Of a stretch of 64,000 bases of DNA, positions 1-64,000 are shown one piece after another (position 1 is the first letter of the stretch; each line of letters opens with the position of its first letter). Origin of the DNA: Haliotis asinina (taxonomy: Eukaryota; Mollusca; Gastropoda; Lepetellida; Haliotidae); the NCBI RefSeq assembly GCF_037392515.1, contig NC_090280.1, positions 17,424,001 to 17,488,000 of the forward strand. Reading direction: 5' to 3'. The notes beneath the pieces were generated by a model that was given only the letters and a program-made list of their open reading frames with translations, was not told the origin of the DNA and ran no database searches. The position numbers and the translations under genes are program-made.

Positions 1-730
1 CGGATGGCCCAATCCGATACATAATTTAGTTCTTAGATTCCCATATTCTCCTGTTTGTAGATTTCCATCATTATTAACGGAGTAACAGACACATCTTCAA
101 ATGTAATGAAATAACTGAAAATTATGCGACATTTTAGTTGACGTCATGGCATTTTTTGTGAATTTTGTGACGTCGGAACAAGACGACACTGGTTTGCTGA
201 TTAGTATATATCTAACCTAATTTCCACTCAGCGTGTAAAAGATATCGGCTTCTGTGTCAGAATTCAACACTCTCTAGACAAAACATAAAATGAATGGCTT
301 TGCCACTGAAATAGTGTCCTGAATATATCAACAATTAGACGGTTTTACTACGTATCTTATTGTGAGCAGCACGCGCACCTGTCAGGCATCAATTTAGCAT
401 AAATTAAAATTTCATAACACCTGAATATTCATTGAATATTCATTTAGGAAATAGACTTTTTTTCTTATGATTATGTAATTATTTTACTTCATAAGCATGC
501 AATGAAAGGTTCAAAGAGATCGCTTTTTCAGTAAGGAACTATTAGAATACGGACGTAAGGTTTGTCCAAATTAAGACATGACCTGGTTTATCTATTTTTA
601 ACAATTTTCGTATAAATATTGTTTGAGTTAGATATTCTGCCATAAGCACTTTAGCTTGGTCTGAGATGATAGTGGATGGTATCAAGAAACAGGGAATTTT
701 CCACAGAATTCAAAACTGTGAAATATATAT
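1..730. other. Intergenic, no supported feature
   Basis: AT-rich unique-looking DNA with no ORF over 60 codons, no SINE head or tail and no clear repeat. Confidence 0.5.
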
Positions 731-732
731 AT

Positions 733-823
733 GTGCATGGTATATTTAGAATTTTATTGAACTTCAAAGTGAGGGGTGAAGAGGAAGGACAAAGGACATA
801 TATGTCCCTGTGACATTCAGGGG
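733..823 (+). repeat. Dispersed repeat, inverted copy at 54858-54947
   Basis: Shares tatatttagaatttt, acttcaaagtgagg and acatatatgtccctgtg with the reverse complement of 54858-54947. The family is not identified. Confidence 0.6.
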
Positions 824-831
824 GTAAGCCT

Positions 832-940
832 TACTGCTCGCTTGTCACGCTGCAGATCCGGTTCGATTCCCCACACTGGTACATTGTGTGAAACCCCTGG
901 TGTCTGGTGTCCCCCGCTGTGGTATTGCTGGAATATTGAA
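832..940 (+). mobile_element. tRNA-derived SINE, truncated
   Basis: Pol III B-box-like ggttcgattcc followed by the family body (tgtgtgaa, ggtgtcccccgctgtgg, attgctggaatattg). The 3' gcgtaaaac end is lost. Confidence 0.75.
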
Positions 941-1138
941 GAAGAAAAACAATATATCGAAAATGTGGCGTAAAACTCTCTTACTTGTGTTTCAAAAGCC
1001 TACGCTTTAACCAAGATGCTACCTCACCGACCCTTTCCACAAAGGAGCAAAGCATATAAAATACGTTATTGGAAGAAAAGAGATGCGACCGAAACAGTTC
1101 AACCCCAATTTACCGTTCCTAACCGTGACTGACTGGGT

Positions 1139-1180
1139 ATGGTTTTACGCCGCGTTTAGCAATATTCCAGCAACCTGAGG
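1139..1180 (-). mobile_element. SINE 3' fragment
   Basis: ggttttacgccgcgtttagc then aatattccagcaa is the reverse complement of the SINE tail. Confidence 0.6.
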
Positions 1181-1434
1181 AAATCTAGACTTGCTACATT
1201 TAGGACTTAAGCGTTTCAGAAAGAATTGGGCGGGAGGGAAAACAGTGCACTTCAGGAACTGTGAGACAGACAAGCCCCATAACCCCGTCATAAGGGGGTA
1301 AGCAAAGAGAAGAAATGAGGTTATTTGGGACCTGTTCGGCGCGGTATTTCAGCACAGAATTACAGATTGATTCTGATGATCTGGGATGATCCAGGTCAGA
1401 ATTGTTCGTCAGTAATTAACCCATGTTTGTCTTA

Positions 1435-1580
1435 AGATGAGACTAACAGGATCAACAGTCACACTCGCTGACTTGGTTGACACGTCACCGTATCCTAATT
1501 ACGTCGATCGATGATAAATTATTTACAGAGCGCCCGCCGTCATGTTACTTGGATGTTGCAGAGTGCAGCTTAACAAACAA
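1435..1580 (+). mobile_element. Second-family SINE-like repeat, fragment
   Basis: Has the gactaacaggat, gacttggttgacac, gatcgatgat and attatttacag blocks shared with the fuller copy at 11218-11533. Confidence 0.6.
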
Positions 1581-1860
1581 CAGAGGATACCTACATAGTT
1601 GATCCAGTAATCTGAAGATGGCTAAACACGATAGATCATAAAACAGTGTAACCGGACTGGACTGGACTTGGCTGTGTAGCCTCCATATAATTCTCAGACG
1701 GCAAGAACTCTTGTCATACCTCATGTCACCCCCCTCGTGACAGTTTACGCCATTCCTTGTGTAAACAAGCTTCCTACTGGACCAGGTTATGTACAGGAGG
1801 ATCCCTTTGTTGCACGCGACGACCTATCATGTGCTAGATATGTTCCAAAACGTTAAGGGT

Positions 1861-2009
1861 TAACCCAGTGGTTAAAGCGTTCGCTCGTCATGCCGAAGAC
1901 CTGGGTTCGATTCCCCACATGGACACTATGTGTGAAGCCCATGTCTGGTGGCCCCCGCCGTGATATTGCTGCAATATTGCTAAAAGCGACCTAAAACTAA
2001 ACTCACTGA
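1861..2009 (+). mobile_element. tRNA-derived SINE, near full length
   Basis: Best copy in the window. It has a tRNA-like head (cccagtggttaaagcgttcg, gggttcgattcccc), a body (tgtgaagcccatgtctggtg, gccgtgatattgctgcaata) and an end (ctaaaactaaactcact). This form is characteristic of abalone genomes. No cloverleaf survives, so it is not a tRNA gene. Confidence 0.9.
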
Positions 2010-3327
2010 ATCCAAAAGGTTAAGATCGGAATTTATGTAATCGTGCGTTCTGTGTGTACACAATATATAATCAAACGAAATTAACGACCACCTTGTTTTT
2101 CTTATCTTAACTACGCTGTCATATCATATCATTAACCGTTTTTGAGTACTATACTTGAGCATAATTAAGTGCTGGATTTTGTTTTCAACCAGTGTTTATA
2201 TTCCTTTGCGCCGCCGACTTGATAAAACCAGTTTAAAAAAATCATCACATTCCACCCGTCTTAGTTACCTTGGAACGTGTCCCTTATCTGCCTTTTCTAG
2301 CACACTTGACTAATTCAAAACACCCACACGCTACAGACGTTGGGAGCCATGGGTCATTAGTACGAAATCGTTTGACAAGCAGTCTTCAGTACTGTGTTTC
2401 CACTGGTTATACAAATATTACCAAATGGACGTGCCAGTAGCGACTGTTCTAACATCGGGGTGACAAAAACACACTAGGATACTTTACCATTCTGGTTCTT
2501 GTAGTCTGCTGCGCTGCGCTTCGTCGGACAGCTATTTTACCAATCGTCCTTTTTCGTAAAGCTTGTCCCTGAATAACAAGACTGGGCCCCGAATGCTATT
2601 TTACTAGCGCAAGAATATGTTTGGCTTTAATTACAGCCATGTTTGAGCGAAGTCCTCGGAATACGTCAATTGTTTTGGGCGTTACATCCAACATGCCGGC
2701 ACTGGTCAGGGAGGGCTTCTGTATATTTGGTCAGGAGGAAGGCCCAAGGGATCGCTTGGGCGCTTTTGGAGGGATTTCTTGTGTTTTTGTAAACATATTT
2801 ATCTTTCAATTCAAATAGATTAGAGACACTATACATCGATACGAGACACGAGTGAGCTGTCTTTTACAAGACTTTGTACTATATTTCTTGGTCGGGAACT
2901 CAAGAAAATGGGCCTCAGGGTGTTGGTAACCGAACCCAGATCATTAGCGTTACCCTGGTGTGAGAACTAAATCATCTAAAATATGCTATGACCTAATATA
3001 TTTTGACTCCATGGCAAACTTAAGATATCTCATCTTTGGATTTTAGCTGAGGGTTTCTTAACAATTTGTTGTTTGTGTTGTCCAGACTCAACCATGTACA
3101 GGCATAAAACAATAATTCACCACTCACCTCTGTGCACTGAAATAATTAGCATGCACAGTTGGAGTGACATGTTTATTTGAAACAATTTGTATGGTCCGTG
3201 TGTACTCGAAACATTAATATTAATATAAATATTCACATTTCTGTATACTTGACTGTATATCACTATACATTTCGTTTTTGTTTGATTATATGGATCGGAC
3301 TCGCAAGTAAATATTTTTGTAATGTTA
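2010..3327. other. Intergenic, no supported feature
   Basis: Only short random frames. No repeat family seen elsewhere in the window was recognised. Confidence 0.45.
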
Positions 3328-3475
3328 GTTTAGTTTTACGCAACTTTTAGCAATATTTCAGCAGTATCACGGCGGAGGACACCAGAAATGGCCTTCACAT
3401 ATTGTAACCATGTGTGGAATCGAACCCGAGTCTTCGGCATGATGAACCAACGCTTTAACCACCAGGCTACCCTAG
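3328..3475 (-). mobile_element. tRNA-derived SINE
   Basis: Reverse complement of the family: ttttacgcaacttttagc, ggaggacaccagaaatgg, ggaatcgaacccgag, cgctttaaccaccaggctac. Confidence 0.88.
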
Positions 3476-4495
<1,020 letters not shown>

Positions 4496-4645
4496 TGCCT
4501 CCAATGTTTCCTCATTTTTAAAATTGAGGGAGCATACTGCTTCGTGTAGAGATTACCCACATTTTACACAACGAGTGAAGGTTTGGGGCTTGGTGCGATT
4601 TAACAAAACACCCGTAGCGCTAGCACCACCGGAAGTCTGTATTAA

Positions 4646-5134
4646 GGTATGGGAGTTGCGACCCCCTAACGGTACGACTGTACTTGAGTTACGACCCGTA
4701 ACGGTACGACTGTCGTAAGTCTCTGTTACGGCACTTGAGTTACGACCCCCTAACGGTACGACTGTCGTAAGTCTCTGTTACGGTACTTGAGTTACGACCC
4801 CCTAACGGTACGACTGTACTTGAGTTACGATCCCCTAACGGTACGACTGTTGTAAGTCTCTGTTACGGTACTTGAGTTACGACCCCCTAACGGTACGACT
4901 GTACTTGAGTTACGACCCCCGAACGGTACGACTGTTGTAAGTCTCTGTTACGGTACTTGAGTTACGACCCCCTAACGGTACGACTGTACTTGAGTTACGA
5001 CCCCCTAACGGTACGACTGTTGTAAGTCTCTGTTACGGTACTTGAGTTACGACGACTGACGGTACGACTGTTGTATGGATGCGTTACGGTATGGGAGTTA
5101 CGATCCCGCTAACGGTACGACTGACGTACCTCTA
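4646..5134 (+). repeat. Minisatellite of 33- and 52-bp units
   Basis: Alternating long and short units share gagttacgaccccctaacgg followed by tacgactg; the long unit adds tgtaagtctctgttacgg. There are about 11 units, with outer ones more diverged. Confidence 0.92.
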
Positions 5135-5242
5135 TGTTATGATAGAGGGTTAACATCACCTTAGACCTCGGGTCTATGTTGAGATGTGACAATTTAAGAT
5201 CACCTTAGCTTAGATTGGTTTGCTTCAGGGTCTACATATATT

Positions 5243-5305
5243 AAGGTGTCTTAGTGCTAAGATAGCCACAAGTGCCATTCATTAACATTAACTTAAATCT
5301 AACCC
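5243..5305. mobile_element. Partial copy of the 7909 MITE
   Basis: gtcttagtgctaagatagcc ... cattaacattaactta aligns with the middle of 7909-8020. Confidence 0.55.
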
Positions 5306-5654
5306 AAGTGGTTAGTGTCTGTCAGGAGTGCGGAAGGTCGCCTTATATCAAAAGACGTTAATCCATGGTACTTAGTGTTGCCGTGCCTCTCGCTCAGTGT
5401 TGTAGTGATAAAACAAGGACAGATCTGAGTCGTCAGCAAACTGTGTCTGGGATAACGATAAAAAATCTGCTGCGTGGTATCACGGTAGCAGTACTTCAAA
5501 CCTGACATAAGTCCACACTACACACGCGCGCAGACGCACTCACGCACGCATACACCGAGTGTCTGTATGCACGTTTACAATTCATAAACATTAACATTAT
5601 GACTTTCGTAACTGAAATAGTTTAACACGGAGATTACCGCGATCTTTGCATCTA

Positions 5655-5742
5655 TGGGGTGGTGGGGTAGCCTAGTGGTTAAAGGTTCCCTTGTCACTCC
5701 GCGGTCTGGTTTCGATTCTGCACATGTGACGTGCCTGACTAG
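5655..5742 (+). mobile_element. tRNA-derived SINE head fragment
   Basis: ggggtagcctagtggttaaa and ggtttcgattctgcacatg; the 3' body is missing. Confidence 0.75.
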
Positions 5743-6788
5743 CATCCCTACACGGCGAGTGTGTTGGTAAATCTTGCGCGATTTTAAAACTTCTTATTCT
5801 TCAATACATAAACATTAATACGTACATTCAGTGCAGTCAATCTACTTGTACAATTAAGGTTTATCAGTATACTAAATAATATTGAATGTGTACACGCAGA
5901 ATGTGTATTCGAGTGAAATAATCGCTAGACGATCTACTTGATGGGTTGTTGCCAAAAGCAGCTTGATACTAAAATCACTCACTCGTAATGAAACATGGTA
6001 CGTAAGTAATCGTATTATCAAAACTGCCAGGTATGATGACAATTCGGTTAACTGCTTTGATTTTATGTAAAATATTTAGTACACTATTCCTTGATTTATA
6101 ACTACTGACAACCCAGTATCCCCAATCGCAGATGAAACAAAGGTCCAGCTTTAAACACGTATTTTGACAGTCGGAGAAATATGAGAGGTTGTCAAGGCAA
6201 TTCACGTGACACTGCAATATACAACTGCCCCCGTTCAGACAAACACAATGCATTCGTAACTCACGTGCCCTTTGGCGTTGCATTGTAACGGCCCATGCGG
6301 AAATATACAATTTCCACCGCAGCGTGTCACATTTTATTGCTTGCATACCAACCGATAGAGCGACCCTCACCCTGATAAGAGTCAACACGTTTACGGATGA
6401 ATAACCATGTAATTAGCCTGATAAACCTTAGCAATGTTATCGTTAGAGATAATACAATTAAATAACACTCAAGCAGGTGTATATTGACAATAATTACCAG
6501 TATTGGGGAAAAGATTTGGAGACTGCGATCGGGCCGAGAGTATATTGAATTAACCTGTGGTATTCGGTCTCACGGAAATTTGTGTTTCTTATTAATGAGT
6601 AAACTTTGTTTCCATTACTACGTTCTTCTGTTTAAATACACAATGAATAAAATCTATGTTCTGTAGTTGTTTATATACTAATCAGAGGAGCTATTCCATT
6701 CAATGATAGCTTCCAATCCACAAGGGGTTCGTGATGTTACGGTTTATCTTAACTGTGTCGTTCCTTTTGGACTTACGAATGACGTAGG

Positions 6789-6985
6789 GCTTTGAGGCGT
6801 AGCTGAAGACCCGGGATCGATTCCCCATATAGACACTATGTGTGAGTTTAGTTTTACACTGCTTTAACCAATATTCAGAACAAGTGACATCAGAAAGGAC
6901 TTCAAACATTGTGCCCATGCAGGGAATCAGACCCTTGTCTTCGGCGTGATGAGTGAACGCTTTACCTACTAGGCTACCCCACCGT
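6789..6985. mobile_element. Two SINE pieces abutting head-to-head
   Basis: The + strand head (gaagacccgggatcgattcc ... actatgtgtgag, 6800-6845) is followed directly by a complete minus-strand copy (tttagttttacactgcttta ... gctttacctactaggctac). Confidence 0.75.
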
Positions 6986-7557
6986 CCGTTTGGCCTCAGG
7001 AACGGTCAATATATAATAACATTTTGTTGATATAATATTTGTACTTTTTGAATAACAGCAGACGTGCTAAGGAATGAGTCAGCATGGCTTTGTGACATAT
7101 TTAGACTGTTTATATTACTGGCATGTAAATTACTGGTGGTTGTATCGTTGCGGATTTACATTGTAATATTTGCATTGGCAACTTTTCCTGCTATACATTT
7201 TTGGGCTAATAATTCAATATCTTATCGGGGATTATTATATCTGTAGTTGAAAATGAACATAATAGCCATTATATATTCCTTATGCGTGTCCATATGTCCA
7301 TATTAGTGCGTAGGTAGGCGGAGAGAGAGAGAGTCGGGGAGGGGGGTCAAGAGTGCCACCCTCCACCTCCTTTTTCTCCCGAAAGTTCATTAAATGGCCA
7401 CTGAAACAGGGATCCATATTTGGGGCCCAGTTGTTCAGTGACACAATCTTTGAGCAGAGTTGCGTCACATGGGCGTGGCAGGATCCTGTGACTCTTTGGG
7501 TCTGATTATGTTTTTAGGTTTGTCAATATCTGTGCTAACAGGTTTCAGGTTTTGTTT

Positions 7558-7752
7558 ATGTGTTCTTTAACGCCGCTCTCAGCAATATTCCATCTCTGTG
7601 GCGGCGATCTGTAAATAATCGAGTCTGAGCCAGACAATCCAGTGAGCATCGACCTACGCAATTGGGATACAACATGTGCCATGTGTCTCGATCCCGTTAG
7701 TCGCCTCTTACGACAAGCATGGGTTACTGAAGGCCAATTCTAACCGAGCCGC
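7558..7752 (-). mobile_element. Second-family SINE-like repeat
   Basis: Reverse complement of 11218-type: cgccgctctcagcaatattc, gcgatctgtaaataatcgag, cgcctcttacgacaagcatg. The same family recurs at 9722, 19901, 42490, 62225 and 63765. Confidence 0.8.
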
Positions 7753-7908
7753 AGCACACAGGACATACTGTTTAAACAATACTCATTTATAATAGATATA
7801 TTCTGTAAGTATGTAGATGTGACGAGTGTCGAAACTTTTAGTGTTAACCCTTGTCCTTCTACTCCCAAATTCGCTTTTATTGTGATAGAGTTTCAGCAGT
7901 ATCACTCT

Positions 7909-8020
7909 AGGGCCTAGTTCTTTCGAAGCTCTCTTAGCGCTACGATAGTCGCAAGTCCCATACATTAACATTGACTTACGACAATCTTAGCGATAACAGA
8001 GCTTCGAAATTCACGGCCCT
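7909..8020. mobile_element. 112-bp MITE with long terminal inverted repeats
   Basis: The left end agggcc ... tttcgaagctctcttagcgc pairs with the right end gcgataacagagcttcgaaa ... ggccct. Half copies with the same gctaagat/gtcgtaag blocks appear near 5243-5305, 32230-32290 and 48010-48065. Confidence 0.7.
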
Positions 8021-8039
8021 GGGACACCGAACTGGGAGT

Positions 8040-8116
8040 CATATTCACCAAAGGAAGAATCGAACCGGTTTTCGGTGGTACCGGGAAGTGTTTCAACCGT
8101 AAGGCTACCCGCCGCA
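8040..8116 (-). mobile_element. SINE head fragment
   Basis: gaatcgaaccggttttcggt and ttcaaccgtaaggctac, diverged. Confidence 0.55.
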
Positions 8117-8595
8117 GTTTCAACGTACAAATGCTACCTTACTGCGAGACGTTAACTGTATCACTTGGGGAGACGAAATGGCCAGGCGGCTGGATTAACG
8201 GTCGATTCATTGCTGACGATATAAGTCACTGGATTGCCTGGTCCTACTAGATTTATTACCAACGGTCTTCATTTAGCACGATTATTACCGAGTGCATCGT
8301 CAAACAACAAACGTAGACAATAAACAAACATAGACATGTCAGTCGGACCAGCCATGCATTTAGGACAGCTTTGTATTAACCTGGTGTGACGACACGTCCT
8401 ATCTTAGGATATGGACGTTTGTCTTTGCCTTTTACATGTTTTTCTGTAAGTTTTTATATGTTTCTCTGTAAACATTTACTGATGGGAAAGCCCTAATGTT
8501 ATAAGAGTGTTTAAACATGACTGTTTTATTTTGTCGGAGTACCACCGATTGGCGTCAGAAAAACGTTCAAGTCTCAGTTCCAGAATTATGTTTAA

Positions 8596-8755
8596 GAGTG
8601 AGTGAGTGTAGTTTTACTTTTTACTTCCAGCAATATTCTAGCAATATCACGACACTAGAAATGGACTTCACACATTGTACACATATAGGGAATCGAACCC
8701 GAATGTTCGGTGTGACGTGCGAACCGTCTATCCTCTCAGCTACCCCACCACCCCA
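8596..8755 (-). mobile_element. tRNA-derived SINE
   Basis: agcaatattctagcaatatc, gggaatcgaacccgaatgtt and gctaccccacc, reverse complement of the family. Confidence 0.85.
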
Positions 8756-9187
8756 TGTTCAAGAGAACAGGTGTTTTTACTTTTAAGTGTGCACTTTGAG
8801 CTAAGTACAAAGTAGTTGTTTTACGTCGCAGTCAAAAAGACTCATTTCCAATTAATGCACTATGTAAATTATCAGAGCCAACTAAACCGGTGATTGATAG
8901 CATGAACATCAGAGAATACGATGAGTCAGTGAACCTGACGACCTGACTCGATCATCTCCGATTTTCGACTGGAACTGAAATATTTACACGGCTTCATCTT
9001 TGTCACCAGTCCTTTTATTGCAGAGTCGTGTCCCTTAGTCCTGCTAGTATACGGCGATCGATGATTTCAATCCCAGCTGAAGATCGTTGGATTATCATCA
9101 TCGCAAATGTCCAATACATGCATTACTTCGGGTTTTCCTCCCACACTGTTATGACTGCAATAATGACCAAAGCGTCGAGTGTTCCAC

Positions 9188-9336
9188 TGAGTGAGTGAGT
9201 GAGTTGGATTTCAACAATATTCCAGCAATATCACGGCGGTGGACACCAGGAATGGGCTCCACACACTATACCCATGTGGGAAATCGAACCCCGGTCTCAA
9301 CCGCGACGGACAAACACCTTAACTACTAACCCCCAT
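9188..9336 (-). mobile_element. tRNA-derived SINE
   Basis: A gagtgagtgagtgag tail, caacaatattccagcaatat, ggcggtggacaccaggaatg, gggaaatcgaaccccg. Confidence 0.85.
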
Positions 9337-9507
9337 CTCTCCACGCACCCCGTGTCTATTACTGCTCTCACTCACCGTACGTCGGGGATGAATGATTCTA
9401 AGCGACCTCTCTTGGGTAAGAAGATTTGGGACTCATTTGTGTATTTTATGAAATACCCTTCTCCCAGTAATGCTCTCGTACAAATATGTAAACGAGTGGG
9501 TAATAGT

Positions 9508-9612
9508 GTAAAACGTTTTACAACGTTTTAAGCAATATTGCAGCACCATCATGGTAAGGGACTCCATAAATGGGTCTCCCACACTGTACCCATGTGGGGA
9601 ATGGAACAGGAA
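9508..9612 (-). mobile_element. tRNA-derived SINE body fragment
   Basis: gcaatattgcagcaccatca, actgtacccatgtggggaat; the tRNA head is lost. Confidence 0.65.
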
Positions 9613-9721
9613 CACATGAAACTCTGTTGTTAAACACAAACCTGCTTCGTATGGATAAATGTTTTATGTTTGCACGACGTATTACGGGATTAGTGCCCCG
9701 TGCATGAATATCCGGGTTCAA

Positions 9722-9928
9722 GTCTCCAGCAATCCATGCGTGTCAAAAGTGGCGACTAACGGGATCGGGTGGTCACGCGAGCTGACTTGGCTGATACAAA
9801 CCATCAAGTCCCATTAGCACAAATCGGTGTTTATAACACCACTCACGGGATTGTCAGGTCCAGACTGGATTATTTGCACGCCGTTGTAATATGGCGGGAA
9901 CATTGTTGAATTTGGCGTAACACAAAAT
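9722..9928 (+). mobile_element. Second-family SINE-like repeat
   Basis: ggcgactaacgggatcgggt, gtcaggtccagactggatta, ttggcgtaacac. Confidence 0.75.
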
Positions 9929-10740
9929 AAAAATAAATATCGCAAGTCGGGGGTATGAATTACCCTATCGCAGACTCAATATCGAAATATAGTATATATG
10001 TCTAAATGTATGTGAAACAAAACCTACTCATGCATATTCATGAAGTTAAATATTGGCCGATTAGCGGCCACTTCGTGAGTGTGTCATATCCAATACACAG
10101 ACGCTCTCTGCATTAGATCATACGCTATAAACATGACTGGGATCGTCATTTCCTTGTATCAGAGCAACCGGAAAGCGATTTATCATAGTCATCGACAAAA
10201 TAGGGTCGGGACACGCCCCGCAGTCAAGATATATACATCTCTGGTTGATTCAACCATCACGTACGCAAATAACTATCGCAATACGTGTAATTAAAATAGT
10301 TTGTCTTGAGCGTGAGCAAATACGTTCAGAGGGCTGTTTTTGTCTATTTCGCTGCCAGCACAACAAACTGATTGCTGATAAACAACAGCCGAAGCTCAAA
10401 CACTGAAACAGGATTGTCCACCGAGTACCTGTCCAATCCGGGCCTCATCACTACCCAGTGACACGCCGCGCGGGAACTAAGCGCGTGGGATTTTCCCAAA
10501 CTGCATTTCTTAATCTGTTTTAATCGTCCTTGCCCATCAATCAGTAGCCATTAGCCGTCTAACAGGACTTGGGGACGAAGCAGAGTGTTAATTACCTGAG
10601 GGTGATTGCCAATTACCTGAGGTATTCTTCCGCTTATAGAGGTCACGAACAGGTGTGCAGCAGTTGTGCCACTAGGAAGAGATTTGAATGCGGCGTTTTG
10701 AAACCTAAATATTCGTGATATTGCGGTGACATATGCCGAA
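9929..10740. other. Upstream region of the receptor gene
   Basis: Free of SINEs and locally CpG-richer at 10455-10485; carries the kappaB-like site at 10487. The likely promoter and 5' UTR are here, but no transcription start can be fixed. Confidence 0.4.
10487..10496 (+). promoter_or_regulatory. Candidate NF-kB/Rel binding site upstream of receptor
   Basis: GGGATTTTCC fits the kappaB consensus GGGRNWYYCC and lies 254 bp before the receptor ATG, in a locally CpG-richer patch (cgccgcgcggg). This is a plausible immune-responsive promoter element. A 10-bp match arises by chance often, no TATA box or transcription start was identified, and the assignment depends on exon 1 being right. Confidence 0.35.
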
Positions 10741-10798
10741 ATGGCGTCTTGGATATGTTTGAGTGTCTGCATAATCACAGCGTTCGTTTTGGAACCAG
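10741..10798 (+). CDS. Receptor exon 1: start codon and signal peptide
   Basis: The ATG lies in a good context (A at -3, G at +4). It starts 19 codons reading MASWICLSVCIITAFVLEP, a hydrophobic signal peptide. The exon ends in a consensus donor (CCAG then GTAAGT) after one base of the next codon. The first Ig exon begins with CC, giving GCC (Ala), so the phase matches exactly. The distance to exon 2 is large and other leader exons cannot be ruled out from sequence alone. The 5' UTR and transcription start are not identified. Confidence 0.72.
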
Positions 10799-13700
10799 GT
10801 AAGTCACCACCTGTCTTGCAGGAGCATTATACACCTGTAGTTGTATCGCAAATTGCGGACATTTTGAAATAGGTCGCTGACACTAGATACCAACGAGACG
10901 TTGGGTTTGAATACTGTGTCAAATGGCTTCGCGTTGTACACGGGATTATATACTTTTTGCGTTCATGAATAGCGCAACACTGTGACAGTTTGAAAGTTCC
11001 GTTAAAACGGTATTATGTGATGCTTATAGTATACTGACACAATAAATATAAGTAAATAATGTTTGTTGTAAGAGCGTTCAAATCTGACAACTTGTGACTT
11101 GCCGTCAAGTGAAATATGGTACAAGCTAGTCGTGTATTGTTCGTTATCGGGATACTTGTCATCCCCAAAGAGCATGGCAACATGTAATTTGTGCTGTTTC
11201 ATTTCTGAAACTGCAGACCCGTGAAGGTCCCAGGGTAGAATAGGCCTTCAGCAACCCATGCTTGCCATAAAAGGTGACTGTGCTTGTTGTAAGAGGTGAC
11301 TAACCGGATTGGGTGGTCAGGCTTTCTGACATGGTTGACACATCATCAGTTCTCAATTGCGCAGATCGATGCTCATGTTGTTGATCACTGGATTGTCTGG
11401 TCCACACTCGATTATTTACAGACCACTGCCATATAGCTGTAATATTGCTGAGTGCGGCGTAAAACTAAACTCACTCACTCACGCACTCACTCACTCACTC
11501 ACTCACTCACTCACTCACTCACTCACTCACTGAAACTGCAGAGTGTATCTGTGTATTAGCAACAAATTCGGGTCATTTTACGCTATCACTGGGGTTTTCC
11601 TTGTCCCACAAGCACATTTGCAACGCGGAACACAAGTAACAGTCCAAAGTTTACATTAGTTGAATTGTAGGTATTACATACTTAAAAACATTATTCATGA
11701 ATTCATGGACATGACAAAAGTGAGAGTAACGATTTCAATACTTCAACCGAAATTTGTAGTAGGGAATAGGTTTAATGAAGCAACATTTTGTTTGATAAAT
11801 TCATCAGGTTTCACTTTCAGGTATGGCAGTTATAGAAACTCCCCATAATAATACTCATATAATTGGTATCTGCTCAAATAAGGATTAACTTGAAATATTT
11901 CCCCTGTGTTGCTATCGGAAACAGTTGTATTGAGCCTCTGTTCCTTAATGTAACGACCATAAAATGTTTTGTCTTCTAGTGGGATTTGAACCACAGACTT
12001 GATCTGAGACCCAGTGACCAATGATGTCAGAAAGCTGAAAATTTGGGGGTCAAACAATGTACAACCAATAATTATTTTTTCAGGAATATACCTCAAGTGT
12101 CTGAATTCTAAAGAGTTATTGTGTGTAATTTCAAATCAGTTTGAAATCCAAAATCGTTTAAGTTACATTTATTACCTATAGCATTGAATTGTGTGGGTGC
12201 GTATCACGTGTCATTGCGAGCATTAGAGATTAAAATATATATATATATATCAGACAAGGCCAGACACTTTGGAGTACCCCATCAGCCTGCTTTGCCAAAC
12301 GCTACACTACCATCGCATGCATTTGATTAAAACTTCATCTAAACATAGTCATGGGTGACTAACCTATCCATCACCACTTATGACACCTACCAGTTCTTTA
12401 TTGTTATTTCTACAAGTCAATTGAAAGCTGATCATGCTGATTTTGACCCTTAACTAAACGGTCTTGGCAGAAATGGCAAGTAATAGCAAGGACAATAAGG
12501 CCGCATAATTGGGGGTCTGGTGAAAGCAAGTCTTCTCATTGGTCAATGCTTGGTATCATGCAGATGCAGATGTGTATCACACAACTCCTGAGAGAATGGT
12601 CATAGAGAGAGAGGGTCCCCTGCCTTGATATTGCTGGAATTTTGCTAAAGATGGCATAAAACTTAACCCACTCACTTTTGATTAACAACATAGGTATACT
12701 GCATTTGAATCATGGCATTGTTACGGTTAAAAATTGCTGTGACACAGGTGTAAGAAGTCCCCTCAGAACCAGCAAAATACAACACTGAGAAGTCTGACAT
12801 TTTCAAAACAAAACCAAGATACAAGAATTCACAAGAGAGGTTTCATTTACAATGCAAATGAGTCAAATTTACAGTAATGGGTCACAGTATAATGTCAACT
12901 CACCACACCCCCTGGAACCACTGTCCTGCAGAGTGCAGTGATGGGGTGACTGTCCGCTGGTATTTGCAGTGATCGCATGCTTGTTTTGGTGGCGAATGTA
13001 TGATTGGTGTTAACATCTAGTCACCATTTGTGAAACATGAAAGGTATGGTTTAAATATTAGCATTTCGCGAATGCACAGGATGTGGTGATTATAAATAGG
13101 AAGTTTCAAGTTGGTAGGTTAAACATGAGAGAAGCAATCGTCGATTATCGACAGAACATATCTTTTCACGTAGACAAATACTAAGTTTATTTCCTAATGG
13201 TTTGATTTTACAACATTTCAGTGAGCAGATATTGTTAATAATACACTTTTCACATATTTTTCTTTGCCCTATTGAATGCATAATATTCATTTGATCTATC
13301 TATATGGGATCGTGAAGTGATCACGGTCCAGTGACTGTACACTCATCTGTGCATGCTTGCAGTGATCATATTTTTGTCTTGCCATGATTGGTATCGTACA
13401 GTCTTTTCAAAGTAAAAATCAAACATGTGCATGGACCATGTAGAAGTGAAGATGACTGAAATATGTTGTTTGGATCTAAGCTTTATTGGCATAGAATCAG
13501 AAATTAAAGTCCCAGCTATTGTGTGAGAAAGGATTGAGACAGCACAGCACACGTTAATGAAAAAATAATGGCACAGCTCAAGTTAATGAAAAAATTACTC
13601 TCTCGGCACTTGTGCGCGTGCTTTACGAACACGTGGCTGTCCCTTTCTCTGCACTCCTCCCTCGTAACAAACAGTGAAATGTGTGAATATTTTAATATGA

Positions 13701-16700
13701 CAGATTGTTAAACAACAAAATCCTCAGAGTTGGTATGATGGTTTGATTATGATCAGCGTTTCACTGAGTATGCTATGTTTAACAGTTTCTGAATTAGATT
13801 GCAATTCATCGTCCTCTTTTGAGCCAAACGGACTATGGTCATTAATAAAGAGTCAAACGATGTATAGCCTAACACAAGCCTAGAAATGTTTATTAGAAAT
13901 GATAGAGTGTCATCATAATGTTTATCACACTTCACGCCTAGATGTCACTTTGTTATTGGCTGAGCGCGTAACATTTTCTATGTAACCTGCCGCTGGGAAT
14001 GCTGAAATCATTTGGAACTTTGTTGTAGTAATTCTTTTTCTCGTGTTACAATGAATCACGTACGATAAACTGAAATTACACATATTTTGCGAATGTAATG
14101 GAAGGGAGATAACGCTAAACTTGGCTTTCTTGGCATATTCTAGCTATGGCCACAAATAGTTTTGTACCCTTGCTCCGAACAATTCAAAATTGACATAGGG
14201 AACATAAACAAACATCGAGTGTACATCAACCCATGTTCGCCTCCTGACCAGTGAACAACTTGTATTGTGTGTATACTAAAAAGTGGCTGCATGGGTTTGT
14301 TAACCTGGGGAGGTGGAGAGGAGATACAATCAATGCCTTGTCTGTCTGTCCTCTGCCTTGGACATGCAAATTGAATCTGCTTTCATCTGTGAAGAGCGCA
14401 CAAGACCATTGGCCATGATGTCTACTCCATCTCAAACGCGCTTGCCTGTGACGTGGTGTTAGAGGTGGACGAAATGCAAGTCTCCTACAGCAGAGTCCAG
14501 TTGCCTTTAAACGTCGATGACTGGTGCTCCTGGATATCTTTACATTGTTAACATTGATGTGTTCTGTTGGAAGATCTGCTGGGTTAAGGAATCGGTGTCA
14601 TAACGCAGCGTTAGTCATTGGCCTATCTAAGACTGCTCACTAGTTTGAATTCGTGAAATCTCTGTCACAGTCTACCAACAGCACCCTGACTCGTGAAAAA
14701 GCAGATAGCAATCTACTGCTGAATTTGACCAGGCCTATGGTCTGACACTCCCACTCCCTGAACCATATTATTTTCCCTACATCCTAGCCTCCTGCAATGC
14801 TAAAGTCCTAAATGAAGCAAGGATTAGAATCCCTCGTCTCCCTGGGGCTCCTTTTTAATTTTTTGATATACGTTTGTTGGTTGCCATCAACATTTATAAT
14901 TATCTATTCAGAGACTAAGCATTAGTCTAGGTCTGACACCTTGCAGCAAGTATCAACAAGTGGTTTTCCATGTCAACATTTTGAATAAAATGTGTGCCAT
15001 TTGAAACAGAATGTCTTGGACACGTAGATTTGTCTACGTGAAAAGATATGTTCAGCTGATAATCGACAATTGGTTTCTTCATGTTTAACCTAGCAACTTG
15101 AAACTTTCTACTGCTAGAAACATATTAGATGATCCTGCGCACTAAACGCATTTGTGACAAGAGAGGCGGTACAACGAATTGGGCGAGTACACTTGGCTGC
15201 TACAGGTAGCTTGCCAATTATGCACATGCTATACATGCTAACCGTGACATGAAATCAACACCGCATAATCCTTCGAATGATAAGACCGCAATTTCAGGCA
15301 TAAGATACTGATATTCCATGCTAACCTCTAGTTACGACGAAGACAAATAGATGATTGGGGCATTGACAAGCATTTAGATAGTTTGTCAAAAAAAACCCCA
15401 GGAAAATGTCATTTGCTTCGTGAAATGGATCGGTGGTCGTAAACATATTTGTTCAGTGTATTGTGTTGATTCAATTCGTTGGGATTGTAGCTGTTCCCAA
15501 ATCGAGTGTGCTATAACAATTCATGCGTGAAACGCATAAGGAAAATGAACTTCTCGATATTTATCAGACAGCCTGTCTCCCTCTTGTTTCAAGTGGATCG
15601 TTCTGTGGGGCGTTCCCAAGTATGCAAATTGGGATCATTTGTCAAGTTGTGGATCATCTTATATGTGTTTACCAGTATATGTCACTATCACTATCAGAAT
15701 CTGCATCCGTGAAATGTTAATATTTAAACGTTTCTGTTCGCGTGTCGCAAATGGTGACTAGATTTTTAAGACCGATCTTACATTCGCCACCAAAACAAGC
15801 ACGTGAACACTGCAAATGCAGACGGACAGTCACCTGATCACTGCACCTCTGCTGGACAGTGGTTCCAGGGGGTGCACCAAAGTTTTGATATGAGAGTGAG
15901 AAACAGTTATGCAGAATGTAATACAGCAAGCGATCAGGCAGCGGTTATGAAGATCAAGCGTTGACGGAGATGCTGACAGATGTGTACTCCAGTAGTCAGT
16001 GTGTATTTCCGTGTCAACAACACGGCAACTAGCCTTTATATATATACATTCAGTCATTTCCTGAAAGTTCGAGCACATGCGACCATCGCCGCTAACGTGG
16101 CATACTCTAGAACAGTAGTAGTTTCGAGCTCACCTATTTTTTCAAAGGGAGGTAACTCTTAAGCACTTCCAGAAAGCCTGCTGCCATGATACGAATACTG
16201 CTGAACATTTATGATACGAAATGTTACCCATAATAATTAAAACAGTAAATGTTGTGACCTAGATAATAATTATTACTTAATTTATAATACAATTTACAGA
16301 AAAGACACTCTCATAACAGTATGTAGGTTAAAATTTTGCATGAATATTCTTCTTCGGTCCGTTTCATGCTACATAGACTGAACATAAACTAGGTTAATTC
16401 ACTGAGTTGTAATATTTTGGTTTTGCTATTAAGTTCTTATAATCTTGAAAGATATAATCTTATGTTAGTTATGTTAATCACACTGATAGTCAAAAATATT
16501 ATAAGAGATTATGTTGATTGTATGTAGTGTGTATGAATTATTAATATAGCATCAGTTATTCATCATTTCTATAAATGTGTATTGACTGGTTATATACATC
16601 CATTTATATGAATATAAGAGTATTGCTATATATTCTGGACAGAATAAGTTGGGGATAGTGGTATTTTCATGGTTGATATTTTATCAGTGTGTCAATGAAT

Positions 16701-19700
16701 GAATAGATGTTTACTCATAATTTCCAAATTTACATTATATGTATCCCTAACTATTTTTGTCCGGTATACTGTGACACCCATAACAGATCTAGTTTCACAT
16801 CACATATTCTAAGTGTGCATTGTCAGGTGCCCAGTTTCTGCTTATAACATGTATGGAGAGCTGACGATCACGGGTTGGACATATTATCCAAAAGATGTTA
16901 TATTTGTTGGTCCTTGTTTTGTTGTCGGCATTGAAGGGTAGAAGGAAGACTGGTTGCTTTGGTATCAGTATAATTATGAAAATGTGCCAGAGTGCGGTAT
17001 TCATGCTTAACTGCGGTATGGCATCACAGTGAGCTAGTGCTGTTAAACCAGGTTAAGTCTGAAGTAGTCCAAGTAGTCACACATACACACACATGTATGT
17101 CATCATACAGGGTTCCAGATAATTTTTCAATATAAGAATTATGTATGCCTTATTTTTTCAATATAAGAGTACTGGGAAAAGTTAGAACACTGAATGGAAT
17201 TTGATGGCGTGTAATTAATCATGTGTTTCGTTTCATATATGCACCACAGTATTGTGTAAACAGGTCAATAAACAATAAAGCAATACTTTTTTGGATAAAT
17301 ACATCCGTAAATGATTCTAAGACCGTACACCATTGTTGTGGTGCGAATCTGCTACTTTCTGATTTTTTTCCCACGGAGTCTTGCATATTTTGTATCCATA
17401 AGACACTGATACGGCCCTTATCTGGAGCCCTGATCATATGAGCAAAGTATATTTTCAAGAATGGCATTAAACCCCATTTCCCCACACTTAGAAAATGTTT
17501 AAGGCTGCGAATTATGCAAAGACAGAAACATTTTTTCGTTTTTCACTGAACTTGCAGTGTGGTTATATGCTGGTGGGAGAGAGTGCTTGAAGATTCAGGA
17601 TAATGTTTATGTTCTTGGATGTTGCAGGCATTAATGATCATGGATTCCCTCCAAATCCTGAACATAAACACCTGCACAGCTTTCCTTTTACATAAACAGT
17701 CCAGAAAATTTGAAACTGTCTGACTAGCCATATTTTCAAGGGCAACTAATTCGCGATTCATTGAGTTTGAGTGAAGTGAAATATTGCCAAAAACAGTGAA
17801 AAAACAAGGGTGCTGACACACCAGCACCATGTTTGATTCAAACACCCAAACACAACTGTCTAGAACAAGTGGAAGACAGATTTCCCATGCAGCTTGTGTC
17901 AACTCAGGGCACACACAGTCGTGAATTGGTTCCGAAGGGCTTGGAGCACTTTGTATCAACCATCTGCCGTAGATGTTCTCGTGGATCTTCCAGAGCAAGG
18001 TCTGGCCTGGAACCTGTCCCTAAGTCTGTGAATGACAGAAGTAGACACCTAAGACAGCAAGCAACACATCTTAAGGATTCACCATCCTGCAACCCTGCAA
18101 TGGCGTTGCTTCTGTCACAGGTGCTTTACGATGCGCTGTAACATGATGAAGAAGTTGTGAGGCTTCAGTACTGTCTGTAGCTTCTTCTAAAGGGAATGTT
18201 GCCATAGATATGAATACAACCAAGACAGTGAATACAATGAGACTTTCCTCATAGTCACTTTCCTCATTGTCAATTGTTGACATGCAAAATATTATAGACT
18301 TAGTCTTACTCTTAGTTTTTGTTTCAGGGATTGTGTGATGGCAGAAAATCATTTTACAAGTACTACAAGCTCTAACCTGAAACAGTGTTTGGATAGCAAA
18401 AACTTGTGATGTTGCTGGAATAGTGCTAATAGTGACATACAGCCATACTCACTGATTTTAATAGTGTCCTTGTTAATTTAAATAGGTTGTAGAAATGATT
18501 AGTGAAAGGCCATTACATTACCCTGTAGATTATTAAGTTCTGTCTTTCTATTTCAGCCACAGAGGCCAGACTGACCACATCACCAACACAAATAACAATC
18601 GGTGGCAGCAACCCAACATCTCAGTTAACTGTAAGGTGCATGCCAGATGCACCTGGGATAACACAAGTGTTTAACATGGAGATTGGCAAGAAATCATCTA
18701 CTGGCTCTAATCAGCCTATGATCCGAATAACGAACACTGATTCGTCAGTACAGGTAGTGGACACAAGTCTACAACAGCGATTGACACCCTCAGGTTCTAT
18801 TAGTGGATCAACTAGCAATATACAATTCATCTTGACAGATCTGAGATGTGCTGATGCTGCTTCGACATATTACTGCATAACGTTTTACTTGGCTGGGTCA
18901 TCGGGAACTGATGAAACAGTTGCCAACATCACTGCTAGAAGTAAGAGAAGAATTATTGGCTTGAATACAAATTTGTAACAAAGATTTGACTGAAATTTGG
19001 ACCACACTTTTGTTCCTCAGAACCTGACTTTCCCATTTCTGTTGTTTCTGGTCACAGCTATGGTCCATGGTTGCCATTTTTACATTTTGAAGGGCATTAT
19101 TGACTACACGAAAATGTCCATATGTATAAAAGGCCAATAAATGTATCAGTGGTCTGACTCAGAGGTTGTATGTTGATTCACATAAGGTGCAGTGGGGAAG
19201 CCTAGTGATTAAGGTGTCTGCAGGTCATGATGAACACCTGGGTTTTATTCCCCAGGTTGGGACAATGTGTGAGGTCCATTTCTGGTGTCCCCTGCCATGA
19301 TATTGCTGGAATATTGCTGAAAGCGGCGTAAAACCATACTCACTTGTATCACTGAAAGGTTAAATGTGTCACACTCACAGCATTTATTTGACAGACTATT
19401 TTTTACAAACAGTTTTGACTGAAGTGGCATTGTAGCTGGAATATTACAGTCCCAAAGGAGAAACAAATCATTCCTCATTTTTAATTGATCTCTGTTCATT
19501 TCTGTCGCACAGCCTACCCAGAGCAGATAGCGATCTTCCCAAGTCCTGATAGGGTCCAGTATGACGATGGTCAGCCCGTCTCATTCAGATGTACAGGCAG
19601 GATTGGGAATCAGTTTGATGAGAACAACCTTCAGAACCTGTGGACATGGGAGTGGCGATCTATAGACAACGAGTTCAGTTCCTGGACACGGTACCCCAAC

Positions 19701-22700
19701 GAACAAAACATCACCTACGACCTGCCTACGCCATCAACAGAATGTCAGTATACAGGGGCGTCAACGCTGGTGCACACAGTCTCAAATCTGGACAATGGAA
19801 GACAGTTCAGGTGTTCTGTCGTCAATTCGGACTACAGCGCAAACAAGACAGTATATGTTGTTGGTAAGATGTGTCAAAACATTTCATGCTTTGTCTATTA
19901 GACCTGTGAACGTCCAGGTTCGTATTGGTCAGCATGTTCAGCTAACTATGCCTGTCGTAAGAGGCGACCAGCATGATCAGGTGGTCAGGCTCACTGATTT
20001 GATTGACAATTAATAGATTGATGTTCATAATGTCAGTCACTGGATTCTCTGATCCAGACTCCATTGTTAAAAGAACATCATCATATATTGCTTAGAGCCA
20101 TGGTAAACAACAGACCACCCAACTTTATCTACTGGCTTTGCATTTTTGTTTCATGATGAATTGTTTTCAGAGGAGAGGGTGGTAGAATTATCTGTGGCTT
20201 GTTGCTTATACAATGATGGCAAGTTGTATCAAGGGCTAGGAGATATTGGTAGTTGATATCATGCCTCATTTCAGTTTTAATTACATGTTTATAAACACTA
20301 TGGAACTAACAGATGCCATTATTGTATTTGTTTTAATAAAATCATTTTCCTTAAAAATATCCGATGTCTGAAGGGGTGTTGGGGCAACCTAGTGTTTAAT
20401 GCATTAGTGCGTCACGCTGAAGACCTGGTTCTATTCTCCACATGGTACAATGTATGAAGCCCATTTCTGGTGTCCCCTCCATGATATTGGAATATTGCTA
20501 AATCATTGTAAAACCTTACTCACTCAGAAGAAAAAATCATATTCCAAGTAACTTTTTAGGATTATAAAAGTGGTTTAACACTGGTTGTGAAGAATTCATT
20601 TGTGTGTACAGTAATCCTTAACTTTTGCATAAACTTTCGTCAAAGTAACTTGTATGAATAGACATGTGAGAACCCATTCATTATTCATTTTCAGAATCCT
20701 TTAGCTCGTTTCAGAATGTCAGTGTCTTATTGTTTATTTATGTTTTCATGTACCATTGTTCATGTCCTGTGCTGTGATGTTGCTGGATTATTGCTGAAGT
20801 GTAAAACTCACTCACTGCCCTGATTGTGAACAGGTTGATAATGCCATTTAGATGAGAGAGGAATACAGCTTTATTCAAAGTTTGCAGTGATGTCGAAAAT
20901 GCATCATGTTGACAGCTCATACGGTGTAAGGATAACTGTCTGTCTCAAATCCTTCGAAAAACACAACCAACTGTTTTTTACTCTTTTAATGAAAATAATG
21001 ACATCATTGTCGTCACACACATCAGCATTGACCTCAGAGTCTTAGTGAGTTCATCCTACTAGATTATTACTATTGATAATTGTTTTTAATCCTTCTTTTC
21101 GATCGATTTGTTATTATGAAGAAGTGAACACTGACATAAAACTCTGTGGTGTATTGAATTAACTGGAAGAAGGTGGTATTGAAGAACTTGAATTTCTGTC
21201 AGATTTCACAGAAAAGACTACAGTCATCCTCGATATCTCCAGGGTGTACGTTCCGATAAGTCTACACTATACACTGGATGCATCCACGACTCAAGTCAAT
21301 AAAGTTATTACCTCCCTTTGCTGGCTCTGCATTCTCATAGTAGTCAATCTTAGCCAAGCTACCATTATAGCCGAGGTTGCCAGTGTCTACAAACATAGCG
21401 GTCACTGCAGCGAACTTTTGTTTGCAATGCAACTCAGATTTTGGGAAAGTTATACAGACAAACTGATAGGTCCGAAACTTATATTAAATATGTGCATGAA
21501 CTCCTATGTCTTTCAGAGAACCTATGCATGATTTGTGTTGCCAAGTTTAATTGATTAGATAATTTAAAAAGTGAAAATGAGCAGTGACTGGTTGGCTCAA
21601 CTTCCCAGGATAGACACCTGACTGGATAAAAGGCCTGCCAAGGGAGGTAACAAGATTATCAGGCCGAGCTGTAAATGCATCCATTGGTATACTGAAGACT
21701 TACCGGAATGTATACCCTGGATATATTTAGGATGAAGTGAGTTAGGCTTTGCATTTCCATGTCATATATGGTTAGAACCTGTGTGAGTGTACCATTTGAC
21801 AGTTCAGTAAGTGTTGCACGTTCACCTGTCTTTGACACCAATAACTGGGTCGATCTCTATATCATGGTGCATTCAGTTTCCATTACTTGTGAGATGGTGA
21901 TTGTATCACCTTCAGTTTTGTTAACTATTTGTGACAGTGTAATGTCATCTATAGTATTATCCCACCCCTAACTAGATGGCAGCAGTCTCAGACGGAATGA
22001 TTTTGAAACTAAATACCCCTCACAGATTTTGAAATTAGAATGCAGAATGTGGGGATAGTACAAATTAGTTCCTCCATCCTGTCACTCAAGCTTTTTCCAA
22101 ATACACCTGGTTGTTGTAGATTCATCAATGAATTGTTTGAGTAGCCCACAGCACTTCATAATGTCACCAATCAACAGAGACCATCCCATAGTGTATTTGG
22201 ACCAAGCTGTTGTATTAGAATGAAATTACTTCTACTTACTCTCCTGGAAATAATTTCCAAGGGAATTATTATCTTTGGTAATTATTTCCACCAGAAGTTT
22301 TGTCCTGGGATATTTCCGTTCAGCAGTTTCTCGAGTATCAACATGTAGGGTTGTCACAGTACATAAGTTTCACGAATCATGTTACCCATGTCATGATTCG
22401 ATATGTATCACAATACTTACTTTTGCAACACTATTGCGTAAATTTAGTTACATTTGAACATTAGTATTTCATATTTTTTAAGTGTCCATGAAAAGATTAA
22501 CATTTTTTGCACTTAGAGATTAAAGGTTCTAATTTCCCATCATTGTGCTTGGAAAAGAATCATTTATAACTTACATAATATCCAAAAAAAAATGATACAG
22601 TTGCAAAATGTAAATGAAGCATAAATATTTTTATGCCAGTACTTTCAAAACTAAATGTTGATGCAGTTTTGAATCTGTCAATAATTGTGTCATGTTAGGA

Positions 22701-25700
22701 AAAGTATCACTATGTCATGGCATCCCTATGTATGTAAATTTTATTTTCCTTATGAAAATGTATCGTAAATCGTCAAAGCTAATTTTAACTCTATAAACAA
22801 TAATTATGGTGACGTATTTACAACCATGTTCTTATATTTCCAGGCCAAGGAGGTCCAGTTACTGGTACCACACAACCAACTACAAGTGGTGAGTTTTGTG
22901 TTTAAATGTCAGTATACATACAGTGAATGAAGTTTCAAACAAAGAATGGACAGATGAAGATGTCATCATAGAACTGGAATATTCCTGAGTGCAGCATGAA
23001 ACAAGCAGGAAAGTGAACAAACTTGTAACTTAGTTTTTGCTAAATATATTTTCTCATGTAGTCGCACAGGATGGGACCAGGGTCTATGTACTCTTAGCGG
23101 GCAGTAGGTTGGACAAGTGGTTTTAGAGTCTGCTCATTACATTGAAGGTCTGCATCTATTCCCCTCATGTACAATGGATACCCAGTGTCCCCTGCCATGA
23201 TATAAGCGGCTTAAAAGTGTGCTCAGTATACACAGTTATGGTGATGTTATATTTGCTGTATATATCATTTGGATGAACGTGGGCCCCCTTGTTTCAGATG
23301 CCGGAGTGGATGGTGGCATGATCGCTGGTATTGTGATAGCTATCCTGGTTGTCATCGTCGTTGTCATTGTTGTCATCGTCGTCCTGCGCAGGAGGAAAAA
23401 TGGTGGCGAACACTGTGAGTATACCATCAGGTCATAGGTACAGCATGTGAAGCCCTTTTCTGGTGTCCCTGGCAGTCATATTGCTAGAATCACACTAAAC
23501 TCAATCACTGTGATCTATAAATGTGGCTGCTTTATTTTATATGTAAATATTTTTGTAAATGAAAATGAATTGTGCAGCATTTCTTAAAACTTACTCCTTT
23601 TACCCTAAATATCGGTTGCCTATAATATTTGTGTAATTTCCATATTCAGATGAAACAAAGGAAGAAGATGGGCCAGGGTAAGTGTGCATGCTGTTTTTTT
23701 AGATGAAATGAACAGGAAAATGTACCTAGGTTATAACATTTGTGAGGGAAGGACGCCATGGAGAAATGGCTGTTCTCTATTTTCAGATATTAATGTTCAA
23801 AATCTAACCATCATTTACTGACTGTTTTATTCTGGAGTGTAAATATATATTACTTAAAATCAGCTCAGTGGAGGGTGAGCAAAAATGACCAATAAACCAA
23901 AAGCAGATGTCAATTGTAATATGGTAGACTGAGATCTCGGCAACCCCCCAAACCCCTTCATTATTAGTCAAGAGTCTTGGTGGACAATTCATACTGATCA
24001 TTGATCATGAGGATGATATGATAAGTTTTCTGTGTCAAAGTTATTCATAATATTTTTTGGTTGACAGTGTCTTTTTCAAGATTTTCAAGATTTTTTAGAT
24101 TTTTGTGTGTGTGTTTTCAGTAATTTACATCGTCAGTCGAATCAACGTATGTTAAGTGAGACAAAGTATCAATTCATCAACTATGTTGATGCTGATTTGC
24201 AAAGTTCTTTGAGCATGTATCCTTGCATTAAAATATCGCTTTAGACCATCCCTGGATATTTCGCGCTTTGATCACGCTATATTCTTTTCATTTCGCCTTG
24301 CTGCTTCTCTCCCTTCACGAGGCACTGGAGAAGTCAGTCTAATGGTTGAAGTGGCCGCTCATGAGCCTAAAGACCTGGGTTCAGTTCCCCACATTGGTGT
24401 AATGTGTGAGACCATTTTTGGTGTCTTCAAATTGCTGGAATATTGCAAAAAAAGGCATAAAACCATACTCACTTATTTACTTTCTCTCACTTTTCACAAG
24501 AAAGCAGATTGCAGATAGACATTAAACGATTTATATTTTTCAAGTCATTGCTCATGCTGTCAGTCACTGGATTCCATTGTAAAGGTCAAATTAAGTACAA
24601 ATCATGAAGCATGGTAAATATCATGGAAACATTTGCTGTTTTGGCTTCATTTTGACATGGTACTATGATGTGTAGTCAGGCAGCACCCAAAAGGCTACGT
24701 TAGTCCGTCCTAATGTCAGACACAGGTGAATTTTGTGGAGGATGGGGTAAAAAAAAAATCTAGTCTGTCCTCACGTCAGGTCAGTTTTAGCAAACCAATG
24801 ACATATATAATGATTATAACCTTTTTGAATATTACCAAGGGATACTAGAACAATCAAACAGATAAAATTATTGCAAACGAATTTGATGAGATATGTTTAT
24901 TTTAAGAACAGAGTTCTCTCCCTTAGCTTCTGGAGCTTATTAAGGAAGTGCATGATGGACCGCTTGTCACAGAATCAACGAATAGGAAAATGTGTATCTA
25001 GTTTCCCGCCAAATTTCAAACCAAAATGGCACGACCCTCATCAGTCAGTCTGCTGCTTTGACCAGTTTTAAGTTTTGAAATTTGGTTTTATTTATATTTG
25101 GAGGACAGGCTAGATTTTGCAGGACTTTTAAATAATTTGACCAACCAGTTGTGTGGAGAGACTAGATTATCTACATCTTTCCTACACTGCAAAGTTCTGT
25201 CTGAAATTACAGAAAGATTTACAAAAATACACTCAGTGATTCGTTAAGGGGATTGGCCTTGTAGATCAGATCCCCTCTGTAACCATGGTAGCAGGGATTA
25301 TTATAAGATTGTGAATCTAGATTGAAATAGGCAGGGATTTACAGGAAGCAAATTCCTGCATCCCATATGCAGAATTAATGGTATGAGTCTCAGGGATCCT
25401 TAAATACAGGACCCAAGGTAAATGCCTGAATAGGTATTGAGGAACCTGTGCAGTCTAAGTAAACAGTGTCAATATTATTCGTTAGACTACTATGCTGAGT
25501 CTACAAACTCTAGTGGAAGGGTGTAACAGGTAACTTTTGAGAGAGACCTGTTAGAACACAGTGTACCAAATCAAGTTGACACTCGCACATACCCTTTGCA
25601 CTTTTACCTTGAAAAAGTTTCTACCCAACTCGTTCTGAATGCTATTTTTTATATGATCACTTCCGGGTGATGCACATGGATCACGCCAGAACAGTGAGTA

Positions 25701-28700
25701 AACAGTCCCTGTAAATAGCGTTTTGACAATATTCAATGATGTCAGCTTGCAGAAATATTAGCTGATAGTAACCATGTCAACAGAAACCCCAAAGTGTATA
25801 CACTGCAGGTCAAATATCTGTTTTATGTGGATTTTTGTTTGTTGAGAGATCAGTGTCAGTGACCTGGGAATTTTGTCCTACCGAACCTGTAACAGTAGCT
25901 GTTGTGTGATTGGTTCAACCCATTTGGCCATCACGCATTTCATAGGTCACCCAAAGGTTGCCTGACGGAACGTTCTACTAGGGTTGGGTTTGTTAGACTC
26001 AGTGTAAGGAATAACACAGAGACTAAGTTTACTGTGACTGGGAATCTGTGCTGCTAGGTTGATCAGGGTGCCATGGTACAAACACCTTCAGTGCAACAAC
26101 TATAGTAAGCGTATGTTAAGGAGTGGGAGACACGATCACCTTAAGGTTGCAGTTGGCATAAGTTTGCTTAAAGGAATGGAACTCTCGATTATCTCAGCTT
26201 TAATACTGGTGCAGTCTGTATGAATAACTTAGATCATTGCGTTATGAATATACACTGTAGAAAGATTTGGTAATGTATTCATACACTATAGAGAAATTAA
26301 TGCGGTATTAATGCTGACTTTCTACTTGCTTCTTCACTCCTGAAATAATTGAGTGCATGCTTGCTAACTGACTAATCCTTGTGTGCAATAAGATGGTCTG
26401 TGTTGAATTGCTCAGTGAATACTTGTCATGGTACATAGTAGTGCCATGCTGACAGCATTTAACACATTTTATCAACACATCAAAAATATCGAAACCCCAC
26501 AGCATACTGACACCTATATTTTGTCAACAGTATTGAAACCACATTTATTTTATGGCATCTTTAATATATGAACAACATTGAAATCACACATCAATCTTAC
26601 ACACATGTTCAATGCAATTATCAGTTTGATAGATTTGACACGTGAGTTTATGCTGCTGTATTTATGTTCAGTATTTTGGTATGCAGACAGATTGGTCTCT
26701 GTCCCATGAAACTATTGTTGAAGTACGTGAATATATTTAGCATTTTCTCTTTCACAGTGAAAGGCCGGAAATGACTCCTAATGTAGTGTACAGTACACCA
26801 GCCAGCAACGACCCACGGGTAAGTACCTTTAAGAACGTAATTATAAATGTACTATATAAGAACATTCTAGGGTGTAATGTTGTTTTTCATACAATGTCCA
26901 ACTTTGAGATATCAATGTTGAGATATCAAAGAAACCCCACAGAATTAGAATTATAAACTATTTTTCTCTATTTTATTGGAAACAATTCTCGTACACGTGC
27001 ATCATCAACGGGACCATATCATCAAGTTGTCAAAGAGCAAATTAACGATGTTTTGGGGAGATAATTAATCAAAGTTAATAAGCAGAAGAATACAATCAAC
27101 AACAGTACCCGTAAAAGTTGTCAAATGAACATTAGAACTTACTACGTCCATCTTTTTTGCGCGATTGTGTGCCGTACTTCAAGTGACATCTCGGCTTTCT
27201 TCGCCTCGAACTTGATGCTCGGACACAATGTTTAGTGATAAAAAATGTGCATAAAGCATTTTTGTCAAAGGTCATAACCTGGCACAGTACATGCACTAAA
27301 CTCTGTAATGTATGTATAGGTGGTGGTATGTTGTCGATCACGTTCAGAGTAGCATGATTTTACTCATAACTTTCATCTGAATCTAAGTTTACAAAGGATA
27401 TTATCCATTGCTGTTATCTGATTGGCTGCCATAGGTCATATGTTTGATTTTGACCATTCACGATCCTTATAGCAGACTGTGGCAAATAAGCGTCATTAGA
27501 AACTAGTTTTTATCCAAAGAGATTGCTTCTTACAAATCGAAAAATACTCTTGACAAGGTTGATGTTCAGAGCTTTCGAACGATACCCGCCATCAAATGAA
27601 TCGCTGCCTCGCATGTTATTTGTACGGAATTTCGAAAACCGGGGTGAATTTGCCCTAGTTGTATCCCCGTTACCAAGCGGAAAGCCATTGATATTGTGGA
27701 AAAGATGATCATAGATATTAATTGAGAAATCTATAGTAATAATTTTCCGATTACTTGAAAATGAAAATATAAAAAGGTGAAGGGAAACTTAATGGTATCG
27801 CATCGTGGCTCTCAGGTCGGGGATATAATGACATGTTACAAATGAATGCCCCTGCTCCAATAATCACTCACTTCTTGAAAGTGCTTGTGCAAACAACAAA
27901 ACAATTGCAATCGGGCCTCCTATTGCTTGCGTGGCATCTACAAAACAATAGGAAGCAATCACCGTTTGTGAAGTGACAGGAAACAGCAGATCCGATTGGC
28001 ACGTCAAATGGCGACCGGACAGGATTATAACTTTTTAAAAATTGATATTGTGTGTAAATAGCTAGGTATAGAACTTAATAATGTCTAAGGGCAAAATAAT
28101 TTGAAATAATGAAAACTGTACACTTCGATTTGTACTTTATTGAGCATGTATAACTAAGTGTCTGTAATTGTCGTAAACTTCCTAGCAGGTGTACCGCTAA
28201 CCTGTAAGATTGTCCTCACATGGCACTGACAACCAGAAAAATACTTGCGTGAAATTGTGCCTTGTAGATAAGCTGACCCCCTTCTACTGACAACATTCTT
28301 TGGTCCTCAAAATTCGGCTTTAACACAGTAATATACGTTATTCCATCCTTGCCTGCTAGCCTATCACAAATGCATAGATTCTTTCCTCCTAAAGTATGAT
28401 ATATATGAATGAATGGGCCACTTAAAAACAGCATAATATTTAAAGTAAATTGTCAATTCTGATTCAGGAAACATATGGGATTTTTTGTATCACTGTATAT
28501 TTTTAGACCTTTCCTTAATGGTTCTGTTTGCTTACCATGACATTCAAGACTTACAGGTCAATACAGGTCTAATGACCTAAAGGTCATGGTTACAGCAGCC
28601 TGAAGGTGATGGCCTTTGTGATAGTGACAAATGTCATGATGACCTATATTTCGTTAACAAAGGTCATGTCAGATTGACATATTCCTGGACACAGGTAACA

Positions 28701-28994
28701 GGTGGCAGAATTCATTGTCATTTTCGCTCTTACCTTCTGAACTTTACCTCTGAAGAACTGAGTCAAAACTTTCGAATAAGCCCTCATTAACATGGCATGG
28801 AAATTATGACAATCTTTTAAATTCTGCCACCTTACCTTGTCTTGCAGGAAGACGATGACAAAAAAGATCGAAATGCTAACGCAGAAGGCCTACATTATGC
28901 CGACCTTGACCTTGCTAGACTACCTGAGAAAGGAGAACCACGTGCCAGGCAAAAAGATGCTCCAACCGAATATGCATCCATTCGACTGTTTTGA
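10741..28994 (+). CDS. Two-Ig-domain type I receptor with ITIM and ITSM-like tail, 8 exons
   Basis: Spliced gene; exons 10741-10798, 18557-18940, 19513-19863, 22844-22888, 23298-23414, 23650-23677, 26758-26818 and 28848-28994. All junctions are GT-AG and the phases (1,1,1,1,1,2,0) join into one 1191-nt frame, 396 residues plus TGA. Layout: signal peptide 1-19, V-type Ig 20-147, second Ig 148-264, Thr-rich stalk 265-286, helix about 287-309, basic stop-transfer RRRK, tail to 396. The tail has LHYADL (Tyr365, canonical ITIM) and TEYASI (Tyr390, ITSM consensus TxYxxV/I). In animals such paired motifs recruit tandem-SH2 phosphatases (SHP-1/SHP-2, corkscrew), so an inhibitory receptor at the plasma membrane is the natural reading; the ligand is unknown. 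Phase-1 borders around each Ig exon are typical of the Ig superfamily. The least certain link is exon 1 to exon 2, across 7.8 kb. I do not recognise a specific ortholog. Confidence 0.85.
11218..11533 (+). mobile_element. Second-family SINE-like repeat, fullest copy
   Basis: Runs from agcaacccatgcttgccata through aggtgactaaccggattggg, gatcactggattgtctggtc and ctgtaatattgctgagtgcg to gcgtaaaactaaactcac and an (ACTC)n tail. It shares the 3' tail with the tRNA-derived SINE but has a different body. Confidence 0.85.
11472..11533 (+). repeat. (ACTC)n simple repeat at a SINE 3' end
   Basis: Tetranucleotide tail following the gcggcgtaaaactaaactc end of the element at 11218; probably the SINE's own tail. 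Confidence 0.9.
12615..12672 (+). mobile_element. SINE 3' fragment
   Basis: gtcccctgccttgatattgc ... gcataaaacttaacccac, the tail half only. Confidence 0.6.
12905..15878. repeat. Long imperfect inverted duplication flanking a Tc1 relic
   Basis: Segment 12905-13066 is the reverse complement of about 15719-15878 (shared block cttgttttggtggcgaatgt). Segment 13097-13177 is the reverse complement of about 15027-15112 (shared catatcttttcacgtagac). The two blocks are 30 bp apart on the left but about 600 bp apart on the right, so the right arm has an insertion. It could be the long terminal inverted repeats of a DNA transposon or a local inverted duplication. Confidence 0.75.
14226..14560 (-). pseudogene. 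Tc1/mariner transposase fragment
   Basis: The - strand reads PPLTPRHRQARLRWSRHHGQ then WSCALFTDESRFNLHVQGRG, the classic Tc1 transposase core around the second catalytic Asp (FTDESRF). Upstream, SRSTSHRRLKATGL-like sequence matches the end of the DNA-binding part. The flanks are frameshifted and neither terminus of the gene is intact, so it is a dead relic. Confidence 0.8.
16631..16769. mobile_element. TA-type MITE (family with copy at 50715)
   Basis: The left end tatattctggac ... gttggggat is complementary to the right end atccctaactatttttgtcc. The interior (gatattttatcagtgtgtcaatgaat) is shared with the copy at 50715-50846. The terminal TA suggests a Tc1/mariner-mobilised element. Confidence 0.7.
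18557..18940 (+). CDS. Receptor exon 2: V-type Ig domain
   Basis: Residues 20-147. The exon follows a pyrimidine-rich acceptor (tttctatttcag) and ends at AGAA before GTAAGAG. The B-strand cysteine is in LTVRC and the F-strand signature is DAASTYYC, the D-x-A-x-Y-x-C pattern of V-set domains. An extra cysteine sits in LRC shortly before it. One N-glycosylation sequon (NIT) lies near the end. The C-strand tryptophan usual in V-sets is not obvious. A 1-1 phase module encodes the whole domain, as in many Ig superfamily genes. Confidence 0.88.
19187..19346 (+). mobile_element. tRNA-derived SINE in receptor intron 2
   Basis: ggggaagcctagtgattaag, ggttttattccccaggttgg, ctgccatgatattgctggaa, aagcggcgtaaaacc. 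Confidence 0.85.
19513..19863 (+). CDS. Receptor exon 3: second Ig-like domain
   Basis: Residues 148-264. The acceptor is tctgtcgcacag and the donor is GTAAGATG. The domain has a B-strand VSFRC, a tryptophan-rich C strand (LWTWEW) and an F-strand RQFRCSVVN, so it is a C2/I-like Ig fold; a third cysteine is in STEC. Sequons are NIT and NKT. The 351-nt exon is a 1-1 phase module. Codon use and GC content are clearly above the surrounding AT-rich intron. Confidence 0.88.
19901..20095 (+). mobile_element. Second-family SINE-like repeat
   Basis: cctgtcgtaagaggcgacca, gtggtcaggctcactgattt, cagtcactggattctctgat. Confidence 0.7.
20374..20527 (+). mobile_element. tRNA-derived SINE in receptor intron 3
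   Basis: ggggcaacctagtgtttaat, gaagacctggttctattctc, gtgtcccctccatgatattg. Confidence 0.8.
21224..21735. mobile_element. 512-bp element with about 90-bp terminal inverted repeats
   Basis: The left end tcatcctcgatatctccagg ... ttacctccc is the reverse complement of the right end gggaggtaac ... ccctggatatatttaggatga, with scattered substitutions. The interior has no transposase signature, so it is probably non-autonomous. It lies in intron 3 of the receptor. Confidence 0.75.
22844..22888 (+). CDS. Receptor exon 4: extracellular stalk
   Basis: A 45-nt exon between acceptor atatttccag and donor GTGAGT, residues 265-279. It encodes a Gly/Pro/Thr-rich linker (about GQGGPVTGTTQPTTS) that could be O-glycosylated. 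It is too short to stand as an ORF; support comes from its perfect phase 1-1 fit between the second Ig exon and the membrane exon. Confidence 0.8.
23150..23215 (+). mobile_element. SINE fragment
   Basis: ctgcatctattcccctcatg and cccctgccatgatataagcg, shortened body. Confidence 0.5.
23298..23414 (+). CDS. Receptor exon 5: transmembrane helix and stop-transfer
   Basis: Residues 280-318, after acceptor cttgtttcag and before donor GTGAGT. A short DAGVDGG lead is followed by about 23 residues of almost pure Ile/Val/Leu/Ala (residues 287-309), then RRRKNGGEH. No charged residue lies inside the helix, so pairing with an ITAM adaptor through a membrane charge is not suggested. The low-complexity I/V run comes from repeats of gtcatcgtc-like codons. 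Confidence 0.88.
23432..23512 (+). mobile_element. SINE body fragment beside receptor exon 5
   Basis: catgtgaagcccttttctgg, gcagtcatattgctagaatc, starting 18 bp after the exon 5 donor. Confidence 0.5.
23650..23677 (+). CDS. Receptor exon 6: juxtamembrane tail, 28 nt
   Basis: A micro-exon between acceptor catattcag and donor GTAAGTG. It completes Tyr319 and encodes an acidic juxtamembrane stretch (YETKEEDGP). Phase runs from 1 to 2. It is supported only by its splice sites and by the need for a phase-correct link between exons 5 and 7, which it provides without a stop. Confidence 0.75.
24318..24476 (+). mobile_element. tRNA-derived SINE in receptor intron 6
   Basis: taatggttgaagtggccgct, gggttcagttccccacattg, tgctggaatattgc, ggcataaaaccatactcac. 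Confidence 0.8.
26758..26818 (+). CDS. Receptor exon 7: membrane-proximal tail
   Basis: Acceptor ctctttcacag and donor GTAAGTAC. It encodes ERPEMTPNVVYSTPASNDPR, residues 329-348, after the split Gly codon. The tyrosine in VVYSTP is not a canonical ITIM, having Pro at +3, but could be phosphorylated. The exon ends in phase 0. This matters because the ITIM exon and both downstream alternative-exon candidates can also be read from phase 0. Confidence 0.8.
26819..28847 (+). other. Receptor intron 7, free of recognised repeats
   Basis: No SINE or MITE seen. It contains a cluster of AGGTCA/TGACCT hexamers at 28555-28666, shortly before the ITIM exon acceptor. Confidence 0.4.
28848..28994 (+). CDS. 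Receptor exon 8: ITIM/ITSM terminal exon
   Basis: Starts after acceptor tgtcttgcag and runs 49 codons to TGA. It opens with an acidic/basic patch (EDDDKKDR), then LHYADL (ITIM, Tyr365) and, 25 residues later, TEYASI (Tyr390) only six residues before the C-terminus. The family knowledge used is the ITIM consensus [SIVL]xYxx[IVL] and the ITSM consensus TxYxx[VI]. Both tyrosines are in one exon, so alternative last-exon choice would gain or lose both together. Confidence 0.85.
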   Translation, partial: EDDDKKDRNANAEGLHYADLDLARLPEKGEPRARQKDAPTEYASIRLF

Positions 28995-30260
28995 CAACTT
29001 TCTGTGATAAAAAAGACATTGTACATTGACATCCACCTAAAAGTTGTTTCTCCATGTTATCTGTTTGGAAGAGTTATTCCCCTTTTGGAATATGAAACAT
29101 TCAAGGACCTGCTGGCACAGAACCACCCAAGCACTAAGTCTTTTGATAATGTTGTATATTCACTTGTACTTTAACATTTTGAAAGCCAAGAAGTTTAAGA
29201 TGATCCTTATGATTTAAGACAGTTATGGCACCTGTATATTAATACTTACAGCAGGTACCGATTAACAACGATTGTAGCACCAAGATAGTATTTACAGTCA
29301 GGGAATAATACTAACATTATGACAAAGGACATATTAAGACCTTCAAGATTTGACAAAGATAACTATTTTTAATTTAACCTGTGCTTTGTCATGATAGTGT
29401 CTAGCAGGCCATTTGATTTGGCATGTTGTTAGGATTATATTATAAGACTAATTGTCAAGAGTGTATTATTTTTTGTATTAAGTGATGGAATTTGGTTTTA
29501 AATATTATTGAATGAAAATATATTTTCCAAATGAATATTTATCACAATGCAAAAAAATTGCCTTGTTTAGTAAACTGTTTTGTTGAGTAGACACGGGCAA
29601 AATGTTTACACAAAGTGAATGGAAGTGAATTAGGTTATGCAAGAAAGTAACACTTTGACATTGAGAACAAAGCAACTGTATTGTTGACGGTTCCTAAGCA
29701 AACCTAACTAAAGGTGGACTTCATAGTTGGTGCATAAGAAGACAAGTGAGTGTTGATTGCTGTCATGGTATGCTGAGTGTATTGAACTTTGCTTATATGT
29801 CAATCACATGATTAATGGTATTTCAGATAACAGCTTTGAGAGGCATTTCAGACGTGAGATTAGTTTTATGATGTGATAATATTTGCAAACATTTGATTCT
29901 GTGAAATTTGATTTGATGAGATTTTTGTATTTCATAATTTGTATGTTATTTATACAGTATCTTTGCTTAGATATACTGCAAGAGCTTTCTATATTTTGTA
30001 TAAAATATTCAGGTTTCTAACATGTCTCAGTGTTTCATTATACCCAGACTACCCTGATTCTCTGATTTGTATGATTATGTGCTTTCATCAGTAGTTTAAT
30101 ATTGGAAATTCAGAAATGATGAAAGTACAATTCTCTGAAAATACTTGACAAATCTTAGCAGTCAAGACATACTTAATAAGAGAGGCAGATACTTTTTTTT
30201 ATCGTGATCATGCAAATTTTAGTGTTCGAGGCCAATTCACGCACTTCAATTAAAAACTGT
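28995..30260 (+). other. Probable 3' UTR of the receptor ITIM isoform
   Basis: AT-rich non-coding sequence directly after the TGA with no long ORF and no SINE. The first clear poly(A) signal variant is ATTAAA at 30249-30254; a canonical AATAAA lies at 32169-32174. The true 3' end cannot be chosen from sequence alone. Confidence 0.4.
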
Positions 30261-31835
30261 TATTTCAAGCCCTAAACCATCAACAGAGTGATAACTAATA
30301 ATACAATCTTTCTTAAAATGCTGAAAAAAGACCAAGCAGAAAATCTGTTCATCCTGTGATGTGTTTCACACTGGATGGTGCAAGGTGGTTGCTAAAAAAT
30401 TAACCCCATCGAAAACAGGAAAAGAAATGAACTACTACTTATATATTATACATGCAAACAATATCTACATAAATATTATTTCAAAGCCATCAGTACCAAT
30501 TTTGGTAAATTACATGGTTTTGCCTATGGAATAATGGTGTTAAATGTCACCTCCTACTGTGAATTATCACTCATGTGGTATGACCTTCAAGATATGAATG
30601 AAGAGATCACAATTTCTCTCTAAACAGCCTCCCAGACATCACAATCGTAAATCTGTAAGTATTTATGCCCTTCGTCTGCTATAGATGTGAACAAAAAACT
30701 ATGACAGCAACTTCTTTCAAATGTTGATATATGTATATTTTGTGATCAGATTACGTCCATTACTTGAATGTTATATTTAAAGGTGTCTATTTTGAAAAGG
30801 TTTAATAGACTTTGCTTTAGTAGATTCAGCTGTAGGTACTTTCTGTTTCTCAGATCTTTCAGAGTGGAAGTTCTTCTTTTAGATATTTGTCAAATTTACC
30901 CTGATTTATTTTTTTAATGGGAAATTGGTCTTTGGTACATAGACCCAAAATATAAACTAGAGTTAACTGTCCCTCTCTAAGCTTAGTATGGAGATGCAAT
31001 TATATGTTAGATGACAAAGTATGATTAATATCAACATTTGAGGGTGTGTAACAGCGCCTTATTTTGCCTGTTCTTCGCAATAAGACTGAGCATGTCATGG
31101 TAGCTTTTGACTCACTAACTTACTCTATTGCCTCCAAACATGTTCATGTATATCTCAGTCGCCATCTTTTCACCACGTCCACATCATATGTTTGAGACAG
31201 GTAACTTCATCACGCTTAATCAAAGATACTCACCTCTCTCTGGTACACCATATGCTCATATTTGCATGATGTTTTGCTACATTACTCGAAACTTTTCTGA
31301 GTCATTTTTGTCCTATAAAAGAATTAGGGTTGATAAATTTTTATAGACCCATTTTGTTTTCATTTCAAAACTATGTCACATGGCATGGAGTCCACCAAAA
31401 TGTTGCTGCAAACTTGTGTTTGTCTCAGGGGTTCAGTCAGGAATTTTTTCATACATGATACTCTGTTCAACTTTTGATAAAGATATTGAAAACTGGTGGG
31501 GATTTGTTCGGTCTCGGCAAGTGGGTGGAGGGGAGCACAAGTGACCCAGTGGTATGTTATGCTCCAACACTCAGAGTTGCCCCCCTTTGACGAGTCAGAA
31601 ACTTATGACCCTGGCTAGAATTCACCCTTTTCGTGGTTTGTCTGAATAATGCTTGACTTGTCGCACCAATGTCAAATACATTTGGGACCTCTGTCACTTT
31701 AGACTTAATTTGTGTGCCAGGCTAATTTAACTGGAATCACTTTAAAAGCAGCTCCCAGCCATAGTCAACAAATCACAATTTGGTATTAGTTAAACACCTT
31801 TCGAAATCATTCCTTTGACTACAAGATGTTGAGTA

Positions 31836-31945
31836 GTACACTGGTTCAAGTGTTCACTCATCACACCGGATCCCTGGGTTTCAATTCCCCCCAACATGGG
31901 TATACTGTCTGAAGGTGGTGTTACTCAAATATTGCGAAAATGAGT
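31836..31945 (+). mobile_element. tRNA-derived SINE, partial
   Basis: ttcaagtgttcactcatcac, ggtttcaattccccccaaca; the body is decayed. Confidence 0.6.
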
Positions 31946-32168
31946 CCGCAACACCAAACATGTTGTTGTCTAACATCTCTGGATGAGAACAAGACTATAT
32001 TGACATGGCTGAATTGTGAGTTTTCATTCTCATAAAGGGCAATCCCTATCAGTAGTTAAACAGTATAGTTTCTAACATAATACATCAAATGTGTGCTGTA
32101 GTTAGAGTTTTGCTTCAGGCTAGGTACAGATCTAGGAACTAGATGTAGAAACGTATGCTATTTCTTGC

Positions 32169-32174
32169 AATAAA
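32169..32174 (+). terminator. Canonical AATAAA poly(A) signal candidate
   Basis: AATAAA in unique AT-rich sequence, 3.2 kb after the receptor stop codon. It could end a long 3' UTR; no downstream element was scored. Confidence 0.25.
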
Positions 32175-32229
32175 GCTTCAAACTTATTGTATTTGGCTCA
32201 TTTGGCTAAAAGTCAAGTGAGTCTGTGTC

Positions 32230-32290
32230 GAGGGCCCTGGTCCATGAAGTGATTGCAGTGCTAAGGTGATTGTGACTCTCATGCTTTAAC
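32230..32290. mobile_element. Partial copy of the 7909 MITE
   Basis: agggccctggtccatgaagt ... tgctaaggtgattgtgactc resembles one arm, diverged. Confidence 0.35.
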
Positions 32291-33527
32291 ATCTTGTGGC
32301 AAGATTATCTTGTTTAATAGGTACTGTGTGAGTCTGGCATAAACATAATCTCCATGCAAACCACTGAGCCATTGAAATTTAAAGTGCTATTATTGAATAT
32401 GACATCTATACGCTAAGAGGTTCAGATCTGATTTTCAGTATGGCAGGCTTGAAATGTCAATGGACATATCTCAGCTATTTTGGTTCAAAATGAAGTGAAA
32501 TTTGGGAGTCAGAGAGCCTGAACAGATGTATTGGGTGTGAAGTTTGAAGTTTTCACCTTTATGTTACCTTTACTAAATCCTTTATGGCGTGATATTTTCA
32601 AATCTTGGGAAATGACATGTTAAAAGAAAGAAACCTGATCTTTAGGGGATACTAAGAGCAAATAACCGATGTAAGTCGTATTTTACACAACGCTTGTAGT
32701 ATGTTTATGAGCAGTATGGTTCAGACAGCTTTGATCAATAATCCCCAGCCTTGTATATCATTCAGACTGCAATACTCAGTGATTTATAAGAACCCTTTTG
32801 TATATATGGCTATATACTTTCATTAAATAAGTACAAATTAGTTCTTTTGGCAAACACCTTTAGTTTGAGGTGAAATGTCTGAATTTGAAATGTTAGTGTT
32901 ATTTATGGCAAGTTGTATTATACTATTGAATGATACATTCCCAAGTTTCATGTACATAGTTTCTGTGCTGCTTCTTTACCTATTACCTCCCTTGTACATA
33001 ACATGTTAAGATCCACAGAAACAGTAACATGTCTTTGATAAATTTATTCCAGAAGACCGTAGCAACTGATCAGTCTGGTTTATTATGATTGTTTGATTTT
33101 GTTTATCAGGCCAGACCAACAACAGTTTTTGTTTCTCTGACCAGCTGAAACACTTGTGAGGTTTAAAGATATCCATATAATTTACTCTTTGTAGTAATGA
33201 TTGTAGCAAGCTGCAAAACCATCAGAACTTGCTTTGATTACCCTGGGTTTTTTGTTCCAAATACATCCAGAATGACTTATTGCACAAAGAACCCAGTCCT
33301 CTTCTTTGATGTTTGAAAGATGTTTTTTCCAAGTAAACTTTGTACTTTTTTTCTCATGATTAAATCCATTGAGTACAGTCCTTAAAAAGGGCACTATGTG
33401 AATTGTAGATCTGGGCCAAACTTTTTCTTATATCTTGCATTTTGATTGGTTATAATCTCAGTTTGTCTGTTTAAACTTCGATCCCAGTGTGTTGTTAGAC
33501 TGGCTATCAAACTCTCTCTTTATAATT

Positions 33528-33663
33528 GTGGGGGTGGGGTTGCATAGTAACCTAATCAATTCCCAACATGGATACAACGTTTGAAACCCAGTTCTGATAT
33601 CTCCTGCTATGATTGATGTTGCTGGACTATTGCTGAAAATAGCATAAAACCATACTCGGTCAC
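33528..33663 (+). mobile_element. tRNA-derived SINE, degraded head
   Basis: ggttgcatagtaacc, cccagttctgatatctcctg, gctggactattgctgaaaat, gcataaaaccatactc. Confidence 0.65.
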
Positions 33664-34084
33664 TCATTACAAGAAATCAGATTGGTCTGGTCTGTATAAA
33701 CCCAGTCTAGTTATCTACAAGAATGTGCCAAATATACAGAGCAGTGTTTGTTGGTTCATGTTTCCATTAGCTTGCCAGCTTGTCTCAATGCACCGTATAG
33801 TTGTCTGGTGTGCTGTAACCTAGGAGGGTTCAAATCCCATGTTTGAACTAATATGTGTGGTATAGCTTATTTCCTGACACCAAAACCCTAATGACAGTTT
33901 TACCCAAACAGGGAATATTTTGAGTCAGTAACATTGTGTAGATCTGTTATGTTAGCATAGCATGATACTAAGAGCAATACGGTCCACAGCGCCAAATTCA
34001 GTTGCTATGATACTGTACTGAGGAAAACAATAATGGATAACATTATATCACAAGTGCAGCTGTAATTGTATTTTCCTCACAAGT

Positions 34085-34162
34085 TGTGTGATACAAAGGT
34101 TGTGAAGAAACCTTGGAAAAACATAAAGGACCACTTGTGTTTGTGTGATCCCTTGTTTTGCC
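34085..34162. mobile_element. Half copy of the hairpin MITE
   Basis: Contains gtgaagaaacc, ggaaaaacataaagga and tgtgatcccttgtttt, matching parts of 49203-49358. Confidence 0.5.
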
Positions 34163-34611
34163 CTCAGTCTTAGTAATCATAAATCTAGTAATAAGGATGT
34201 TGAACGTTTGGATAAATGTGTGGACGGTAATTGCCCTAGTCCATTTTGAACAGGTTACCTTTTAAAGGTTAATTTGAAAATTGATTTGACTATATTTTAT
34301 GGTTGGTGCCTTAAACTGCTCATGAAGGTCACACGTTTCTGAGCAAATACTTTGTGTCAGATGTAAGTTTTCACAGCATGAATGCTATACCATGGAATGG
34401 ACTGTACACATTCCGTATATTTTTGTTGTTTTCTGACAAGTATTGTACATATTAATGCTTGTTTACCCTTGTATACAACATCTGTTTTGTAAATAAATTT
34501 GACATATATCTTTCCTATATAAATAGTGTTTCTTCTTGAAATGCCATAGCTACGTGATAAGTCAGGAGAAATGAACTGAAGTGTTGTTAGGAAAACACTG
34601 TCATTTGTTAT

Positions 34612-34712
34612 CGGTCTTACATGGGTACAATGTGTGAAGCTTATTTCTGGTGTCCCATGCTGTGATACTGGTGGAGTGTTGCTGAAAGTGGTGGAAAAAC
34701 TAAACTCACTTA
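34612..34712 (+). mobile_element. SINE body fragment
   Basis: ggtacaatgtgtgaagctta, tctggtgtcccatgctgtga, aaaactaaactcac. Confidence 0.65.
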
Positions 34713-35846
34713 CATAGTTTGTGGTTGATAGAGAAAAAAAGCACCTGCTGGATGTGAAGACATCACTGTGTAGCCATATTCGTTCTTCCATTTGCACATG
34801 TTTCACGGGTGGTTCAGGGTCCGTTCCCACACTGCGACAATGTGTGAAAACCCATTTGTGGTGTTCCTGATGGTAGCTGGATGTTGGTAAATGAGGTGTA
34901 TAACTGTTTTCACCTATCTATTATTGTTCGAGGTGCTTTGTACAGTGGTATGAATGAGATTTCACACATCATGTACACCAGTATAAATGGTATTTCTCAC
35001 ATATGTACAGTGCTATAAATGAGATTCATTCACAATTGCACACATCTTTCCTTGGCTGTGCATTGTACTTGTTTACAATAGCCATGTACGTATGTACATT
35101 TAGGATAAATACTATTAATACTAAATCCACATGAGTTGCCTCCATTGCCAAGTAAACAAAACATGCAGATAGCATGAAATAGCATGGCCCTCATTTGATG
35201 CACAGTAGCTACAGAGGTAAAGGAATTATCTGCCAAATATCAGACATGTTGTCTTTATCTTCCATAAAGCCATACGTAACCATGGCTTTCTGATCTTTCT
35301 CCATAACACAGCTTTTTGTTGTCTGAGGCTGTGAATTAACAATACTTACTTGGCTTGGCTAAATATTATTAAAAGTGTTATAACAAGGATGGCATCAGAA
35401 AAATCTACTTAATACTGTCTCATCAGGGTTTTAGACGATTTACAGAGTTGATGAAGTTGAATTACAGTTGGAGAAAATCGGCAGATCTGCCACAAATTGC
35501 CATATTTATAAGTTACCTGAGTCACTGATGGATGTACATTGTCATACCCCTTGGGACAGACTGAAGATTGTAGACAAATGAATGACATTTGCATCTGAGG
35601 GACTGCTGATTGCAATGCATTAACATACCAGAAACCAAGGAATTTAGGTTCTAATCCCACTTCTCTAGTGTAATGTTTTCAGTGTTAGTGACAGTCATGT
35701 CCATATCTCAGAGTTACTTCCCTCACCCATGGGTCCATAGTCCAACAGGGACATCCATGTTGCTGTGTTGTTGGTAACAAGCCCTTCGAGCATCAGTCGT
35801 AATAAGTGAAGCAAACTTCAGGCTTGTTCATGAGCTGTCGGCGAGG

Positions 35847-35998
35847 TAGAGTAGTAGTAGATTCAGATTTGCAAGTCACACCGAAAACCTAGGTTTGATT
35901 CCCCACATAGATACAATTTATGAAGCCAATTTCTGGTATCCCCTGCCATGATATTGCAGGAATATTACTAAGAGCAGCATAGAATTAAACTCCCTCAC
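35847..35998 (+). mobile_element. tRNA-derived SINE
   Basis: ggcgaggtagagtagtagta at the head, aggtttgattccccacatag, gatattgcaggaatattact at the tail. Confidence 0.75.
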
Positions 35999-36833
35999 TA
36001 CAACTGTTTATGTTAAGGTATGGTATGATAACCTTGTCAGTAAAATGTTCATCTGCACCCAGGTTGGAATACAGATGTGTTGATTTCTGCTATTGTTTTC
36101 AATCTCTGGTGTGTCTGGTCTGAAACTGTCATGATAGGTATTTCTGAATGGTAAACTAAATTAACTTATTCAGTATAATTTAATGCCTATAATCGTACAA
36201 CTGTTGACACTCACCTTTGCCAGTCAACCTCTCACCAGGATAGTATGCAGAATTTCTGCACTTATGGTTCCTACATTTGGTAACTTAGATTGTAACTGAC
36301 CAAGGTAAACTGAACCAAGAAAGAACAGAATACTAGGAATGACAAGTCTTCTGTGGTTGACTTTATGACTATGAATATTGTACCAAACTGAAGTTGATCG
36401 TCCGTAAAGTCGTCTTGACATTCCTGTTACATGCTTCTAGAAATAGTAGAATGCCTCTCAAACAGAGCAAAATACTGTAGTGTAATGGATGAGTCAAGGT
36501 GTATCTGTCTTTAAAACAGTCAAGTTGAAGAAAGTATGAGAATGGAAGTAAGATTCGAGGAAGTACAGACTGCATTATGATGATATGTGAAACTGTAACA
36601 CATAACAGTCTTGTGGTTACCATCAATACTGCAATATTCACATCATGCATAACCTATGTTTGTGTCAGGAATCATAATTTGGCTCACAGCCTAAGAAGAA
36701 TCAGGTTATGTAAATGTTTTTGGTTTTGGAAATTATATATATTTAAATGGAACAAACTGACCACATTGATGTCTGTAAAGCCAAGGACACTGAATAGTAT
36801 ATGATACACAGTACCCATAGTTCATTTCTAGAG

Positions 36834-36984
36834 TTTGGGTAGCCCAGTGGTTAAAGTGTTTACTCATCATGTAGAATGCCTGGGTTCGATTCTATACATG
36901 GATGCAGTGTGTGAAGCGTATTTCTGGTGCCCCCCCACTGATATTGCTGGAATATTGGTTAAAAAGTGTAAAACCACACTTGAA
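36834..36984 (+). mobile_element. tRNA-derived SINE
   Basis: gggtagcccagtggttaaag, gggttcgattctatacatgg, tgatattgctggaatattgg. Confidence 0.82.
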
Positions 36985-37334
36985 TCCCAAATGGTCCTGA
37001 TTTTTGGTTTGACGTTTCTTAGTGTCAGAAACGTAGAGTTTGTTTCTCTTTTTCCACATTCAATCCATAGGCAGTAATGTTAGTAGAGTGCTGAGTTTAA
37101 ACAATCATTTTAGACTTCAACTGTTTGTTATACTTAGCTGGCTTGTCCCCTGAAATGAGAAAAGAAACATATTTAACATGAAAATTTCGGCTACTTTGTT
37201 TAACATTTGGTGAAAAATAACAAATGTGAGATTTTGTCTCCTTTGTAGAAAGGTCAATAATCTTCATACTCTCGATCTAGCAACAAAACTAGCTATCTTT
37301 ACATACTGATTTAAAATTGTACTTCTGTGGTTGT

Positions 37335-37450
37335 GTGGGGGTAGCCTCGTAGTTAGAGTTTTAGCTTGTGACTTTTAGTCTGAAAACTGCTCATGCGGAC
37401 ACAGTATTCACATATTACTGCAGTATTGCTAAAACTCACTCACTCACACA
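37335..37450 (+). mobile_element. Degraded SINE 256 bp before the 37706 exon
   Basis: gtgggggtagcctcgtagtt, gctcatgcggacacagtatt, tgcagtattgctaaaactc. Confidence 0.55.
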
Positions 37451-37705
37451 CACACACTGTGACTTTGAATTTCAATCTTAAGAACGCTTTGAGCTTGCTG
37501 TTCACTTCAAGCTTAGGCATGGATATGTCCACGGTGCATATGCTATTTTTTCAAAAAGCAGCAGCACTAAACTAGGATATTAAATTCAAAAACATTTCCA
37601 ATCAAAACACCTTGAATTTTGTGATTTGGATTTTGAAGCAACTGATGAAAAGTTCCAAATGTTATGATATCCTGTCTATACAGCAACTGAATTCATTCTT
37701 TCCAG

Positions 37706-37909
37706 CCAAACAGAATGAAGGGACGTGAAAACGACGCCATGGACGTGCCACATGAGCGTAATCCACATAACTACTACCACAACCGCGGCCAGGCTAACCC
37801 CGCTATGGATGACAACCTGGACGACAGCAGAGCCAGCCGACGCAGCTACGACGACGACGACAACGACACCAGGATGGGCAGATCACAGGGTTATGGATCA
37901 GCTGTATAA
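37706..37909 (+). CDS. Candidate alternative terminal exon: acidic tail with PDZ-ligand end
   Basis: Follows a good acceptor (attctttccag) and reads 67 codons to TAA in phase 0 (PNRMKGRENDAMDVPHER at the start). Composition is strongly coding-like: GC-rich, hydrophilic, Asn/Asp/Arg-rich, with a DDDDND run. It ends GYGSAV, whose last three residues fit the class I PDZ ligand [ST]-x-[VIL]. There is no signal or membrane segment, so this is a tail exon and not a whole gene. It is on the receptor strand, 10.9 kb after exon 7, which also ends in phase 0, so it could replace exon 8. Alternatively it belongs to an unrelated gene whose other exons I do not see. An overlapping frame from 37725 is also open but low-complexity (Thr-rich). 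Confidence 0.55.
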   Translation, partial: PNRMKGRENDAMDVPHERNPHNYYHNRGQANPAMDDNLDDSRASRRSYDDDDNDTRMGRSQGYGSAV

Positions 37910-40900
37910 GAAGTGGCAGCAGCAGCAACGTCATAAATATACAACATTGTCGTCTATTCCATGGCTTACACAGAGCAGATGATATTCTGAAAATCTTAAC
38001 ATTGAAGTATGCAGGGATGTTTAGTTTTCAGCCAGAAAAATACAGATGTTTGGGAATTTGCTCTCTGTAAGTTAAGAATGAGGCTTTTCACATTGTCGTT
38101 ATTGAAAATCACGTGTCATTCACTCAAATGTTTTTTTTTGTAAATTCCCTTTTTGTAAATTGAAGTGACATGAAAACGCATAAGTGATCTATAAAACAAA
38201 AATCCGTCCCAGTTCCCTGGCTGATGGACAGCAAACATATGAGACTATTTTTGTACTTTTCGGGTTGAAACTTGGCTTCACGTGGTGCATCCAATAAGTT
38301 CTGCAGCATTAGAAGGGAAGGAGTACTAGAAGATATTTGAAAATCTGCAAGAAATAATATGATGGTTGGATTTTTTTTCGTTGATATTTTTAGAGTAACT
38401 AAAACATATAATCTCTCAGCTTTTATAAATATGGCACAGATTGTGCTAAAAGATTTCCATACTTACAGTCATAGCAACATTTCCAGTGGTTTTTAGCGTA
38501 ATGTCACATAAGAATGAACTTTTTTGGCAGACAGTGGCTTCAAACTGATGGATAAATGATGTATGCCCTAAACCAGCAAAGCAGAGATTTGAGTTTCCTT
38601 GCCCAACATGTATGTTATTAAGGAACCAGGAGGACAGTTTTAAGATCGCCGAAATTAATTTGAATCATGTAATGATACCTGATAATAAGTATATGCATGT
38701 TACAATTTAAAATCAGGAAAGATTGGTGACTCCTGAATGGATGCATGTACGCTTTCATAACAATAAGATTGATATTTTCAAGGCATTATTTGTACTGGTA
38801 TGTTGGATGTGTTATAATCTTGCCTCTGGGTGTCCTGCTGTCTTGATTTATAGATGTGTGTAGTGATCAGTGTGCTCTCAGTCTGGATTTTTATCCAGAG
38901 GTCCCAATTTGTTGGCCATTGGTCCAGACTGGTGGTCCCTCAACATGGATCCCAGTTGATGATCCAATGGTCCACATTTGCAGTTCATCAGGTCTTGGTT
39001 AAGGGTGTAAATTGTTGAAGAATCTGCATCCTCAAATATCATTTGTCAATAATCTTGCTTTTCACATACATGTATGCTTCTTAGTGTTAAATAATCTTTG
39101 ATATCTTTAGCTGCTTACAAATATAGAATTTAAAGTATTGTTTCCCCATTTTATTTTCCACCTAGCTGTAAATACATATACATGTCAATAAGAGTGATGA
39201 CATGCCAGTGTTGTGAGACATGGCTAGTATGTGCATTAGTGAGACCTTAGGCATAGGAGTATTTCTGTCTTCAGCATGATCACTTCTTTCATCCTTTGAT
39301 GTTAAATGATTTTAGGGTTTTTCATTATGGCAAATTATTGAAAAGAATTCACCACCTTTTGTATTCACGAATTGCAGTAAATATCTCTGCTTCAAAAATG
39401 CAATTTTTCTTCAGGAAAAGGGTTCTTAGAGTTTTTCTGTTAAACATCTTGACTGCAGATGTTTGGGGACTTTTTACTTTACAGTAAGCATCACAAGTAA
39501 ATGTTACTGTGACTTGAAAACCTTGATTCATAACAATGATCACTTGGTATTTTGCCAGGCCTGTGATAAGTTGTATGTCAAGTAGTGTCACAGATACATG
39601 CACAGTCAATCTGGTCATAATGCTCAAAGAGATATTGTCCTCCTAAGCAAATTTCCAGATAAACAACTCACTGGCTCCTCGTACAGTCACAGTCCATCTC
39701 CCTAAATTGTCTCCCCTAGTTGTCGTTTATGGACAAGGAGACCAGATTAACAAGGTGTCACACTATTGGATAGTGGTGAACATGTTGGAGATAGATAGAC
39801 ATCATGTAACAGTGTAGAAACAATAGTGCTGACAATTGCCCAGTAAGTTACTTACCTACTTTGTTGACAGCTCTGAAACATATACAAGTGCTTTTCTTCA
39901 TTTTCTCTCAAGTTCTAGTTCTATGATTTGGGTAGTGAAGGGACAAACAGTTTCAAGACTTCACATAATTGTTCTGGATGTTCTATTTCTGGATGTCGTT
40001 TTTCTCTCTTGTCATAAATTCTATCTTGTCATAAATTCAAGGGGATAGTGGACTAGACCTGGGCCATCGAAGCCAATGCTGACCCATGGTCAGGCTCCGG
40101 TCTCAGCATCTCTGAAAGGCAATCATTGCCATAGAACAGGAATATTACTGAGTCAGCATTTCTTGAAATTGGTTAAATCCTTTGCTCAGCAATATAAAAA
40201 ATGATTTGTATATTTGATAAGAATCCTTGAAAATGAATTGTATATAGTTGTTGTGTGTCTGGAGAAATGTCTGATTGATTCATTAATTCACTGAATTAAT
40301 TCATTGATTCATCCTTTCTGTTTCGGAATGAGATTCTGATTGTGTACCAAATATTTAGACATGTATATTACATATATCACATTGTATATAATCATTTTTG
40401 TATGTCCTTTATATTTTTACCATGCTGTTTGATGTTATCATGAAAATATCATATTAGCATTTGCGTTTTCATCTTATGCAATATGAAGATATATTTTTTT
40501 GTGATTTGTTTTTCCACATTGAATATTTCCTTAGAGGTCTGAACACATTCCATTCTTGTTACCATAGTTACATCTCTGAATTGGTTTGATTTTAGCATGT
40601 TAACAATTGCAACAAGCACAAGGTTGGTGACTTCAACAGTAAGATTTCTTTCAAACTCAATAGGCAGTGAATATCCAGATTTTGAAGGTCTCCATTGTAG
40701 TAAATACTTGACCATATCTGAATATGATAGAAGTTCACTGATGTTCAGGAGCATTGTTTTTCATGTTTTTTTGTTTAAAAAAATACCAAGTAAATTTTGA
40801 ATTTCTTTTTGAACTTCTTCACTATTAAAATTATGTTTGGTTAATGATTAATTGTGATACACTTGTATTAACAGGGTGGTTAATTAAAAGCATGTACTGA

Positions 40901-41871
40901 GAGTTGGAAGGTAGTGACCAGTTATCATTATGTAGAGACACTTGTTTCTTATATTATAATTTGCCAATATTTCCCATGGACCTCAATCATCAGTGTGTCT
41001 GACGCCAGGTAGTTCTGTGACCATGAGATGATTTATGCTCATGTTTCCATGGTTGTGAAGAAAGTAACAACATGTACATTAATGAAACATACTATTTGCA
41101 CTTTCTTGCTGATCCCAAACTTTCACAACTTCACTTAGACAGATTTATCATTTGAAATTTTATCCATTTAAAGCTTAAGAAAAAATAAAGGGTAACCCCT
41201 CTTTAGGTAAACAGCCCTTTTATTCTAACCTTATGCACTTGATAAATGATTAACCATAAAAAGAAATTTCATGCCACCAGTGAACCATTTTGCAAACCAT
41301 GGAAGTGACCGATATTCAACACCCACCAATAGCAGGTAAGGGGACTACAAGAGGCAGTGACATACTGAAAACTTTGATCCATCCTTAGGCTTAGATATTT
41401 AAACCAAATGTGACCCCACATCATAGTATCTGTTTTATCCATGATTTGATCCTTAGCAAAGTGTGAGTAGTATATGTGTCTGGACAATTGAAGTTTGGCT
41501 CAAAGAGCAAGACTTGTTAATGGTAACAGTTTGACATGAAGTTATATTTTTTGTATTTTTGTTTGTTGTAATACTGACAAATTATTATATATAAAATCAC
41601 ATTTACCAGGTGTTCCTGTTATAATTTGCTTGAAATGTCAGAATTAACTCACCCAGAATTTGCCAGCCAGTATTGATGGTTCTTATTTCTAAACTGAGTG
41701 AAGACAAGCATATCCGTGTTTTGAAAATAAGGAAATCCAGCTAGGAAGCATTACTTATTATACAGGAACTTTTGTGCTCTAAACCCATCTAAAACAGAGT
41801 GATAACATCACATGGCCATTTAACGGAGATACTTTCTAAAGCTGTGTTGTAATTTGAAAAAGTTGATGCAG
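37910..41871. other. Between the two candidate terminal exons
   Basis: Unusually repeat-poor AT-rich sequence; it could include the 3' UTR of the 37706 exon. No supported coding exon. Confidence 0.4.
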
Positions 41872-42072
41872 ACTCATGTCCCTTGTGCATTGTCAGTTCA
41901 GTCCCAGATTTGCCCGTTCCCCATTCCCGAGCTCAAAGTGGCTGATGAACGGAATGCGAACACACAGTCATCCGACATCAAGAATACATTGGGGAAAAGT
42001 AGTCTGACAGCTTTTACCAGGCAGTTCAACACAAACTGGAGATCAGTTACTACCATGTTGTATGACAATTAA
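41872..42072 (+). CDS. Second candidate alternative terminal exon
   Basis: Open in phase 0 from a weak acceptor (gttgatgcag) at 41872, or from a better pyrimidine context at 41902 (tgtcagttcag, also phase 0), to TAA at 42070-42072. GC content is well above the flanks. The product would be a soluble hydrophilic tail containing PELKVADERNAN and ending TTMLYDN. An AATAAA follows at 42198-42203, giving a compact terminal exon with 3' UTR. The DERNAN stretch resembles DRNAN in receptor exon 8 (14 of 18 bases match there), possibly from exon duplication, but the similarity is short. I do not recognise the protein. Confidence 0.35.
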   Translation, partial: THVPCALSVQSQICPFPIPELKVADERNANTQSSDIKNTLGKSSLTAFTRQFNTNWRSVTTMLYDN

Positions 42073-42197
42073 GATGGTTAACAGATTCAAACAGTTGTTG
42101 GTTGTTGAAATCATTCTTGTACATTATGAAGAAATTGTAGAAATTAACATGATTTTCATATTTAATTATAAATACTATTTTAGCTATAATCAATCAA

Positions 42198-42203
42198 AAT
42201 AAA
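42198..42203 (+). terminator. Poly(A) signal AATAAA
   Basis: Canonical hexamer 126 bp after the stop of the candidate exon at 41872-42072, in AT-rich sequence. It is well placed to end that exon's 3' UTR. Confidence 0.4.
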
Positions 42204-42489
42204 AAAATGAAAAACAATAGTTTGTTTGTTTGTTTCTAGTGTAGGGTCTTGGAAATCTTGTTTCGAGTATGAGAGAAGAAAAAGTAAACCTCAGCAATTA
42301 TTTCATTTCTCATTTCTACAGACTCGCACATGGAAGAAGTCAATCTTTTCACACAAAGATCAAATTGCTGGCTTTAAACATTTTTTTATGTATAATTCTG
42401 GACTTGCATCCTACAGTTGTGCTCCAAGATCTGATTTGAATGTCACTTCATGTCTTATCTAAAATGTATTGATCTGTTGTGTCACTCGC

Positions 42490-42760
42490 TTCACCTTATT
42501 GGCTACCCTCGCCAATATTCCATCTGTGTGGCAGCGATCTGTAAATAATCCAGTCTGGACCAGACATCCCAATGGTTTTATCATCACTGGATTAAGATGA
42601 CATGTCGGCCAAATCAGATCTACAGAGTTCATAAATGTTGCATGTTGTATCTTGATAATCACAGGCTTATGAATGTCACAGGCTCAACAAACACCTGTGT
42701 AGATAGGACCCTGATCACGCTAGTCACCTCTTATTTATGGATTGCTGAAGACTATTTCTA
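42490..42760 (-). mobile_element. Second-family SINE-like repeat
   Basis: gccaatattccatctgtgtg, gcagcgatctgtaaataatc, cgctagtcacctcttattta. Confidence 0.7.
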
Positions 42761-43975
42761 GACCAGATCTTTATGGTAACCATTTGATGAGGCAGGTAAC
42801 CTGCAGATGTGTGGTAATCATGTTATACTGAACAGCGAAAGAAATGCAGGTTTGTTTTTTTTTTAAATCACGATTTTAAATAGAAAGCAAATGCTTACTT
42901 TTATGGAATTTCATTATTTTTTAAAATTGCATTTCCTTTGTTATTCAGTATAGTTTTAAACCAGCAGGGATGTCTTCTATCTAGTCATCTGGGTATTGAT
43001 GAATTATTTTGAGTCACAACAAACAGTGCCATGTTAAAAAATGATAGATTTTTATTCTCACAGTGGTGATTGCTCTTAAAATATATGTCCGATATGTACA
43101 TCATAACAGTGAAAACTAAAGCAAGGCAAACATCAACACAAGAAGCAAACAATACAAACAGTTTTGTGATTCACATCAAATACACAAACATTGATCTCTC
43201 GGACAATGCTGAACTGAAACCCAAGAGCCTAAAAATTAGAAAGAGAATTAGTTGTCATTTTAGAAGCAACCATACTACTTGTGCATTTGGTTCAACAGGA
43301 CTAGGATCCTCAGCTGTTGGACTATTTCCATTGTTTTACATGCATTTTGTTTAATGCCACACTCAACAATATTCCAGCTGTATGACAGTGGTCAGATAAT
43401 ATTTAAGTCTGCACCACAGAGCCAAGGACCAAGTTGGAAAGATGACCGATGAAGACTACTTTTATGGATATGCAACTTCTTTCTTCTGTATAGTCAAGCA
43501 AGCCAATGACATTAAAAAATCTATATCTAAATGTTGCCTATACAGGAAGTTGCATATCAATTAAAACAGTGACCAGTGGTCACGAGCATTGAACTCTGTC
43601 ATTGGTGACATGATATGTTGCTACTGGAATGACATTTAACAAATATTGATCCAGGAAATTTCAGTGTATTAACCAATCAACTTGTATACTGTTCAGTCAT
43701 GGCTCTTCTGGTACATGCTAATTATAGTACAAAACTCACTGCTATCATAGCGATGTCTCAACAGTTTCTTGGTATCCATTGTCATCAAATAGACCTCTGA
43801 GAAGAAAGCTACAGGTCTATTGAGAATAGCTAGTTTCATTCCACAAAGCAATGTTCGGACTCTCACAATTCTGTTCTCCAAAACAGGTCAAGTCATATTG
43901 AGAAGATCGATTTGTGGAACAGGCCTAGACTGATTGTGTTTGAATTTCTTCAGTTCAAATACAAGCTACCACCGA

Positions 43976-44022
43976 CGATGCATGCATGCACGCACGCACA
44001 CACACGCATGCACACACACACA
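43976..44022 (+). repeat. CA/GCAC-rich microsatellite
   Basis: Degenerate cgcacacacacgcatgcaca run. Confidence 0.85.
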
Positions 44023-44298
44023 AAAATTGCAAGAAAAGCAAATCGCAGACCAAAAGCTCCCATTCCTGGGCACAGTAAAGCAAATATTACACAACATGAA
44101 AAGAGACATTGAGACAAGGGAGTGGGTAGGAGTCTTCAAAATTCACATCAGATTCCAAATCAACTGATCTTGAGAAAAATGGAATAAACTTGAGATTTGT
44201 TTGCAATAATTTAAATCTTCTCTCCCAATATTGGTCCTGTGTCAGAGAAATCACATTCCTACTCAAGGTGTTAACATTATTCATAGATATGGAGATTT

Positions 44299-44385
44299 GA
44301 GTGAGTGAAGTTTTACGTCACTTTTAGAAATATTCCAGCATTATCAAGGCAGGGAACATCAGAAATCTGCTTCAATGGAGATTTG
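44299..44385 (-). mobile_element. SINE tail fragment
   Basis: gagtgagtgaagttttacgt, aaatattccagcattatcaa. Confidence 0.6.
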
Positions 44386-45969
44386 AAACCAAATGTCTCC
44401 AAGGCAGATGAAGATCCTAGATTCCAAATTCACATGACAATAATGATAACAGCAGAAATGATCATTTCCTTCAACATTTCCATACCAACTAAATCTCCTG
44501 GGACTGACCACCTTGCCCCAAGTCAACTACACACACGACAAAAGCTTGGTACATCGAGGGCTGGAATGTTGGAATGAATCAAAGGCCATAGTGAGCACAA
44601 AAACACAACTGAGCAAAACACAAAAATTAAAACACTTCTCAAAAACTATGGATATAGATGACACTATCATATTATTGCCTGTACAGAAGATTCTTTAGTC
44701 AACTAAATAAACCCATGGTCAATGTCTCTTGGGTATATATAACTATTAGAGCTTTGCATCACTGTTGGCTCAGCCACAGCCTTTCCCATTTCATCTTGAA
44801 CTTAGGGACATGGCATTAACACAGGCTGTAAACATTAGTAGCTGTCAAGGTTACCTAATGATAAGTTTCTGAAGTCATGATATGGTCCCCACATATAAAA
44901 TGAACACCTGCTAATCAGAACAACAAAGTAAAAACTCATTTTCTATTTTTTTATAATACATTTTTTTTTTCAGAGAAGTGACAAGTAGTAATTGCCCTGA
45001 ATGACAGGTTTTCAGATTATCAAAGTCCTGATTAAGTAAGTCCAGTTTAACAAGGTTTCACTTCAGTAGTTGGAAGAGGAGTTATCTACACCACATAAAG
45101 CAAATGACGATTCATATCCAATTAAAAAATAAGCACAAAAATAATAAATGAATTATTTCAAACTTTAAGAATGAATAACCAAATTGCAACTTTCTCATAA
45201 GCAAAACAAATTAATATTTTTTGGAATTAAGAAAATAACACTAATTTACTAAACAGCACATGTATCTACTACGACACTTCAGTGAAAACTATTGCAGGCA
45301 AAAACATCCAACAAGCTCAAAACTACCAGTTCTCTGCACAAAGTCGGAATTCTTCTCCAAGATATCATAAAAATACAAAGCAAATTAATATTTCTATAAT
45401 TGTGTCTTTTAACGTCAGATGCAAACAAACTAACAAAGTCTGTCAAGAAAATCTCATTACAATATTTGTCATCCAATACCACATATACATATATTATCGT
45501 GATACTCCCAGAAGTAATTGGTTACAACAATATCTACAAAACAGACAGGAAGTTCTCCAATGTCTTGTTCACTGATTTGATCAAAATGAAACTTTCAAAC
45601 TTGTTACATCTTCAAATATTTTTGTCAAATTATTCCCTCACAGACACAAAACATGACCGTGTACTGAGCGACTGCAGATGAAATCTGTACATCTGTTTTT
45701 AATCCCTTCTGATTGTCTTCAAGTTCTGTTGGTCCCCTAGACTTGCAGACCTCAGATCTATGGTATAAGGCAAATCTGTGACACGCTTGTAATTAGAGGC
45801 AGGAAAGTACAATCCCTTTGTCATGACAAAATATTTTTTGCTAAAATGGAGTTGAAAAGGAACTCCATCAATCAGTTGCTTTCCCTTCTGCGTCTTGGTT
45901 CCTGTTTCTCCTTGTTTTCAGTGATTCAACCATATGATTTCACTACACATTCTTTACATTTCACCCTTA

Positions 45970-46300
45970 TCCTTTACAGCTCACCCTTTACATGTCTCAC
46001 CATTCCACTTCTCCACAACTCACCCTTTACATATCACTGCTGCCACTTCATCCTTTACAGCTCACCCTTTACATGTCTCACCATTCCACTTCTCCACAAC
46101 TCACCCTTTACATATCACTGCTGCCACTTCATCCTTTACAGCTCACCCTTTACATGTCTCACCATTCAACTTCTCCATGACTCACCCTAAGCATATCACT
46201 GCTGCCCTTTCATCGTTTACAGCTCACCCTTTACGTCTCACCAGTTGACTTCTCCATAACTCACCCCATAACATGTTACTTCTTTATCTTTTACAGCTCA
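45970..46300 (+). repeat. 81-bp tandem repeat, about 4 copies
   Basis: Unit begins cctttacagctcaccc and recurs at 45971, 46052 and 46133, with a diverged fourth copy near 46212. The period of 81 keeps frames open and creates the apparent 114-residue ORF. Confidence 0.9.
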
Positions 46301-47021
46301 CCCATGTCCCAGAGTTCGACCAGTACATAACTCACCATTCACATAACTCCTTCCACCTAATCCTTTCACATGCTTCACGCTTTGATTTAGGTTTAGTTTT
46401 ATAAACAGATTGGAACATCTATATCCAAAAAAACACAACTTTATAAAACACTGACTATCACAATGCAATAAAAAGACCTACCACAGATCCAGATACCACA
46501 GATCTGAAAATCCAGCAAGACCATTGTTATGTTTGTTACTGTCATCTTCACTTGACGACTGTCGTATAACTGTTTTTCCATAACAAAAACATCAAACAGC
46601 CGTAGTGTGAAGATCTCCAAGATGCACGGATCTTACAAAGAATAAAAATGACTATCAAACGATACCATTTTCAGTAACCCAGGAATAAGTCCACCACTTG
46701 ACCAGACATACTGCTACAAAGTTTCAAATTGTCCAGTTTATTTACAGCTAAAACAAGACCCAACTCTGATGACATGAGTACACCCTCTCATATACAACTT
46801 AAGGACATGTATACATACATCGTGAACAAGTACTGTATTCAATGTATTAAGCACTCTGACACAATAAACATATCACATTTCTTAAGACCAAGTTTCATGT
46901 CCTTGACACAGATAGGACACAGAATGTATTTCATCAAGAATACTTCAGACATTTGTACAGACTGTCCCTCCATCACACATGAACACACACGGCTGCCATG
47001 AAGCCAACCTTGCTTTGTTCG

Positions 47022-47150
47022 AGTGAGTTAGCGAGTATAGTTTTATGCAGCTTTTAGTAATATTCCAGGAACATCTTGACAGGAGACACCAGCACTGGTC
47101 TCAACAACTTAATCAAATCAGGGTCTTCGGCAGGACAGGCAAACACTTCA
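47022..47150 (-). mobile_element. SINE tail fragment
   Basis: gagtatagttttatgcagct, gtaatattccaggaacatct, gggtcttcggcaggac. Confidence 0.6.
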
Positions 47151-48009
47151 GCCAATCTGCTATTGACTACAAAGGGCCTGTGTGTGTCCACGAGCGATAG
47201 TGGAACAGATATAGCAATGTATTACACTGCTGAAACATGTCAGAGAACACCCACAAATGGAATGCTTATCTGCAATACCCACCAAACACAGTCTTTACAA
47301 ACATCAGGTGTTTAGTAACATGTTTTAAGATGAAAATACAAATATATGCAATTCTTATTCCAAAACTGATTTCAAATCAAGCACCTGTAGAGCAAGAATT
47401 CTAAAGAGAACCCTTCGAGAGCTTCTAATGACTCGAGTGCTTCAAACATTGAACACTATGATAATGACTCTATATCATAAAACATGAACAACATCAAAAG
47501 TGGAGAGCCAAATTCAAAATATACAAACTATTTAAATTACTGAGAAATCTTTGAAATTGCTTATACAAAATGATAAATTTGAAAATCAAACTTATTTGGG
47601 ACGGTTTGTTTTCAATGGCTTTTCAAAGAGACAACACCAATAGATACGTTTGTGCTGAGAATAAAAAGTGAAAACTATGTTTCCTGAATATATTCACGTC
47701 TACATAAAGGTTCCATTTTCCATATTTACACATATGTATACACACATATATATAGGGTATAATATTTGAAGAGTATCTACAAACACTTTCACAATCCTTT
47801 CCAAACAATACATATTTACTCTAAATTATACAAGAGATTTCTCTTTGCTTGTAGCTGACAGTCCACAGCTTATTTTTCTCTGCTTAATTTCTGATGGGAG
47901 TTATCGTATATTCTGTTTCAAAATACTCCGAAAATGTGCTACACACAAAGTACCAACACTTCAACCACTATGCCACCTGTCTGCCCTACGTAGGAGATTC
48001 GTTATTTGT

Positions 48010-48066
48010 GACAGACTTCAGGGTCGCAATCCACAAAGTGTTCGTAATGATAAGACCTGTCGTAAC
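48010..48066. mobile_element. Partial copy of the 7909 MITE
   Basis: cagggtcgcaatccacaaag ... gataagacctgtcgtaactc resembles the reverse complement of the right arm. Confidence 0.4.
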
Positions 48067-49202
48067 TCTACAGTTGATCATAGACAAACGAATGTCCTAG
48101 TGCTACCGACATGTGGTGGACTGGGACCCTGCATTCTTATCAGGTGCTGAGGAGTACTTGTGGATGAATATTTTAGAGTAAATATGGCAGATTCATCAAT
48201 GGCGTACATCCAACACTTGCATACATCCCCATCACCAACACCACCATGTCCAGTACCACAGATCCTCTTGTACATCAATAAGTATTGTATCAAAACAAGA
48301 TCAACAACCCATGTCCTAAAAAAATATGTCATATTATCTGACACCACCCATCTGGGGCTTGGCAACAACCTCCAGTTTTTTCTATAAAGCTACAAGTGGT
48401 GTTCATTCTTTTGACCACAAGCTTGTTCACTACTTTGGGTAATGGACTTACTCATTACACTCCCCCTTCTCCTCTACAATGGCCTCTCCCATCTCATTTC
48501 CATCCGAAGTTACTTTCTTTTGCACAATGGACTCTCCTATCACAGGTTCCCCTTCTACTGTAGAATGGACTCATCCATCCATTTCCGTCAGCAAAGTCCC
48601 TTGTTCTATAACTGACTCCACCATCAATTCCTTTACATCTCCCTTCTAATGAAAAATACTCTCCCATTTCACACCCCAACCCTCCCCACTTTTTACACAC
48701 TGAACTCTTCCGTCCATCACCAGTCCCCCTTCACTCGGTACAGAGGACTCTCCAATGTCCATGTTGATTCCAGACAATCACTTGATCCAACCACACCACT
48801 ACTTGGTAGTAGGTGCCTTTAAATAATCTCACATTTGAGAACAAGCCCATCTCGTCTATATATTCAACAACAACTGCACACCTTGTCATACACTGACAAG
48901 AAGAAATGGACATAATGTTCGTATTTCCTTTGTCACCATTAGGAATGCAGACAATGATGCGTTACTTAAAGTGGTCAGTATACGATTACATGAATTTCCC
49001 CTGTTTAACAGACCATCAAGAACAGTTCTCAAATCCCAGGTGTGTTCATCAGGTCTAACCCAGCAACAGCCAACACAACCACAACAGTGTTCATAACTCA
49101 CTAATCTCATGGACCCAAGTGACACGGACAAAAAGACACTCTGGAGCCATAACAAATTCTCAGGAGCTGATACAACACAATTTCTTTTCTTTCAAATGTA
49201 CT

Positions 49203-49358
49203 GAGAAAAAAAATTAAGGGATCACGTGAAAGAACAAGTGTTCCTTTATCTTTTTCCAGGTTTCTTCACGAGCTTTGAATCACTTAGCTTGTGAAAAATA
49301 AAACTGGAAAAAATAAGGGAACATTTATGTTTTCATGTGATCCCTTATTTTTTTTCCT
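49203..49358. mobile_element. Hairpin MITE (AAGGGATCACRTGAAA family)
   Basis: The left half aattaagggatcacgtgaaa ... ttcctttatctttttccagg pairs with the right half actggaaaaaataagggaac ... catgtgatcccttatttttt over nearly its whole length. A half copy is at about 34085-34162. Confidence 0.75.
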
Positions 49359-50714
49359 TAGTGTATTTACACAAAATTACATTTTGAAATGTAACTGCAA
49401 TGTTGCCAAGTTGTCATATTCTAATGTCTCTGAGTATTGTTACTGTGGCAACACAGGACTATATGATCAATATGATGGTACAACAGTTTCAGCTTCTGAA
49501 TCAGCGACATATAATACTTATCCAAATATATCAGCTTAATTCAAATCCAGGTACTGGACAAAATGACACTGTCCATCAGCTGGAAAAGACAGTTTCTCCT
49601 TCTGCTCGATCAGATTGTCCTTGTTGTCTACAGTCACTAGCCTGACTGACTGGAGAACTGTCGTGGCTCCAACCTACTAAGTTACAATACACTTGTAAAT
49701 GATGTGGGGCTATGGTCTGATGAACATTTTCATCGTATCAGCTGCTTAATGATGAAACCTGTCACTACACTCAGATTTCAGGCTAGTGCACAACGTTTTG
49801 TGCTAGCAACTTTCCAACATACCTAGTCCAAATGGCTAGCAAATTTCAGCAACTATTTCGCACACTGCTTGAATCATGGGTTTGAACATAAAAATTAATA
49901 ATTTTGAAATAAAATGTTTTTGAAACATTTTACACCTTCATTTTACATTTGATATCAAGTTGACCAGATGTCTGAGTATACTGTCAAACAAACAAGCAAT
50001 ATGACCTTCAACTTGGCAACATCCCTGTTTCAAGGTCATTGGCATCAAAAACATTCTCCACAATAAACATGATGGACGAGTGGTTACTTGTCAGACTGGA
50101 CATTGCAAGAAGACAGTAGACATAGAGATTACCAACATTCTAGACACATAGTACTAATCCTATATTAGACACAAAACACATCTAAAATATATAATCACAG
50201 TTCGAGATTCTGTTTATGGGATATCTCAAACTCAACATACAAAATATTCCTCAATACAATGATCGTTACCATACCACATTTTTATAAACTGTTCAAATTC
50301 TATTTCTTGCAAAGAATTGATTCAGATAAAATACACTTTTTCTTAAATATTTTATCATATGCATTGAGAAAAGATCAATGAAAAGTTTGAGATAGTCCCT
50401 AAAATACATATATAACATTCAAATGGCCAACTCTGTTTCGTAAATATGACAAGTTTTAGCACTATGATTTATATAGACGGTGAACCGCCATCCGATGAAC
50501 ATCCGACGCCTACCGTCAACAAATGTGTTAGAGACTAACTGTCTGAAAGGTGATAACACATTTGCCTGAAGCTATACATAAGCATGAAAAAATCTTTGTT
50601 CTGTGGATAATGAGTAAAAAAATCATAATCACCAGCACTGTTAGTATAAAGGTTAACACTAACTGGTTATTTCAAGAAACAAAAGGCACTAATGAACTGA
50701 CAAGGAAAATGTAA

Positions 50715-50846
50715 TATACTGGACAAGGTAAGGTAGGGATGTTGGTATTTTTATGACTGGTATTTTATCTGTATGTCAATGAATAAATACATCATTACTC
50801 ATAATTTAAAAAATTTAAATATCCCTAACTATTTTTGTCCAGTATA
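50715..50846. mobile_element. TA-type MITE, second copy
   Basis: Terminal inverted repeats tatactggacaa ... tagggat and atccctaactatttttgtcc agtata flank a 130-bp body, same family and orientation as 16631-16769. Confidence 0.72.
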
Positions 50847-52390
50847 AAGATCTCAAACAAAGATAAAGATCCCGACTTCCTTATGATTATATGAAAAAAA
50901 TATATCATAAAGTCTTAAAAAACGCAAAACCAGATTACCAAATATATGAAAACAATGAAACAAAGTAAATAATTCCCAATAGTATCAGATCTGACCTTCC
51001 TTAGCACAAACTTTCAAAACTACTTTCAATTTATCAGCTGTTACTGTATCTCAAAACATTTTCCAAAAAATATTTAAGAAAAGTCTAGCCTATAATCCAA
51101 CTATCACTGTCAAGAGGCAACATCAAATCAAAATTAAACACAGTGTATCAGTGATTACCATACATGTTGAAACTTACAAATCTTCAGTTCAAGAGGATAT
51201 AATTTAAGCACAATGAATCATGACAGTATTTTCAACAAAACATGGTCTTGGTCACACCAACTCGTGAAATTTGTCCACATCTTGAACATCAAACTACAGT
51301 AAACAAGGTGATTGCCAAACATTACTAGACAGCACCAAAAAGACTGAAAGACAATAAGTAGATTGTAAACAAGTACTGACAACATGGAGCACTGTACACA
51401 GGTGATATGGATGGGTATGTCCACCTCTCATATTTGATAGTCTACAAAAAATAACTGAAAATTATCAAACTAACTAACACAATACTTTACAAACCATTTT
51501 GCTAAATTACATGTTCTACTGATCCATAGATTGGTAATTTAAAAAATGTTTAATACATGAAATGGCTTATGCCTTTTTCTTGCCACATCACTCATGAATG
51601 TGAAGGTCATTGAGAAAGAGAGCTAACTCTTCCAATCCTCACCACAAAATGTAATTTCTGCTACAGTTTGTATTACAAATCAGATTCTTACTGAATGTAT
51701 TCTGCAAACAATATCTGTACAATGAAAACATGTAGAAATGTTACTGACGGTATACAACACAAAGGTTAAACAAGTCAGTAATTTATGAAACAGAGTCACA
51801 CTATCTGATATTGTGGCATTAAATTATATACACGGGTATGGAACAACGGTACACATATCCATTGTAACAATCATAAGAGGGTTTATCTGCAACTTACTGT
51901 AGGTTATATCATCAAATATACAAAGCAGAGGCAAAAAAGAAGTCTGGCTGTCATTTCTTGGTCGACAAATGATTAGTTTCAACCTAAACCTGAAAACTTC
52001 ATTTGTAAAATTACACATTTAACCCCTGAAACAAAAAACCCTGATTGTTGAAATGAACTTTGCATATACAATTTGTTACATTAGGACAGCACTTGTAATA
52101 TATATCTCAAGTCTGGACTTGCCTTCCTCAAATATATCTCAAATGGCTACACAGAAAACTCTTTTCACGATGATCTTTGTTTGTGTCAAGATTATTTTAC
52201 AAACTCAACTTTTATCTTGTAAACAACAAAGTGATGGGTGTCTGACTAATAACGTGTGAGGTGTTTGCTTTAAACATAACTGACGTCATATCTAATTCAG
52301 CATTTAGATTTGGGGAGTTATTTTTCACATAAATAAAACAGGAATTAAACTGTGTGGTGTCATGAATCAGCCCGGCCTGCATATGGCATA

Positions 52391-52455
52391 TTACGCAATG
52401 ACAAGTGGAACATCGTCCGAGAATCCCTGGATCATAGGAGTGTCCTCATCATCAC
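52391..52455 (-). CDS. SORL1: SORL1 last coding exon: acidic cluster and GGA signal
   Basis: Acceptor ttgtcatttcag, 65 nt to TAA at 52393-52391. It encodes DDEDTPMIQGFSDDVPLVIA, nearly identical to the human SORL1 terminus, with Met to Leu in DDVPxVIA. It is too short for an ORF scan but certain by homology and phase. Confidence 0.95.
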
Positions 52456-55400
52456 CTGAAATGACAAAAGTGAGTGAGTGAGCGAGTGAGCGAGCGAGCG
52501 AGTAAGTTGCCTTGGAACTGTGTCCCAGGGTTGAAATAACCCACTGCCCGACATCTCAGTCCAATGGGTTTTTTCTGTCGGGCAATCAAATTTGTATATC
52601 AACCAGTGTCCAGGATGATGGTTTATGTAAAATAAATCAACAAGAAAATATCAATATTTTCCCAGTCACATGTTATCAGAATATACTAGCAATTTTATAG
52701 TTATTTTCACCCCTGTGTCCCTAAAGTGAGATTCAGACAGGAGAAACAAACATGACTGGCACAATACTTTGTCAATATAGACCTGAACTCTGCTTCTCAG
52801 TATATATTAGGCCATCTCTTCTCCCAGAATAACAGCATTTGACGTTTGGTTTTGTTGGGACAGGTTTTACATTTTGTTAGTAAGACCTCTTCCCAGGTTT
52901 TACTTTCTGCAATAATCTTTCCCTAACTGTGTATGATCATCTAAATTCAAATGATATATTAGTGTTTGAAATCAACAGAAAAATATCATTCAAGATTAAG
53001 CTCAAAGTGCAAATGTCTTCCCTAGCAAGAAAGGAACTGCATCTCTCATATTTGTAGGCAGACTCTCTACCACACAGCCACAGAGCTAATGAAGAAAGTG
53101 GAGTTGAATTATCTACTAATAGTTACAGTCATTAAACCGATTTTACAGACACTTCATTTACTGTCATGTAGCTTCATTAAATGATCATGTACATTGTAAT
53201 TATCTATTACTGACGGTATATATGTTAGAGAAAACACTTCTCCTCGGTTTTGTTAGACAATGTAAAACCAATGTAACATCCCTCTCCCTCTGGTTCAACA
53301 TTGTCTGTTTTCTGCTATACATGAAGTGCAAATGTATAATGGTGACTGAATTAGTGGGCATTCAAATTTCATTTTCAGCTTCCTGGAAATCATGATTTAA
53401 AAGCGTTAACAGTCACGTTACCAAGTCATCCTACTGGATGTATATTTGCTGCTGACCAAGTGATTGCAGTGACATGACAAAAATTTAACCAAAGAATCAC
53501 ATTACCAAGTCATTCTACCGAGTATCAAGTCAATGCTGGGCAAGTGATTGGAAGGAGGTGACAAAATGAATCAAAGCAAAAGAGCCTGCGGCTTTTATGA
53601 TTAGCAAATTTGAACTGAGAATAGATTGCTGAGTGTTACCCAGATCATCTGCTGCCGTGAAGGTTGTAGTTCCCGAGCGTGGGTCATAATGGCTGTTTGC
53701 GAAGGCGAGGAAGCTGCGTTGTAGTCGCCGATGCCGAACGATGTATACTGTCAGCAGCGTAGAGAGGATGAGGACAATTACGCCAATAGGGACGAGGATG
53801 GCGACGAGATTGGTGGTTGTCAGTACACTAGTGCTTGGCTGGGCGTTTGGAGCAGTGACATTGGATACTGGAAAGAAACATTTGTTTGTGTGTTTTGTAG
53901 AAGTGATCATTCATATCACGTATATCAGGGCTGGACCAGGCTATACTTGGATCCGACCCTACATTACTTCACCCTCCTGGTTACCTGCTGTTAGTCTCAG
54001 GAGTCAGGTACAAAATTGGAATTATTTTACAACAGCACTGGCAAAATGAATTTTATATGATGAAATTAATATTTTATACTTATCCTGAGTCAACTTAAGG
54101 TTGGTTGGCTCTGTACATCCCACTAGCTTCTGTATGCAATGCACTGTCACTGGCTTCTAATCCCTTGTCATGACATTGTTACTACACTTCAATACTACCA
54201 CAAAACAAACCAACCAACACTAAGTGGTTGTACAACTTGTATAAATGTCCCAGCTCTCCTGCTCTGTACATCCCACTGGCTTCTGTATGCTATCTATTGT
54301 CACTGACTTCTACATGTAATCCCTTGTCATCACATTGTTGCTGTACATCCCAATTACGTGCTTGTTGTTATTTGGTAATTATTTACTGAAGATATATCAT
54401 CCTGTCTTTTCTGTCTCATACTTGCTTGACAACGATACAAGAATCTTTATCAAACCATCGCTCCACCTGATTAAAGAAGTTGCTCATCCATAAAGTTTGT
54501 CCTTAACTGATTCACCAACTTGTAAACATGCCATTCAAAGAAGTTATGCACTTACTGCCTTGACAACCTGGAAACAAGATGGGAGTAACAGTTTACCTGG
54601 ACATTGGACTGTAGCCTTTTCTCCGAGGAAGCCATTCTTGGTGTTGTACTCCACGGTGAAATTGTAGGTGAAGCCCACCTCCAGGGTGTAGCTCAGCTGG
54701 GTAGCACTGGTGTAGTTGGTCATGTGAAAGTCGGTGTCAGTCCGTGTCACGTCCACCTGGAACAATGCCTACCAGGCAAACAGGAGAAAAGTCACACCTT
54801 TCCTTTCTCCTATACACACTTCGAAAATTGTTTTAGGGTGAGCGTGTTTAGCTTTAATCCCCTGGATGCCACAGGGACATATATGTTCTTCTTTTTCATT
54901 CCTCACTTTGAAGTCATATAAAAATTCTAAATATATCATACACACAAATATAATTAGACATACCTGTAGAGGTTTCCAATTCTTTGAAGAGAATCGTCCT
55001 TGGGGTACATATATGCATTTTCCGCTGCCGGAAAATGTCACATGACAGTTGTATGTTTTAATAAAATATTGTACAATAAACAAAAAGTCTTTTTTGTTCA
55101 TTATACGGGCCATCACAATGTGGAGTCACGCCTCTGCTGCGCATGTGCAGACAGCCAGGTAGGCATCCAAGCCCATATCATCATTCCTTCTGTTGAATAA
55201 ATCAGTGAACAGAATTTCAGGGAGGTGGGTGGCCCTACTCCAAGGATGATTCTCTTCAAAGAACTGGAAACCTCTACAGGTTTGTCTAATTCTTTTTCAT
55301 AGAGATCGTCCTTGGGGTACATATATGCATAAACTCAGACTCCCAAAGACCGGAGGCTAGGGAGGAGGGAATTCTGGTACAATACGTGATGATAGTGATA

Positions 55401-58400
55401 GTATTTACGAGATATAACTTTACGAAAAAATCTCACCTGTGTACTCCCGATGAGTTTCCATGAGAGACATTATGGGAGGAAACCGACAGGGAGCAACCGC
55501 ACCGATCCCGACCTCAGAGCTAAGCATGATATAAATAGCACTGTCAAAAGTGCAAACATATACCCGCCCACATTGTGATTCTATAGAGAGCACCGTAAGT
55601 TGGAAATATTCGAGATTTCAGTCGTAGTATACGTCAACAGTGGAGACATGCGCTTGTACGCAGTAATCAACTGACAATCAACCATGACTCACTCAGCCAG
55701 GGTGGCAGGACACTGTCCACTGGACAGAACAGTATGGCCAAAGCGCACTCTCTCACTTGAGTGCATATCAAGCTTGATAAAAGTGCCTGCTCTAAATAGC
55801 AGCAGAGCAAATCTCTTCAATGGGTAGTGCCGATGCGAATGCTTTGGAAGTGGCAACTGCCTGACCGAGCGAGCCTTCAACCCCTCAGGGGGAGGCTTGC
55901 CCTTAACCTGGTAAGCAGCACAGATGACTGAAACTAGTCAGCGAGATAGGGTCTGTTTACTAGCCGGCGACCCAGCCTTCCCACCACCATAAGAGCAGAA
56001 CAGATGGGTACCAGTATGGATCCCTTGATATACGGACATCAAACGGGTGAGTGCTTGTTGCAGAGGTCCCCGATGTGGAAGGCTGTAGGGATGTGAGAGT
56101 AGGAAGTTCGATAGGAGCTGTCTCATGGAAAGCGTGATCGATCTTCGGACGGTAAGAATCCGAGAGGCGAATACTGACACAGTCAGGATGAAAGACAGTC
56201 AGCGGCGGGTCTGCAGACATGACATGTAAATCACCAACCCTTCTCCCAGACGTTACCGCCTCTAGAAATATGGCCTTCCATGTGAACAGCTGAATGGAAA
56301 TAGCCGATAGACGTGAGAAAGTAGGATCCGACAGACAATCAAGCACAATTGACAAATTCCAGGGTGGGCTGGTTCGCCTGACAGCAGGTCGAACCTGATG
56401 CACACCAGCTAAAAAGCGCTGCACATGAGTGTGCTTCCCCAGAAGAGCACCATTGACAGGGGTGTGAAAGGTGGAAATAGCGGTGGAATAGCTACGAATG
56501 GTCGAAGCCGCCAACATTTGTCGAATCCCATCTCGAAGCCAGAAATGTGTCTGCAACTACCGCGGGAATTCCGCGTGCCTCGAGGCTAGACCTGACAGAG
56601 CCCAAGCCACCCACTGAATCCTTTGATTGGGATGTGAATGTCCGGTGGCAAAGGTAATAGAACAGGAGGCTGAGCCAGAAACCTGAGAATTACCGGAAAC
56701 CAGCTCTGTGATGGCCAGAGCGGTGCCAGAAGCACAAGCAACCGAGCAGGCTGGGTGGACAGCTGGGGAAGGGGCGGAAATGCCCACAGAACCTGTCCTG
56801 TCCAATCCAGCTGGAAAGCATTGGATGCCAACGCCCTCTGGTCCGGTATTTGAGAATAGAACATGGGTATCTGATTCGTCCCGCCGGACTCAAACAAATC
56901 CCCCTGGAACGATCCGTACAACTCGGAGATAACACCAAATATCTGCCGATCGAGCATCCACTTGGGGCCAGGATCCAGCGAGAGAGAGCATCTGCTCGCA
57001 CGTTCTCCAGCCCCGGGAGATAAACTGGAATCACCTGACAGTCGTACTTGTCGCACCAGAGGAGAAAATCCCATGTCTCCCGAAGAAGCGCTTGGGACAC
57101 CGTGCCGCCTTGCTTCAGGATGTAAGTCATGGCCGTACGGTTGTCCAACTGAAGACGAACCACCTGGCCCCTGACATGATCCAGAAAGCGCTCAGCTTTC
57201 AGTTCCAAGACACTGATGTGAAAACTGGCTTTGGCTTCGGACCAGCGTCCAGACGCTGATAGACTGCCCAGAATGCCCCCAGCCCGTGAGGGACACATCG
57301 GTTTGAACTGTAAGAGCTGGCGTCAGGAGCTCCAAAGGGACCCCCTTGGAGAGATTCCCAACTTCGGTCCACCACTGAAGGTGAGGAGACAACCACCCGG
57401 GAACTGTGAGACTCTTCTCCAGATCCTCTGAGTGAGCCCACAGACTCGCCAAAGCTTGCTGTATGGAGCACATCCTCAACTGCGCCCGCCATACCACAAA
57501 CGCCCAGCAGATGGAACTCAGCCAAATCCAGTCGGCTAGTTGGCACTGCAGTCTGGGGATTAGCTAGTGTGATACGATGACGCACTTTCCTCAAGGCCAA
57601 GGAAAAGCGGAAAACTCTTTCAGACTCCTCAACCTCCCTGACGTCCACAGCCTCCATCTCCGATCTTGAGGCTGAGCTGGAATCCTCTCAAAACGAGGAC
57701 CCACACCCGGAACCAGTGGATGATCGAACCATAGCGGGGAAGGAAGAGCCCAAGGCACATTCCACTCCAGTCACTGAACCAGTGCAATCCGAACCCCGAG
57801 TTCTCCGCTCTCATGGGGAGGGGTGGCACAGAGAGAAAGGGACTGGGAGCGAACTCTTTGTAAAAGAGGAAATCCGCGGCTTACTGTTTTCGGGCCCGGG
57901 GGGAGAAGCCCAAACATAATTCACACACCTCGGGCTCATGGTCCGCCTTCTCCAAGCAGCACATGCATTTGTCATGCTTGTCTGGCAAAGGGATGTTTGT
58001 CCCACAAGTGGAACATGCCGTAAAAACCTGAAAGCCAATACACTAAGCATAAGCTGACAGCCGACACAGCAGCACATAATTAACATGTACAAAACATTAC
58101 GTGAATACGCGCGACATGAACTAGTTGGTACTCGATGCAGTATTTCAATACGCGAGGGTGCCGACTTCCCGCCATGGGAAAGCCAGAGCGAATACAAAGT
58201 CACAGACAAACAAGTCAACTCTAGGTTTAAATAAACGTTCTATTTTCTCTATTAACGAACAAATAAACCATACATACAGTCGAGGAAGACTCCGTCATCT
58301 TCACAGTACGCATAGTGTGGAGTTTAACTTCGTTGCTTTTAATTTCCAGCACAAATATCTGAACAGCATGGCGACAGGAGAAGGAATGATGATACGGGCT

Positions 58401-61400
58401 TGGATGCTTACCTGGTTACCTGCGCATGCACGGCAGAGGGGTGACTCTACGTGGTGAGAGGGCCATATAATGAACAAAAAAGGCTTTTTGTTTATTGTAC
58501 ACTATTTGATTAAAACATTGATACAACTGTCACGTGACATTTTCCACCAGCAGAAAATGCATATATGTACCCCAAAGACGATGGACAATCTCTATGAAAA
58601 AGAATTCACACTTAGTGAAATCATGAATTTCCTCGTGAAATTCCCTGTTTCTTGACACCATCCACTATTATCATTTTTAGGGCGAGTGAGTGTGAGCGAG
58701 TTTATGTTGAAGCTGTATTGGGCAATTTTCCAGCAATATCACTGCAGCAGCAAACAGAAATGGGTTTCACACATTGTACCTATGTAGGAGGATCTAACCC
58801 CTAACCTTCTGCTCTACCGGCTACACCTAATATAAATTATAGAGACTCACTTGAGAGCTGTTAGTGACTGGTGGTCTGTCCATTGTGGGCGCCCTCCATC
58901 TTAACAAGACCTTTCCTTGTCCTAGGTGTATGGCCTCAAGGTTGATGGGTGCGGCATATGCAGCTGCAAGACAACATCTACGATGATGACATTATCCACA
59001 CTATATCAGAACAGACTATGTCACCCACGCACATGGAAAGACTGACTGTAGGAACACTGACAATATCCTGCATGTTATCTAGACTATATCACTTACGCAC
59101 ATGGAAAGACTGACTGAACACTGACAATATCCTGCATGCTATCTAGACTATGTCACCCACGCACATGGAAAGACTGACTGTAAGAACACTGACAATATCC
59201 TGCATGTTATCTAGACTATATCACCTACGCACATGGAAAGACTGACTGTGGGAACACTGACAATATCCTGCATGTTATCTAGACTATGTCACCCACGCAC
59301 ATGGAAAGACTGACTGTGGGAACACTGACAATATCCTGCATGTTATCTAGACAATATCACCTACGCACATGGAAAGACTGACTGTGGGAACACCGACAAT
59401 ATCCTCCATGTTATCTAGACTATATCACCCACGCACATGGAAAGACTGGCTGTAAGAACACTGACAATATCCTGCATGTTATCTAGACTATGTCACCCAC
59501 GCACATGGAAAGACTGACTGTAGGAACACTGACAATATCCTGCATGCTATCTAGACTATGTCACCCACACACATGGAAAGACTGACTGTAGGAACAGTGA
59601 CAATATCCTGCATGTTATCTAGACTATGTCACCCACGCACATGGAAAGACTGACTGTAGGAACACTGACAATATCCTGCATGCTATCTAAACTATGTCAC
59701 CCACACACATGGAAAGACTGACTGTAGGAACACTGACAATATCCTGCATGTTATCTAGACTATGTCACCCACGCACATGGAAAGACTGACTGTAGGAACA
59801 CTGACAATATCCTGCATGCTATCTAGACTATATCACCCACACACATGGAAAGACTGACTGTAAGAACACTGACAATATCCTGCATGTTATCTAGACTATG
59901 TCACCCACGCACATGGAAAGACTGACTGTAAGAACACTGACAATATCCTGCATGTTATCTAGACTATATCACCTACGCACATGGAAAGACTGACTGTGGG
60001 AACACTGACAATATCCTGCATGTTATCTAGACTATGTCACCCACGCACATGGAAAGACTGACTGTGGGAACACTGACAATATCCTGCATGTTATCTAGAC
60101 AATATCACCTACGCACATGGAAAGACTGACTGTGGGAACACCGACAATATCCTCCATGTTATCTAGACTATATCACCCACGCACATGGAAAGACTGGCTG
60201 TAAGAACACTGACAATATCCTGCATGTTATCTAGACTATGTCACCCACGCACATGGAAAGACTGACTGTAGGAACACTGACAATATCCTGCATGTTATCT
60301 AGACTATGTCACCCACACACATGGAAAGACTGACTGTAGGAACAGTGACAATATCCTGCATGTTATCTAGACTATGTCACCCACGCACATGGAAAGACTG
60401 ACTGTAGGAACACTGACAATATCCTGCATGCTATCTAAACTATGTCACCCACACACATGGAAAGACTGACTGTAGGACCACTGACAATATCCTGCATGTT
60501 ATCTAGACTATGTCACCCACGCACATGGAAAGACTGACTGTAGGAACACTGACAATATCCTGCATGCTATCTAGACTATATCACCCACACACATGGAAAG
60601 ACTGACTGTAAGAACACTGACAATATCCTGCATGTTATCTAGACTATGTCACCCACGCACATGGAAAGACTGACTGTAAGAACACTGACAATATCCTGCA
60701 TGTTATCTAGACTATGTCACCCACGCACATGGAAAGACTGACTGTAGGAACACTGACAATATCCTGCATGTTATCTAGACTATGTCACCCACGCACATGG
60801 AAAGACTGACTGTAGGAACACTGACAATATCCTGCATGCTATCTAGACTATATCACCCACACACATGGAAAGACTGACTGTAAGAACACTGACAATATCC
60901 TGCATGCTATCTAGACTATGTCACCCACGCACATGGAAAGACTGACTGTAAGAACACTGACAATATCCTGCATGTTATCTAGACTATGTCACCCACGCAC
61001 ATGGAAAGACTGACTGTAGGAACACTGACAATATCCTGCATGTTATCTAGACTATGTCACCCACGCACATGGAAAGACTGACTGTAGGAACACTGACAAT
61101 ATCCTGCATGCTATCTAGACTATGTCACCCACACACATGGAAAGACTGACTGTAAGAACACTGACAATATCCTGCATGCTATCTAGACTATGTCACCCAC
61201 ACACATGGAAAGACTGACTGTAAGAACACTGACAATATCCTGCATGTTATCTAGACTATATCACCCACACACATGGAAAGACTGACTGTAGGAACACTGA
61301 CAATATCCTGCATGTTATCTAGACTATATCACCCACGCACATGGAAAGACTGACTGTAGGAACACTGACAATATCCTGCATGTTATCTAGACTATATCAC

Positions 61401-62940
61401 CCACGCACATGGAAAGACTGACTGTAAGAACACTCATACCAACCATACCAGTGAAATACCAACAATAACTTCCTGCAAGATAACTGGACTGTATTATTGT
61501 TCAGTAAGAAAGAGAAACAGTAATGACAGAAGCTGTGCTGCCCGTTGTAAGACTTACGTATTGTTATGCTGAGAGGAGGTGAATATTGAGATCCCGAGGT
61601 TGTTGTGGCCACCCTGAACTGGTAAGTGACTCCTCGCTTCAGGTTGATGGCCAGATGAGAGTTGATGAAGCTGGTCGTGGTATTGCCGAGGTCTAGAATC
61701 TCAGTCTTACCATTGTGTAAATTCTTTTTCTCTATCTGGTACGACTGGAATGACATAGTGAGTGAGTTACTTTTACTCTGATTTTAGGGGCCTGTTCATA
61801 ATTTACAGGCGGGAGTGATTAGGATTGTTAGGAGGGTCCCTCATTCTTCAGGTGGAGGTAGGGGTGTCATCAGTTTTGCACACATGACATGGGCGTGGGG
61901 TGGGGGGGGGAAGGTTCACCTACTTTGTACATAAATTTGGGGTGGGGGCACAGTCACATTTTACTTGGTTTTCCATAAAATATCATCACCACCCTAGCCA
62001 TAAACTATGAATGGTCACTTAGCAGCAATATCACAACGCAGACACCAGACACAGTTTTGACATACTGTACCCATGTGGGGAATCAAACCCAGATCTTTGG
62101 TATGATGAGCAAACACTTTAACCACCAGGCTATCTCGCTATATTTTGGAATGAGAGTGGAATGGGTGTGAGAACATGGGTGTGTGTAGAAACAGAACATG
62201 ATGGGTTTTACTCGTTTTGTTATTCAATACTGCACACAGTAGTATTCCAGCTATATGGTAGCTGTTGGTAAATAATTAAATCAAACCCAACAATCCAACG
62301 ATCAACATCATAAACACTGATTAGGCAATTGGCATAGGAACCAGACCACTCGTCAGTCACCTTGTAGCACTATGACTGTAATAAGTCAAAGTAAGATCTA
62401 CAACTACTATCATCATGCAGAATGGGGCCCTGCAATTCCACATCCTGAAGATTAATGTAACCATCTGCAACATTAAGTTTCATGGTCGTTTGTAATTAAA
62501 CCTACCTGGCCGCTCCTTTGATCAAGAGCATGAGGATCTTTCAAAAACCTTCAGTTACGATGACATGAGTCAACTAAGTCAGCAAACCTAACCACCCAAT
62601 CCCATTGTTGCCTCTTATGACAAGCATAGGTTACTGAAGACAAATTCTAACTGGATCTTCACAGGTAAATTCTGTCTGGGCAAGACAAACCCATGGGCAG
62701 TTTCCAGTGCTTTCTAGATCTGAGAATGCTATTCGCCAACTCACCAAATGATGCAGTTGCCAATCACAAGCAAAAGTGGTGGGAACTGCTTTAAACCTTG
62801 AATCTCCTATCATAAACACTAAACACTTACTAAGGGAATGCCTCCATAGTAACAGGGTGCCTCCCATGTTATGTTGACAGAGATTTTCCCTTTCTTGTGC
62901 ACAAAAGCATATCTCAAGTTCTTTGGGGGAGCCTTGGAAT
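52391..62940 (-). CDS. SORL1: Sortilin-related receptor (SorLA/LR11) ortholog, C-terminal exons
   Basis: Partial gene; the N-terminus lies beyond the right edge. Exons on the - strand: 62940-62831, 61744-61558, 58963-58851, 54756-54597, 53867-53640 and 52455-52391. All have GT-AG ends and phases 0,1,0,1,1 after an incoming phase 1. The product holds two fibronectin III domains, a stalk, one transmembrane helix and a 50-60 residue tail. The tail matches SORL1 closely: HRRLQ, FANSHY (retromer VPS26 site), DDLGDDED acidic cluster and terminal DDVPLVIA (human DDVPMVIA, GGA binding). In animals SorLA sorts cargo such as APP between Golgi, endosomes and the cell surface. Each FN3 is a phase 1-1 module split by a phase-0 intron. 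The introns are unusually loaded with satellite and DIRS DNA. The identification is firm. Confidence 0.95.
52468..52506 (+). repeat. (GTGA/GCGA)n simple repeat
   Basis: A short gagtgagcgagcgag run, 13 bp outside the SORL1 last exon on its intron side, close to the acceptor. Confidence 0.85.
53640..53867 (-). CDS. SORL1: SORL1 exon: stalk, transmembrane helix and cytosolic FANSHY motif
   Basis: Acceptor gtttctttccag, donor GTAACAC. It encodes VSNVTAPNAQPSTS (stalk), a helix (LVAILVPIGVIVLILSTLL) and VRHRRLQRSFLAFANSHYDP. FANSHY is the known SorLA aromatic retrograde sorting motif bound by VPS26. It ends at AADDLG in phase 1, exactly where the human acidic cluster continues in the last exon. 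Confidence 0.95.
54597..54756 (-). CDS. SORL1: SORL1 exon: second half of last FN3 domain
   Basis: Acceptor cattgttccag, donor GTAAACTG. It encodes VDVTRTDTDF, then LSYTLEVGFTYNFTVEYNTK and ends KATVQCP, finishing the last FN3. NYT and NFT are N-glycosylation sequons. Phase 0 in, phase 1 out. Confidence 0.92.
54858..54947 (-). repeat. Dispersed repeat, copy of 733-823
   Basis: Lies in a SORL1 intron directly beside the outer end of the DIRS element at 54963. Orientation is opposite to the copy at 733. Confidence 0.6.
55680..56556 (-). pseudogene. DIRS tyrosine recombinase, frameshifted
   Basis: An open stretch of 198 codons starts at 56556 with a recombinase N-terminal pattern (STIRSYSTAISTF) and the first catalytic arginine in SGRRVGDLH. 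The frame then shifts; SYGGGKAGSPASKQTLSR continues in another frame near 55940-55990, and the downstream SVR/AVATSKAFA helix appears in two frames at 55800-55870. An internal stop follows. The order and motifs match DIRS/Crypton-like YR domains; as it stands the gene is broken. Confidence 0.7.
56930..57500 (-). pseudogene. DIRS RT C-terminal remnant and RNase H
   Basis: Across two frames the - strand reads an RT-connection pattern (RMCSIQQALASLWAH, LQWWTEVGNLSKGVPL), then RNase H motifs with all acidic positions: QTDVSLTGWG, ELKAERF, LQLDNRTAMTYI and NVRADALSRW. The KQGGT and LLWCDKY blocks between them are typical of DIRS RNase H. RT motifs with the YxDD-type active site are absent, so the 5' part was deleted. 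Frame changes show that it is not translated as one protein. Confidence 0.75.
57890..58035 (-). pseudogene. DIRS gag-like zinc-motif fragment
   Basis: The - strand reads CSTCGTNIPLPDKHDKCMCC and then a CELCLGFSPRARK block, the two-part cysteine/histidine motif seen at the start of metazoan DIRS first ORFs. A stop follows soon after. No clear ATG in this frame lies directly upstream. Confidence 0.55.
58683..58830 (-). mobile_element. tRNA-derived SINE next to a SORL1 exon
   Basis: ttttccagcaatatcactgc, acattgtacctatgtaggag, reverse complement of the family; it ends 20 bp from the exon at 58851. Confidence 0.7.
58851..58963 (-). CDS. SORL1: SORL1 exon: first half of last FN3 domain
   Basis: Acceptor tgtcttgcag, donor GTGAGTC. 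It encodes AYAAPINLEAIHLGQGKVLL then RWRAPTMDRPPVTNSSQ, again with the FN3 tryptophan. It is not open as a long ORF; recognition rests on splice sites, phase and the FN3 pattern continuing into 54756. The satellite array stops only about 50 nt before its acceptor. Confidence 0.9.
59013..61434 (+). repeat. 68-bp satellite array, about 36 copies, filling a SORL1 intron
   Basis: Unit of the type gcacatggaaagactgactg ... caatatcctgcatgttatct, period 68 bp (for example 59461 to 59529). Variants (accgacaat, aacagtgac, ctatctaaac) recur exactly 748 bp apart, so an 11-unit block of about 59150-59898 is duplicated as about 59898-60646. It occupies 93 percent of the 2594-bp intron between SORL1 exons at 61558 and 58963. 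Confidence 0.95.
61558..61744 (-). CDS. SORL1: SORL1 exon: second half of penultimate FN3 domain
   Basis: Acceptor gtcattccag, donor GTAAGTC. It starts SYQIEKKN (FN3 C strand) and contains INLKRGVTYQFRVATTTSGS, the usual F-G strand pattern, then PPLSITIP. It joins the previous exon in phase 0 and the next in phase 1. Immediately downstream in the intron, 124 nt from the donor, the 68-bp satellite begins. Confidence 0.92.
62010..62138 (-). mobile_element. tRNA-derived SINE
   Basis: tactgtacccatgtggggaa, tcaaacccagatctttggta, ctttaaccaccaggctatct. Confidence 0.8.
62225..62380 (-). mobile_element. Second-family SINE-like repeat
   Basis: cacagtagtattccagctat, gttggtaaataattaaatca, then caatccaacgatcaacatca. 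Confidence 0.65.
62831..62940 (-). CDS. SORL1: SORL1 exon: first half of penultimate FN3 domain
   Basis: Begins after acceptor ttcctacag in phase 1 and ends before GTAAGTG in phase 0. It encodes APPKNLRYAF at the FN3 start and ISVNITWEAP with the conserved B-strand tryptophan, then YYGGIPL. The upstream partner exon is outside the window or hidden beyond the minisatellite at 63010-63760. Confidence 0.9.
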
Positions 62941-63009
62941 CTGTAGGAAAAGGAAGAATTCTTACATTATGGAAAACAATGACATTTGGATGAAGTGTCA
63001 AGAGATTGG

Positions 63010-63765
63010 ATAAAATATTGAGGGGTTGGGCGAAGTGTACAGAGGTTGGACAAAGTGTTGAGGGGCTGGACAAAGGGTCAAGAGGTCATACAAGGTGTGT
63101 CAAGGGTTTGGACAAAGAGTCAGAGGTCATACAAGGTGTGTCAAGGGTTTGGACAAAGTGTCGAGGGGCTGGACAAAGTGTCAAGAGGTCATAAAAGGTG
63201 TGTCAAGGGTTTGGACAAAGTGTCAAGAGGTCATACAAGGTGTGTCGAGGGGCTGGACAAAGAGTCAGAGGTCATACAAGGTGTGTCAAGGGTTTGGACA
63301 AAGTGTCGAGGGGCTGGACAAAGTGTCAAGAGGTCATACAAGGTGTGTCCAGGGACTGGACAAAGTGTCAAGAGGTCATACAAGGTGTGTCAAGGGTTTG
63401 GACAAAGTGTCAAGAGGTCATACAAGGTGTGTCAAGGGGCTGGACAAAGTGTCAAGAGGTCATACAAGGTGTGTCAAGGGTTTGGACAAAGTGTCGAGGG
63501 GCTGGACAAAGTGTCAAGAGGTCATACAAGGTGTGACAAGGGTTTGGACAAAGTGTCAAGAGGTCATACAAGGTGTGTCAAGGGTTTGGACAAAGTGTCA
63601 AGAGGTCATACAAGGTGTGTCAAAGGTTTGGACAAAGTGTCAAGGGGTTGGGCAAAGTGTAGAGAGGTTGGAGCAAGTGTCAAGCGACTGGACGCTGTGT
63701 TCAGGACTTGGATGTAGTGTCAAGGGTTTGGTCGATGTATCAAGGAGTTGGATGAGTAAGTGAGA
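63010..63765 (+). repeat. 21/42-bp minisatellite in SORL1 intron
   Basis: Built on a 21-bp motif of the ggacaaagtgtcaagaggt type, arranged in 42-bp and 63-bp composites. The period is a multiple of three, so long open frames run through it; they have no coding value. Confidence 0.9.
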
Positions 63766-63870
63766 GTTCAGTTTTAAATAATCAAGTGCGGACCAGACAA
63801 ATCCAGTGATCAACATCATGAGCATCGATCTGCACAACTGGGAACCAATGACATGTGTCAACCAAATTAT
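63765..63870 (-). mobile_element. Second-family SINE-like repeat, fragment
   Basis: taaataatcaagtgcggacc, atccagtgatcaacatcatg, gcatcgatctgcacaactgg; it ends at the second DIRS copy. Confidence 0.65.
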
Positions 63871-63874
63871 ACAA

Positions 63875-64000
63875 ACCTGTAGAGGTTATGAATTCTTTGA
63901 AGAATGTCCTCCTTGGGGTACATATATAGCATTAAAATGTCCATTTAAAAATGCCTACGACAGTTGTAACAATATTGAATAAATATTTTACAAAACAAAA
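63875..64000. mobile_element. Terminal repeat of a second DIRS copy, cut by the window edge
   Basis: Starts cctgtagaggtt, then gaattctttgaag and ccttggggtacatatata, matching the outer end of the element at 54963 with several substitutions. Only about 125 bp is visible. Confidence 0.65.

Follow-up and report, generated by a model that had tools for sequence, protein, structure and literature searches.

The CD79 and CD3 chains combine an Ig ectodomain with an acidic residue in the helix and a single ITAM in the tail, and the oyster receptor IgIT bears an ITIM. Activating KIR and FcR are described as associating with DAP12 or FcRgamma (PMC2413239). For molluscs, inhibitory Ig receptors are described by the titles on oyster IgIT, CgIgIT2, and CgSiglec-1 that are cited in two reviews (PMC11999971, PMC5877582), according to which CgIgIT2 has five Ig domains and CgSiglec-1 has two I-set domains. 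The text of PMC11999971 assigns an ITAM and an activating role to CgIgIT2, but the title it cites says inhibitory, and the title was followed here. An oyster 'BCR-like' signalling receptor is also in print, again by a title cited in PMC11999971. Outside the molluscs, the Botryllus FcoR are reported to carry ITIM and hemITAM/ITAM motifs, which some alleles and splice forms swap, and allorecognition candidates of Hydractinia carry both ITAM and ITIM (PMC12065747). In gastropods, the Ig domains of VIgL/FREP are described as poorly detected by automated software (PMC9334734), and siglec homologs have been proposed to act in snail-schistosome compatibility (PMC6084811). No paper on a molluscan ITIM/ITAM pair with a shared ectodomain was found in the literature searched, which lay mostly outside subscription journals.

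The window analyzed here is a stretch of 64,000 nucleotides from one genome, that of Haliotis asinina (NC_090280.1, positions 17,424,001 to 17,488,000), and all gene models were built from sequence alone. On its plus strand, eight exons at 10741-28994 encode a predicted product of 396 amino acids, with AG/GT borders, phases that match at all seven junctions, and no stop or frameshift. These include a signal peptide exon (exon 1, MASWICLSVCIITAFVLEP, 10741-10798, phase 0/1, donor 9 of 9), a V-like Ig domain (exon 2, 18557-18940, 384 nt, phase 1/1) with a weak antibody V match, a second Ig-like domain with paralog exons (exon 3, or Ig2, 19513-19863, 351 nt, phase 1/1), a stalk (exon 4, GQGGPVTGTTQPTTS, 22844-22888, phase 1/1), a transmembrane helix with a basic stop-transfer stretch (exon 5, 23298-23414, phase 1/1), two cytoplasmic exons (exon 6, 28 nt, 23650-23677, phase 1/2; exon 7, 26758-26818, phase 2/0), and the tail exon ending in a stop codon (exon 8, 28848-28994, phase 0/stop). 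No charged residue was found inside the helix, and a crude scan of the plus strand identified no other hydrophobic-plus-basic stretch of this kind in the window. Exon 7 includes the sequence NVVYSTP, whose tyrosine is a further one and not part of an ITIM. By motif match, exon 8 contains the ITIM LHYADL (28890-28907, Y365 by count) and, 25 residues further, the ITSM TEYASI (28965-28982, Y390 by count), and the helix with its basic flank would place this tail on the cytoplasmic side. The initial annotation, which had proposed eight exons joined in exact phase and a tail with these two motifs, was borne out on both counts. Scans of the window for tRNA and Rfam families gave zero matches each.

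The Ig nature of the ectodomain was less evident at the level of sequence. In Pfam, no Ig model reached the cut-off among the 20 rows up to E 10 for the whole protein, and the best result for any exon of the window was an Ig_2 match to the Ig2 exon that fell short of the cut-off (E 0.0074). Across the paralog family, Ig_2 matched two of seven Ig2 exons and V-set matched one of eight V exons (E 0.1), while a genome-wide V-set search (150 of 348 candidates scored) gave 22 matches that included neither the window exon nor the 31-Mb cluster described below. Comparisons to PDB sequences returned weak matches to antibody light chains both for the window protein (best E 4.9e-6) and for a profile of the eight V exons (best E 5.4e-5), and nothing below E 0.11 for the Ig2 profile. 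The V-like reading of exon 2 thus depends on the region of the second cysteine together with these weak scores. Hence, the V-type and second Ig domains named in the initial annotation gained weak antibody V matches and the Ig_2 match but no Pfam Ig model at cut-off, and the Ig assignment of the ectodomain is a weak one.

The remote-homology check that the initial annotation had called for did not connect the receptor to vertebrate checkpoint or Siglec receptors. No checkpoint chain (PD-1, SIRP, or BTLA) or Siglec chain was present among the PDB matches listed (best 60 of 88 and best 60 of 113), among the 20 PDB matches listed for Ig2, or among the Pfam matches, and homology to these receptors thus found no support in the matches listed by either search. 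Similarly, no lectin family occurred in the 20 Pfam rows up to E 10, and the protein ends in the helix and tail.

A search of the same genome returned 38 matches at E <= 0.01, with the window's own exons counted (63 candidates). Ten close paralog loci were identified, all on C1, the contig that also carries the window gene: three at 18.77, 18.93, and 18.95 Mb, and seven at 31.06-31.28 Mb (siblings A, B, C, D, E, G, and H). More distant paralogs were found at C1 59.28, C16 25.08, and C10 44.29 Mb, with a weak one at C1 16.90 Mb. No tail was found in the stretches read for the 18.77-, 18.93-, and 18.95-Mb copies, the second of which has a frameshift in Ig2, and the 10 kb read at 59.28 Mb contained no convincing helix or tail.

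Where aligned, the paralog exons share 60-79% amino acid identity with the window V exon (seven exons) and 77-87% with the window Ig2 exon (six exons). The dN/dS values between the window and other copies were 0.25-0.53 for V (five pairs, excluding one 18.77-Mb exon of differing length) and 0.09-0.26 for Ig2 (six pairs). The V and Ig2 exons therefore have extra support from homologs under purifying selection, while the signal, helix, and cytoplasmic exons were placed by splice signals and phase alone. Siblings A, B, D, and E each have a stalk exon after Ig2 that resembles the one in the window gene. At the corresponding position in sibling C, an exon with matching phase and comparable length shows no detectable sequence similarity to exon 4. 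For the signal exon, the comparison covered siblings A, B, C, and E, whose exons resemble one another and are unlike exon 1 of the window gene.

An Ig2 tree built from 11 rows grouped the seven rows from 31 Mb (six loci) in one clade (96/97), outside which the window copy was placed on a zero-length branch; four of the eight inner branches were open. A DNA comparison of the window gene region with 200 kb of the cluster gave 32 matches. Ten of these correspond to V and Ig2 exons, with 74-87% identity, and extend a few bases into the flanks; the other 22 were short, located elsewhere, and probably repeats. The introns of the window gene and the cluster no longer align, which indicates that their split is not recent, and introns of the siblings align with one another in several pairs.

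A helix and an ITAM-bearing last exon come after the Ig exons within the 31.05-31.28 Mb cluster, and both differ from those of the window gene; the last exon of sibling E, for example, is DEYEVPDDRNDYDALQSDVADVPDTYEKIRTYQNV. Twelve tail-exon matches were found in total. Seven of them are open cluster tails (A, B, C, C', E, G, and H), where 20 of 35 positions are invariant, including both ITAM tyrosines, the first leucine, and YQNV. The strict pattern YxxL-x10-YxxI was present in six of the seven, the exception being G, where T replaces the second ITAM isoleucine. Pairwise dN/dS among the ITAM tails was 0.17-0.60 (21 pairs). An eighth cluster tail, at 31056020, is broken by stops and has lost the second ITAM tyrosine. 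The remaining four copies are diverged: the three at 31.45-31.47 Mb have Met at the last position and so fail the strict ITAM pattern, which they fit if Met is allowed, and the one at 42.13 Mb fits the strict pattern with an x8 spacing. At neither of these places was an ectodomain match to the window found among the own-genome matches listed, and the matches listed for the helix/ITAM module included none at 17-19 Mb. An intramembrane Asp was observed in nine of the 11 helix copies read (of 12 found, the unread copy being one of those at 31.47 Mb), and was absent in B and at 42.13 Mb. ITIM-like matches also occurred inside the cluster; the two that were read in context lie between stops, with no visible exon borders, and the others were taken as listed matches.

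The siblings varied in their state of preservation. Sibling C provided a complete gene model of eight exons and 390 amino acids on the minus strand (C1:31107898-31103131), with Ig exons of 384 and 351 nt, equal to those of the window gene, and with one small exon picked to fit the phase. Siblings E and A appear intact where read, with one small exon of each not located. Sibling B has a stop in Ig2 and appears broken, as does sibling D, where Ig2 is shortened and a helix is present with no tail found. C' has a helix and tail with no Ig exons found before them. The Ig exons of siblings G and H are linked to their tails by position alone: both lie in order on one strand, and the interval between them was read in part.

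Homologous ectodomains are thus seen, among the predicted genes, with opposite tails. The V and Ig2 identities and the stalk in four siblings connect the ectodomains, and the two signal types are represented by the ITIM/ITSM tail of the window gene and the ITAM tails of the cluster. These observations suggest that the window gene probably represents the inhibitory side of a paired family of Ig receptors. The distance of approximately 13.6 Mb between the inhibitory and activating genes was counted against the pairing.

The tail carries the ITIM-receptor pattern [ILVS]xYxx[LVI] together with a second motif, and LHYADL and TEYASI agree with the ITIM and ITSM consensus. However, YxxL/I motifs occur widely and are used in protein sorting as well. 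The window gene could instead encode an adhesion receptor with no role in immune inhibition, in which the tail tyrosines act in ordinary SH2 docking or in endocytosis by YxxI/L sorting. In a chance control of 2,509 terminal-exon-like frames, drawn from both strands of the window and of 200 kb of the 31-Mb cluster, at least two [ILVST]xYxx[ILV] motifs occurred in 37 frames, a frequency that leaves this alternative some weight. An ITIM followed by an ITSM occurred in four of the same frames, one of them exon 8 itself, and the 25-residue spacing of the two motifs suits tandem-SH2 binding. Sorting alone would also leave unexplained the conserved ITAM tails on siblings with a homologous ectodomain, and the adhesion alternative is considered unlikely. 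The predicted product is best read as an inhibitory-type receptor whose two motifs fit, and the interpretation given in the initial annotation is partly supported; kinship with checkpoint or Siglec receptors found no support among the sequence matches listed.

It is also conceivable that the Ig exons and the helix and tail exons belong to different genes and that the chain is a chance series of splice-compatible exons. No homologs of the signal, helix, and tail exons were found in the same genome, where a search with the exon 5 helix gave a clear match to the window alone, and introns of up to 7.8 kb leave room for such an error. Nevertheless, the stalk exon, which does have homologs, sits between Ig2 and the helix, and every one of the seven junctions is in phase. 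Under the set thresholds, exon 1 was the sole signal-exon candidate in 15.5 kb upstream, and exon 6 was the one phase-compatible candidate between the helix and exon 7. The intact ITAM sibling C has the same order of parts. A split into two genes therefore appears quite improbable, and the eight-exon chain was confirmed as sound as a predicted gene model.

A functionless window copy, either decaying or a very young chimera, is very improbable: it would agree with the single tail of this type found in the genome (a protein search for a second ITIM tail gave one candidate past the first look, the gene itself, and the HYADLDL DNA pattern matched once, at the same gene) and with birth and death in the cluster, where B and D are broken, but not with eight exons free of stops and frameshifts, low dN/dS against the paralogs, or introns too diverged from the cluster for a recent split.

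For the inhibitory member of a paired family, the following arrangement is proposed. At the level of sequence, one ectodomain cassette, composed of the V-like, Ig2, and stalk exons in phase 1-1, precedes the ITIM/ITSM tail in the window gene and a different helix with an ITAM tail in the cluster. The two forms may be expressed on the same or related cells, most likely haemocytes, and may recognize the same or related ligands. Upon engagement, a Src-type kinase would phosphorylate Y365 and Y390, to which the tandem SH2 domains of a SHP-type phosphatase would dock, and the phosphatase would then dephosphorylate signals begun by the ITAM siblings. In the siblings, YxxL-x10-YxxI would recruit a tandem-SH2 kinase, and the intramembrane Asp would retain a partner chain that contains a basic residue. 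In this manner, the window gene would set a threshold, by cross-inhibition, for an expanding set of activating genes.

Candidate effectors of such a pathway were partly located. Matches to SH2 (C16:47015735, 47016037, and 47016966) and PTP (C16:47022581), all on the plus strand, follow the order SH2-SH2-PTP within 7 kb among the best candidates scored or listed, and fit a SHP-type gene. A Syk-type kinase was not identified, as the candidates were not separable from Src/Abl types.

The initial annotation had left the origin of the receptor as either ancient or convergent. The paralogs keep the ectodomain but carry ITAM tails, which would favor a shuffling of exon cassettes within the lineage, and hence convergence, over descent from a vertebrate-type receptor. 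A broader proposal, somewhat short of an even chance, is that a protostome built a complete paired-receptor system independently of vertebrates, in which exon shuffling joined one Ig cassette to an ITIM/ITSM host gene as well as to a CD3/CD79-like module (an acidic helix plus an ITAM). The module would then have expanded into the cluster, and its diverged copies at 31.45-31.47 and 42.13 Mb may work with other ectodomains.

Compared to the described systems, the locus shares some features with each. The oyster receptors IgIT, CgIgIT2, and CgSiglec-1 are likewise molluscan Ig receptors reported as inhibitory, and since they are in print, the window receptor is not the first of its type in a mollusc. 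CgIgIT2 and CgSiglec-1 differ in their Ig make-up, and the review passages on these receptors mention no ITAM sibling that shares an ectodomain; the pairing of ITIM and ITAM on a shared ectodomain may be a new part. In comparison to the Siglec V-set, the V-like exon matches only antibody V domains, and weakly. The gastropod VIgL/FREP resemble the window gene in that their Ig domains are reported as hard for software to detect, while VIgL combine Ig with a lectin domain, for which the window gene has no match.

The Botryllus FcoR and the Hydractinia candidates are similar as invertebrate receptors reported with ITIM or hemITAM/ITAM motifs. In contrast to the window gene, the FcoR belong to a chordate, combine V-type Ig, sushi, and C2-type Ig domains, have a partner gene beside them, and act in allorecognition, and the Hydractinia candidates are cnidarian, with a role in allorecognition. 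The likeness to CD79 and CD3 applies to the siblings only, in the Ig ectodomain, the acidic helix residue, and the single tail ITAM; it is one of features alone, and the siblings differ in having two Ig-like domains and in forming a cluster. Vertebrate KIR, FcR, and FcR-like, as well as Xenopus XFL, also combine similar ectodomains with ITIM-tailed inhibitory and activating forms, whereas the activating siblings here carry their own ITAM together with the acidic helix residue; kinship by sequence is not claimed. A shared ectodomain on one ITIM/ITSM member and several ITAM members would offer a concrete and testable protostome case, in which the tyrosines and the helix Asp are defined and a SHP-type partner gene is present. 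Its layout resembles the pairing of activating with inhibitory receptors on vertebrate immune cells, where 'off-switch' and 'on-switch' tails are joined to a similar outer part.

Elsewhere on C1, the contig that carries the window, three tandem V exons (the first, V-like Ig domain of the receptor) and a fourth, degenerate V exon were found at 18.7727-18.7746 Mb (L029:677-2561, a stretch outside the window), with a spacing of ~155 bases between exons. An Ig2 exon, encoding the second Ig-like domain, was not found in the 7.4 kb read downstream of these V exons. This V-exon array might be alternatively spliced. Diverged copies of the helix-plus-ITAM module, in which a transmembrane helix exon is paired with an ITAM tail exon, were present on C1 at 31.45-31.47 Mb and 42.13 Mb (stretches L040-L046), and none of the matches listed in the own-genome ectodomain search fell at these loci.

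Among the matches listed, tyrosine phosphatase exon matches were very numerous on contig C7 between about 0.9 and 60 Mb. At 54.50-54.61 Mb of C7, approximately six SH2 exons were clustered with interspersed tyrosine kinase exons; this cluster represents an expanded cytoplasmic kinase family. On contig C5, seven open kinase frames without introns occurred in tandem at 13.4069-13.4238 Mb, at intervals of 2.5-3 kb and with two distinct scores across the seven.

Within the window, a Tc3-type transposase fragment was identified on the minus strand at 14226-14597 (Pfam HTH_Tnp_Tc3_2, E 2.8e-10). Tandem arrays were found at 59013-61434, 62985-63731, 4653-5123, and 45969-46266; one comprises 35.7 copies of a 68 bp unit, and another has a unit of about 42/104 bp and two frames open through the array. 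The minus strand also included a helix-plus-tail stretch and an fn3-like stretch (53530-53910 and 61397-61783; Pfam fn3 E 0.0018, below the cut-off), which perhaps belong to a neighboring gene on the strand opposite the window gene. We take the helix-plus-tail stretch to resemble the tail of SorLA (SORL1); neither Pfam nor PDB searches named that protein for it.
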